From positions 27,896,558-27,960,557 of the forward strand of contig NC_088714.1 in assembly GCF_963576615.1 (NCBI RefSeq): 64,000 nucleotides of DNA, written 5' to 3'. The translations under genes were made by a program, and so were the position numbers. The DNA is from Watersipora subatra. Its lineage: Eukaryota > Bryozoa > Gymnolaemata > Cheilostomatida > Watersiporidae. Position 1 is the first letter of the stretch, and each line of letters opens with the position of its first letter. Below are positions 1 through 64,000 of the stretch, in pieces. Below the pieces are notes generated by a model. It was not told where the DNA came from, did no database searches, and saw only the letters and a program-made list of their open reading frames with translations.

Positions 1-493
1 GAGATAGAGTATACTTTTCAAATCAAACCAAGATAAAAGTGGAAAAAAATAGCAATATGGAGCAACTATCGGTTAGAGAAGATACATGTACATGCTTGGC
101 ACAGCATTTTACCTAACATTGCACTACAATTTATTTTAGAAAATACATGACTTGCAGTACCATTTTTATACTAAAATTCAATCATTTAAGTGAGTTAAAA
201 TTGATGTAAGATAAAGGGCTGTGGAGTTTACCTACTATGACCCTGTGAGACATTTTGTTTTGATATAAGCTTTAGAAATACGCAGCCTGAACAAACTTAC
301 ATTGTGACAACCTGTATGGCCTAGTACAACTTTTACACACAAGCCATTTTTAGTTTACGCATAAGCGGTCTCAACATTTATCAATATATATAGCATGGAC
401 AAATGCACTGAATGGTTAAGCTGAGGTTCTTTTTAGAAAGACAAGGCTAAGCTTAAATTTTGAATTAATATGAAAGCCATGATACATTTGTGA
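1..493. other. Non-coding, no gene seen
   Basis: The stretch is AT-rich and no exon-like open frame with splice sites was seen on either strand. It would hold the 3' UTR of the minus-strand gene if that gene ends at 494. A reverse-strand AATAAA lies near 130-135. Confidence 0.4.
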
Positions 494-591
494 CTAATTA
501 AAGCTTTCTTCTAGCAGAGTAAATGCAGCTACACTGTCAATGCTCCCATCTTCACCAGGCTGACTGTTGTTGTTATTGTTTATTATCATTG
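494..591 (-). CDS. Possible terminal exon of the HFxGG gene
   Basis: A strong acceptor (ctcatttttcag) is followed by one open frame of 32 codons ending in TAG. It contains a run of Asn and ends with SIDSVAAFTLLEESFN. The frame needs a phase 1 donor upstream, while exon 4 ends in phase 2. At least one exon is therefore missing between them, or this exon belongs to another transcript. Confidence 0.3.
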
Positions 592-3500
592 CTGAAAAAT
601 GAGTTTATTTTTGTATAACAAGCATTAAAAGGTTTTAACATCATATAAAAAGTTTTGTTGATTAAAGTTATTAGACTGCTATAATTTACCTTGGTAAAAA
701 CATCTGAAAAAAAACATCTGAAAATAATCCTTAGAGTTTTTTATTTCTTGTTTGTCTGGTAGATATTGCAGAAGCTGATGCAATATAAACTTTTACCAAA
801 ACAACCAAAATGTGAATCTCTGACTGTGACAGTAGATCTAAAGACTCACATGCTTTCAACAATTGACAAAACCAATCTAGATATGAAATATCTGGCACTG
901 AGAAAGTTAATTAACTTTTGATGAATGAGCTCAGTATGCATTTTCACTGCAAATTATACACCGCTAACAATATAAGTGTAGGAGAAAATACTTGTATATA
1001 GGAAGGCTTGACGTGACGGGGCTATTGTTAGGCTTCCCTGTATCGCTTCTATCCCCAAACAGTACTCTGGTGAAAACCTTCCATTTGGGACTGCTCGGGA
1101 CTATTACATCCAAATTTCTCCAAGCCCAACCATACAACCTGCAGTTTACCGGTCAAATCATATTTTGTTGAATAAAGTTGTACAAATGGAGAACTCCTAT
1201 TTTATGTAATTTTTTTCACATCAAATTAACAGCTTTTGGGTACACTGGCAACAATTTAAATATGAATGCTTTGTTCAATGGTTGTGTCATCTTCACAATC
1301 AAGTCGCAGATTGCCAGATAACAGTCAAGTTGTCAGCTACATCTAACTATCAGAACAAGTTCCTAAAACAACTCGAGTTAGGATAGAAACCCACTTTAAT
1401 TGGTTACCTACCCGACATTGAAAGGACCTGCAGAGGCAAACGTATGAGTAAACTCATTCTCTCCCATCTCATAGTCGTCGACAGTATTGACTGCGGTTAT
1501 CCAATACTCAGGTCCGGCGAATACAACCAGATCGTTGGCATCTGAGCATCCAGCATGACATTTGCTGCCACAAAAATGAATGACAATGCAGTGCTGGAAA
1601 CTTACTTGCATTGCACCACTTTTTATGCTCATGACTTTACATGAACTCAAAACCTGCATTGATTTTATTATCAGGTTATTTTCGCTGTATTATTTATTTT
1701 ATTGCCTATACATATATTATGATCTAGCTCCAATATATGTCATTAATAATTTATTTTTGTGCAATAAAGAGCATTCCATCTAATTGCTAATCTACATCAT
1801 ATTCCAGAATATATTATTCCAAGAAATGATCTTTTTAAATTTTTGTATCTTTTTCCAAAATGTTTATTTTATTTCAATTACAAGTTAAACAAATTTTCAT
1901 GGCTTGTGTCTTCATTCTTTACATGTCAGTTACAGGTTTTCAACTCATTTCAGCTCATGTAAAATAAACAAACTGCATGTAACATCTAACAACTATTTTG
2001 GAAATATCATTGCTAGCTGTTTAACAATCTTCCAGCTAATTTTCGTTCTTTCAGCAGTGAAAGATATTTTAAATGCTATAGGCTATTTCCTATGTCAAAA
2101 CACTTTTTTGATCTTTTTGGTTCACTGTTGCTTTTTTGTTTTATGATTTTGCATGGCATAATTTGAAAGATATTTCTGTTTGGAGAGAAATCATTACAAA
2201 AATGTTGTCAGAAGTCAAGTATAATTTGTCGTCTATACGGGATAAATATATGTTCTCGTTGGCATCAGGTATTGATATGTTTACACAGCATTTAGAGGCA
2301 AACGTCGAACAATTTGGAACCAACTTAATCTATCTTTAAATTATTTGAAACAATGATAAAAATGTATCTGAAGCTATATTTAAAGTTTTATTTTAGCAAT
2401 TGAGGGCAAATACACACAAAATATACAAATATGTCAAGAGAGGAGCGTAACACTGCAACTTGAATGTAAGAGCCGATGTCATAATGAGAGGGAAAAACAG
2501 GAAACACGGCTACTGATGTCATTTTTGAAAACATATTTTTTACTTAGTATTTTAACTGCGATCCAATGTTTTCGATTTTAATCTTGAAACATCCTGGTAG
2601 TCAGATCACCATCAACATAAAAACAATCGCGGATGATAGAAAAATACTGATAATTTCTGGTAGAATCTGCTAACATTTGGTGCAAGTTCCTCTTTTACTG
2701 AATGAACACATGGGCATTACATACATAATAGCCCTCAATACCCAATTCATTAATCAGTTTAAACAGTATGCACTACATTTTCACAATTTATAAAAACCCT
2801 CACAACTCATTGCCTCCATTGCTGCTAGAATCAAAGTTAGTTCCATAGCTCCCGACATCATCCTCAGTGCACGTACTGCTAGAGCAAGGACCCCTTCCTA
2901 TTCTCCAGCTAGCCTTCCAGTAGAAGGTTGCCTTAAAAAGAGATTTTTCTAATAACCAGCGGATACATATACAAATGGAATGAAAATCTTTAGCTGTCTC
3001 TGGTTAAAGACTTTTAGATGTAGAAAATGTGAAACTTTTTTTTACAAACAGATTTTAGAAAAAAACATTTTTCCAAATTTGCAACCTACCAAAAATTTGT
3101 TTGCTTGTTTTTAAGTTATAAATAGTACTTTTGACTGCAATTAACAGATAATAACAAAAATCCAACCTTTAAAATCTAGTTACATATAGGTCCTATTTAA
3201 AAACTTATTACGTTTCAAAGAAGAAATATCAGCGAACTTAGAAAATCTATCGTTAGCCGATAGTGCTCCAGACTTCTGGACTGTATTCAGCAAGGAGCAG
3301 TTTATGTTTTATCTACTCAGACACCAACTTGTGGAGGTCAGGTAAACTAAACTTATTTTTTTGTTGTTAAAATGGCCTAATAGATATGCAAAAATTCCTA
3401 CAGTTGTGTGATTCATACTGGCAAAAGATATTGGGCTATATTTAACACGTTTTCAGAGATGAAAACTAAAAATCTTTACTATAATATAAGCTGTGTCTGC

Positions 3501-6123
3501 CCAGCCATCTGTATGTCTGTGTATCCGTCTGTCCAAAGCCAGGTTGGAATATTGGGAAGAAATTGCATCAGAAAGTATTTCAACTTGCACATTCGGCTTA
3601 TCAGCTAGGCATGCTACTACCTTGCCACACTGGGGAACAATTCTACATATAGTTAGGCCACATGAAGATCTTTCCACTGCCAGTTCAGATTGTTGATATA
3701 TCTATGTACTTCCATCATTAATGAAACTTGCATACAATTATTTATATATGATGCAACCTGTCTGACAATGTATTGGGTAAAAAATAATTGTACTACACGG
3801 AAAAGCTGAGATAAAATAGTAGCAAGACAAGATGTTAGATAACCAAAGCGGATATCTTTAGAGAACAAATTTTATAATAAACCGAATAATTGAAAAAAAA
3901 ACATTTAAGTTCATGTAAAGAAATATTTATCAATGAAATCAATAAAGCAGTTTTTCTATATTTGTTTCTATTTGCATATATTTCTATCTGCAGCATGAAG
4001 ATAAGAATGCACTCTGAATTCTAAAAACTAAAAACAATATTATACCATTATAATACAATTATCCCACGACCAAACGAGCTGATGCGAAGTTTGGGAATTT
4101 TTATGATAAATGCATGTGCACACAACTTACGAAAATTATTCATCAACAATGAAACGAACCCTTGTATAAAAATTTCATCAACAAATTTAACCATCGTTTT
4201 GTAGAATCGTTAAAGTATAATAACGATACCAAACACATTTAAGCCCATTTAAATATGTTACTAAGTCTTTGTAAACCACCGTTATTATCTTAAAACTTAC
4301 CCATCTGATCGGATTATACACAAATAGACAGATTTATTAGGATAAAAATCGTCACAAAACGCTTGAAAAGCTTGGTTTAATAAAAGTTAAGACCGGAAAT
4401 TGAAACAGCAGGCGACAGAGAATAGAACGATTAAGTCGTGCGCATTTCGCGAAAAAATAACGTGCACATTTCACTAGTCTATGGCATTGTTTACTTGTAA
4501 TCGAATTTCTTCGAAGGTTTCTGTAGTAAACGTAGACCGTTTGAGGCTTTGACCGATTTATAGGTATGAAATTGTGGTACACAGTTTATCAGCCTATGTG
4601 TTTTTGTCCAATCACCGAAGGTTTCATGTTTTAAAACGTTAGCTAAAGTTCTTTACAACTTATGTACAAGCTAGGGCCGAACTACAACGCCCCTTTATGA
4701 CAAGAACGTTTTTTATTTTGCTGCAGGTTGCATGAAACTTTCAGACATGTGAATGCTCATACTCGCTTTCTGTTAAAGATCGCTATCAAAACCATTCTAC
4801 ATTCAACGCAACCAACTTTCAAACTGTGTATAGTACACAGTAGCTTGCCATTTTACTTCTAATTTTGCATTTCAGAGTTATAATAAACATATTTCTTTAT
4901 TGTTGTTGAATTACATACATTACAGTAGATTAGGCCTACAGCTTTATAACAGCTTTTATTTTGCTGCAGTTTGCAGAAATCTTCCAGACGCGTGAACGCT
5001 CGTAGGTTTTCTATTATTGCTGTATTACTATATTAACAATATTGGTTATTCTAATAATATCAGTGCATTTTACTTCTAATATTGGCCAATATTGCATTTC
5101 TCCTATTGCAGGGGAGAGATTATAATAGACATATAATATTTTCCTTTTATTATTGCTGTTTTTCATGACCAAACACTTTTTAAATAAATTTTCTAAAAAT
5201 CTATATAAATACCACAACTTCTCGATGTTGTTAGCTATGACGTTTTGAAATGTAAACAAAATTGTGCATTGGTTTTCTATTATTACTATATTAATAATAT
5301 TGATTATTCTAATAATATCAGTGCATTTTACTTCTAATATTGGCCAATATTGCATTTCTCCTATTGCAGGGGGAAAATATAAACATCTTTTCCTTTTATT
5401 ATTTCTGTTTGTTGTATATAATAATGCCCACACCCAGTACATTACAGCTACCATTGCAGTTATCCTGTTGCGGTGCAGTGCCATTTGACTGCTAATATTG
5501 CATTTCTCAACCATCAGTACCCTTTCTTTTTTCCAATATCACTTTGGTCGTGGGCTGTATGACAGTGGAATTTCTAGTATATATATTACATACATATATA
5601 TATTTATATATGTGTTATTAGTATTTATATGTATATGATATATATATTTATATATACAAGATTTTTACATATATATGCGTTTATATAAAATAATTATAAT
5701 ATGGGTAAGAAATGAAAATAATTAGCTAGAAGTCCCTACAACTAAAAAAAGTTTCTAGTTCTGCATTCTTCAGGCAACAATCGGTGAAGTTACCTCAAGT
5801 TATCACTTGATGATAGCAGATCTGTATCTACTTGAAACAAATTTATAGTGATTGACTAACAACTAAATCTCTTTATATTTTATATTATAGTGTAATTCGC
5901 TTTATACTTAATGCATTGAGTGCCCATTCTTTATTATTCATTATGAAACTAGCATTTCATAGATAATATATGTATATATTGAAAATAGTTGAAATAAAAG
6001 CAAGCTTACCGTGTTTGCCTGTGATGGATCTGTCTTGAATCGAATGGAGCCACCCATAAAGTGTGAACCTTCCACAACTTTAATAACAGCTAAACTAACA
6101 GCTAAGGAAAGAAAGGAAGCCAT
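494..6123 (-). CDS. Secreted HFxGG-type extracellular protein, multi-exon, 3' end uncertain
   Basis: Four exons join in frame on the minus strand: 6010-6123, 2804-2931, 1412-1564 and 992-1138. Junction phases are 0, 2 and 2, and all have GT-AG borders. A possible last exon is 494-591. The product starts with a hydrophobic signal peptide (MASFLSLAVSLAVIKVVEG), then SHFMGGSIRFKTD, a Trp/Cys-rich stretch (FYWKASWR, GPCSSSTC), KCHAGCSD, a TF-type beta segment (GENEFTHTFASAGPFNVG) and VLFGDRSDTGKPNNSPVTS. This order matches a widespread family of metazoan secreted proteins whose mature chain opens with H-F-x-G-G and which later carry R-x-D-T-G-x-x-N-x-S-P. I recall the family from sequence pattern only and give no gene name. 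Its function is unknown; a matrix or cell-surface role is inference. The assembled part is about 181 residues. The family usually continues with further domains after the SPVT motif, which I could not find before position 992. Confidence 0.72.
992..1138 (-). CDS. HFxGG gene, exon 4
   Basis: The exon starts after ctgcag in phase 2 and encodes YGWAWRNLDVIVPSSPKW followed by VLFGDRSDTGKPNNSPVTS and LPIY. The donor chosen, CAA|GTATTT, is weak, so the end could be a few codons different. The frame stops at 952-954 if unspliced. Confidence 0.65.
1412..1564 (-). CDS. HFxGG gene, exon 3
   Basis: The acceptor is tttttgtggcag and the donor GTAGGT. Phase is 2 at both ends. The exon encodes KCHAGCSD, AGPEYWITAV and GENEFTHTFASAGPFNVG. 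Reading past the donor would hit a stop within one codon. Confidence 0.72.
2440..2700. repeat. Half copy of foldback element family M
   Basis: This matches the right half of the complete copies at 31850-32310 and 45927-46390. Shared landmarks are cttgaaacatcctggtagtc and gatagaaaaatactgata. It lies in intron 2 of the HFxGG gene. Confidence 0.6.
2804..2931 (-). CDS. HFxGG gene, exon 2
   Basis: The exon opens in phase 0 after a pyrimidine-rich acceptor (ctctttttaag) and ends in phase 2 before GTGAGG. It encodes ATFYWKASWRIG, then GPCSSSTC and a Ser/Asn/Gly-rich stretch. It has no ATG and is too short to show as a simple ORF. Confidence 0.7.
3477..3640 (-). repeat. tRNA-derived SINE copy
   Basis: Read on the minus strand, a degenerate B-box-like segment is followed by a short run of cagac/cagatac repeats and a tail resembling GGCT...CTTATATTATAGTAA. 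The same tail occurs near 8975, 54605, 55080 and 57830. Confidence 0.45.
4061..5585 (+). repeat. Interspersed repeat E, copy 1
   Basis: The element is bounded on the left by TCCCACGACCAAA and on the right by TTTGGTCGTGGG followed by CTGTATGACAG and a TTTCTAGTAT terminus. Long internal stretches match 51257-52495 in the same orientation and 29610-31590 in the opposite one. No protein-coding domain is recognisable. It contains an internal direct duplication of about 120 bases (5030-5140 and 5275-5385). It lies in intron 1 of the HFxGG gene. Confidence 0.65.
5570..5690. repeat. AT-rich low-complexity tract
   Basis: Irregular TATATA and ATTTATAT runs directly after the right end of repeat E copy 1. 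Confidence 0.7.
6010..6123 (-). CDS. HFxGG gene, exon 1 (signal peptide)
   Basis: The exon encodes 38 residues and ends in phase 0 before GTAAGC. An in-frame ATG 45 bases further upstream would add a polar leader in front of the hydrophobic core, so the ATG at 6123-6121 is preferred. Confidence 0.72.
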
Positions 6124-6489
6124 TTTTAGCTGCTCTCCTTGTAATAATGGCTTTAGAATGGCTGACAAGTCAGTCCGTCAGTCGACGCAATAAATGAGCT
6201 TCTCAAATGCAATATTTATTAATTCTCACCTCCTGCAAATATCCTATTTCCTGATTGCTTTTATCGAGTTATGAATAGCGAACTATCAAATATATGTGCT
6301 AACAGAAATCCATAAATACGACAGTGAGATAAAAGGGATTGAATTTTCAAATCAATATTGTTTTTACAAGATCAGTTAGCTACTGTAACTTTGGTGTGTT
6401 TTGTGTAATATGTAAAAACATCTCTGCTAGGAGACCGCGTTGCCTTCGTTTGGCTGTATCACCTTTCAGAGCAAAGGTATTTTGAAAGT

Positions 6490-7745
6490 TATAAAGCGCA
6501 TGAACACAGTGGCAATCAGATAGAGCTTTATAAGGCGCATGAACACAGTGGCAATCAGATAGAGCTTTATAAAGCGCATGAACACAGTGGCAATCAGATA
6601 GAGCTTTATAAAGCGCATGAACACAGTGGCAATCAGATAGAGCTTTATAAAGCGCATGAACACAGTGGCAATCAGATAGAGCTTTATAAAGCTCATGAAC
6701 ACAGTGGCAATCAGATAGAGCTTTATAAAGCTCATGAACACAGTGGCAATCAGATAGAGCTTTATAAAGCTCATGAACACAGTGGCAATCAGATAGAGCT
6801 TTATAAAGCGCATGAACACAGTGGCAATCAGATAGAGCTATATAAAGCGCATGAACACAGTGGCAATCAGATAGAGCTTTATAAAGCGCATGAACACAGT
6901 GGCAATCAGATAGAGCTTTATAAAGCGCATGAACACAGTGGCAATCAGATAGAGCTTTATAAAGCGCATGAACACAGTGGCAATCAGATAGAGCTTTATA
7001 AAGCGCATGAACACAGTGGCAATCAGATAGAGCTTTATAAAGCGCATGAACACAGTGGCAATCAGATAGAGCTTTATAAAGCGCATGAACACAGTGGCAA
7101 TCAGATAGAGCTTTATAAAGCGCATGAACACAGTGGCAATCAGATAGAGCTTTATAAAGCGCATGAACACAGTGGCAATCAGATAGAGCTTTATAAAGCG
7201 CATGAACACAGTGGCAATCAGATAGAGCTTTATAAAGCGCATGAACACAGTGGCAATCAGATAGAGCTTTATAAAGCGCATGAACACAGTGGCAATCAGA
7301 TAGAGCTTTATAAAGCGCATGAACACAGTGGCAATCAGATAGAGCTTTATAAAGCGCATGAACACAGTGGCAATCAGATAGAGCTTTATAAAGCGCATGA
7401 ACACAGTGGCAATCAGATAGAGCTTTATAAAGCGCATGAACACAGTGGCAATCAGATAGAGCTTTATAAAGCGCATGAAAACAGTGGCAATCAGATAGAG
7501 CTTTATAAAGCGCATGAACACAGTGGCAATCAGATAGAGCTTTATAAAGCGCATGGACACAGTGGCAATCAGATAGAGCTTTATAAAGCGCATGAACACA
7601 GTGGCAATCAGATAGAGCTTTATAAAGCGCATGGACACAGTGGCAATCAGATAGAGCTTTATAAAGCGCATGAACACAGTGGCAATCAGATAGAGCTTTA
7701 TAAAGCGCATGAACACAGTGGCAATCAGATAGAGCTTTATAAAGC
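6490..7745. repeat. 39-bp tandem array, 32 copies
   Basis: The unit carries TATAAAGCGCATGAACACAG and GGCAATCAGATAGAGCT. Copies differ at only a few positions. The array starts 367 bases upstream of the HFxGG start codon. As 39 is divisible by three, one plus-strand frame (unit ELYKAHEHSGNQI) stays open through all copies and closes with TGA just after the array. One minus-strand frame is also open but is broken once, near 6838. No start codon is visible for the plus frame. Confidence 0.97.
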
Positions 7746-8327
7746 TTGATGATTTGTTATAAAAGTATCCTTCTCAAATCATGATTTTCAAAAACCAACC
7801 TTTAAGGTCTTTTGTTCCTGTAGTTTGCGGTCCGTGAAGATATATGCTGAGACCATTTCATTTTCTGATTAATTATAAAACTCTAGTTGTTTGCCAATAA
7901 AACAATAGTAATGATAATAATAGTATTAATAATGATATTCCTGTAATGATAACTCTATATAATTGTGCAAAAAAGTTCAGTGCTGAAACCTTTATTAAGG
8001 TATAAGAACAAGACCGATTTTTATGAATTCTCCCTTCTCAAGTTTGCGTAGGCTGTCTGTACAATATGTTGATTTCTTTTGCCTTGCTAAGATATAAGCA
8101 TAAGCGTATCTCTAGTCTACATGCTGCAAGATGCTAGTCCTAATAGTGTTTGATATTTAAAACCAGTGTTATGGTCGAATTGTTAAGTATCATATAACCA
8201 TCAAAGGAAAAGCTTAGATTAATACCTTAAGTTGCAAAAAATCTCACCAGGTAAACTAAGAGACACAGATATTGCAAAAATGTTTGTACCACAATTTTTA
8301 TGTAGTCTCAAGGTTAATATTTTATGC

Positions 8328-8354
8328 AGGTTTTACTATTATATAGTAAAACCT
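8328..8354. repeat. Perfect 12-bp hairpin
   Basis: AGGTTTTACTAT and its exact reverse complement are separated by three bases. Function unknown. Confidence 0.8.
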
Positions 8355-8964
8355 ATGCTGCTACAAGCATGTTGGACAACACCCTAAAGCCATGACCAAA
8401 TAACATATCCTGATATATAAACCCTTTTTTTATTTTTGTGGGTTTTTCAAATCTATTTTTGAGATTTTATTTTTAAATAATACTACAAATTTTATTTATT
8501 TTAACATCCAGTCAGATCTTCGAAATATTACTCGGCATTTTATGCCTCTTTCTTTTGGTTTTAATAAATATTAAAACTTTTACTAAAACCTTCCTTTTAT
8601 TAAAACCTTAAATATTAAAACTTTTATTAAAACCTTCCACAACTATGCCTTCAAAACTGCTAATCATTTTAAATGAAAATTAATGCTTTATTACCAAAAT
8701 ACACAAATTATTTCTAAATATAAAATTAAAACTTAGTAGTTTGACTCGCTGTGAATCTTCAGATTTTGAGATATTTTTAAAGTGAATCAACTGCTATGTT
8801 GTTGGCTGCCTCTGAGTCTTTATGTTCAAACTTATACGAATGAATAGAAGTTGCTGCTTGATGTAGCGGACTAGAATTTTCAGGCAGAAATACCCTAATA
8901 TTATTTTGGTTATCAGATAGATACCAAAAATACCTTGTAGCATAGAGATTAGTAGTCCTAATCT

Positions 8965-9110
8965 TTCTTATAACAAGAGCTGTATCAGTCTGTCTGAAGC
9001 CACAGTGGGAGGTTGGAAAAATGATTGCACCGTAGTGGATTCAAACTCATAACACTTTATTTTACAGACCTATATCCTAACACCAGCACTAATCGACTAC
9101 CTCCCACTGT
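8965..9110 (-). repeat. tRNA-derived SINE copy
   Basis: On the minus strand a head with an A-box-like TAGTCGATTAGTGCTGG and a B-box-like GAGTTTGAATCC is followed by CAGACAGACTGATACAGCTC and TTGTTATAAG. The organisation matches copies at 54450, 54965 and 57825. Confidence 0.6.
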
Positions 9111-11229
9111 AAAATAATTGTATGAACAGTAACTACACCTGACAATATCTCACGACACTCTAAACTGTCAAGGCACTCATGCGTATAGCATGACATGAAC
9201 AAATGTGATTGTTTTTGCAGTAGAAAAACATCAATTACCGGTATTTTGTCAAAGCATTTGACAAAATATCTATGAATACTCTTTCCGTGGTGATGATACA
9301 AAAGTAAAAAAATGAAAACTTTCAGTAAACTAGTTCTCCTTAACAACATATGGCCTTCTGATACTAAAGTCACAGCAATGGATAAGCTCAATATTTTATA
9401 CATAGCCGTTGGTTTAAATATTGAATTAGCTTTTAGTAGCAGCAGCCGAGCATTGCTAGGAAGCTCTCCAAGTTATATTTGTACCAGAAATGGCTTCCCA
9501 AAAGAAATGTTGATGCATTTAACAGAACATCATTGAGTTTTAAGTTTGTATTTTCATTTAAGTTCTTTCTTGAAAAAGTATATGTAAAGTAGTTATATAT
9601 TTTTATTCTTGACTCCAAAATAACTTTGTTCAAAATTTGAATTGATATTTAATATCAAACACTGGCTGAAGTCAAAATTTTGTTTTATGGCAATAAAAGA
9701 ACTGTGCCAAATTACCATGCTAATATAATGCAAAGGAATGCTAAATTTCTACCTTCTAAACTAACCAAGCTTGCTAGACTAATACATATCTGCTGAACCA
9801 TAATAATGTAATGTTTGTATTTTATAATATATAAATTTAGCATTTACCTAAACTACAATATATTTGTCTAGTTTAGACTAAATTGAAATCTGTGAGAGTT
9901 GGTACCTGTACCATAAATGGCAGATTATTTCAAATAAATACAGTTTAAAGTTAACTACACGTACATCTGATCCACAGCTTATACTTTGGTAAATTTCATT
10001 TAAAAATTGAATTGAATCTTATAGAATTTAAAGAGAAAGCTATTATTATGCTAAATATAATGAGATCTTTCAGCATATTCACTAGTAAAACCAAAAGAGG
10101 CTCACAAGCCATATGTTAGACTAGCTACAGATCGATACAGCTCAATAAACATAAGATCTGACAGCTGGTGCTTAGGTTTGTTAGTTTATTGGCATCTTCA
10201 TTGTAATCAGATTTGAAGTATTTATTAAACTCTTCATTGAATTTACTTTGAAATAAAGAATTTATTGTGACACATGTCTCTGCTAACACTACTTCCACAC
10301 AGAGAAACTTAAGCAGGTGTCAGATATCGTTGTGAACATTGAAGAAATCTATTTTTACATAACTGGTTCTCAGTGGTATTACAGTCCTACAGGCTGTTCT
10401 CTGTGTTAATATATATTCTAGCGCTTACCACTGAGTTCTTCCTTTTTGACAACATTGTATGTTGCTGCCATTTACCTATTAGAGCTGTTCCTTGTTACAT
10501 AATTATATATGAAAATGGAGAAATATAGTCCGCTTGGAGGGGGATGTGAGATTAAAAAGTGCTGGCAAGTAAAAGCAACTGCAATTCCAGTAGTCATTGC
10601 AGTATTGGATGCAGTAACACCTGCATATAACATGTGGCTTGCTTAAATACTGGCAACAATCAACCCAGGCCAATTGTGGAAATGCGCGCTATTGGCTAAG
10701 ATCTAAAGGCAAGATCTCAAACTCCCAATTTTCTGGTAAGAAACCCAAGCTTGAGTTGAAATTACCAGCCACTTGAGCCAACTGGAGGAATTAAAAATAA
10801 AATTCTTTGTTCAGCCTTTTTATTTCGAGTGGGTGGTAATGTCTACTCAAGGTTGAGTCCGCTACCTGAAATCTGGGTGTTTTAGCTCTTCCCTCAAGAT
10901 CTTTGATGTTTCCAATGTGTACTTGTATACGCTAATGATGAGCTCCTTCTTACACCTATATTCGTCCTCTTTAATAACTTGTTGGGTTGTAACAATAACC
11001 TATTAAAGCTTTGGCTTATATAGCCTATACTCTTTAGCAATGCAATATTATACATCTATATTACTGTATGCAGCATTAAATATATTTGTGAATATATTGT
11101 GAATTATGAAGGCTAAAAGTTATGGTACTAAATATCGGAGTGTTTGTTCTATTTACATTTTACCATTCAAAAGATTTTTTATTCAAGTCACGGATTGAAT
11201 TACATATTGTTATAATGTAAATGACTTAC

Positions 11230-11340
11230 TGTGTTTTCTAAGAGAGGGTCTGCCTTGTACCGGATGCTAGCCCCATAGAAGTGCGAAGCTGTTACGATGG
11301 CAAGGTTAACAAGCAAAAGCACTACAGTGAGTTGATCCAT
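11230..11340 (-). CDS. Second HFxGG signal-peptide exon (alternative first exon or partial paralogue)
   Basis: The exon encodes 37 residues: a signal peptide (MDQLTVVLLLVNLAIVTA) followed by SHFYGASIRYKADPLLENT. It ends in phase 0 before GTAAGT. Length, phase and the SHFxG-SIR-KxDP-NT pattern match exon 1 at 6010-6123. I found no matching downstream exons between it and the tandem array. It may therefore splice to the shared exon 2 at 2804-2931 as an alternative first exon, or be a leftover of a gene duplication. Confidence 0.65.
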
Positions 11341-12765
11341 TTTAGAGTCCACAAGGTGACTAGCAATATGTTACTGCTTGTCTTGTCTCAGATTTGGTGA
11401 GTTGTAAGTTATGACACAGACACTTCTAAAATGCTTTTGATCAATATTCTTAAGTCTATCAACCTTGTTGATCTGAAAAGAATCGATGTCGCGTGTTTGT
11501 CTATTTTACAACCCAAGAAAGCATCATTTGTGACGAAGATGAATACAAGAAAGTGATCAGTTGGCTTTTGTTCTGAAGATGTTAGGTGAAGTCTTGAAAT
11601 ATTGATTGCAAATGCCAAACCCTTAAACTAAAAGTTTGGTTGATTATTCTCATTTTTACATTTTCATAGCTAGATTTTTCAAACTTGGTATTTTGAAAAA
11701 AGTGATACCAGAAAAATCTTTTGTGGCAAATTTAATGCTCACTTTTGTTAAAAAAGAATTGTCTGAACTAATGGAAAGTTGGATTTACTTTTAAAATGCG
11801 CATCATATTTAAAGTCCTTGAAAAAACCACTTGACAATTCTTTTCAATGATATGTTGAATTTTAACTAAAGCGAGTCATATAACCTATTTCAATACTTTT
11901 TATTGAAACAAAGTCTGTTTTAATGTTTTTATTTTATTGTAATTTTTTGTTGCATTTGAGTGACTGATATTTTTGAGAAACTTTAAATTTCTGTTTTGGT
12001 TTAAAGCTTTTGATTACTGATGCATATCAGCTTATTTAATTTATTAAATAGAGGTTCATATTAATTTGATCAGCATTTGCAGTTGCTGTCAGCAGCTTTC
12101 ACTGTAGCTAACCAATATATCATCACCTTTAAGCAAAATCAATTCAAACTTGCTAGCTGTATTATTGATCCGTAAATTACAGCATATCAAAGGAAATTCA
12201 AACATTAAAAATCAATGTTAGCACAGTTGTACATCTGCTGATGCCTTTCCCAGTAACCATTAAATCACACAGAAATAAAATAGTACACAATGATATTTCT
12301 CACTGAATTTAACAAGGTATCAACCCTACAACTAAACTAGTAAAACAACTAAATTTGAAATCAGGTCTTCTTGAAAGCTCATTTATATATGACTTTCATG
12401 CCTCTTTTTGATGAGTTTAGTAATTTTTGCTTTATATTAAAAATGTAAGTGCTTTGGTGACACAGTTTGAAGTAGGAAAATAATCTCATTCTTATACCAG
12501 GCCAAGGTCCTCTAGTCGGTTTCTCAAAAGCATCGTCTTTACTTTGCGGCTTGTGGCGCCACAACAACTTAGATGAAGTAAAGATTAAAATTGAGAAATA
12601 ACCTCACTGTCTAATGCATCTATTGCGGAGGACATTGGTCGCTGTATTTTTACAAACTGTCTAAGGCTCACATTCTATCGCCTTATGTCGACGTTGTCCA
12701 TTCCTGCGTTCATCGTCAATAATGTGCACCGTCAACCGATGGCATCGACTGAGCAATGTGGATAA

Positions 12766-12800
12766 ATCAGGAAAGTTTGCAGCTGTCAAACTTTCCTGAT
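12766..12800. repeat. Perfect 14-bp hairpin
   Basis: ATCAGGAAAGTTTG and its exact complement are separated by seven bases. It sits between two AATGTGCACC copies (12721 and 12831), which suggests a small element. Confidence 0.8.
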
Positions 12801-13039
12801 AGTCAGCTGAGACTCAATGGCAGCCTATACAATGTGCACCATTTCCGAAATGGTAATGTATTATCGCGAATAGCGTGATTTATTTATTCCCGATTGTGAT
12901 ATTTGCATTAGGACTAGTATTTAATTGAGCACGTGGCAACAAAGAAGCCCCTTTGTGAAAAATGAGAGCACTACTGAGCGGACTTATCGCTGATGCAAGC
13001 GCGGATGGGTTTGTGATAGTGTGAACACAGTTATCACTG

Positions 13040-13254
13040 AAGTATTATAGCATCAACAAGTATTATAGCATCAACAAGTATTATAGAATCAACAAGTATT
13101 ATAGCATCAACAAGTATTATAGAATCAACAAGTATTATAGAATCAACAAGTATTATAGAATCAACAAGTATTATAGCATCAACAAGTATTATAGCATCAA
13201 CAAGTATTATAGCATCAACAAGTATTATAGCATCAACAAGTATTATAGCATCAA
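13040..13254. repeat. 18-bp tandem array, about 12 copies
   Basis: The unit is AAGTATTATAGCATCAAC with a C/A variant (gcatc or gaatc). Units are directly abutted without spacers, so this is a minisatellite and not a CRISPR array. Confidence 0.95.
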
Positions 13255-15129
13255 TGCCGAGATACAGCGTTATAGTTTGGAATCAGCCTTTAGTTTGAGT
13301 AGTTTTCTATTTGTACAGCCTTATGCACATTTGAGGAAACTGATGATAAATTGATTGTTACATAACTTGTACACGATGTTGCTCATTGAATGCGATCTGT
13401 CTGAAAGAAGGTATCTTATTTGCTTTTAGTTGTTGAATACTAGTATTTTCTGATCAGCTACTGGGATACTGGTTTTATTTACAATGCTATACATGCTGCA
13501 TGCTAGTTAGCAGCTGCCACTTCTTTCTTTGTTGTTCTGTTCAAAATAATATGACTGGAGTAGATTTTGAAGGAAGTTCTGAGCTGGAGCTATTAATAAT
13601 AGTTCACTCAGAAACTTGGCTCAGAAACACTCCAACAGCTGAGACCTACTTCTACTTGTGTAAAAGACAACAAAATCTTAGTTAACAGTAAATATTGGGA
13701 GTCTCATAAAATTCTTGCTTTTGTCAGTAGGCTGAGATTTAATCAATTATGCCTTTAAACACTCGGACCCTGATTGCTGGCTGAGTTTTAATCTAGCTTT
13801 GTCAAGGTTGTTCTGCTACATTGGCATTAGCATTGCTCAGCAGGTTCATACACAGTTGAAAATAATGACAAGGTAGCTAAAAGCAGAGAAGCAGCAGAAA
13901 AGGCCGGTGGGATCTTTTTACAACATAATGTGCAACTTAACACTAAGAGGTTATCATCTCTCATTAAAATCTAAAATATTGTGTAGACAACTTCTACTAC
14001 CACACAAAAAGCTTGAAGCCTGTAATGTACCTTGCGAAGAGGTTACGACTAATAAAAAACTGCAGCTGTTGTCTGACTAAATTCAAGAAATTAATGTTTT
14101 ATTACTAGAAGAAGCTTGAACAGCTTTCACTAAAAAGTCATTAAAAATAAATGAAGTCCATGAAAAGCTAATGTAAAATCATTTTTTAGCATAAATCCGC
14201 GAATAGAACTTTATTAGGTTATGAAAATCATAAGTTCATCCAATTCCAATCCTTAAGATAATCATTATGTGATTTTATACAAATTATATATTGCTAACAG
14301 AAAGTGCTACTTATAATCCACAATGTTATGAAAAAGTTGATAGGAACTTTTTGTTAGCTTTTTGACCAAATTAAAACTTTTAAAGTTTACTACGCATTTG
14401 TAAATATAAATCTGGTGCCATCTTCTTACATAATAGCAAAACTTTGATCATTATCAATTAATACTATAAAAGTACTAGAAGTACCAATTGAATTTGCCAA
14501 TTTGGTTACTAATAATGCATTACAAGTGTTTCCAGGAAAGTTACCCCATTACCAGGATCCATACTGTATATTTAAAGTCAGCTTGTAAAAAATGCTCAAA
14601 AGTGACATTGAACAGATAATGGTTTTAGGCATTTGATGCATTTTAGTAACGCGAAAGCTTTACAATTGACTTACGGAGAGTCGATGCATCTGAACCTGCC
14701 CTGCTCTACCATAAATTACTAAAAAATTTTTGTCAATTATAGTGAAATACTGATAAACAAGACCGCATCTCATGTTTTTCATGGTTGAATCACTGCTTTT
14801 GCTATCTTTTTATGCTGCATATACTGTAAATTTATCTTCTAAATAGTATTTATTTAAATCCTTATCTTAAATTTTGAATACTTCTGTATTGGAATCAAAT
14901 GTTATCAACCTCGCTGTGATATTTTCATCTACCTTCCCCATGAAACACCTCTTTGACTTCATTGTTATGACACATCTAATTTTTAATGGCCAGGCTTGAA
15001 TAAAATTTCCAATAAATGGTACGTCAACGCAACATATTGATGAGGGTTCACACTGATCTTTAGTAAAATGAAACTCAACACAAACTGCTAGAATATCAGT
15101 TCGTAGTTGTAGTCGCAGTAAAGCACGTA

Positions 15130-15480
15130 AGTAAAGCCTGGTTTCCATATCGATTGCGAGACTCCGGCCGCAATCTTGTGCAGCAAAACGCTTGCAACGC
15201 TAGGCTCGGGTGGCTGCTGTTTACGTAAAGTTGCATCAGCAATAACCGCATAGAAAATGTTAGCTCGCCATGCCGTTTCAACGATGCTGACCTTCACCTG
15301 TACAGTGCATCTTGGGAAGGTTTTGCCTGCGGCTCTTCGCAAAGTTTGAACAGCGCTAAACTCTTATGTTGACTGCCGGCAACCACCGGCGGTACTCGGC
15401 GTTACCCGTCGTGTAGATTCACATTTCACCACTGATAACCTGCAGTGCTATCCCCGATGCTATCACTAGAGCTCTGCCGT
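15130..15480. repeat. GC-rich MITE-like element, degenerate copy
   Basis: Homologous to the better-preserved element at 21887-22193. Shared landmarks are GCCTGGTTTCCATATCGATT, CGAGACTCCGGC, AACAGCGCTAAACTCTT and CACTGATAACCTGC. The right terminal repeat is not recognisable. Confidence 0.65.
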
Positions 15481-16520
15481 GTCTATGAACTTAAGCGGAT
15501 TTAGTGAATTCATTAAGATGTGATGTGGACTGGTACAAACAATAAGCTACACATAACCTCAATTATTCCTTTTTCTGCGGGTAACCATTATATGTGTATG
15601 CGTATTAGGAGTAGACATTCTATAATCCGTGTTGAGGGTGGGTCTGTTTTCTTTGTAACTCTTATGCGTATAACTGACCAACTTGTTTAACCTCTTGCAC
15701 TTGCTAAGGCCCACCCTCTAGGATATTAATTCTTCAGCATGTATGATTATATTTATTCTTGTGCACAAAACAAGACATACTACAACCTTATCTGGATCTC
15801 TCTACAAGCATCAGCTAGATAAAAATTGTCTGCATTGCACCAACATCCACTATCATTATCAAAAAGCATTATCATCAATAAGTGACTAGTTTGGCAATCT
15901 CCTGAGTTGCACCAGCAACACAGTAAACCAGTAAGCATCATCTTCAATAAGCAACTACGCTGGCAAGCACTCAGATTGCATCAGCATCACAGTGCACTTG
16001 CAGGACAGTTATATCTCCTTAGCTATTTCCACTTGTCAGGACCCAGGTGAAGGGGTAATTTTCCTTCAAAAAGCAGCAGTAAGTATGGAGTTGCAATTTC
16101 TGCGAACAGAAGGTCGAGGATAAGACCACATCCATTAGCGTGGTAAGTAAAATCCCCTTCAGACACACATCTGTGAGGAATGCATGTTTGAAATAAGCAA
16201 TTACAAGGCTGGCTTGCTCACACAATAGCGCGTGACGCTCGGCGGTATGAAAAACACATCGGAAATTCCATTGGGGGGAATTCCCTATTGTTTGACACTG
16301 TTGAGCATAGAAATAAAGGCTTACGCTATTGTTACTAGCACTACTAAATAACAGCTCATGTGACACCTGCTCTAGCGTTTGCTTAAGTCAGCCGGGCACT
16401 TCTGCTGAGGTGAGTTGCTAGCCCTTGGTTAAAGCTTTAACTGCAGTGCCCGACGTTTTTCAAGAGCATTTCAGCGAAATGAGTTCTGTGCTTAAATTTT
16501 GACAGCATGCTCATTTACAG
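15481..16520. other. Non-coding, no gene seen
   Basis: No exon, tRNA or strong repeat structure was recognised in this stretch. Confidence 0.4.
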
Positions 16521-16524
16521 AGAG

Positions 16525-16604
16525 TTTATAAACTGAAACATATGAGGGTAGATGTAGTATGTGATATCAACATACTACATCCACCATCGTATGTTTCAGT
16601 TTAT
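16525..16604. ncRNA. Long hairpin, miRNA-precursor-like or foldback MITE
   Basis: Two arms of about 35 bases, sharing ATAAACTGAAACATA and GATGTAGTATGT, pair with about four mismatches across a seven-base loop (GATATCA). Size and loop are compatible with a pre-miRNA. A short foldback transposon would look the same. Expression cannot be judged from the sequence. Confidence 0.35.
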
Positions 16605-16910
16605 GAGTTTTGTGTTACTACAACCTTCATTTCACCATCCCGACTCCTCCACAATTCTAATAGATTACCAACTTTTATAACACGTCTGTTCAACTCACTC
16701 AATATTTCCTGATTTCCGTTATTTCGTTGTTTTGTCTTTATTTTTGCATGTAGTGAAAAAGTTTTGGTGATGGTTACCGATGTTAGCAAAAAGCTAAACA
16801 TACTTCAGAAAAGTGGTCTATGATTGATTATACACATTGTGCAGTGCTTATCTTCCTAGCAAAACTTGTACATGCATATGCTATTCCTTCGAGTTAGAAG
16901 CGTATCCAAT

Positions 16911-17803
16911 GCTTTAAAGGTTGACTTGCAAAAAATTCACATTACAGTTACTTGGTATCAAAAGATCCACTATGTCTTACTCTGTTGTGTTGTAGGTGCA
17001 AATATGTGGAAATGTGATTACAAGCTTTTAAAAGCTAAAAAGCGAACAGTTAATCGCAGCCACACTAGACCGCCGTAGTTTGGAATCTCTTTCCAAAATG
17101 GCTCAAATGGGATGTAGCTGTATAAGATGGCTTCTGTTTACATTTTCAAGCAACCTCATTCGTCGAAATATTTTCACAAATGTACTTCACGCATTCAATA
17201 AAACCATGTCTATTGTTCTTACGCGTCTATTTTATCGTCATTGTAATGCTGTCATTTTCAGCACTGATATCCTATAACCTACTGTAAAAATTCATGAAAA
17301 TTTTTTAACCTTAGCTCGAAGGAGTACATATCTTTGTCTGATAAACATGCCGAGCCTGTTGATCACCTGTGATAATCGAAAAATGCTGCAAAAATTATTC
17401 GTGAAGTTCGGGTCACATAATCAGATTACGACTAGACGATTAGACCAAGCCGAAACAAAACTGTAAAGTAGCGAGCATCTATATTTGATGCGGGGTCTTC
17501 GGTAAAACCCGAAGTGTTGGTCATAAACTAATGCTATGAGAAGTTTTATATTGAGCTTTTTATTGGCCTCTCAATTCACTTCAGAACATCATGTGACAAA
17601 GCAATAACCAAATGTAATGACAACGTCAGAGAAATACACTGATTCCAATCTACGGCGGCTTTTTGTTTTTGAGCTTTTAAGAGCTTGTAATCACATTCCC
17701 ACATATTTGGCACCTACAACACAACAGAGTAAAACGTGGTGAATCTTTTGATACCAAATAAATGTAATGTGAATTTTGTTGCAAGTCAACCTTTGCTTTA
17801 AGG
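16911..17803. mobile_element. Foldback element with about 165-bp inverted arms
   Basis: The left arm (16911-17087) and right arm (17641-17803) are inverted copies. They share GGTTGACTTGC, ACTCTGTTGTGTTGTAGGTG, TGTGATTACAAGC and CCGCCGTAG. The left arm has an insertion of roughly 20 bases near its inner end. The loop of about 550 bases has no recognisable coding content. The right arm ends about 90 bases before the start codon of the nucleotidyltransferase gene, so it may lie in its promoter or 5' UTR. Confidence 0.8.
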
Positions 17804-17897
17804 ATCTTCTATGTATGGCGTAATAGTAATAATTTGCATAGCTAATTTATGAGAAATGCTAACATTATTTGAAGGGAATGTTTTCCAACAACAGACC

Positions 17898-18093
17898 ATG
17901 AGTAAAGCAAAAACTTTCAAACGAAAAGTTCAAAAAGCCTCAGTACCTTCTGGAAACTTTGCGGTAGATGTCACTGGCGGGGACGGGTACAGGAAACTGA
18001 GAGAATCTGAAGAAGAAGTTCTTAAGGAATCACTTAGCAGGTTCAGTGAGGAAGCCACTAGAATATCACAACAAGAGATCGATTTCAAGAAAG
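17898..18093 (+). CDS. cGAS-like gene, exon 1
   Basis: Encodes a basic start (MSKAKTFKRKVQKAS) and a helical, charged segment (RESEEEVLKESLSRFSEEAT). It ends in phase 1 before GTAACT. An acceptor-like ttttccaacaacag sits directly before ACCATG, so an upstream non-coding exon is possible. Confidence 0.8.
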
Positions 18094-21000
18094 GTAACTT
18101 ATGCAGTATGGCAAAGCTCAGCTCCGTTTTCTACCAGTCTGTTCTGGCAACTAAGACTTTGTCTAGACTTTCACTTTGCTGCCATAAAATTGCCTTGCTA
18201 GCGCTCACTTGTGAGAAAACCTTTTCCATGTTCCTTTTACAAGAGAACTTCATGTAAATGATTTAGAGCTAAAGTTTACACCCAGGCGCTCATACAAAAA
18301 TGATTGAACTATTTGAGGCTTAGCTTTATAAATGTATGTGTAAAGGTATAGAGAATCCCAATAGCTACTTTTAAGGTCACATTTCTTTTTGTCAGAGGAT
18401 GGTGCAGTCATATAAGGTTATGTGTAGATACGGGGGTTTTCATTCAAAAAATGTCTGCTGAAAAATTTCTCTCACGTTTTATGCTTCTTCAAGTATTAGT
18501 TATGATTTAGAAGATCACATGTTTTGGTATAGGAAACCTCACTACTGCTTCTTCTGTGAGGCCTGTGATTGTGCTAGCTAAAAGCTGTAGTCAGCCATCT
18601 TTTTTGTGTTAAATTGGAACGATTGCAAGTAGAGAGCATCTATAACTAACATCACTCAGTAAATCTCATGCCTCTGCCAGTTTCTCATTATTTACTGTAT
18701 GAATTCAGACATTGTCTTTTATGTATGAAATATCAACCATTTGAACCACAAAAACCCATAAAAGTGTGATTGAGTTTTTAGAAGCTACAGACACTGCTGG
18801 TATATGTGCGACACTGAGAAGTATATGTTAGTGAATAAAAAAACCAAGCCGCTAGTTACACTTTGCTCTGACATTTTTTTTATTTTCAAGGACAATAAAT
18901 GGAAAAAAATTATCCAAAACTTGTCTTACAACATAAATGGGACATGTAATACATAATACAATAAATAGTATGATACGGTACATAACATAAGAAAGAGAGT
19001 GGCCCCATCATCTTTCGGAAGGCCACTTAAGGATGCAAAACACTTTCTCTTGTTTCATGCAAATTGATTAGTAGGTAGCAAACCACTAGAAAACAAAGGC
19101 GGATCAATAAGGTATGTTCTATCGGTCAAAGCCTTGAATAGGCCAACTCATTATTCATACTCATGCAATCACTCAGCTTCCTTTTAAGTATAGCTATACA
19201 GGCCTTGTTTGGCTTTTTAATATTATATAGTAGCTACCACATCTAATGAGATTTATGATTATTTGAAAATAGAGCTGTTGATCCTACCAAAATATTCAAT
19301 ATGTTTTTACCCTTCTGTTGAGAATTGATATATTGTTGATTTCCATGATAAACTGACAATAGGTCGTCTTATGATACTTTGCACATGGATAAAGTTGGCA
19401 TAAGCCATACATTGGTTATAAAGTGCTTATTTGCATGGCTATACATTACATTCATATCTCTACATAAAAGTGCTCCAACGATACGAGAAATTCAAGATAG
19501 GAGCTGACTTTCGAGCAAGTTTATTCCTTGAGATACGAGTAATCTTTGAGATATGAGCATACAAGCCGGTTGTCGATGGCCACTATGTGGCCAAGTAATA
19601 ATAATAGCGTAATATGGCAGGTCTTTCTCTTTGAAACAGTTTAAAGGAAGTTCTTAAAATGTTGGCTAAAAGTTATAGTGAATGCGATACAAAATGCAAC
19701 TAACTAGAAATGGATACTAAAAAAATAAAACGAAAAATTAAAGTAAGTTTAGTAAAATATTAAAACCTACTTAAATTTAAGTGTGTGTTTAGTAAGCTAA
19801 ATTCATTAAGTTGAATTTTAAAGCTTCTATTACGAAAATTCGCAAAAGTTTAGTGTACCGAACGCGTTGCTCTCACGTCTCTCTCAGACGACCGTTATCC
19901 ACAATGTCTGTCTCGAAGGTAAAAACTCCTTGAAGTAGTGATACATAGTGATGTTGCATTTTATTGCAGCCCATAACAACTAAATAGGCATTTGTTACTG
20001 TTTTTAACTCCTGCACTAAAAACAACCATTGAAAACATGTTTTCCACTGTATATAATAACCTATTTAGGTGTTTTTTCATAGTATGCTAGGGGATTAATC
20101 TTTATTTAGATAATTTATATGGAAAATCGTGCCTTGAGATGCGAGCAAATTGACATACGAGCTCAGTCTCAGAATGCATTAGGCTCGTATGTCGAGGTAT
20201 GATTGTAGTTGGCATTGATTCCCAATTCTAATAAAACATATTACAATTCTTAAATATAACATTAGCTCTTTGGACATTTTACCTATTTTTCTTCAATTAG
20301 CCATGTTACGGCAACATGTTTGAGCGAAGATGTTGGTACATATTGCTTGAATATTTTAGATAAAAAGAAAAGTTTCATAGTATTTTTATCAAAACTACTA
20401 AAAATGAATAACCACCATGTTGAAACCAGGATATCGTTCACTTTAGTATTTAGCTGTCATAAAATTTTTAAGCGTCGCAGTAAATCTAGCAGCTTGTTCA
20501 GGTGCATTCTAACCATTGAATAAGAAATCAACAAGCGGAGTAAAGCAACAACCTGAACAAGTATTTATAGAACTAACGTGGCGTGCGCACAACTGTGTTG
20601 GTTTAAACCAAGTGTAATTATGTAGGGCAGCTGGTACCAAGGTCATAGGACATCAGATTGCTATAACCATTACATATGATTTGCTGTATATATTATTATA
20701 AAAGACCCAATAATAGCTTCCAGAAGTATGGGGAACTATAATTAGCAAGTGTTGTTTTATTATAGCTTAGACTTTCATGAACCAACTTTATGCTTAGATA
20801 CCTCAAAAAGGCCTGGGAGACTTTCACAATCTCACAATAATATTACGCATTTGTTACCATAGTCACCTGCATGCACTAGTTTTTATTTATAGTAACCAAG
20901 CTGGTCAAATTTAAGATAAAACATTGATTGGCAGTATAAAAACTAAACATCTTTATCAAAATAACAATTAAATTTTCAAATTATGCATTTTTAATAGAAT

Positions 21001-24000
21001 ATTTACCAACAGGCAGCAACGATATGCACAAACCAACCGTACCTAAGAGCTACTGTAATAAACTGTTGGGTACAGCAGGTAGGCCAAACCAGCTGACAAG
21101 CAGATCGAGGTTACCAGCATTACTAAATAGGCAACAGCATACTTAACCATGTAAAACAATTCAGCCTCACATAAAGTCAATATTCGTAACCTATTGTGGG
21201 TCTCCATGCTTCAAATGGGTTCGAAGTTTCTTCCACTCTGAGTAGCAGAAATGGTACAATCCAAACGGATGTGACACCACTTCGCTTCAGTAAATTTGTG
21301 CGAATGGATTTGCAGTGAGACTACTTATCATCGTCATGAAAATGCTTACGGTGGATGGATTTAAATCGATAATACTCGGTTAAGCTCTCCCCAGTGGAGG
21401 TAAAATAACTCAGCATATCTCATCGCACCACTAACTACAATCGCATTACAACTACTATTGCCAACAATAGGTTGCTCATATGAATATGACGAGATAATTG
21501 TATCTTTTAAAATTTTATTATCTTATTCATTAAATAATTGAACTTAATGGCTGTACAGGTTCTCACTGCACTAGTGATGACCTCTTCCTAGGCTTAACTT
21601 TTTCAGCATAGAAACAGTTACGTTTACTAAAAGCGATTGTAGTTCATGCGACCTTTGAAGTAATAATTGTATAGCAAGTAATAAATTATGTTGCTATTTC
21701 ATAATATAGAGGGATACTAGCCAAATGCCCCGCATTATACACAGGTATTAAAACAACTTATAATCAGTGGCAGGTTATATGTAGTTGTCTGCCACTTGCC
21801 CTTAACCTAGTAGGTTGCCTATGACTAATTTGAGTAAGCTAGTAACAGTATTGCTAAACTTACTAATGAGAACCCCGAGAGCAAGCTTTAAGCCTGGTTC
21901 CCATATCGATTGCGAGACTCCGGCACATAAAAGCTGCATTGCTGATAACCGCATAAAATATGTTTGCTCACCATGCTGTTTCAATAATAGTGACCTTCAT
22001 CTGTACAGTGCACCTTGGAAAGGTTTTGCCGGCGGCCCTTCGCGAATTTTGAGCAGCGCTAAACTCTTGTGTTGACCGCCGACAACTACCGGTGGTACTC
22101 GGCGGTACCTGGCGTGTAGGTTCACTTTTCCCCGCTGATAACCTGCGGTGCTATCGCCGGTGCTTTGCAGCGTATATGGGAACCAGGCTAAAGTGATATT
22201 GCGTAACACAGAGTGCTATGCGTATTTTAACCGAGATAACAACTCGCATCACCTAATAAATCCATTGCATCTCGCGTAGCTTAACTGGTTAGGTTATCGT
22301 CTAGGGAACACGAGGTTCCGAGACCAAATCCAGCACGAAGCCGTTCTTTCATTTCTAGATTTTAATATCTATAACTAGACAGACCGAACGACAACAGACT
22401 TTGAGATATATATATCGATTATTATTATTAATAATAAATAAAATTGTGGTAGGTATAGTTTAAAAAGTTCTGTTTTAAAGAGTACATCGCGAGTTTTGGA
22501 AAATCGACTAAGTGTAACTCGGAACAGTTGAAACTGTAGCTTGCTAGTTCATCAGCGTAGCTCAAATCTGAATCCATCATTCAAAGCATGCAAAACCCAG
22601 TGAACATGCACAAAGGTGAAGGTTAATTGGTGACTGAATAAGATTTGATAGTTTGTTGAATATTTTTGATGCTTGTAACTCTGTCTTATAGCTTACATAT
22701 ACTTTTGAGATAAATTTTGTAATTTAATAGGCAACTCATAATGGTTTTTAAATCTCTCATGAAGCTTTTCAATATGCCAGACTTGCTACTGCCATGACTA
22801 AATCAGAGCACAATAAAAAATATTTTATTGTCAAACAACATTTTGTTGGTAAGATGACTGAATCACAACAATTTTTGGCATTGACCTCTTTTAGAAGGCA
22901 AATCTTTGTTTACTAACTATTCTTGCTTTTGCAGATCTGGTAAAATGGCTTGTAAAACAATTCGAAGGAGAGATGAAAGGGTATTGGTATCGGTCATTCA
23001 ATGCAGGAAGCGCTTATGAGAAGGTGCAAGCTGGAGAGGCCAAAGACTTTGATGTTATGATATTTCTCAACATAAGAAAATGGTTGTGGCAGGTGTGTAT
23101 TAACCTAAAATATAGCCAAACTGTTTTTAAGGCTTTCACATAGGCACCAGCCAATTGTTTACATAGCAAATCTAAGTTTGCTTTCTGAACTTCCAAAAAC
23201 CTTTATTAAGCTCAGTTTTGATTTTATAGTTACTAGTTAACGCTTTAAAACGAAAGCTATCTAGTTTACAGTTTTAGGTTTTCATCGCTCTAGATTTTTA
23301 TTGTTGCTTTCATTTTGCACATTCAATGAGATCAAATGCATGGGGGATGCGAGTTGTATTTTTTGCATTTTTACCAACAGCTACTGCTTGGTAAATTTAA
23401 ATTGTTTTGTTATTTGACAGCGAGATTAATTATTAAAGTTTGCTAAACAATAACTCGGAAGGAAAACAACTGCTTCAGACTGAGTTTTACCTTACAACAT
23501 ATTGCATTTCTTCTGTTGCTAAAATAACCTTTTGATCAAGGTTAAGCCTGTACAGTACTTGTTCCTGCTTTGCAAAGCCACATTCCAGATGAACTGCAAA
23601 ATAAAATTTCTACAAAATAAAAACTAGATTTTTCAAGTATTAGTCATACTTTTAACATTTCAGACTTCAACTGCTTTCTAAACTTTCCAGAGTTCTATAC
23701 ATGCAAACACATGTCTATGTACCTGCGATTTATTTGTATAGTACGACGTATATATAACAATGAGATATGTTAGAGATTAATGAGAACTGAATGAAGAAGA
23801 ATGACTGAGATAAGAATAAAAGAGGTAAAGTCAATGTTTAATATTTTGCGCCAAACAGTAACAAACTAGCAAAAAGATAAAAGGCACCTATTGCTGATTC
23901 TCTGTAGACAAGGAAGGAGGGATGGCTAAATTCCACTCAGTCTATGCAAAGCGATTTTGAGCTATTCTCGTGAAAGATTCCATTTTTATCACTGACATCA

Positions 24001-27000
24001 ACCATGCAGCTAGTTGCTAGAAGACTTCTATAGTCAATAGACTGTGCTTCACATGCTGTCCTATACATATCCAAATGATGGCCACCAAAAATCTACAACT
24101 CGGTAAAGCCACGATGGTTGAAGCCATGAAGTAGTGTAAAGGGAAATCAACTGACTCCTTACTTGCGGCACCATTGTCACAAGAAAACTTGTTGTGAAAA
24201 CTTATAAGAACTTATATCTGTATGAATATTGGGTACAACATACAACATCTCACAAAGAAAGTGCGCTTACTTCTTACTTTGGCGAGTCTTCTTTTTCATA
24301 TGTGCTCTAGGCTTTGTTCTTCAGCTGGCATTGAGTCAGTAGCAATTTGATTCACATCTGGGTTCGACTTTCCTTTTGGAGTCTTGCGCTCATGAGCCGA
24401 GGAAGGATTACTATACACTGTAAATAAGTGAATTTATATGTTGCTACATTTGAGCTGATCAGTTGGATACAATTTAAAGCTGAGAGGCAAATGAACTCTT
24501 CATTAACTTTTGTTTAAAGTTTTGCCTGAAGAAAAAGTGTTATATACGTACATTATATAGCTTGTCATTTTAAGGTTCATGATGATCCGAGCAAACCAGG
24601 TTTCTGCTGGCTGACACGTGGTAAAGAGCGCAGGAAGGATAATCCAATGAGTTTCGCTCACTTCCTAGATGAAGAAGGAAGGTTGTCTTCTCTGAAGGTC
24701 TGTACTGTGAAATACAAAACAGTAACCATGTACAGCTAAGTAACCAAGTATGGCTTGTCACCTTTAATTTTAATGATAACAGCAAAAGCAATGGTTAAAC
24801 ACATTAACAAATTTGAGGATCAAATACAAATATAAGAACAAAAATATACTCTTTTTTTGTTCTTTTTGCTTTTTCCTCATTTGCTTTCTCTACTTATTTG
24901 TAAGCTGTATGCCTATTTATCTGCTCACCTTCAATACCCGCTATTTTCACTCGCTCTCTCCTCCCTCTCTTTTTTTCTTTCTTCTATGTCCTTTTTTCTG
25001 TTCTTTTTTCACCTTTTTCTTTGCTGTGTCTTTTTTCATTTTTTGCACTTGCCCTCCTTTCTATTTTTCTGCTTTCTTTTTACGCTTGTTTACTTTCAGC
25101 GTTCTTTGCTTTTTTTCAGTATTCTCTTTGCTCATTCGTTGTAATTTAACAATAAAAAAATCTCTCAATTGTATCTCTTCTTAGTATCTAATTCCTGCTA
25201 CTGCAGAAAGTCTTTTGCATGGCTATGCACTGGCTATGGCTCCAACCTTCATGCCAACCACCTCGTCTAACCAGCTATATAAGTGAAAGCTTACGAATTG
25301 TCATTTCCAAGAGGTAATGTCACCTCACTAAAATCACATTAAAGTCATATTGTGGTGGATGGCGTCCCCTTACATTTAGCCAAGCCAAGCCGATGTACAG
25401 CCAAGCCAAGCCGAGTCAAGCCAGAGCCAAGCCAGAGCCGTACTGACTCGGTACCAAACCGAGCTGGACCGAGCCGAGCCGGGCCGAGCCGTGCCGGGTC
25501 TAACCAAGCAGAACAAGGGCGGAGTTTAGCAGCTATATAAGCACGAACATTTGCAGTAGGGAGCAGAGCTGTAACAGTTCTGGGCCTGTTCATTGCCTGT
25601 TACTTGATCATTCTTGTACAACTTATGAACTAAGCAGAAATATATGTATAAACTCATGCACCGAGTTTTGTACAAGTGGAGGAAAGGTGAAGGTCACACA
25701 AAACCTTTACAATATGATTGTACTTCACACAATTAATCTTTTCTTATAATGCGCAGATAATTCCAGTTTTCACACATCTAAATTGTAAATTGTAATATAA
25801 TGCCACATTAGGATTACAGAAGTAAAATACACAAACTATTGCAATAGTCTTTAAACTTCAATACTTGACCAGCTTATCAAATTAATAGCTTCAAGATGAC
25901 CACCAACTTAAGAACTTGGATTTCATTTAAACCAGAATCCTCTCAACCTCTCACAATAAAAACCAATTAGTTCTGCAGGAAGTTGCTCAAGCTCACAGTT
26001 GATTGGTGAAGTTGCTGGTGTAGTATGATTTCACTAGTTTTGTTTTGGTATTGAATATTCACTAAGGAATTCTTATGTTTAAAAAACATACTATATATGT
26101 ATAAAACACAAATCAATCGCAACCAAATCTTATTGCAATAATTTAGACTGTTTCTTGGTTTTTTCCAAGAAATGACTGCTAACAGGGCTAGTTGAGATAA
26201 TCTCATTAGTCAATAAGTTAGTTGCAAAAAATATGTAAACTTTTTAACAAAAAATACTGTTTCAAGTGTGTAGTAAACCTTCTTTGTGCTTTGATACATC
26301 TTTATACATAATCATGTATATTTTAGGTAAGGAGGTTTTTCACAAGCAAAATTGACAAATTTTTGAGGCGAAACAACCCACTAGAATTTGAACACGCTCC
26401 GATCACACCCAAGGAAGCCGATAAAACTAAAGAAGGCAGTGAATCAGTAGAAAAAGTGAAGTTCAAAGTGGAGGTCACAAGAAAGTGCCAGGGTCCTGCA
26501 ACAACACTCAACGTGGAATGTAAAGGAATCACTCCCTTTACCATTGACTTAGTAAACAGTCTTCATCAGCACCACATCAGGCATGTTGTGTTTATGTTGC
26601 ACTCAAGCTATCTGATAGTTTGCTTGTAATGAAAGGCTGAAGTACTTTGCCAAGTGCCTCTATTGAAGGAAAACTTCTGATATAGCAGATCTGCCGATTC
26701 AGACTGCTTGTTTAAAGTTAAAATTCTGTTCACCTATTAGGCATAATTTGTTGTCATGAAACCTGGAACAAAAACTCATTTTATTAAGTACCAATATTTG
26801 ATTTTTTACTTTTGAAACTTTTTGTGGGTCAAAAGTTTCTTATTAAAAAGTAGTCTAAACTTCATTTCATTTTAAGTGTTTAAATGTGCTTCCTTCAAAA
26901 TACGGTATTTTTTGGAACGTGTCCGATCAATTTTCTGCTTGATTTGCTGAGTGTGGTGATCATAACTGCAGAGTGTAACTTGCTAAAAAAGTTTAGTGAA

Positions 27001-30000
27001 GCTAAACAACGTAGGGATTAGTAGAGTTATCTTCCTCTGTACGCAACTTAATACACACTACATTATATTCACACTAATTAGAGTACAGTTCCCGATGTAT
27101 TAGGCTGAACTATTATCGTGTCTGTTGTTTGAACTGCAACGTATCACAAAATAATTGTCTGTACATTGTATTCTATGTATGCATAGTTTGTACAATCTAT
27201 TGATGACTATTTCTAAGCCTCAGACAGTTAATTTAGTTTGAATAAATCATCTCATGACTGAATACTGATTGCATTAATGATTACATTATCAGAAATCTGA
27301 CAGTCAGTGCTCTTTGGTCAACATGTTCTAGATATGTCTTTGAAATCTCTTTGATGAGCTTTACAAAATTTACTTTCTAAACCATTTAACCTTTTGAACC
27401 CTAACTGCCAGTTTTCCGGCATTGTGTAGGATGTGTCAGAGTCCCTAATGGATGAAATTCCGGCATTCATACGGCTTTGTTTACAAAAGCTGCTTCTAAG
27501 AAACAGCATAAACCAATCAAATTAATTCTTCCACAGGATGTTATACCAGAAATTTCACTTCCATTTGTAACAGTTTTCAAATATCTTTACCTACTTCCTT
27601 TGTTTTAATATCAAATTTTATTAAAACGATATCGCAAAGAAATCGATACGACTTGTTTGTTGGTAGGTCATAAGTGATTGTGATGCAAATAAAGAATTTT
27701 ATATTTCTAATTATAATTTTTTAGTATATTTTCAGCCATGAAATGATGATGAACATTTGTTCAATAGATATGATTCTACTGTAAATTTTTTATGAGTTTT
27801 TAAAATCGTACAAACTTTTAGTTTTAGCCTGAATAATGGCAAGGTAGTGTTTTTTTCTGTTTGATGACATTTGCTGTGGAGGTTGCCCTACTTTTTTCAC
27901 TATTGCTTTACCAAATATCACTGTATTATGAGCACGTTTAGATATATTTAATAAAAGTTTAAAAACTTCTGATCGTTGGATGAATTGCCCAGGGTCACTG
28001 ACATGCATTGACAAAAGCGGCCAGGGTTCAAAGGGTCAAAATATAAGCCATAAGCTACAGTGTAGAATTTTTGCTAGCTTTATTTCATGCACGGAATGTT
28101 TTGAACTGACCTTTGTATAAAACATAGAAGTAAGTATAGTATTTGGCTAACACCTACTTATATATGTAAGTTCATTATTAATATAATTTTCTTAAAGAGA
28201 GGATGGTGCTCGGTGTGACTACGTGGCTAAGCCGTTTGACAAACAAACGATATTTGGGTCAGAATATGCTCATCTCTGGAGAAGATCGTATTCAAGGCAA
28301 GAAACCAATAAACTGAAGGATATTGATGATGGAAACCAGTAAGCAAGCAGTTTTGAGTTCTAATTATATTCATGGTCTGTGGGTCAGAAAACAAGCCCAT
28401 CCAATTATACTTCGTGTAGTGCCGGCTCACTCACATTTTTACTATTTGCAAGTCTGTCTACACCTTCTTTTGTTTTTTTTAGCCCTATGTTGTCATTCAA
28501 GTTGAGTTTCAACAAAAAAGAACGACATTTATACTTAATGTTGTTCATTTCAGAGTATGACTGTTGTATATATAACAAATGCTTTGTACACTTATTTAAA
28601 GAATACGCTACTTTTGTTATATGAGGTGTCTACAGCTTGTGGTTGAAAAAACCAGCTGCTGATCAAGTAGTTTGTTAATTTTGCTAGAACCATGATGGTG
28701 ACAAAACATTGACCTATTTATCTACAAAATCTCTTGTTTAGCACCTTACTTCTCTTTTGAGGGTTTAACTAAAACAGACAAAGGAAATGCTAACATATAA
28801 AAATTAAACTAGTTTGTAATACCTTAAAAACCACTGTTTGAATGCCCTGTATTTTTCAATCTTTTCTCTTTAGTGACATTCTATTAAAATTGGCTCTCAA
28901 ATAAATGTGACACTCAAATAGAGGTTTTGTGGTATTTTTACAGAAATTTAGTTTCAATTTATAAGCAGATTCATTAGAGAGCGAGGATTATTTTTATATA
29001 AGTTTAGAAATTAATAAGTTATCATTATATGAGTTTCTCCCATCGATAATTTTCAACTGTAGTTATTTTTTGAACTATAGATTGGTTGTCTTATTATAAC
29101 AGCAGTTCCTTCTCAATTTATAGATAACTTAATAAACTTATTAGACTGAGATGGCTCTTTTTTATAAAACGCGTAGAAAATCAAGTTACCAGGTTATCAT
29201 TAGAAGAGTTTTTAACAATGGTAGCCGTTTTTCCGATAACTTCAATCAAGATTCTGATTGTTTAGTTATTATTACTCAATAGCCGACAGTGGTTGCTGTT
29301 AATTCCAAGGCAAAATACTCCATGCTGTATGCAAAATACTTCTGCAAAATACTAAGAAAAATCCCTTTGTTTTAAATTTTTATGTATTTAACTTTTTGAA
29401 AATGTAATGCTGTAATTAAAATGCTAGACAATAGGTTTATGTGTGATACGTACAACTTACATCTATTTTTAGCTCATAGTCAGTTACTTCATTTTCATCT
29501 ACTTCATTTTACTTATTTTCATATCTAAAAATTCAGTTTAAATATTATTGGTGTTTGGTGTTGACATTTTCTACCAATGTTTTGAATTTAATTGTATTTA
29601 TATATTGACTAGAAATTCCCCTGTCATACAGCCCACGACTAAAGTGTTATTGGAAAAAAGAAAGGGTACTGCCGGTTAAAAAATGCAATATTAGCAGTCA
29701 AATGGCACTGCAGTGCAATAGGAGAACCAGTGATGTAGTGCTAACCTTTTTTTAACCATAACTGCAAAGTTGAGATAAGTAGATGTAGGCGACAAAGAGT
29801 CGTGACGCGACTCCACCTATTGACATTTCATGGACCTATTGACACATTAGGCCCCCAGCTGTTCCAACCGCCACTATGTAGTGGTTGGAACAGCTGGGGG
29901 CTTGGGGGTCGCTGTAAGCCCCCAGTGGGATCCGGGGCAAAGTCCCGTTTGCCAAAGCTTACAGGGCTTTAAAATCATGTACATGATATGAGAAATGAGC

Positions 30001-33000
30001 ACATATGCAGTAATAAATACATTGATAAAATAATAAAAATTTGGGAATATAGTGTTGCAAAGAACCCTGAGAAAGACAAGCAACCAAATAAATTTAGTAC
30101 AAATGCTGACTGCCATTGGTTTGCTGTAATCTGATCTTAGCCTTAGTTGTAGACAACCGATTAGGATCACAATCTTGTCATGTTACATGAACATACATCA
30201 CTGTATTGTACTGTGTGCTGCTTTTATATTGAATGACCATCGAATGTCGATTATAATGACATTAGTGTACTTTAATCAATGAAATAGAGCTGTAATATAT
30301 CTTGAGAATTGGCAAAGTCTAACAATTTTTAACCCCAAGTATAATTATACTTAAAAAGCACACAAATTTTCTAACCATAACTTAGTTAGGGAGAGTTAGG
30401 GTAGCACTACATCAATGAGGAGAGCTGCAATGGTAGCTGTAATGTTACAGTACTGGGTGTTATTATGTACAACAACAGCAATAATGATAAGAAATCTACT
30501 ACTATCTCAAACTTGTGTTTTACAACAATAAAATAAATACTAATTCAAGCTGTAGGCCTAACCTACTGTACGTAATTTAATTAACAACAGCAATAATGAA
30601 ATATGTTTATTATATCTCTGAAATGCAATATTAAAAGTAAAATGGCAAGCTGCCATGTAATATACACAGTTTAAAAGTTGGTTGTGTTGAATGTAGAATG
30701 TTTTTGACAGCGATATGTAACAGAAAGCAAGCATTAGCTAGCATTCACGCGTCTGGAAGTTTTGTGCAAACGAGTAAAATAAAGAAATATTCTTGTTACA
30801 AAGAGGCATTGTAGTTCGGCCCTAGTTTGTAGATAAGATGTAAAGAAATCTGGCTAATGCTCTAGATAATTTAATGAAACCTTCGGTAATTAGACAAAAA
30901 ACAGGCTGATAAACTGTGTACCACATTTTCGTACCCGTAAATCGGTCTACGCCTCAACGGTCTACGTTAATTAAAGAAACCTTCGACAATTGCACAATAC
31001 CATCATTATATACTTCGGTGTTGTAAATTCGAATGATTATTTTTATAATTAAATATTATAATAATTTTGTAAACCGAATAATTAAATTGAATAATAAAAT
31101 CGGCAAAAAAAAACGATTACTTTTTGGTGCTTCTAAGTGAATTACAGAAACCTTCGGCAATTGGACAATGCCATAGACTGGTGAAATGTGCACGTTTTTA
31201 GCGTGAAATGCCGACGACTTAATGGTTCTACTCTCTGTCACACGGCCTTATCAGCGTTTCGTTAGCCGGTCTTAATTTTGATTTAAAAAAAGCTTGTCAA
31301 GTTTTTATTTCGACTTTAGGCCAAATTAATCTGTCTATTTATGTATAATCCGATCAGATGGGTTAGTTTTAGGATATTGCAGAAACTTTTCAAAGACTTG
31401 GTAACATATTTAAATAAGTTTATATGTGTTTTGTATCATTATTATACTTAAATGACTCTACACAAAAAAAGGTTAAATTTGTTGATGAGATTTCCGTACA
31501 AGGGTTTGGTCACGGCCGTTCACTGATAACTTTTTGAGAGTTGTGTGCACATTTATCATAAATCTCCTGTGTTTGGTCGTGGGATTAAATTTGAATAATT
31601 TTAAGGTTATTATAGCAAAATGGTCTTCAATGCACTTGAAAACTTTGTGATTAATTTTCTAAGCACAATATGTGGCAGAACCATAGCGTTGGCTATGCAT
31701 GTATGTATCTGTCAAAACACTTATAAAAGGTCATTTGGCAGTCAAGCTACAGTACTTTTAATGAATACACAGTTACCACAGACCATCTAGCTTTTATAAA
31801 AATACATTATATTTGCTTAGTTATAGTTTATGAATACCTTTAAAGATGAACTTACACAAAATTTTAGTGGATTTTATTAAAAAGTATCAGTATTTTCACA
31901 GCATTTGCAACTGTTTTTGATGTTTGCTGTGATCTGACTGCCAGGATGTTTCAAAATTAAAATCAACAGAACTTGATCGCGATTAACACGCTCAGGAACA
32001 AAATATGTGTGAAATGATGTCACTAGTTTTTGTTGTTCTTATAATTGATATTGGCTATTGCGTTAAAGTTGCAGCGTTACGCGTATCCATTCCGTGGACC
32101 TCTGCAATTTTAGAGGTCATAATTGTACTTTCGTTTGATCTGAGTGTTTAACCGCGATCAAGTTTTGTTGTTTTCAGTCTTGAAACATATTGTCAGTCAG
32201 ATCAGTTAAATCGTCAAAAGCAATCGCAAATGATAGTAAAATGATAGGAAAGATAAGTCTGATAAATTTGATAAAATCTATTATAGTTTTGTGCAAGTTT
32301 ATCTTTAAATACTGCAGCTTTAAGCTTTTCACGCCGGCAATATTGACATAACTTATAGTTGCCTAAATAAAGCATTTGAAACTAGCAATTTTGAATTAGA
32401 ATACTAGCATCTAGTATTCTAATTCTAATTGTTTGTTAATTTTTCCCACCAATTAGATAAAATTGAAACATAAGTTACAAAGACACGTGTTGTTAATGCG
32501 TGTGAACTAAACTGTAATAAACATTCCTTAAAACATTGAAGTTATCTTCTCAACAGGATACATAAGAAGCTATTACGGATATTCAAGATGCTAAGGAACA
32601 ACCAATCGCAGCTGAAGCTGCTGAAATCATATGTGTTCAAAAACCTGATCTTCTATATGTCAGACATGAAGGGAAGAGACTGGGGCAATGATCAGATTGC
32701 TGACAGGTGTGTAAACTACAAAGTTCATTGAAACCCCTGTTAACATTGTCAAAAATTAACCATAAAATTATTTATGGTTTTAGCCCTCATTTTAGGTTTA
32801 ATACTTTTGTATGTTTCATTAAATTTTACTTGCTAAAACTTAGTGAAACAGTTTTAGTAAAACTGCTTTATCTTAGTGAGAATTAGTGTTTCACTTACTG
32901 TTTTTGTAAGTTCAATATACTGTAGGCAAATTTCAACACTTTTAAATGCCATCTTGTATATAAAACTCTTGTATATAAAACTCTTGTATATAAAACTCTT

Positions 33001-36000
33001 GTATATAAAACTCTTGTATATAAAACTCTTGTATATAAAACGGATTGAATCTCCTGATCCGTTTTAACACTTTTCTACTGACTGTAAAAACACTCAGGTT
33101 ATTGAACTGAAGGTTATTGAACTGAAGGTTATTTTAAAACTCTAAACTTTTAGAACTCAAAGAAAGTAACAGAAATTAAATAGAGTACATATTTTTCTTT
33201 TTACACTTTTTCAAAGAAGTCATGTTTTAGAGATAATTGAAGAAATATAATTATTGAAATACTCCGATTCTGATAGCGTGTACATATTTGTTATGAATAG
33301 ATAAACAAATAGTTTCAGTGTAAAGATCTTCATGACGAGGAGAAGTCTTTTAGCTTTGCCTGTTTTTTTTTATTTTTTCATTACCCAGAAGTTCAGTCAG
33401 CATGTCTATCTGCAGCCCATTCTTTTTTTCTTGGTCAGCTAGTAATGCCCATTGTATTTTGATGATATATCAATAACTAACAGTCGAATCAATTTGAAAT
33501 TTATAGTTATGCTAAAAACTTAATAGGAACAAAAGCAACTTTTCTAAACCTGAAAGTAAACTAAAAGTGTGGAAAAACAAACTGAAACTATGCAACTGAG
33601 TTTGCTTGGGCTTATGATCAAGTGGGAAGACAATTCCTAGAATTGTCCTTTGCCTAGGCTTTGAAGTGCTATGCACTATGCACATTGTTTAAAAGCTTGC
33701 TTGTTATAGGCTGTAATGTTGAACTGTATTGCTTCTACAATAAATCTTACAGGTTTATTGACATGGTACTAGGATTGAGAAACTGCTTGGCTAATCACCG
33801 GCTCCCAGTTTACTTCAATCAACAAATCAATTTGCTCTCGGAGTCAGAATACGGTGCTGAGAAGCTCGAACACATTAGGGGATATCTGAAGAGAGTAGCA
33901 AATAAAGGTAATGACGTTTCTTAGCTTTTTTACTGGGTTCCCACTTATCTGTTCACAATATAGTATAGCAACTTTGATGATAATTGGGCAGAAAGTTTTT
34001 TTTAAAAATCTCATTTATTCAGTTATTATGAGCATCATGTAGTGAAAAACCAATTTTTGATTGCGGTAAACTAAATATTGTGTTTGTTACTAATATATAA
34101 CAGGACATACATAATTTGAAAAAAGCTTCTAAAAACTACAAAAAAGTTGGGCATATACGTATCTTTTTTGCAAGATCCCTGATATAAAATTGAAATTAGA
34201 GGAATCACTTGTCTTAAATGAGATTTAAGAGGTTTACCAACTGGGGTTGAAATATTTTAGTTAAGGCATCATCCTTCTGGTACACTGGAGAAAATACCTT
34301 CTGTGACAATAGTTGTTAAAAGTTGATTTACACAACTGGAGAAAATGTCAAAAAACTATTTTTAAAATATGGATAAAAAATTCTTATATAACTCCTATAT
34401 TGAAAAATAATTTTTTTTTAATATAGGAGTGTTTAAAATAAAACTGCATTAAAACTAGAGCTAGAACTCATGTATGCACTCAAACATGAACAGCAGTTGA
34501 CAGTTTTATAACCTTGTAATTACCAGGTAAATTTTTATAAATTCAATATAATGATGCTTACTTGTATTACAGCAATAATTTCACCATATTTGGTTGTCAA
34601 AGTTTCTGTAACTTATTTCATTTTGGTAGGAGTCCAAGGCTATGAGTCGCTGCTGACTGTAAGGGCAGCGCCACCTCCACCAAAACGAAAAATTCCTTCT
34701 GATGCAGCAGATACAGAGATACTTGCCATTGAATCACCTGAAACGGGCCAATCTATGAAAGCTAAAAGGCACAGGAAAACAAAAGCTATATCTGCTTCAC
34801 CATCAAACCAGTCAGAAAACGGCAAAACTAAACAGACTTCTTACCAAAACTCTAAGCAAAAACAAACTGACCAAAAAAGCACGAGATCTGATTCTAAGGT
34901 GAAAAGATACTTCTAATCTTTCATTAACGTTTTGCCATAAAAGCTCTGATACCTGCTTCTTAGCTATGACTTAAAATATGGTAACCTCAACACCAAAACT
35001 AAGGCCTCCTACAACATGACAACTAATACTTTTTGAGACAAATATCATCAACTTTTTAATGTCATTTTTATCACTTCGAAAGTCTCATTATATACTTTCT
35101 ACTATTTAATATTTGCTTTAGTCTATAGCAGTTTAACAATTGATATAACATATTGTTTTAGATGCCTAATTGGAATAAAAACAAATCCTTTCCAAAAAGA
35201 AATACTGATACTGCAGTCAACAGACCAATGAAGGGAAAACAAAAAACATGGCCAAAAAAGCCAGCAACAAGTACAAACTCAGTCAAGGTAAGGTCAAAGT
35301 TTAAATGTAAAAAATTGCACTGTAATTTTACATAGATATTTCTTAGACATGTCTGGCGCCGCTTGGTGCACAGTTCCTACATTTGATTGGCTCTTTTTAC
35401 AAGCGTATAGCTACTTAATTCCCTCTAGTTTTGGTATTTCCTTTTACATTTCTTTTGCTAAAAGTAATTATATACCTGATGAAATTCACTGCAATTGGTC
35501 AATATAGCATCTGATTTACTACAGTTTATTATAAAACAAGAATATTAAATAAGAAGAGAAAGGAACTAAATGAAAAATAATACATTACAAGACTAATGCA
35601 CTCTGTTTGATCAATGGTGATAACTGTACGATTTTTACACTTCACTAATCATCAGTAAGACATGGGCGTGCAGTGAATGTAAAAGTAAGCATGAGGCTCA
35701 GCTAATATTCGTGTTAATAAAATTAGATTAAAATTGATCCTATAGTCCGACAACTTGCTTCTATATAAAAATGAACTGGCAGGATACCTAGCAGGTCAGC
35801 ATTTGATTAGTCTCAATAATAAAGGTTAGTGAGGTTAATGATTTAGCCCGACCAGTTTTTTGACCAGTTGCTTGTACAGTGACGGCTTTCAAATAAAACT
35901 GACAGAAAAAATTCACCAGAAATCTGCCACGCAAGACTATGTAGTGAGAACAGGAAGTAGTATAATACTCACTGGGTGATAAAAAATATTTTTTTAAATT

Positions 36001-38314
36001 AAAAAGAGTTTTCTCAGTCTCCACAATTATTTTAAAAAAGTGCCAAAGCGATATTTGAATAATGCGATATATAGAGTTACTAGCTGTGCTAACCTGCATT
36101 GCCTGAGTATTAAAAATCAGCTTATAAACAATGAGAAGTAATGAGAGTTGCCTGCCACTTGCTTTTAGCCTGGCAGATTTTCAATGGAAAATTGTAGTAA
36201 GCTAACTAATGACAATCACTTATGCAATAACCCTGCGTGGTATGCAAAGCTGTTGGGTATGTGCTCTCATATAGCGACTTATATTGGCAATTTGCAACCC
36301 ATTCTCTGTGGCCTATTGGTAGGGAGTCGGACTGGTGAACGGTAGGGTCTGAGATCAAATCTTTTTCAGCACTGATTCTTTATTCCAAGATTTTAATAGC
36401 TATAGCCGGAATGGATCTCTTAGTCTCCTACTCCTGTTTCAGTTTTAAAGACTTTCACAAAACACTGTAACAGGTGATGATGTTTTGCGCTAACACTTTG
36501 AAGCCTGGCCGAAAGATAACTAGGAAACATGTTTTTCCGCCTGATCCTACCCCTGAGTAAAGTCAGATTTGTACATGTAGTTTCACTTTGTTTTTACATA
36601 CTTGCAGTTTATGGAAGATTATTAAATTTTGGCAGCTTTGCGTAATATAAATATTTAGTATAATTCTAAACTTTCAAGTTGATAAGACTATCGGTTCTTG
36701 AGATATAGCAAAAATCCCAACAACTTTTCTACCCAAATTTAAAAAAAATGGTTGCCGACAGAACACTAGTTTTTTTGCTCTTCCGTACCTTTGGTTTACA
36801 TAGAATCATGAAATGTTGATTGCGATGTTCGTTATATGTTTTTAGCACATTTTATAAGTTTGAAGCTGATTAGACTATTATTTCTTAGAGATTATAAAAT
36901 AAAGATTGCATATCTAACAGACCATGAAATGAAAAATGGCTGCTGATAGAAAATTAGTTCTTTTTGTATTTGCGTTCAACTCAGACCGCTTTTTGCGGAA
37001 AATATTTTCAGCATAATGCAAAACTTTCAAGATAATTGAACTATTAGCTCTAGAGATATTGCCATAATACTGAAGAAACTTTTAATCGGCCGATAAATGA
37101 TAAATGGCAGCTGTCAGAACAATAGTTTCTAATGACATACTTATTACATTTCTCTATAATGGAGATGCAGACTGGGCAAGCTAACTAAAAAATCAAACTA
37201 AAAAGCTTATTCTCCTCAGAAACAAAAGCTTTATCTACATATAAAAATATCTACACTTTATCAGTGTCGATTTACACCAACCATCATGTTTCTTCAGTGA
37301 CCTCTATAACATCATATCTTTGAAAGAGCGGGAAAAACTATTTGCTATAGTTAATTTCAGTTTTTTTATTGAGTTCTGCAAGCTTGAAGCTTCAATATGG
37401 TAGTAAGTTCAACAGGAGTTGTGCTACCCTTAGTACTTTTACAGTTGATGGAAAGTTGTGATCAGTTTAAGATCAGGGGGCCTTCTTGTATATACAAGGC
37501 TAGTCTTCAAAGTGGGAACATTCAAATTCTACGTAACAAAAATTGTTTGCCGCTAAAGTTGCATTTATTAATTTGCAAGTTAATAATATTCTACCAAAGA
37601 ACGTCATTCAAGCATTTTGAAATTCAGCTCTCTTTAATTGCCTATGTATGACTTACATATTTATATCTGCAGAGAAACAACCAAGTGAGGAACGTAAAGC
37701 CTTCAGAAATAAAGAGAAAAACAACAGTGGGATTCGAAAAGAAAAATTTGAAAAGTGCTTCAGCACCATCTCGCAGCTGGGCAGATGTTGTAAAGAGAAA
37801 AGACTACAAGCCAACCACATCAAATTTTTATGACTTTGATGAAATGGATGATGATTATGCAATGCAAGATGACCTTCAGGATGACTATCAGGATGATTTC
37901 CAGAATGACTTTCAGGATGAGTATGTTGACCCGACTGAGTATGATGATAATGATGATGATGAGAATAACTATGCTGCTGATGCTTATATGGACGAGATTG
38001 ACTATATGGACCATGCTGATGAGGAGAATCACGCTGACACAGCCGACCTTGCCGAGTATGGTGAATATGATGACCCTGCTGACCTCGCTGACCTTGCTGA
38101 CTATGATGACCCTGCTGACCTTGCTAACCTTGCTGATCCTATTGACCTTGCCGACTATGCTGACCTTGCTGAGCATGCTGACTATGATGACCCTTATGAC
38201 CTTGCTGACTATGATAACCCTTATGACCCTGCTGACCTTGCTGACTTTGCTGACCCTACTGACTATGATGATTACACTGGGGATAATGACTATGACTATG
38301 ACTATGACTTTTAA
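17898..38314 (+). CDS. cGAS-like (Mab-21 fold) nucleotidyltransferase with basic linker and acidic repeat tail
   Basis: Ten exons join in frame: 17898-18093, 22935-23092, 24575-24697, 26327-26580, 28198-28338, 32557-32706, 33753-33907, 34630-34898, 35162-35287 and 37673-38314. They encode about 737 residues. The nucleotidyltransferase core lies near residues 60-390. It has the G-S motif (NAGSAYEKV, about 90-91), the metal-binding pair in AKDFDVMIFL (Asp 103 and 105) and a third Asp in PFTIDLV (about 233). The C-lobe signatures are VAKPF, LWRRSYS, LLKSYVFKNLIFY and LPVYF. Established members make cyclic dinucleotides or related signals after sensing nucleic acid and feed STING-type immunity; some Mab-21 proteins are not enzymes. 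The intact triad suggests catalysis. The cGAS zinc-ribbon cysteines are absent. Residues 393-570 are Lys/Ser-rich with a possible nuclear signal (KAKRHRKTK). Residues 571-737 are Asp-rich with no Lys or Arg. The ATG at 17898 has A at -3; an in-frame ATG at 17856 is an alternative. Confidence 0.88.
21887..22193. mobile_element. GC-rich MITE with terminal inverted repeats
   Basis: The ends CTTTAAGCCTGGTTCCCATA and TATGGGAACCAGGCTAAAG are inverted repeats with one indel. The roughly 300-base body has no open domain. A diverged copy lies at 15130-15480. Confidence 0.8.
22268..22400 (+). repeat. tRNA-derived SINE, second family
   Basis: The A-box-like TAGCTTAACTGGTTAGG and B-box-like GAGGTTCCGAGACC are followed by AGATTTTAATATCTATAACT. 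A copy with the same tail lies at 36300-36425. Confidence 0.6.
22935..23092 (+). CDS. cGAS-like gene, exon 2 (G-S and DxD catalytic motifs)
   Basis: The acceptor is cttgcttttgcag; phase 1 in, phase 0 out before GTGTGT. It carries FNAGSAYEKV and AKDFDVMIFLN, the defining G-S and acidic-x-acidic motifs of the nucleotidyltransferase fold. Confidence 0.92.
23093..24574. other. Intron 2 of the cGAS-like gene
   Basis: No exon or clear repeat recognised. Confidence 0.45.
24575..24697 (+). CDS. cGAS-like gene, exon 3
   Basis: Phase 0 at both ends, 41 codons. It encodes DDPSKPGFCWL and FLDEEGRLSSLK, typical of the segment after the second catalytic strand. Confidence 0.85.
24846..25135 (+). repeat. 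Pyrimidine-rich tract
   Basis: About 290 bases almost entirely of T and C on the plus strand, with repeated CTTTTTTC-like runs. The open frames across it reflect composition only. Confidence 0.85.
25372..25505. repeat. GC-rich imperfect AGCC/GAGCC repeat
   Basis: Imperfect 5-6 base units (AGCCA, GAGCC, GGGCC) form a GC-rich island in AT-rich surroundings. Confidence 0.8.
26327..26580 (+). CDS. cGAS-like gene, exon 4 (third catalytic Asp)
   Basis: It starts in phase 0 after tatattttag and encodes KFKVEVTRKCQGPATTLNVE and TPFTIDLV. The end is uncertain. AG|GCATGT at 26580 would be a GC-AG donor in phase 2, agreeing with exon 5. TTA|GTAAAC at 26551 is a phase 0 alternative. Confidence 0.8.
26581..28197. 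other. Intron 4 of the cGAS-like gene
   Basis: Contains a piggyBac-like MITE (27386-28038). I searched this intron for an extra exon that would lengthen the short segment after IDLV and did not find one. Confidence 0.5.
27386..28038. mobile_element. piggyBac-like MITE
   Basis: The left end is TTAACCTTTTGAACCCTAAC. The reverse complement of the right end is TTGACCCTTTGAACCCTGGC, with 17 of 20 bases matching. The TTAA target and CCCTTTGAACCC-type ends are characteristic of piggyBac relatives. No transposase is encoded, so it is non-autonomous. Confidence 0.75.
28198..28338 (+). CDS. cGAS-like gene, exon 5
   Basis: Encodes GARCDYVAKPFDKQTIF and AHLWRRSYSRQE, and ends in phase 2 before GTAAGC. 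Three AG acceptors lie within six bases (exon start 28198, 28200 or 28202), one for each incoming phase. Confidence 0.8.
29605..31590 (-). repeat. Interspersed repeat E, copy 2 (inverted)
   Basis: It runs from ACTAGAAATTCCCCTGTCAT through CAGCCCACGACTAAAG to TTTGGTCGTGGGATT. It is the inverted counterpart of copies at 4061-5585 and 51257-52495, with extra inserted sequence including the hairpin region near 29851. Confidence 0.65.
29851..29901. repeat. GC-rich hairpin nested in repeat E
   Basis: GCCCCCAGCTGTTCCAACC pairs with GGTTGGAACAGCTGGGGGC, with a three-base bulge in the left arm. A further CCCCCAGTGGGATCCGGGG lies just downstream. It is probably the terminus of a GC-rich element inserted in repeat E. 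Confidence 0.75.
31850..32310. mobile_element. Foldback element M, complete copy
   Basis: The left half (from CTTACACAAAATTTTAGTGG) and right half are inverted relatives. AAGTATCAGTATTTT, TGATCTGACTGCCAGGATG and ACTTGATCGCGATTAA recur in reverse complement on the right. No coding content. Further copies: 2440-2700 (half), 45927-46390 and 53017-53433. Confidence 0.75.
32393..32425. repeat. Perfect 15-bp hairpin
   Basis: GAATTAGAATACTAG and its exact complement are separated by CAT, just outside foldback element M and 130 bases before exon 6. Confidence 0.85.
32557..32706 (+). CDS. cGAS-like gene, exon 6
   Basis: Phase 2 at both ends, acceptor tctcaacag, donor GTGTGT. Encodes KKLLRIFKMLRNN and KSYVFKNLIFYMS, the C-lobe helices where cGAS would carry its zinc-ribbon nearby. 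No Cys cluster is present. Confidence 0.87.
32707..33752. other. Intron 6 of the cGAS-like gene
   Basis: Holds a 15-bp minisatellite at 32952-33043. No exon seen. Confidence 0.55.
32952..33043. repeat. 15-bp tandem array, about 6 copies
   Basis: The unit is TCTTGTATATAAAAC, nearly perfect. Confidence 0.95.
33753..33907 (+). CDS. cGAS-like gene, exon 7
   Basis: Phase 2 in, phase 1 out before GTAATG. Encodes FIDMVLGLRNCLANHRLPVY and FNQQINLLS, the usual closing helices of the Mab-21 fold. Confidence 0.87.
33908..34629. other. Intron 7 of the cGAS-like gene
   Basis: No exon. An 11-bp inverted repeat (ACTCCTATATT and its complement) lies at about 34391-34430. Confidence 0.5.
34630..34898 (+). 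CDS. cGAS-like gene, exon 8 (basic linker)
   Basis: Phase 1 in, phase 0 out before GTGAAA. It has a Pro run (APPPPKRK), a basic KAKRHRKTK cluster and a Ser/Gln/Lys-rich low-complexity end. If not spliced, the frame stops five codons later, giving a possible tail-less isoform. Confidence 0.8.
35162..35287 (+). CDS. cGAS-like gene, exon 9 (basic linker)
   Basis: Forty-two codons, phase 0 at both ends, donor GTAAGG. It is Lys/Asn/Pro-rich (for example KGKQKTWPKKPATS) and predicted to be disordered. Confidence 0.75.
35288..37672. other. Intron 9 of the cGAS-like gene
   Basis: A SINE of the second family lies at 36300-36425. No exon recognised. Confidence 0.5.
36300..36425 (+). repeat. tRNA-derived SINE, second family
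   Basis: The head has TGGCCTATTGGTAGGGAGTC and a B-box-like GGGTCTGAGATCAAATC. The tail AGATTTTAATAGCTATAGCC matches the copy at 22268-22400. Confidence 0.6.
37673..38314 (+). CDS. cGAS-like gene, exon 10 (acidic repeat tail)
   Basis: The acceptor is atatctgcag, phase 0. It begins basic (KRKTTVGFEKK, SRSWADVVKRKDYK). From residue 571 on it holds only acidic, Ala, Leu, Tyr, Pro and Asn-type residues, with repeats such as DPADLADLADYDD, and ends in DYDYDYDF. The DNA shows GCTGAC-rich slippage-type repetition. Open antisense frames here come from this composition. Confidence 0.82.
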   Translation, partial: RNNQVRNVKPSEIKRKTTVGFEKKNLKSASAPSRSWADVVKRKDYKPTTSNFYDFDEMDDDYAMQDDLQDDYQDDFQNDFQDEYVDPTEYDDNDDDENNYAADAYMDEIDYMDHADEENHADTADLAEYGEYDDPADLADLADYDDPADLANLADPIDLADYADLAEHADYDDPYDLADYDNPYDPADLADFADPTDYDDYTGDNDYDYDYDF

Positions 38315-38851
38315 GAAGAAGATAAGCTGATGACTAAATCAACAAGTAGTAGGTTGTAATAGTGCCTCATCCCTCACTTGTTATTATAATTGCTCTAACG
38401 GCTCTCAGTTTCTCTATTTGGAGTTTATTAGGAAAGGCTTTGCAGTATAGCCGTAATGCTATACGTATTGAAACTTGCTCAACGTTTTTGAACTTTTATT
38501 AGCTTGTATATTAAATCAGAGTTGTCATCTTTTGTCAGTGGTAAAATGTGTGAAATCTTCTCAATTATTTGCTCCTATACTTGTTCCGTTTATAACAGCA
38601 AACATAACATTACCATCGCGCATATTTATAATATACTTGTACTAACAGAGAATATTTGTACTTACCGAATCTTGCATCATCTGGTTATGCATCAAGAGTA
38701 TGACACTGGTAGCTTTATAAGCTGATATGTGACAGAGAGGGCAACTCTTAAATTTGCTCTGATTCTAGTTGAAGGGAATTTGAGGATGCTTCAAAGGTAA
38801 ATACATGTAGCTATAGACAGAGTTACTGTATTTGAAAGAAACACATAAAAT

Positions 38852-38857
38852 AATAAA
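38852..38857 (+). promoter_or_regulatory. Candidate polyadenylation signal of the cGAS-like gene
   Basis: AATAAA about 540 bases after the stop codon. An ATTAAA closer to the stop (near 38511) is an alternative. Confidence 0.3.
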
Positions 38858-38883
38858 TATTTTTGCTAAATAGAAATGTATTT

Positions 38884-38927
38884 ATCAAAGGTGATGCGGC
38901 GGAGTTGCCGTAACATCAACCTTTGAT
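38884..38927 (+). repeat. Imperfect hairpin after the cGAS-like gene
   Basis: ATCAAAGG pairs with CCTTTGAT, and GATG...GGC with GCC...CATC further in. It lies 30 bases after the candidate AATAAA. Confidence 0.55.
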
Positions 38928-41509
38928 TTTTAGTAATGATAATAATAAATTAATAAAAAAGGTAAAAAAACAATGACTAGCGTATAGAAATTATTTAGAC
39001 TAAATATAGAAGTTGGTATGAAAATATGAAAATGTCCACAACTTACAACTACATGTTTATGATGTATGCATGAAAATTACTCCTCTTCGAAGCCAATTTG
39101 TCAGCATTAGAAATAGGGTTACTGATTTAAGGGGAGGAGGAAAAAAGATAAGAGAAAGGAGAGTAATCAGATAGTTGCATGACCTTCTTGTCACCAACAG
39201 TGGCGTCCTTAAGAGCTGAGTCTCAACCTGTTGTTCACACGCTAGAAGTTTCAAACCACTAAACAATGGCTGCTCTATAATACCAATAATAATAATATTT
39301 ATGGTTTTTATGGATGCCCAGAGCCATCAGTGAATACTTTTGACTGAGAAGGTATGTCCTTGCTTGCTACTAGCTGACATAATTATATTGCTACTAGTTG
39401 AGCTGGTGGAGTTGTCCACTTTCTATAAAATGAGCAAGTAATTTCGGATACACGTGCAGCTTACGTTGTCAGACACAGTTGCTTCACTTTCACCTAGCTA
39501 GCCAGCCACCATATTAGAAGTTGTGTGATTCCTGAACAGCTTTGTTGCTACATGGGTTAATAAAACGAGTGGGGAAAACAGGTTGAATTATAATTGTTTT
39601 GACATCAAGCCCTGACATCAAGGGCTCGATAATTTTTTTTGAATTTTTGAATCTCTGCTGTCTAAATTAATCTAACAGACTATTCCATACCTCCAACTCC
39701 CCACTTCATAGCTGCACTTCCCAAACAAGAACCACTGAGCACATCAGACCAACAACTTGCCTCTCCTACATCTAAAACACTTATTTCATAAGAATTTCTT
39801 GTTTAAATAGAATTGAATTTTTGTGTTATTATGTTATTTTGGTTCTTTGTTTCTTTTTCACAACTTAATTTATTTTTGTTAACATCAGCTAGTAAAATAA
39901 AGTTAAGATTAAATATAATCAAACTCTGGAAGTAGACCTTATATGGTATGTAGTAATACTTACCTATCATAGCGGGTGAGAGTCAACCAACAAGTTGATC
40001 ATATATCAGTCTGTGCTGTTAAAGGGGGAGGTAGAAAAGGTGAGACTATGACAAACATTGTTCTGCTTCTAATCAAACTGAGTGAATACATTTCGATGCA
40101 AATTTTTATGTTAGTTTGAAAAACTAGAGAAAATGAGACCTCATAAGTTGTGTGCCCCTTTCCTAAAATAGGTTAAAACAAAAATTTTTTTTGAAGTTTT
40201 CAAGTTGGCTATTATTTACGATGCTTTTGTGAGGAACTTGGTAGAAATGACATAAATTTCCTTGTTATTTAGGCAGAGCTAACAATAGAGATGCTGTAAT
40301 ACACTGCAAAATTCTTTATTCAACTTGAATTCGACATTGAAATAACAAGCGCATACTGAAAACCAAAATTTTTTTATGCCGTTTTTCTAGTTTGATGAGA
40401 TGGAGACTGGTTGGAATGACCAAGTGTTCAATGTGAACACTTGGTGTGCCGATTGAACACTTGTGGGTTCAATGTGGACACTCGGTGAGCCTTAAACTTT
40501 CAACAGCATTAATTATATGTGCTATTTGAAACACAAGCCTAATCAATTTTTAAAAACTAATGTCATAATAATAGTCATACAACAGAAATATTTTATTAGT
40601 TGATAAAGCTTCAGAAAGATTTACTTAGAAGCCTTTTTATTAGGGTATGAAAAATTAAAAAAATGCTCCATCTCTAAGAACAAACCATAGAAAAACTTGT
40701 CATTGCTAAATTAGTTTTTTACATTTGGATTTAATTCAATTATTTAGTTGGCAATTAATGTGACATGTTTATGTTTAGATTTTGCTAGCCCATGGCAAAC
40801 GTTTCTAAAATATTATTTTACAGCAACTTTAACCAGTACAAAATATTAATTTAAACGTATAACGAAGAGATTAATTTTGCCAGTAAAACAAATGCTTTTT
40901 ATTTAATTTTTTAATTTTGTACATGTGTAAACGGTTTTGTACTTGGTACTTTCAGAAGGTGAGTTAAATTAATATAAAATAATCTGAACTGAAGGGCATT
41001 GATTTTCAATTTGCTTTAATCTTTATGTCAGTTTTTTCTCCAAAAAAGAATTTGGTGTGAAGATTTGATCCAAAATATGTTTTTTTCAAATTCATATGCT
41101 TCACGATTGAGAACCACGTAAAACACGATCTAGTAATATAAATAACGTAGTGGCATATAAACCATATTTTTAATCAAAGTTTTTAAACATATATTTCTCT
41201 TCGAGTATGTTATGCAAGCATTTTTTTTCTTCATTGTTAGGATTACCACAAATTATACCTAGCAGGTATCTAAACCTGTCATGGAAAATCAACAAGCCCG
41301 CCAGCCTCTGTAGCCCTCATAGTCTCTGAAAGGAGTGATCTTTTTACAGGCCAACACAAGCTGACACATGACCACTGACCAGCTAATGGAGTGTTCCTCA
41401 TAACTGCATTCATTTGGCAGGCACTTGTCACGATTTATAAGAACAAGCCAATGATCCCCTCCTACTCAAGTGTAACAGTGTAGCAGGCTATATTTTTTAA
41501 TATTTTCAG

Positions 41510-41630
41510 TTTGCTAGTTTTGATAAAAGTGATTGCAGAAATTTGTTGATGAATAATTTTTGTAAGTTGTGTGCACATGCATTTATCATAAAAAATCTCA
41601 AACTTTGCTCCGCTCATTTGATCGTGGGAA
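41510..41630 (-). repeat. Fragment of repeat E
   Basis: GTAAGTTGTGTGCACATGCA, CTCAAACTTTGCTCCGCTC and TTTGATCGTGGGAAT match the left end of repeat E in reverse orientation. Confidence 0.6.
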
Positions 41631-42791
41631 TAGTTCTAATGGTACATCAGAATGCAAATAAGATAAAAGACCTATAGCACAAAACAGTAACGACAGCAAA
41701 TAGTAACCAACAACTTTAAAGATTAATTTTTGACAGTAAAGCCTTATTTTAAACATACCTTATGAGTTATGTATGCGGCCAAGCTATAATTGAATAGTTG
41801 ATGGCTTTAGAATGTGAGTGTGTCTCATCACTCTGAACTGAACTACTTTTAAAATTAAACCAGCAGCATGGCAGCATGTTCAACGTAACGCATGACATTC
41901 CGCAGTGAAGGCTTTTATAGGAGACTTGTTTATCGCTGATGTTGTTTGTTACCGTTCAAGGAAAAATGGCAAAATATATTTGCAAAATATGCAGTTATAT
42001 GTATACTGTATATGTTTGTATTTTACTTCTTTCCAAGATGAATCATCAGGTTCACAAGGCAGACGAAATATGGTCAACATCTAGTGTGTCACCATACCCA
42101 GCAGTACACAAACAATTTTAATATTAAAACTGGAGTAATATTTCAGTTTTTTAAGTATAAGTTTTTTAGATAAGTGGACCAAGGCAAGTGCGCGTATTAA
42201 TTTCAATGTCAAAAGGATTAAGTAAGACAGACTACGAATGGCGGTATTGATTTTAAATACAGCTTTAATAACATACTCTTGTTGATTTCGTATTTGGTTA
42301 GATGTAGTGATTAAATTCTTGAGAATGCAAGAGTAAAAGTCAAACTTTATATGATTGTCGGGTTATGATTCACTCGACCTCAAAACTAGATAAAAATTCT
42401 CAATCTTAAATGTATTATAAAAATGTCAAATGGGATACATAAGATTTGTAAACTATATCCAATGCTTCATCTGTACAGATTTTCTACAGAATATAGTCAA
42501 CAAATAATAGGTAAGGTCAATATTTATTAGTTGGAAGTTCGGCCACTATTGTACATAGAGTTTATAATATTCATTTACACGTATTCTTGAATTACCCCAA
42601 TGGGTAGGCAAAGCTCATTTAGCAAAGCTTAGGGCAGTTGAAGCTCTTCTGGCAGCCCTAGAAAGTTCACTGTATTGAAAGAAAATCACTGTTTCACTGT
42701 ATTCACTGTTTGCAAGAAAATCATTTAGGGAAGTGAATTTGAGCTGTGAACTATTCTCTCTACTAATGGAACGCTTCAGCATAGACTGCTG

Positions 42792-42835
42792 TGGTCATAG
42801 GTCATAGGTCATAGGTCATCCTGAATATGAGGTCA
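42792..42835 (+). promoter_or_regulatory. Cluster of AGGTCA half-sites, DR1 spacing
   Basis: Three AGGTCA hexamers start at 42799, 42806 and 42813, each separated by one base. TGGTCA precedes them and another AGGTCA follows at 42830. Direct repeats with one-base spacing are the classical site of RXR/HNF4-type nuclear receptors. It could equally be a short tandem slippage repeat. Confidence 0.3.
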
Positions 42836-44341
42836 TCTTGAATAATTGATTGAAGGTGAATTAAGAAAGTTCTTTGGTTAAAATTGGAGGTATTTTATAG
42901 CGCAAGTGTATGTTCTAAAAGAGTGTACAAACTATTGTACTTGCCGAAGCTGTTTGAGGCAAAATTTATGAAGTTATCTTACACAGGTTTACTACAACTG
43001 TTACAATACTTCTCATAGTTAGTGTAAGTTTTCACAGTACTTCTATTTATTAGCCTCTCCGCTAATGTCGGTTTTCTACAACCATCTTACAAGTCGAAGT
43101 TTTTTTCTAAGGTGCCAATTAACATTCATGTTTAGAGACTATCCAATTCATAAATTAAAATCTTTCTCATCAACGAAGAGTTTTTGACCATGTCTTGTAA
43201 TCTAATAATTTTTCACAGTATCTGAAAAATATTTATTTTGATCACTTTTCAACAACACACCACTATTTTCGATGTTTGAGCACTCTCAAAGGGTACACAT
43301 TAAAACTTTGTGAACAGGTAGAGTAAGGAAACCTGATATGTTAAACCATTTAATTTTAAAGCAATTCATATGAGAGATAAACAAATAAAACTTATGCATA
43401 TTTATGTTACTTGTTCTGAATTCTGAAACAATAAAATTTTTTCTGCAAAATTTTCAAACCTAGAACAAATTTAGTTTTTGTTCTTGTGTTTTCGTTGAGT
43501 AAATCATTACGCCTTCTTACTAAGCAAGAAAGCTAGAACATACCTAAAAACCTATTTTTTATGCTAAACTTTAATATTCCAGCTTTATTGAAGCTTTATT
43601 GGCTCTGCACGTAATGTAAAAATCTAAAAATAGTCTGAAAAAATTAGTTATCATTAAACCTAGAGCAGCTAGGGTGATCTAAAAAAACTGGCAGCATATG
43701 CTAAGAGCCAGGTAGGTTCAATTAAGTTCTATACTGCTAATTATGAAAATGATAGACACAAGTCTAAATTTACTTTCATGTGAGAATAATTTGCAACAAG
43801 TTTGCATCTGCTGGTGTTTGTATGTCGTCTGTAAGTCTTTGAGCAGATAGAGAAGCGTTTTGTATTGCTATGTTACAGGTTAGTAACCGGCAATTGTAAT
43901 TGTGACAGAACTAATAGAAGCCTTACAAACCTTTGTATTTGTTTAATGACCACTCAGTAGTTAAAATATAATAACATTTATTTTCTTAGAGAAGTTACAG
44001 TAATTCAACTTGCTGCAACATGAGCATCACATTAAAAATATAATCAATAATTTCAAAAGAAACGCCATGAATGTTTTCCAAAAACAATGTATGCTTTTTT
44101 GTTCATAATAGCCAATTCTATCTGGATTTTCTTCAATAAGCATCCTATATAATGTATCTGATAGATGAGCCTTAGATAAGGGAACTTATATTTTAGTAAA
44201 CAACAGAAGGCAGTGTCAGGAAAGCAGAAGGATAAATAAGCAAAGGTAAGTCAGCATATTAAAACCTGCTTATTAGGATAACATAATATACACCAGAGGT
44301 TACAACCCATCGATATCATTAGGCTTCTGTCAAAGTATATT

Positions 44342-44559
44342 CTATGAATTAATAGAGTGATGCTGAGTAGCTTCCTGTTCGTAACATCCACAGTCTATCT
44401 GAGTATCAAACACTGAGTTGGTCCATCCTCCTCCACAATTCTGCTGGGAGTTTCCATGACACTGCGTATTGCAGGAAGATCTGTCCAATTCTGGGTACAT
44501 GCCAAACCGGTTGCCACAAAAGCACTGAGAGAAATACTGAGCCCCAGCATACTGGTAAC
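44342..44559 (-). CDS. WSC gene copy 1, exon 5
   Basis: Second half of WSC domain 2 (QCFCGNRFGMYPEL, CGGGWTNSVF), then DCGC and the stop TAG. Confidence 0.88.
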
Positions 44560-47518
44560 CTGAAAGATACAACAATATCTTAGTGTATTATTTAGTTATC
44601 TCAATTTATTCTAAAAGTGAAAATTAAGGTGAAAAAAAGGTTTTAACTTTTGTCTTTTCAAAAAATGTTGCTGCAAACAGAACTTGAAAGCTCTGTTTGA
44701 TTTTTTGTAGACTTGATCATAGAAAATGTCAGCTTCACTGTAAACATTGAATTTCAATAAAGTAGAAATTAAATAGCTAACTAACCTTGCTGGCGACAAT
44801 AAGCTACACAGTTCTCTAAAGTAGCATCAATGCCCTGCAATGTTATCAGATGACTGAAGTCTCGAGGTCGACTGTCTTGCCAGCAGCCTGCAATAAGTAA
44901 TACAGTTTCTGTTAGTTTGATGAAATGTTTAAGCAGTATATGAAAAGTATGTACTGCACATGGCAATTTAACATTGAACATAACATTTTTAACTAAATGT
45001 TAAGTATAGGACTAGCCTTTTAAGGTTGTAAATTAAAAAAGATTTTCTACATTGCAATGCCTTTGAACCAATTTTAATTGATCATCTGAAATCGGTGACT
45101 TTTTGAACCCAGTGAATATGTAGCAGTTTGCAATTTTTAAAAATAAAATGAAATTATATTTTTGATGATTTTTATTATGAAGTTGATGTAAAGCGGTTTG
45201 CTAGGTGGTTACAACATTATGCTATTACATTATGTCCCAGCCAAAAAGGATGTCATGCAGTACAAAGAAACATTGATTTATAAAATTTAATATATGTTTG
45301 CGATGAACTGTATTGGCTGTGGTGACAGAACACTATATTTTAAACAATAAATAGTACTACATAAGCTAATGAAGTCTGATCCAATTACAATACTAAAAAA
45401 CACAAAAAGTTATACCAACTAAAGAAATTGAAATTTTTAAAAATTTTCTGAGCATGTCAATCTCTTTTACCGCCTTTAAATTTCCTATTAGGCTGTCTGC
45501 CAACACAGTACTGTTTAAACATGAAATTTTCCCTTATTGATATGGATGCCATTGGTGTCCCATAAAGCTTTTGCTTTCATACTTATGACTAAAAGATCTA
45601 TAATAAGCAACAGTACTTTGGCTGTCCAAATGGATTTGAGGTACTTGTGTTTTCTTTTTCAACTCAAATCACTGCGGTTACTTTTGTTTGGTAAGATTTG
45701 TATTTACAAAAAATAAAACATGGTGTATTGCATAAAATAAAATGTTGCCTTGCACACTAAACTTATTGGCTTATGAATTAGAAACTTAGGTCTACTGAAT
45801 TAAATAAAAAAATCTATTAATTCTTACAAATGCAAAACAATCATCCTTAACCTTATTTTATAAACCAACCACATGTCTAAGCTTGTTTTCTACTTAACTG
45901 TGAGAAATATCATTTGTAAGAAAGAAAAACTTATACACAAAATTTTAGTAGATTTTGTCAGAAAGTATCAGCATTTTTTATCATTTGAGATTTTTTTTAA
46001 TGTTTGAGGGGATCTGACTGCCAGGATGTTTCAAGATTAAAATCGACACAACTTGATCACAGTTAAAACTCTCAGATTCAAGTGAAAGTACAATTATGGC
46101 ATCGATAGTTTCACTTTGTCAAAAAGATCAAAATAATAAAGATGCCTAATGCTGCAACTTGAACGCAATAGTCAATAACGAAAGTAACAGGCAACTGGAC
46201 AATTAGTGATGTCATTTCAACACATTTTTTCTGAGCGTTTTAATTGTGACCAAGTTTTGTTAATTTTAATCTTGAAACATTCTGGTAGTCAGATCGTCTC
46301 AAACATCAAAAACAATTGCAAATGATAGAAAAATACTGATACTTTCTGTTAAAGTCAACTAAAGTTCAGTGTAGGTTCATGTTTAGGTATCACCTTTGTT
46401 ATATGACAGACTTGGGTAGGTATACTTTTTGCCCTCTTCCTATTAATATTCCAAGTTTTAGAATATATTTTCTAACCATAATTAGTACAGTCCTATTAGC
46501 CATACCTAGGTAGTTCGTACTGTAGATAGAATTCTTGTTGGCTCCACCACATATTTGCTGGATGTTCCCAGGACAGATTATGCTGCACAGAGAGTCATCT
46601 ACTTTGCAGTACTTTCCGAAGCTGTCTCCACAATAGCACATGTTACCCTGCAGGCCTGCATACTTGTAGCCTATAATTACACAAGTTTCCTGTTACCAAA
46701 CACACTAAAATTAATTTATTTTAAACATGTATGTTCTTTCTACAAATGAGCAATGTTTACAAAAATGAATTAAAGAAATTTACCTAAATAAACAAAACAA
46801 TATAGATTCAAGTATGCAATACCTAAGGCTAGTATTACTGTTAAAAGTAGTTGCATTACCGTCAAAAACTTGATTGAATATTTTTAGAACTGTCACAAGA
46901 AACTCTAATAAAACTCCGTGGAATAATTTGTAATCTAACTGCTATAATACACTGTAGAATTGAGTATTATACATACCCTTGTAAGTACACAAGTCAATGC
47001 AGGTCTGCACGGTGTTAGTACTTCCTAAGTCATTTTCATCTGATAGATCCCTGCCAAGAGCCTCATCAAAGTAACATCCCTGGTACTTCATTCCTAGTGA
47101 ATTGAAATTGTTTGATTTATAATAATTGTTGTGTATAAATTGTTTAGATAAGTCAAAAATCTAAAAACCAGTAGCTGTTATTTAGTTGAAACGTTGAATA
47201 TGTGTAATATTTAAATATTTAATTTATTATGTAAACAATATATAACAATATAATTAAAAATATAGTGAAAATAAGTCTTCTAGTTGTGCAAAGCTTTTAA
47301 TTTTTTACATTCATGCGTTTTTATGTTGTAAAATATATTCAACACATATTCTTTGTACTTGAAAAAACATTATGTTAATCAGCTCTATTGGGACCCTTAT
47401 AATTTTTTAAACCTTAAAAGACTTCGTCCAGCTGATGTAGGTGTAGAGACTACTTACCCTCACAGAACTGGTGAGCAGTGACCATGCAAACAAATATAGT
47501 TACATGTAGTTTAAACAT
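44342..47518 (-). CDS. Secreted protein with two WSC domains, copy 1
   Basis: Five exons (47458-47518, 46977-47093, 46506-46670, 44786-44887 and 44342-44559) join with phase 1 at every junction and encode 220 residues. A signal peptide (MFKLHVTIFVCMVTA) is followed by HQFCEG. WSC domain 1 runs from KYQGCYFDEALGRDLSD to CGGANKNSIYSTNYL. WSC domain 2 runs from GCWQDSRPRDFSHL to CGGGWTNSVFDTQ, and the chain ends with DCGCYEQ and a short polar tail. Each WSC domain is split over two exons, with the break before GYKYAG or GYQYAG. WSC domains are cysteine-rich carbohydrate-binding modules known from yeast stress sensors and animal extracellular proteins. No transmembrane segment follows, so the protein is probably secreted. 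Twenty cysteines lie outside the signal peptide, including one extra in domain 1 (KYC) and the terminal CGC. It is a tandem paralogue of the gene at 53982-58549. Confidence 0.88.
44786..44887 (-). CDS. WSC gene copy 1, exon 4
   Basis: First half of WSC domain 2 (GCWQDSRPRDF to CVAYCRQQ), acceptor acttattgcag, donor GTTAGT. Confidence 0.87.
45927..46390. mobile_element. Foldback element M, copy in a WSC gene intron
   Basis: The left arm opens with TACACAAAATTTTAGTAGAT. The right arm carries CTTGAAACATTCTGGTAGTC and GATAGAAAAATACTGATAC. It is located in intron 3 of WSC copy 1. Confidence 0.75.
46506..46670 (-). CDS. WSC gene copy 1, exon 3
   Basis: Second half of WSC domain 1 (YKYAGLQGNMCYCGDSFGK to STNYL), acceptor aattatag, donor GTATGG. 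Confidence 0.87.
46977..47093 (-). CDS. WSC gene copy 1, exon 2
   Basis: First half of WSC domain 1 (YQGCYFDEAL to CIDLCTYK), donor GTATGT. Confidence 0.87.
47458..47518 (-). CDS. WSC gene copy 1, exon 1
   Basis: Signal peptide exon, 20 codons plus one base, donor GTAAGT. Confidence 0.82.
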
Positions 47519-50500
47519 GTTGGTCAGCTGCTATCTTTTTTAGATGACGCTTGTTACGGAGAAAAAACCCAACTCAGGTTTAAAATTTGGATGTCATACT
47601 TATATAGCCAGCCTTATATCCGGGTAAGAATAGCATTCAGAGCTAATGCTTAATATTAGGTTTTGACTCACTTTGCAAAACGAGGAAGAGTGTAGTCATA
47701 TTTGAAGGATCATTAAGCTGTCATGATGAGCATGCAGGGCTGAAGACACATATACATGTAAGTATAGCTTTTGGGCAAAGGAAAAGTTTTTCCTCTTCCC
47801 AAATGCGTAGGAAAATTTTTCCTGACTCATCACTCTCCACTCGCAGCAAAATCTGAAACATCCTCAGTTTTATTATCAAAGCATCTGACAATGAGCTCTT
47901 TTCATTTTAGTTTGTTCACCTTCTTCAGCCTGCTTTATTTTTGCCCATTGTATACCATTTGCTATGGTTCTTATCTACTTTCTTTGAATTTCTTTTGGCT
48001 GTCTATAAATCACAATCTAAGCTTCTATATACTACTCTTTTCTTTGCTCAGCTTCAATTACAACAACTCTTGCAGCAAGCAATCATGCTCTCATTTTACT
48101 TGCCTTATCCATCTCAAATTTGTTAATATATCTATTACATTGGATTATGGTAATTTTTCTATTCAATTACTCAGTAATAGCGATCTAATCTTTCTATGAG
48201 GTACTCATGATTGGAAATGAATATGTTATCACATTTTTTCACAATCTGTAAGTTAAAATGAAATATATTTTTTGTGTCTCAGCACCACACACCATAGGCT
48301 TTTTGTGTTTTTAAGAGTTTACTGCTCTTAAAAGGCTATGATAACTCCAGCTATTCATTCAGCGGTAATCGCAAAGTTCTATATAATTATAGTTAAGAAC
48401 AGACAATTTAGATAAATTTAGTTTGTGATCTACATATTGCTATGTTTATAGACAAATTGCTGACATGATTTTTTTTTCTGTTTTTTGTCTTTGTAAACTT
48501 TTTTGTGACTTTATTTTTTCAAAATTTGTCTTTGTTGTTTGTTCAAGCCTTTTAGACTTCACACAATCTTTTCTAACAATTTTAAGCAAGTTTTAATTTC
48601 TCAATACACAGTAAGTTCTCCTCTTTAAACCTAATAAGTTAATATTTATCACAATTTTTAATTCATGTATGTTCTTAAAAATTTGAACAATTAACCAATT
48701 TTTGTGTTCACTTTTTAAGCAAAAAATTCTCGTATAGCTCAACTTTGTTTTACACTGCTTTGGTCTCTGCAAATCAAAATGATGTAGTAAAGCTGACCAA
48801 ATTGAGCCTATATTTCTAATGTTTGAATTGGTTATATTATACACGGGTACATGTATTTCAGGAGATGCAATATAATGAGAGATCAAGTTACATCCTACAA
48901 TTCGAAAAGTAGGGTTACTGTATATGATTGTAGCCAACTCAATGGACTAAGCAGGTGGATAATCAATAATGTTATAATGTTTTTACTGTGAACACCAAAG
49001 GACTCCCAAGTGACATATTTTTTGTGTGTCTAAACTATTAGAATAAAAAACTTTATGCAAAGAACATTAAAAATGTGGAAGTGGATTTGATTAGAAGTGT
49101 TAGAAATGAGAGGTCAACGTTAGCTTGTTTTCTATGTGAATTAATGTACCATTGTCATTTTCACAACTTTTGCTTGAACTGTAAACTAAATGCTGTGTGT
49201 TTGTGGTAATAACAATCCTGTTTAGTACCACGAACTAGAGAGTGTGCCTAGTCTTTCTTCTACCAAGAGCAATATTTGCACAGTTTTGGTATGATTTAGC
49301 TACTCTAAGTTCTTTTAAATTTGACAGCTTTCTCAGGGAACAAGCTGACAGCTGTTTCCATAGCCTCATGCCAGTTTGAATCACAGCAGACAATATTATA
49401 GAATTCAATTAGCACTCCAATTTTACAACCATTCCAATTGTAAAGTTTTAATGAGCTACTTTTGGGATCGTTAAAATTTCACAATTTTATTGAGTCCAAA
49501 AAGTAGGCTTTACAACCTGATTCAACATAGAAAGAGCCATGAAATGTAATTTTTTATTCTGTTCTTATCAAAGTGTTAAACATGTGTTGTTGTTTGACTG
49601 TCAATTAGCTACTTTTGCATTTACAAATGAACCTTTAACTAAAACGGACAGCTGTTTCCCGATCATATATCTCTTCAGCCTTTGCTCGTTAGCTCTATTG
49701 TTAGCTCTATGACATCAGCATAGAATGGTAAGTGTACTTGGTTAAGTTTGTGCTAGTTGAAGCTATCCCAAAAATTAAAGGAAGTTCAATAGACCATGCA
49801 GGATGTGCTATGTCATGGAGATACGTAGGCAAAGGTGAGTAAGGTTTTTGCTAGCACTCTGGCCAAACAGAGGAAATGGCCAATTAACTCAATAGCACTT
49901 TTTTATGTGAGAGCACAGAGTGTAACCTGTCTAATCAGGCTATGAAAGACCATGCTCCGCCAGCCATGCTTAACTATGAGACATTTCTCTTGATTAGTCA
50001 AATAGATTCTTAAGACTCCCAACGTGATTGCTTGCTTTTCATTTATATGTACGAATGTATGAAGGTAGGAAAGCTTTGCAAAAATTGTATTCTAATCTTC
50101 TGAGTAAAACACTCAAATAAAAAGCTCCTTCAAAACTAACAAATGCTAATTTTTCTCTATCATTTGGACTTTTAGCCAAATAACTAAACCTTAATGTTTT
50201 GAAAGCTTTCTTTTTGATAAAGCAAAATTTCATGGAAGATAAGGCTGAGAAAAATATTCTCTGACCAAAACTTAACTCACATTTTTAAAAAAGTTTCTTT
50301 TGGTTGTTACTTTTCTAGAGTTGTAAACTGCAACGTTATCAGATAAAGAAAGAACAGTCTTTAGGTTAAGCACATACCATTTATCAAAATAGTATTTTAG
50401 TAGATGGTATTTGGCAGAATTGCATCTGAAAGTCATTTTTAAGCAGCGCTCCATTTTTTCATCTTTATTGCCGAACCCACCTACAACTAATAATGATGGG

Positions 50501-51250
50501 CAATTTTGCACTCTCTTGTTCTGAATTAAACAGAAAGACCCAAAACATAACAAATTTAGATATATTTGGAATATATGAAAAAATGCGCTACCTTGAGTCA
50601 TCTTAAAAAAGTCAAATGTTTTCAAACAGCACAAACCTATAAAAACTTTATAATTCACTTTAATATTATCTTTGACTGTTTTTCTGCCTCTTCTCTGCCT
50701 CTTCTCTGTGATTCTTGTGGTGAGTGTAATTTCCAGACCGATAGGGTATTTCTTTTTGATAAAAAGAAGAGATGAGAATAGATTCCTGCATCCTCACAAA
50801 CCCCTTAGAAAAATCTGTTTTAAGCTATACCTTAACACGAGTATTGTTAGACTGTTCAACGATTGTTTTTAAAGCTATAAAGTAGCAACAACCTTCTAAA
50901 ACTACTTTATATACCAATGAGTAAATAGAACGTCTACTAATGTGACTGTTTTACAACTAATTATACAAATGCTTTTAAATTCTCTTTGAAACCAACAGAA
51001 ATAGGCTTACTTTAGCGCCTGCTATGGGAAGCTCTCAAGCGAGTTCTATATTATAGTTTCTTTAAAGCATTTGGCAATACATGCTTTTTATGCATATTCC
51101 ACAGACAGAAATGTTCAACAATTTTCTGTTCAACCATCTAAATTTTAGTAAATTATCATAAGCAACCTTTGGCACTTTCACATAGCTGACAGATAAATAG
51201 TTGGTTAATAACTTGTTACATTGTTCTACAAATGACCATCTAAAAAGTAT
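47519..51250. other. Intergenic, no gene seen
   Basis: The putative promoter of WSC copy 1 lies at the left edge. The rest is AT-rich; open frames at 47771-48199 and 48593-48937 have no recognisable family, splice context or composition shift. Confidence 0.45.
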
Positions 51251-51256
51251 ATCCCC

Positions 51257-52495
51257 ACGACCAGTTGAGTGGAGCGAAGTTTGAGAGTTTTTATAATAAA
51301 TGCATGTGCACACAACTTACGAAAATTATTCATCAACAACGTCGCAAACCCTTGTATCGAAATATCATCAACAAATTTAACCATTTTTTTGTAGTTGTTA
51401 AAGTATAATAACGATACAAAACACATATAAACCTATTTAAACATGGTACCAAGTCTTTGAAAGATTACCGCAATATCTTAAAACTAACCCATCTCATCGG
51501 ATTATACATAAATAGACAGATTAATTCAGCCTAAAATCACCACAACACGCTTGAAAAGCTTGTTTTAAAAATAGTTAAGACCGGCCTACGATACGCCAAT
51601 AAAGCCGTGTGGCAAATAGTAGAACTATTCAGCAGTGTGCATTTCACGAGAAAAGCTTGCTCATTTCACCAGTCTATTGCATTGTTTACTTGTAATCGAA
51701 TTTATCCGAAGGTTTCTGTAATAAACGTAGACCGTTTGAGGCGTAGACCGATTTACAGGTACAAAATTGTGGTACACAGTTTATTAGCTTATGTTTTTTT
51801 GTCCAATTACCGAAGGTTTCATTAAATTATTCAAAACGTCAGCCAAAACTCTTTACAACTTATGCACAAGCTAGGACCAAACTACAATGCCCTTTTATGA
51901 CGAGAACATCTTTTTATTTTACTCCAGTTTGCTGAAAACTTCCAGAAGCGTAAACGCTCATACTTGCTTTCTGTTAAAGGTGGCTATCAAAACCATTCTA
52001 CATTCAACACAATCAACTTTCAAACTGTGTATAGTACACAGTAGCTTGCCATTTTACTTCGAATTTTGCATTTCATATATTTGATATAGGACACCACGAA
52101 ATGACCGCTGAAATATCGTTTGTTGCTCTCTCTCGAGTTCAAAACATTAATGACTTACTTATTAACAACTTCGCTAGAGCGCATCACTCGATTAGCTATC
52201 AATGACTAAATCCTGCAACGTAAAAGAGAGGAGACTAGATTGCGCGACCTTTAACAGAACGCTGAACTTATCTAACTTATTTATATTTGTTGAAATTGTT
52301 ATTTGCTCCTTTTTGAAGTCGTGCTCCCTCAAATTCATTTTATGTCACGTCGAACAACTTTCATTTACACTATGCTCTGCCACTTCCTGCTGACTACTTT
52401 TTCAACAACCAGCACTGCCATTTATGTTTTCCCTTATCACTTATTCCATTATCAGGTCATGGGTGGTATGACGGAGCAATTTCTAGTATTCTAGA
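51257..52495 (+). repeat. Interspersed repeat E, copy 3
   Basis: It starts CCCCACGACCAGTTGAG and ends GGTCATGGGTGGTATGACG followed by TTTCTAGTATTCTAG. Landmarks shared with copy 1 include ATAAATGCATGTGCACACAA, CTTTACAACTTATG and CAAACTGTGTATAGTACACA. Confidence 0.7.
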
Positions 52496-53016
52496 ATTTA
52501 ATGACACAGTAAACTAAGTAAACAATCACAAATAGATTTCTAAACATCACGGAACTCATAATTACTATCATTGTAAACTAATAATAACAATCTATGGCTA
52601 ATTTTCAAGACTTTTGTTCAAAAGAATAATGAATTGAAGTTTTCTACTGAAAGAGCTGGCTGTTTTATATTAAAATTTATAGATAAATTTATGATGATAG
52701 GTCAGTAAAATCTAACGGTGCAAATCTTAAAAAATTTATTTTTGCGATGCTTTAGGTTTGTGGAAGCTGCAAATAGAATTACCATTGAGACCAATAAACC
52801 TATAACTTACATCTCGTTTAAGTAAATAAATTAAAATACATTTACAGTATCACTTTAAACACTGTATAAACTTAAAGGTTACAAGCATCATCAGCTCTGA
52901 GAACAGTGGCTGTTCAATTGTTTGTGCCAGTCACAGAAAACAGATAGTTATTTGTATAACATTGAACAAGGCTGCTATTTGCGCTGCAAGAAAGCTTTCT
53001 TGGATTCAGTCTTAAA
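52496..53016. other. Intergenic, no gene seen
   Basis: AT-rich, no exon, no repeat structure recognised. Confidence 0.4.
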
Positions 53017-53433
53017 GACAAGCTTACACAAAAATTTTTGTAGATTTTATTAGAAAGTATCAGCATTTTTCCATCATTTGTGATCATTTTTGGCGTTTGA
53101 GCTGATTTGATTGCCATGAGGTTTTTAGATTAAAATTGATAAAACTTGATCCCAATTAAAACGCTTATAAAAAATAGGTGCAAAATGATGTGATAGTTTT
53201 TATTGTTGCGATAGTTGGTATCAGCTATTGCGTTCAAGATGAAGCAATATGCGTCTTTATTTTGTTGAAATCTCCAATTATAGATGTTATAATCACACTT
53301 TCGATTGATTTGAGCGTTTGAATTGCGATCAAGTTTTATCAAGTTTAATCTTGAACCATTCTGGCAATCAGATCATTTTAAACATCAAAGACAATCGGAA
53401 ATGAGAGAAAATGCCGATAATTTGCTACAAGTA
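53017..53433. mobile_element. Foldback element M, diverged copy
   Basis: CTTACACAAAAATTTTTGTA at the left and CTTGAACCATTCTGGCAATC toward the right match the other copies of family M. Confidence 0.65.
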
Positions 53434-53882
53434 TCACACACAGCAGCTAGTGTAAGCTGACATATCTGTGGGATACAAGAGACCAAATTTTTGCATTGCT
53501 CAGACAAGAAGGAAAAATGCATATACCAGTGACAGACGCAACAGATACACTGACAACCTGTTTTTGAAAGTGCACAACAATCACAGAAAATGCATTGCGA
53601 GCTTAATCCACTCAAGTTTAACACGTATAATAGCTCAACCCTACCGCATTAACAATAGGACCATTCACAACAGTGTTTATCAATTTTACATGAAATTTTA
53701 AACAAAGTTTTTCAATTTTATGATTTTCTCAGTATGTAGACCAATAATAAATAAAAATATTGTTTTCTGAAGTAAAATAAAGCATATGGCATAAAAAGTG
53801 AAAAGAAATATTAAGAAATAGTAAGAAATACATAACTATGCAAAACTATGTTATGAAAGCGAAACCTTTGAGCTAACATATG

Positions 53883-53888
53883 TTTATT
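53883..53888 (-). promoter_or_regulatory. Candidate polyadenylation signal of WSC copy 2
   Basis: A reverse-strand AATAAA about 95 bases after the stop codon. Confidence 0.4.
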
Positions 53889-53981
53889 ATATATATAGAT
53901 ATGAATAGTTTGAGCATCAAATAATATAGGTATTCTTTTATAAGACTACATTCTACGAAGCATCAGAGTGGCATCGGAAGA

Positions 53982-54169
53982 CTAGGGCTGGTGGCAGCCA
54001 CAGTCTATCTGAGTATTAAAGACAGAATTAGCCCATCCTCCTCCACACATCTGCTGAGAGTTTCCATCACAAGGAGTGGCACAAGAGTATCTGTTCAACT
54101 CTGGGTACATTCCAAATCGGTTGTCACAGAAGCACTGAGAGAAATATTGGGCTCCCGCATATTTGTATC
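53982..54169 (-). CDS. WSC gene copy 2, exon 5
   Basis: Second half of WSC domain 2 (QCFCDNRFGMYPEL, CGGGWANSVF), then DCGCHQP and stop TAG. Confidence 0.88.
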
Positions 54170-57100
54170 CTGAAAATATGCATAAGCTGTAATGAAAGAT
54201 CCCTTCACACTTTCGGACATCAGAAAATATGTTGATCCCATTTATTTAACCAAAATGTTTGACTGTATGAAGCTTTTTTACCAGAAATACAATGTGTTTG
54301 CCAAGGTTTTACCATGATTTGGTGAAAAGGCAAAACTGTTTAAACATGCAGAAAGAATATACTAGCATCCTGGCAGCTTAGTGTCTTGCGAGAGATTGTC
54401 AGGTGTGCTGTTCAAACAGAGAGAGAATAAGTTTTTACTGAGTTTTTGGAAAACACCAGAAGGTGGTTGATTGGTATGGGTGTTAGAGTGTCAGTCTACC
54501 TAGCTGAGTGTCTAGAGCTCTAATCCTGTTTATAGCAAACTTCTACATCAAACACTGAAACTGGCTTCTGACAGACAGGCATACAGGCAGACAGAGATGG
54601 CTCTTATTATAGTAAAATTTGTGTTGTAAAAATAACAGCACTAATTGAAGATTTTTTAATGAACTAGCGAATTGGTCCTTGCTTAACCTTGGTCGCGGCA
54701 GTAGTCCACACAGTTCTCCAATGTAGCATTCACACCAGCGAATGTCTTCAAATTTCTTAGGTCTCGAGATGAGCTGTCTCTCCAACAGCCTGCATCATAA
54801 GAGGGTGTTGGCTTTACATTACTGAAAGCTTACAACAACATCTCGGAATAGCAATTTAGTATTGGATGGACCAGTACTTCAATAAACTACATAAAACTAG
54901 TGCCCTGGCTGTACCACTACACTGTGAAAGATCATCCGGTGTAATAACTATACCTACAACTATTTGAAAGTATGGCAAGGTGTCGTGGTGTTGGCGAGTT
55001 CTAATCCTATACTATGCAATCTTTTTTCCAACTCCTAACCATTGCTGTGGACAAATGGATGGTCAGACACGGCTCCTATTATAGCAAGGATTAGCTGAGT
55101 ATAACTATGCATGATTAAACCAAAGAGAGCTTTTAATATAAGAAGCAAGATGCACAATTAATATAATAGGAGTATTTGAAGTTTTTTGGTACAGGCTAAT
55201 CAATGCTGGTGTTTTGTCAAAAGCCTGCAGTCCGTGAACTTTAGACAACAAATGAATATGATAAAAAAATTAACTTGTATTAGTGTCTTGAGAGGTCATT
55301 ACTAAAAACAGAGCGATAGATAATTAAGTAAAAGAGATGGTTTTGACACTATAAATAACTTTATTGCTACAGAAAACCATTAGGTAATAAAACAATTTTA
55401 TAATGTTAAAATGACTCCTTTTATTGAGCGAAATTTTTACCATATTATGCATGCACATGCATATTCATATCAGCGTATCAAGAAAACCAAATTAAATATT
55501 TAATTGAAATTGTCTTAGAATAAATTTTCAGTACATGTAAATGATTATTTTACAAACCAACAGTTTAACAGTTATGAAATGAAACAAAATAAACTGACCC
55601 TACAGAACTTAGTATTTTGTGTGCCTTATTCTGAAGTTTTTTTATAACTTTATTGGCATTAACATCAGTTCAAACACCAATGTATTCAAAATTATGCCAT
55701 AAAATAATCATAAAATGAACAACAGTTACTGTGAAATCTTGAACTCTGTAATAAACTTGATGATTAAAATAATTTAAATTCTCTTGTAGTCACAAAAGTG
55801 GTCCATGTATAGGCAACGCAGTATGTAATTGGAACTTTAAAGCTACAAATTACTTCAATAGTAAGCTATAATATAGTTCTAGTATCATAAACCAGAAAAC
55901 TGCCATAAAGATTTGTCAACTGAAAGCTGTGAGATCATTTTCTAAGCCATAAACATCTCACAAGGTAACTCATATAGCATCTTAATTTGAAGCCTTAAAA
56001 ATGTCAAATTTATGCAACAAGAGAGTCAGTCACAATTTAAAGCTACAAGGCAAGGCATTTGTAATGTTCTACAGTATGTGAGCTACACACTTGTCTTCTT
56101 TAAAATTTCTAACATCTCAGACCCTGGTTAGGCTGCACAGTTTAGATCTGCTACTGTTTGTTTCTAAGTTTTTAGACTGAGTAGTAAATCATTACTGGTT
56201 AAGCAAAAGTCATCAAATACAAAGCTTACTAATTTTATAAACCAAAGTCTATCTTTGATGGATGCATGTCAAAAGTATTTCAAGATTTAAATTTTTTTTT
56301 ATTAGAATTTATTGTTTGTAAGATACACACTTGTACCATCCTAAGTGTTTATATTGTACAAACTTGTATCATCTCAATTGTTTATAAAGTACACGCTTGT
56401 ACTATCCTTAAGTGTTTATATTGTACAAACTTGTATCATCTCAATTGTTTATAAAGTACAAGCTTGTACCATCCTTTAGTGTTTATACAGTACAAACTTG
56501 TATCATCTCAATTGTTTATAAAGTACAAGCTTGCACCATCCTTAATTGTTTATACTGTAAAAACTTGTGCTTTCCATAATTCTGTGGAAGACTATTTGTA
56601 CTGTGGTACTGCTTTAGTTAATTGAAAGTTTTGCATCTTTATATTTTAACCTGTTGTCTAGGACAGCATTTATATAATTTTAATTCACCTTCCCAAGCAC
56701 TCCCTCACTTACCTAAATAGTTGGTGCTATAGAAAGAATTCCTATTGGCTCCCCCACATGACTGCTGACGCTCTCCAGAACATTCTATGTTGCACTGGTC
56801 ATCTTTTACTTGACAATACTTTTCCAGACTGTCTCCGCAATAACATTGGTTGCCTTGAAGCCCTGCATACTTGTATGCTAAAACGTATTAAATGGACAGT
56901 TTTAACATTCTTTAGACAAATGCTTTTTGTATTATTTAACTAACTTTTATATCGTAAAAAACATTTAGAGGGTACCCAACTAGTACAAAAGAAGGTTTAC
57001 TCATACAAGCAAAAATGCTAAAGAAATGCTTTCTGGCAGCATTGACTCAAATACAGTTTACAACATTGTTGTTCACTGTGCAATAAAAATAAAACCAACT

Positions 57101-58549
57101 CAATAAGTATGTTCCAGCGGTGTCTTTGCACCTATAATCTGAGTTAAGTGTGCCCATACCTTTATAAGTGCACAGGTCAACACATGCCTCTACGCTATTT
57201 GCGTCTTCCAAATCTGTCACTTCTTGCGGATCGCTGTCAAAGCCCTCATATATATAACAACCTTGATATCTTATTCCTAAAACAAGTTGGTATAAGGAAT
57301 ACCTAACAAAGAGTATAAATGTTGAGGAAACAATTTGGTTACCAGAAAGACATAATAAAGTTAATAAACTAACTATTAGTATAATGAGTGAGTAAAAGCC
57401 TAATATGTTAGCTGTGAGCTATCAGTAAAATACTTCTAAAGTACAAGACATTGGGTGTTGTACATCACTAGCATTGTAGTTGCAACTTTTGTTAGCAATG
57501 GATATTGTTTTCCCGTTTCATTGTTACCAAAAATTACATCTTCTGTGTTTAGCAAATACAGAGAACTAATGCTAAAAATAGAGTTCAACGTATTACCTGG
57601 TTGCACAAACAGCACAAATACTATTAAAATAAAAATACTTTTGTATAAATTCTTATGAAGGAAATAGAAACAATTAAGTCTTATAAATAAACATCGATTC
57701 TGATGTTTTTATCTTTGCTGCCAAGATCATCACAGTAAAGTCTCAAACTAGCCAACAATAGCTTAGATTTTCAGTTGGTTTCACTTGGAGAGAGTTTTGG
57801 ATGTGTACCACCAAACTAATCTTTACTATAGTAAGATCCATTTCTATCTGTCTCCCTGCCCAAAGCATTGTTAACAGCGATAGCAAAACAAATTACCTTA
57901 CATAAGAATTGAACTCCGGCATTCCTTTTCCAGCCTGGCGCACTAACCACTTCACTACTCAGTCGCTTTACTGCATTACTTATTATTATGTACGTACTGA
58001 ATACTCATAACAATGTGAGACAACTGAGAAATAGTCTATAATTATGCTTAAGTAAAAAAGCTCCAACTTATAAATTAAAACGGTATACAAGACTTCTGAC
58101 CCACCATAAACATAGGGAATAGATAAAATTTTTAGACTGTAGACAATCTATTGATGGGAAAACTTGGAGAAAACAAAACTAATGATAGCCTAGGAAACAT
58201 TTGATGATAAAATTTTCTATGGCAGTCAATTTAGAAATGCTTAATCTTCTGATTCAAGATATTTGCTTAAATTTAATATCCTGATTCTACATAAAGAAGA
58301 AATGAAAACCATATACATTCTATTTGCATATAACCATGCTCACACTGCAAAATAAATCTGCAAATAATCTATTTGTGGTTATTCCTTAAAAAGTAGCGCC
58401 TCATACAACAATTTTAATGAATTTATCACTTTTTTATATTTTTAAAACATACTGTAATAGTAGAACTGAAAGTGAATAGTAAATAACCTACCTTCGCATA
58501 TTTGATGAGAGGCTAAAATGATGCAAACGACCAGTGAGTGTTTAAACAT
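53982..58549 (-). CDS. Secreted protein with two WSC domains, copy 2
   Basis: Five exons (58492-58549, 57160-57276, 56713-56877, 54688-54789 and 53982-54169) are all joined in phase 1 and encode 209 residues. The signal peptide is MFKHSLVVCIILA, followed by SHQICEG. WSC domain 1 runs from YQGCYIYEGFDSD to CGGANRNSFYSTNYL, and WSC domain 2 from GCWRDSSSRDLRNL to CGGGWANSVFNTQ. The chain ends DCGCHQP. Internal exons 2, 3 and 4 are exactly the same length as in copy 1 (117, 165 and 102 bases). The 20 cysteines outside the signal peptide are conserved in position. A difference is CFCDN here against CFCGN in copy 1, where the glycine is usual for WSC domains. It is likely secreted and carbohydrate-binding by family; the ligand is unknown. 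The two genes arose by tandem duplication. Confidence 0.88.
54450..54622 (+). repeat. tRNA-derived SINE copy
   Basis: The tRNA-like head (TTGATTGGTATGGGTGTTAG) is followed by CAGACAGGCATACAGGCAGA and GATGGCTCTTATTATAGTAA. Located in intron 4 of WSC copy 2. Confidence 0.6.
54688..54789 (-). CDS. WSC gene copy 2, exon 4
   Basis: First half of WSC domain 2 (GCWRDSSSRDL to CVDYCRDQ), donor GTTAAG. Confidence 0.87.
54965..55095 (+). repeat. tRNA-derived SINE copy, truncated
   Basis: B-box-like GCGAGTTCTAATCC, then GTCAGACACGGCTCCTATTA and TAGCAAGG, matching the tail of the neighbouring copy. Confidence 0.55.
56313..56565. repeat. 62-bp tandem array, about 4 copies
   Basis: Each unit consists of two related halves, one with GTACAAACTTGTATCATCTC and one with AAGTACAAGCTTGTACCATC. 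The array shows a two-level repeat structure. It lies in intron 3 of WSC copy 2. Confidence 0.9.
56713..56877 (-). CDS. WSC gene copy 2, exon 3
   Basis: Second half of WSC domain 1 (YKYAGLQGNQCYCGDSLEK to STNYL), donor GTAAGT. Confidence 0.87.
57160..57276 (-). CDS. WSC gene copy 2, exon 2
   Basis: First half of WSC domain 1 (YQGCYIYEGF to CVDLCTYK), acceptor cttgttttag, donor GTATGG. Confidence 0.87.
57825..57978 (-). repeat. tRNA-derived SINE copy
   Basis: On the minus strand: TGGTTAGTGCGCCAGGCTGG, B-box-like GGAGTTCAATTC, then GACAGATAGAAATGGATCTT and ACTATAGTAA. Located in intron 1 of WSC copy 2. Confidence 0.6.
58492..58549 (-). CDS. WSC gene copy 2, exon 1
   Basis: Signal peptide exon, 19 codons plus one base, donor GTAGGT. 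Confidence 0.82.
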
Positions 58550-61500
58550 TTTCGAAAGGTTTGAGGGAGCAAAATAAATCTGGCTGTAAACGAAACCCAA
58601 CTTGTTTGTAAAAAGGAAATGCTCAAATTATATACCAGTAGTCAGTTGCATATCCTTGTAAGGTGAGATCAGAGTCTACAGTGGTTAGATAACTACAAAG
58701 TGTTGAGTCACATTTGAGACACATTTGAGACTCAGTTGAGAGAAAAATTGCATAGTTATATTACAGGCTCATTGAACTGCGATGATGCGTAGTAAGCATT
58801 TAGTCATGCTTTGTTATCTGTTGACTAGCTAGCTGTTGGCCTACTGCCTCAAATGCGCGATACCTACACAAGAATCAGTAGAGAAATAACAGAGTATACA
58901 TAACTGAAGTTTGTATACCTCATTGATCTGAACAGACCCTTAATTCTAAATTATATCAGTGAAGAACCACAAATCTTTCTTTATTTAGTGAGATTTAGGC
59001 TTAGGTTGATACAAATAAAATGCTGTTGGCTTACTGCCGCCATCGTTCTTCTAGTAGTTTTTTGGTATGACAATAATTAGAGGATGGGTCACCTTTTTAC
59101 ATCGCCCACAACATCTGCACTCAATTGAACAGGAATTAACATTTTTGGTTAATGATTAGGACTGCAATTTTATCAGTTTAATTTGTGAGTGTCACAAAAC
59201 AACATTCAAGTCTTGTCAAAACATTCAGTTGGTAACCTGATCTAGTCATTGTACAAATAGCTGGGTGTGATAAGACAACTAATATTCACAAAACCTGTTT
59301 CTTAGTAGAGAGTACGCATGGCTTTATGTTGATTACATACATCTTCTTAACTGTGCCATCTTGCTTACCTAATATGAATAGCAGTGGAACAAATAATGAG
59401 GTATTGGAAAAATTCTTGCACCATTTTAATTAGATCTATTCTCTACTTATCATCAGAGCTTGAATAAAATAATTTCTTAAATGCAGCCTTAGTTTTTGTG
59501 AAAACCATAAAAACAAGTAAACCAACATAATGAATAAGTGATAGAATTATAAGATTGGTTTGTGAAATGCTAGATATTGTGAACACGTAGTTTTGTATTT
59601 TATATAACTAATTGTTGAGTTGTATAACCCTTGCTTATGGAAGGATAATTTCACATTATATAGCAAGCAAATTTGTTCTCTAAGTTCCTGCATGACACAT
59701 AATCGGTTTTAATACTAGCTTTGTACATATCACACCAGAGCAACTAAAGATCAGCACTTGGAACAGAAAAAGCAAATAACTATCTTCCTGTTGATAAAGA
59801 GTAGATAATCCCGTATGAATAACCTGTATGGTCACTTTGCTCATACTTAGTTTGTAATTTAACACCTTAATAAAATATCTAAGATAAAAAGAAAAGCATT
59901 TTTACAATTTAGTTTGGTAAATGGCGTTTCACAGTTATGATTTATTTTTATAAACAAGATTTCTCCTATCACTGATTGGTACGTGTTTTATCTCAAATCT
60001 TGAAGATTCTTAGAAAGACCGATTTTGAGACCATCTCAATATTTAAAGTATATGGTGCATCATTACAAACATTTACAATTTATCATATAACACAAAAATG
60101 CTGCAAGTATATTCACTTCTAGTTTGCAACTGGTTAAAAAGCAGTACAAGCTCTGCTAAACAAGCTTCTCAGCAACAAAGCTACAAGTTCACTAAAAACT
60201 TGACCTGACCTCTCTGTTAAACATCTCAAAACTACCTAGGTATTTTTATAATAGCCTTAAGATACAGCAGGAGCATTAGTACCAAAAGAAGCACCTGTGT
60301 CGGCTATTGAGTTTACCTGTGATACGATTCTTTTCTATGCTTCATGAGAGCAAGCTGGATTACACTTCTTAAATCATAAATAGAGGGTTATGACATTCAA
60401 CTGAGAGTTGTCTTCTTTACAAATTTGTTACAACATGTATATGTAGGTGTAGATAACTACATTGCAATCCTTTGCGCAGTGAGAACTAACTGCTTCCCCG
60501 AAACTGAAAGCTGAATCAATTTTGCTGGTGCAAAACTGTAAACTATAATTTCACTTCATTTTAGAGTAGCAAGTATATTGTATAGTAACTGTTCTGTCTG
60601 CTGTCAATGGAATTGAGGCACTAACAAAAACAATCGATTACAGATTTCTCATGTACCAGCCCGCTAGCCCGGTGTCCACACAAAAATGTTGTTACACTAC
60701 CTTACCTCCGGTAGAGAGAGCTCCAGTAAAAAAGTGTTTAGTTCATAAAAGACCAGCCAATCACGTTTAAGTGCTTCGGCAGAGTTCTACATTAGTCCCT
60801 TCAGTGTTGATATGATATAACAAATAATACAAAATAATTAAAATAATGTATAATAAAATAATACAATATAACATAATGTTATATAACATACTGCGATACA
60901 AAATACTATATAACAATATAATATGATAAAATACTAAAATACAATAAAAAATAAGCTAATACAATATACTACAGAACACTTGCTGACTTATTATGTGAAC
61001 TTCAAATTCTAAATGTTCATGAAACAAGTTTCTGCCATGGTTTGGAAAAAGTTGTGCAAACTGACTAATCTAGGAATATTTTAAGCTGTCTTTTACAACG
61101 AATATGTTGATTAGCTAATTTTTGAGCCTTAAACAAATTAGACTCTTTTCATTAGGTTCATGGCACACTTGGATCAGACTAGGATTAACACCACTTCATT
61201 AGTAAACTAGAATATCAGATCAAACTATAGGTGAGTGGCACAAGTTATGCAATGACTAAGTGATTGATGAATGATGCATTACTCTGATTGCTTTGGTGAC
61301 AGCCATCTGTCATAATATCATGCCATGGTCAATTTATAGAAGAAGTATTTGCGACAACAGAAGACCGTAAAATATCTCATAAAGTATTTTAGCATTTCAC
61401 TTATTTACTTTCATACTGGATTTTGTTTTTATATAACATATACATGATAGTACAATTAGAAATATTATATAACATTGTCATTTTCTTATATCGATTACAA

Positions 61501-61735
61501 ACTACCTTTCGAAAAAACCATAGATATAGTAAACCCTAGATTTGCGAATAGCTATCATTACAATGGAGCAAAAGTGAGGCCTATAATTGGCTGTTGTTTT
61601 CACGATGTTACGTCGTAGTGATGTGCATCACAGCATCAAAGCCTTCAATTGAGCAATAAGTTTAGCAGTGGAAGCACGCTTGGCATGCTAGTTTTTAAGT
61701 CATAAACGTAACAATAAGACCAAATTCTTAGTGAA
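58550..61735. other. Intergenic, no gene seen
   Basis: The left edge would contain the promoter of WSC copy 2. An A/T-only low-complexity stretch lies at 60815-60965. No exon recognised. Confidence 0.45.
60815..60965. repeat. AT-rich low-complexity tract
   Basis: Irregular AATA/ATAA runs, with TATAACATAATGTTATATAA forming a local palindrome. Confidence 0.7.
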
Positions 61736-62528
61736 ATGTCATCAGAAGAGACCACAACACCTCCAGGTATTTCCTCAATTGCCCATAACAAGACACAACT
61801 TCAACTCAAAACAAGAAGTTCTCAACAATATCATAAGCTATCTATGCCGATTAAAGACACCAAGCTGAAAGATGCTAGTGGAAAATAATAGGAAAAACAT
61901 CATCATTTCGTCATTGGTTTTGAGTCAGCAGCCAAATCTGCATATGGCATTGCTCAATATCTTTTCAGCAACTACCCTTTCATCAACTACTTCCTTATCT
62001 TTAAGATCAACCAGGATCACATTGAGATTTTGTTTTCTACAATACGATCTAAGGGTGGCTATAACAATAACCCGGATGTGCAGTGCTTTAGATCTGCACT
62101 TCGAGCACTGTTTATAAAAGCAGATATCACACCAAGTCCCAATGCTAACTGTATTGATCTGGATGTGAGCAGGGCTGAAAAAAAAACTGCCCAACTCCTG
62201 CTACATTCTCTGGCTAGAAAGAAAAAGAAAGATGAGACAAAAGCTGAGGAAGGTGAAGAGGAGGAGTGCGGTGATGAGGATTTTTTTCTCACTCAAATGT
62301 GATGAGTGTATCAAGTTCTTGATCGATGTAGAAATAGTGGGAAGTAGTAATAGTGATGACGTAACCCTAATCTCAGTCAAAAACAGAGGAGGATTGGTGA
62401 CCAGATTGATAGGCCGAATATGTATTGCTACAGAAAAGTGCCTACGTTCACACATGGAGAGCTATGGTATCACACAGAGAGCTTTTAAACAAGTAATATT
62501 ACAGACAATAACATATATGCCTTATTAA
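61736..62528 (+). pseudogene. P-element/THAP9-type transposase, broken C-terminal part
   Basis: The central open frame reads IGFESAAKSAYGIAQYL, INQDHIEILFSTIRSKGGYN, NNPDVQCFRSALRALF and PNANC. These are hallmarks of the C-terminal part of P-element/THAP9 transposases (QDHxExxFSxIRxxGGxNNNP). A +1 shift near 62280, in a run of T, moves the frame to CDECIKFL, VKNRGGLVTRLIG and ATEKCLRS, which continue the family pattern. Upstream, the short frame starting at 61736 ends in stops near 61889 and needs at least one more shift to join. The N-terminal THAP domain is not in the window. A Lys/Glu-rich insert precedes the 62280 shift. It is inactive as it stands. No terminal repeats were identified. 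Confidence 0.8.
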
Positions 62529-62598
62529 TAACCTCAATCAAGGTTTTACACGTACAGTGCATGCCAACAGTCTACTCAAAACTATAGTAAATCTATTG

Positions 62599-62626
62599 TA
62601 ATGAAGTTATCCTTCATTACAACAGT
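62599..62626. repeat. Short hairpin after the transposase remnant
   Basis: TTGTAATGAAG pairs with CTTCATTACAA across a short loop. Confidence 0.7.
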
Positions 62627-62815
62627 TGACTTTGATAAATTTGGATTTTATCCAAGTCTTAAAAGACAAACTTAAAAGCAAGCATAAAAGCAAACTTTAA
62701 TCTTTAACTTAACGCAATTAAAATTTCTTCAGCGTTCATAGTTTTAAGTTTCTCGCTGGTTAGCTAATTTTTTTTTGTTTCGCTCGCACGACCTGCCGGC
62801 CATTTTAAGAGAAAC

Positions 62816-63043
62816 CTATCTTAAGGATGTTTGCCTTTGTCGCCCTTTCAACATGTTGTGATCAGGACGAACACAGGTGTCGCCACCAAGGGTTAATGCA
62901 CGACCACTAGCCAACTTGTCCGAATGTCTATTTTTGTAGTCTTGATAGATAACACCACCCTTTTTATGTAGCATTATCGTTTCAGTTACGCCGTCACCGG
63001 CCAATTGTTTGTCTTTTATCCAAAGCCTGAGCAGTCTCTCCAT
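62816..63043 (-). pseudogene. Possible pogo/Tigger (CENP-B HTH) transposase scrap
   Basis: The minus-strand frame reads ERLLRLWIKDKQLAGDGVTE and then HKKGGVIYQDY. This resembles the CENP-B-type helix-turn-helix of Tigger transposases (L-x-x-W ... G-x-x-V ... A-x-x-I-Y). The following residues do not fit the family. The match is short and the call is tentative. Confidence 0.3.
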
Positions 63044-63253
63044 CAGTGGTCGCGAAAATCGCTGCGTCGTTTAGAAACTATGGTTAGTCCTTTTGCAAAC
63101 TAAATGTCTTGAATATAATCCTTGTGTTTGATAATTGTGAATGTATATTTCTGTCATATTGATGAGCTAACTCAATCACGCATACATATTTTTCAATAAT
63201 TTTCCATTTAATATCAATTGTTATCATTCGCTTTTTCTTTGCATTATCTATTC

Positions 63254-64000
63254 CAGTGGTTCCCAACTGGTGGTCCATAGACCCCTAGGGGTCCACAGGA
63301 GGTTTTGAGGGGGTCCACAGGCTGGTGCCAGTATTGGTTTTTCTAGCTAGATATTTACAGCTATTTCTGTCATAGTGGTTGGATCAATGATATAAAACCC
63401 TAAAAGGATAGACGATGGCTATTATATGAGCGGGGTTTAATGATCGGAGTCTGTTGGGATTGTGCTAGCCTGGGTTTCCGGGCTAATGCAGTTCCCACTG
63501 GGTGGTCGCGTTGTCTTGTTAGGTTTTTGGGTTTAGACTTTTATCACCTATGTGCGTCAATCGCTGGATAGTACCTGATTTCCGGTTAGTAGTACAAAAC
63601 AACACAACCTGTAACCCGCAAACACGTAATTCTATCTTTCCCTCTTAAATTTCAGCGATGTACTAAGATCCATGGAAAATAAAACATTTCAATTTACTTA
63701 TTTTTACCAATTTTCAGATTGGTAGGGGTCTTAGTATATGCTTAAATTTGAATATAATTTACTCGAAATTGCCCAAACAACGGCCTTTTTTCCCTGGTGT
63801 TTGATTAATATTTTTCTACCTATAATATGAAATGGCAAAGTCCTTTGTCGTTGTCACATTGTTTGACCTGGCCAATAAGATGGGACAGCAGCAAAGCTGT
63901 GCAGTTTAGTTTTCATACTCAAAATCTAAATGTAAAACCAAATTTGGGTCATTTCACAATGGCGACTATTAATATCATGAATGCTTGTTAATGGCAGCTG
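63254..64000 (+). mobile_element. End of a hAT-like element, continues past the window
   Basis: CAGTGGTTCCCAACTGGTGG followed by GACCCCTAGGGGTCCAC resembles the CAGNGGTTCTCAAC-type terminal repeat of hAT elements. No matching second end lies inside the window and no transposase frame is visible here. Confidence 0.5.

Follow-up and report, generated by a model that had tools for sequence, protein, structure and literature searches.

The window analyzed here is a 64-kb stretch of contig C7, in a genome of 784 Mb in 239 contigs that is probably an animal's, to judge by its Mab-21 and STING genes. On its plus strand lies a candidate gene whose 10 exons, spanning positions 17898 to 38314, join in phase to give an open reading frame of 737 residues that ends in a TAA stop codon; the ten phase-compatible exons proposed in an earlier, sequence-only reading of this DNA are thus borne out. 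The exons and the two tandem repeats within the last of them are listed below, with reference to a paralog on contig C10 that served for comparison.

Exon 1, 17898-18093, plus strand: start codon, basic N-terminus and helix, residues 1-65; end phase the same as that of paralog exon 1
Exon 2, 22935-23092, plus strand: start of the nucleotidyltransferase (NTase) domain, with G90-S91 and D103-F-D105
Exon 3, 24575-24697, plus strand: NTase domain; fused with exon 2 in the C10 paralog
Exon 4, 26327-26580, plus strand: NTase domain, with the third acidic residue, D233; GC donor, the paralog having GT at the same codon
Exon 5, 28198-28338, plus strand: AKPFDK...LWRRSYSRQE; end of the NTase domain
Exon 6, 32557-32706, plus strand: Mab-21_C helical domain, first half
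Exon 7, 33753-33907, plus strand: Mab-21_C helical domain, second half
Exon 8, 34630-34898, plus strand: close of the core (GVQGYESLL), then the opening stretch of the Lys/Ser-rich segment; the paralog has a homologous exon
Exon 9, 35162-35287, plus strand: 42 residues of the basic segment; no counterpart found in the genome
Exon 10, 37673-38314, plus strand: remainder of the basic segment, followed by the acidic tail (residues 571-737) and the stop codon
12-bp tandem repeat within the acidic tail, 37868-37920, plus strand, from Tandem Repeats Finder
9/27/36-bp tandem repeat within the acidic tail, 38062-38271, plus strand: Asp-Leu-Ala / Asp-Tyr-Asp-Asp-Pro units

The exon borders were set first from open frames and splice scores and were then corrected with the C10 paralog. 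Eight of the nine introns are GT-AG, and the remaining one, with the exon 4 donor after position 26580, is GC-AG. An acceptor-like AG is present at 17893-17894, immediately 5' of the exon 1 ATG. Human cGAS has a longer stretch at the position of the exon 4-5 junction, which was the motive for a search for an extra exon there. The candidates (27942-28034 and others) have poor splice sites and were rejected, the paralog joining exons 4 and 5 directly in the matching phase 2, and no candidate was found for an exon with a Trp between the two. An end of exon 4 at 26551 (GT) was dropped in favor of 26580 (GC) on the same direct join, so that the comparison with the paralog settles both the GC donor and the absence of an intervening exon. 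A loosely cGAS-like open frame on the minus strand (27318-27521) was likewise abandoned once exon 5 had been found on the plus strand. Two of the introns carry repeats: there are 5-bp-unit tandem repeats in intron 3 (25378-25498), and intron 5 (29608-29727 and 31095-31567) shares dispersed repeats, 94% and 86% identical, with a Mab-21-family locus on contig C2 (positions 4466-4584 and 4912-5379 of L048).

When the first joined core was searched against the genome, 20 places were listed, the window gene itself accounting for 7. Five of the remaining listed places belong to the paralog, at 1113220-1123270 of contig C10 (best E 3.5e-14), whose seven exons have good splice sites and join in phase to 459 residues with a pI of 9.95. 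The cores of the two genes are 50% identical, and their border phases are shared, namely, 1 after exon 1, 0 after exon 3, and 2, 2, 2, and 1 after exons 4 to 7. The last exon of the paralog, the counterpart of exon 8, opens with GVKGYKDLL, where exon 8 opens with GVQGYESLL, continues into a Lys/Arg-rich stretch, and ends at a stop, with no acidic tail; the pair thus has the beginning of the basic extension in common. A QRNNKCLNANCRRMK segment is found in four copies downstream of the paralog (positions 18288, 19244, 21040, and 22460 of the joined loci L040/L041). The GS, DxD, and third Asp residues are complete in the paralog and also in three of the six further copies fetched (L042 to L047), namely, L042, L044, and L047, those whose matching exons were read; the reading of L043 and L046 was partial. 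A cluster of related genes resembling cGAS-like receptors (cGLRs) occupies 7.28-7.34 Mb of contig C4 (L042, L043, and L044), in which L042 and L044 are nearly alike, lie in opposite orientation, keep GS, DFD, and IDIV, and have a short C-terminus. The last core exon of these two, as read unspliced, reaches a stop about 20 residues past the core without a Lys/Arg-rich stretch. One locus for the ligand-binding domain of STING was found in the genome (C10:32856410-32866184, minus strand, L049-L051), with three exon matches, two of them over the cut-off.

The joined core passes the cut-off of 24.1 bits for both Pfam Mab-21 (PF03281; 51.8 bits, E 1.4e-13, over residues 93-284) and Pfam Mab-21_C (PF20266; 58 bits, E 1.1e-15, over residues 294-372). 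With GS at residues 90-91, DxD at 103/105, and the third Asp at 233, it is the Mab-21/cGAS-type core with a full set of catalytic residues that had been read from the letters. Searched against the PDB, in which 27 distinct sequences were matched, the full core has as its best relative 8gjy, "cGAS-like receptor 1," with 64.3 bits over residues 66-371, so that the homology, like the two Pfam domains, extends from the NTase core into the C-terminal helix bundle. Next come mab-21-like 1 (38.6 bits), MID51 (36.6 bits), and cGAS (33.3 bits), with MB21D2 last at 13.7 bits; a profile check that might have placed the core in a non-enzymatic Mab-21 group thus had the opposite outcome. A two-sequence profile gave 83.3 bits for 8gjy and 41.9 bits for the next chain, 7lt2. 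An earlier result with cGAS as the closest chain (27.4 bits, versus 20.3 bits for 8gjy) came from an incomplete join of the core and was set aside, since 8gjy leads when the full core is used. For comparison, the first exon of the C2 Mab-21-family gene was searched in the same way and put MB21D2 first of six (54.1 bits) and 8gjy second (46.1 bits); 8gjy is thus a good match for more than one Mab-21 branch, though not the best for all.

MID51 is not known to make a cyclic dinucleotide, and its match to the C-terminal half of the core, along with a score for mab-21-like 1 above that for cGAS, raises the possibility that the core is a non-enzymatic or developmental protein of the Mab-21 or MiD type that makes no cyclic dinucleotide. 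The curation of cGLRs described in the text of PMC9980059 uses a GS activation-loop motif and acids in the pattern [DE]h[DE] ... [DE], with a strict form of h[QT]GS and 50-90 residues between the acids. The window gene has the GS and the [DE]h[DE] ... [DE] pattern and departs from the strict form in two ways that could be counted toward the same non-enzymatic possibility: it has AGS, and 127 residues lie between D105 and D233. Both departures recur in the nearest solved receptor, however: 8gjy has HKGS and about 104 residues between the matching Asp residues in an alignment whose third-Asp stretch is weak, so we take the mismatch to reflect a limit of the filter rather than a loss of function. 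The catalytic residues, moreover, are all kept in both paralogs, and a cGAS-like receptor is the best relative by a wide margin, whereas the C2 exon puts MB21D2 first. We therefore regard a core that makes no product as improbable. Judged by its sequence, the window gene is cGLR-like, a variant, and its core is very probably an active enzyme.

The protein continues well past this core, and the sequence-only reading had named as its main hazard that exons 8 to 10 might come from a different transcript. For exon 8 the matter is settled in favor of a single gene, since that exon recurs in the paralog, where it starts alike and carries a Lys/Arg-rich tail; exons 9 and 10 are absent from the paralog, and the support for them, from splice sites, open frame, and codon statistics, is moderate. 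Genes with the same basic tail were not found elsewhere in the genome, all three matches at E up to 10 being the window gene itself (eight candidates scored). An ordinary cGLR might thus be present here, the protein ending with exon 8, either by reading on into intron 8 (adding VKRYF, with a stop at 34914-34916) or by some other end, and exons 9 and 10 being unspliced or confined to a minor form. The paralog does end in its exon 8, with an AATAAA some 30 bases past its stop (position 17299 in the joined loci); the exon 8 donor of the window gene is middling (score of 2.5), and the acceptor of exon 9 is weak (-1.2); and exons 9 and 10 are found in the window gene only. Set against this, the acceptors of the accepted exons 3 and 4 are equally weak (-1.7 and -1.2), and the exon 9 donor (7.4) is the best of the gene. 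There is no AATAAA or ATTAAA between 34899 and 35173, and an ATTAAA lies at 38510, about 200 bases past the exon 10 stop.

Exons of this kind are also rare in the window. With an exon-9-like exon defined as one that is open, of phase 0/0, 100-300 nt long, and with a summed splice score of at least 6.2, the 64 kb contain three on the plus strand (exon 2 with another acceptor, exon 9, and one at 62006) and one on the minus strand. The exon 10 acceptor is the only plus-strand AG with a score of at least 0 that opens at least 150 codons, and the sole such site on the minus strand overlaps the exon 10 repeat; outside the gene and the large repeats, 143 of 6947 AG sites open at least 65 codons. In the proposed frame, the codon scores, for which the training set was two core genes and one C2 exon only, are 0.24 for exon 8 and 0.20 for exon 9; within exon 10, they are 0.31 for the basic part, 0.49 for the acidic part outside the repeat, and 0.51 for the repeat itself. 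Each of these is the top score of its three forward frames, although the repeat part is also open in a second plus-strand frame and on the other strand. The scores of exons 9 and 10 are all above the 95% point of 0.16 for intronic open segments (n=536; maximum, 0.28), and this argues against a protein that ends with exon 8. We consider such an early end unlikely; the basic and acidic segments are probably joined to the core.

The charge distribution of the joined protein is markedly uneven. Residues 1-392 carry a net charge of +18 (pI 9.5), and the basic segment that follows (393-570; 178 residues) carries +28 (pI 10.6), for a net charge of +46 ahead of the acidic tail. The tail itself (571-737; 167 residues) has no Lys or Arg, a net charge of -66, and a pI of 4.05, so the two-part C-terminus described in the sequence-only reading, some 180 Lys/Ser-rich residues followed by 167 free of Lys and Arg, is confirmed by the charges. 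Shuffling the whole protein 20000 times gave runs free of Lys and Arg of up to 79 residues. By the charge-hydropathy rule both tail segments score as disordered, as does, by a small margin, the core. AlphaFold2 run on exon 10 as a single sequence without an alignment, which is weak evidence, gave a mean pLDDT of 52.6 and a pTM of 0.13, and a Pfam search of the acidic tail returned no family at E up to 1. An Asp-rich 167-residue tail was found only in the window gene within this genome.

Removing the tail shifts the pI from 5.38 for the whole protein to 9.92. According to the text of PMC9980059, nucleic-acid-sensing cGLRs have a pI over 8.5, and values down to 5.0 occur in some cGLRs that are active without added ligand and for which an acidic binding groove is predicted. 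By the pI of its core, the window gene would join the nucleic-acid-sensing group, and by that of the whole protein it would join the ligand-independent group; the pI of the whole chain can therefore mislead when such a tail is present.

A minisatellite in coding phase makes up part of the acidic tail. All six exon 10 arrays reported by Tandem Repeats Finder have periods that are multiples of 3, which by itself says little, since 18 of the 36 other arrays in the window with a period of >3 share the property, and the coding-phase period was accordingly dropped as evidence. Arrays of the 9-bp type with long open frames also occur elsewhere in the genome, in five of the six loci looked at (from 157 matches), so an open frame across the exon 10 repeat carries little weight either. 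At L061, L062, L063, L064, and L056, the 9-bp-type units read DLADLA, TDTADT, DLVDLV, or EFAEFA, a make-up close to that of the exon 10 repeat. Two other features of the window may be recorded here. A 39-bp tandem array of about 32 copies (6489-7745) carries a long open frame on each strand (446 and 458 codons), and the Pfam names it attracts look like chance, no single stretch passing. A 136-codon open frame at 61892-62299 on the plus strand matches the TNP-like RNase H C-terminal domain (48.9 bits) and is a DNA transposon fragment.

The 9-bp-type arrays bear on whether the tail, if real, acts on its own core at all. It might be the product of neutral repeat drift, a tag for solubility or stability, or a binder of histones or another basic partner that sets the location of the protein in the cell. 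Minisatellite growth accounts for the second half of the tail, and similar arrays exist elsewhere in the genome. Acidic-aromatic units bind histones in chaperones, and the tail has eleven units of this DY/DF type (DDY, DDF, DEY, DYD, etc.). The first half of the tail, however, lies outside the 9-bp repeat and has its best score in the coding frame, and blastn of the exon 10 repeat DNA at 1e-3 found no match in the six loci tried. A tail of net -66 on a protein of net +46 would also be expected to act intramolecularly. We hold a tail that leaves its own core alone to be unlikely, at about the same level as an early end of the protein. Given that the tail is joined, a role in self-inhibition would have a chance that approaches, and does not pass, an even one.

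How cGAS-like sensors avoid the nucleic acid of their own cell has been worked out mainly in vertebrate cGAS, by nucleosome tethering and other means. An acidic competitor built into the sensor would be a simple answer to the same problem. We propose the following scheme for the window gene. The basic core and basic extension would bind double-stranded DNA or RNA, the enzyme core would make a cyclic dinucleotide, and this product would act on the genome's own STING; we infer these steps from membership in the family and from the one STING locus found. The steps that concern the tail are the least certain. When ligand is absent, the disordered acidic tail may lie on the basic surfaces, where it would compete with weak or short nucleic acid and would be pushed off by long foreign duplexes, in this way setting an activation threshold and filtering decoys such as the cell's own RNA. 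The scheme as a whole, a catalytically competent-looking cGLR that senses nucleic acid, signals through STING, and has a tail that vies with nucleic acid in the manner of the HMGB1 D/E repeats, is the likeliest of the readings weighed but tentative, and we would put it somewhat short of even odds.

The electrostatic-lock principle itself is not new, since the D/E repeats of HMGB1 and others set a precedent. As presented in the text of PMC10250230 and PMC9664404, D/E repeats of HMGB1, RFX1, Sox11, and UBF1 autoinhibit DNA binding, the DNA being a competitor for the basic part, and those in HMGB1 and in an engineered homeodomain can speed the search for a target among decoys. With a D/E tail of 16 residues, target binding was slowed and no longer sped up (PMC10250230, PMC9664404). 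A tail of 167 residues and net -66 facing +46 could therefore act as a strong brake instead of a filter. A further and rather unlikely idea is that a repeat-built acidic tail serves the sensor as its own nucleic-acid competitor, its length tuning the threshold and the filtering of decoys by whole three-codon units. If this were so, a change in repeat number could quickly reset the discrimination of self from non-self by the sensor.

Searches of the open literature on cGAS and cGLRs, the text of PMC9980059 and PMC10855445 included, turned up no cGLR described with an acidic C-terminal tail. In common with cGLRs such as 8gjy and the PMC9980059 set, the window gene has a Mab-21 NTase and helical domain, GS, DxD, and third Asp residues, a basic core, and a STING in its genome; it differs in AGS, in the longer spacing to the third Asp, and in its added C-terminal extension of 178 basic and 167 acidic residues. 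The text of PMC9980059 gives 87% of cGLRs as having no appended domain, with the others carrying TPR, ankyrin, or death domains or being multi-cGLR fusions. Human cGAS resembles the predicted protein in core family, catalytic triad, and a long disordered segment beside the core, its N-terminus (residues 1-160) being unstructured according to the text of PMC10855445. The extra segment of the window gene is instead C-terminal and charge-bipolar. A zinc ribbon motif is a feature of cGAS; the five Cys residues of the window gene core (129, 213, 224, 250, and 352) include no adjacent pair, so a ribbon of the cGAS type is not apparent.

HMGB1 and other DNA binders with D/E tails have, on an unrelated fold, a basic nucleic-acid-binding part and then a disordered acidic tail, an order of parts that the window gene would share by prediction from its sequence. 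The tail of HMGB1 is an uninterrupted run of D and E, whereas that of the window gene is longer, Asp-rich but interrupted, and rich also in Ala, Tyr, and Leu, and it would be carried by an enzyme. The closest comparison is within the genome itself. The C10 paralog matches the window gene in its exon phases as far as exon 8, has a Lys/Arg-rich C-terminal exon and a core that is half identical, and ends in exon 8 without the acidic tail, so that the pair, one member with the tail and one without, offers a natural comparison.
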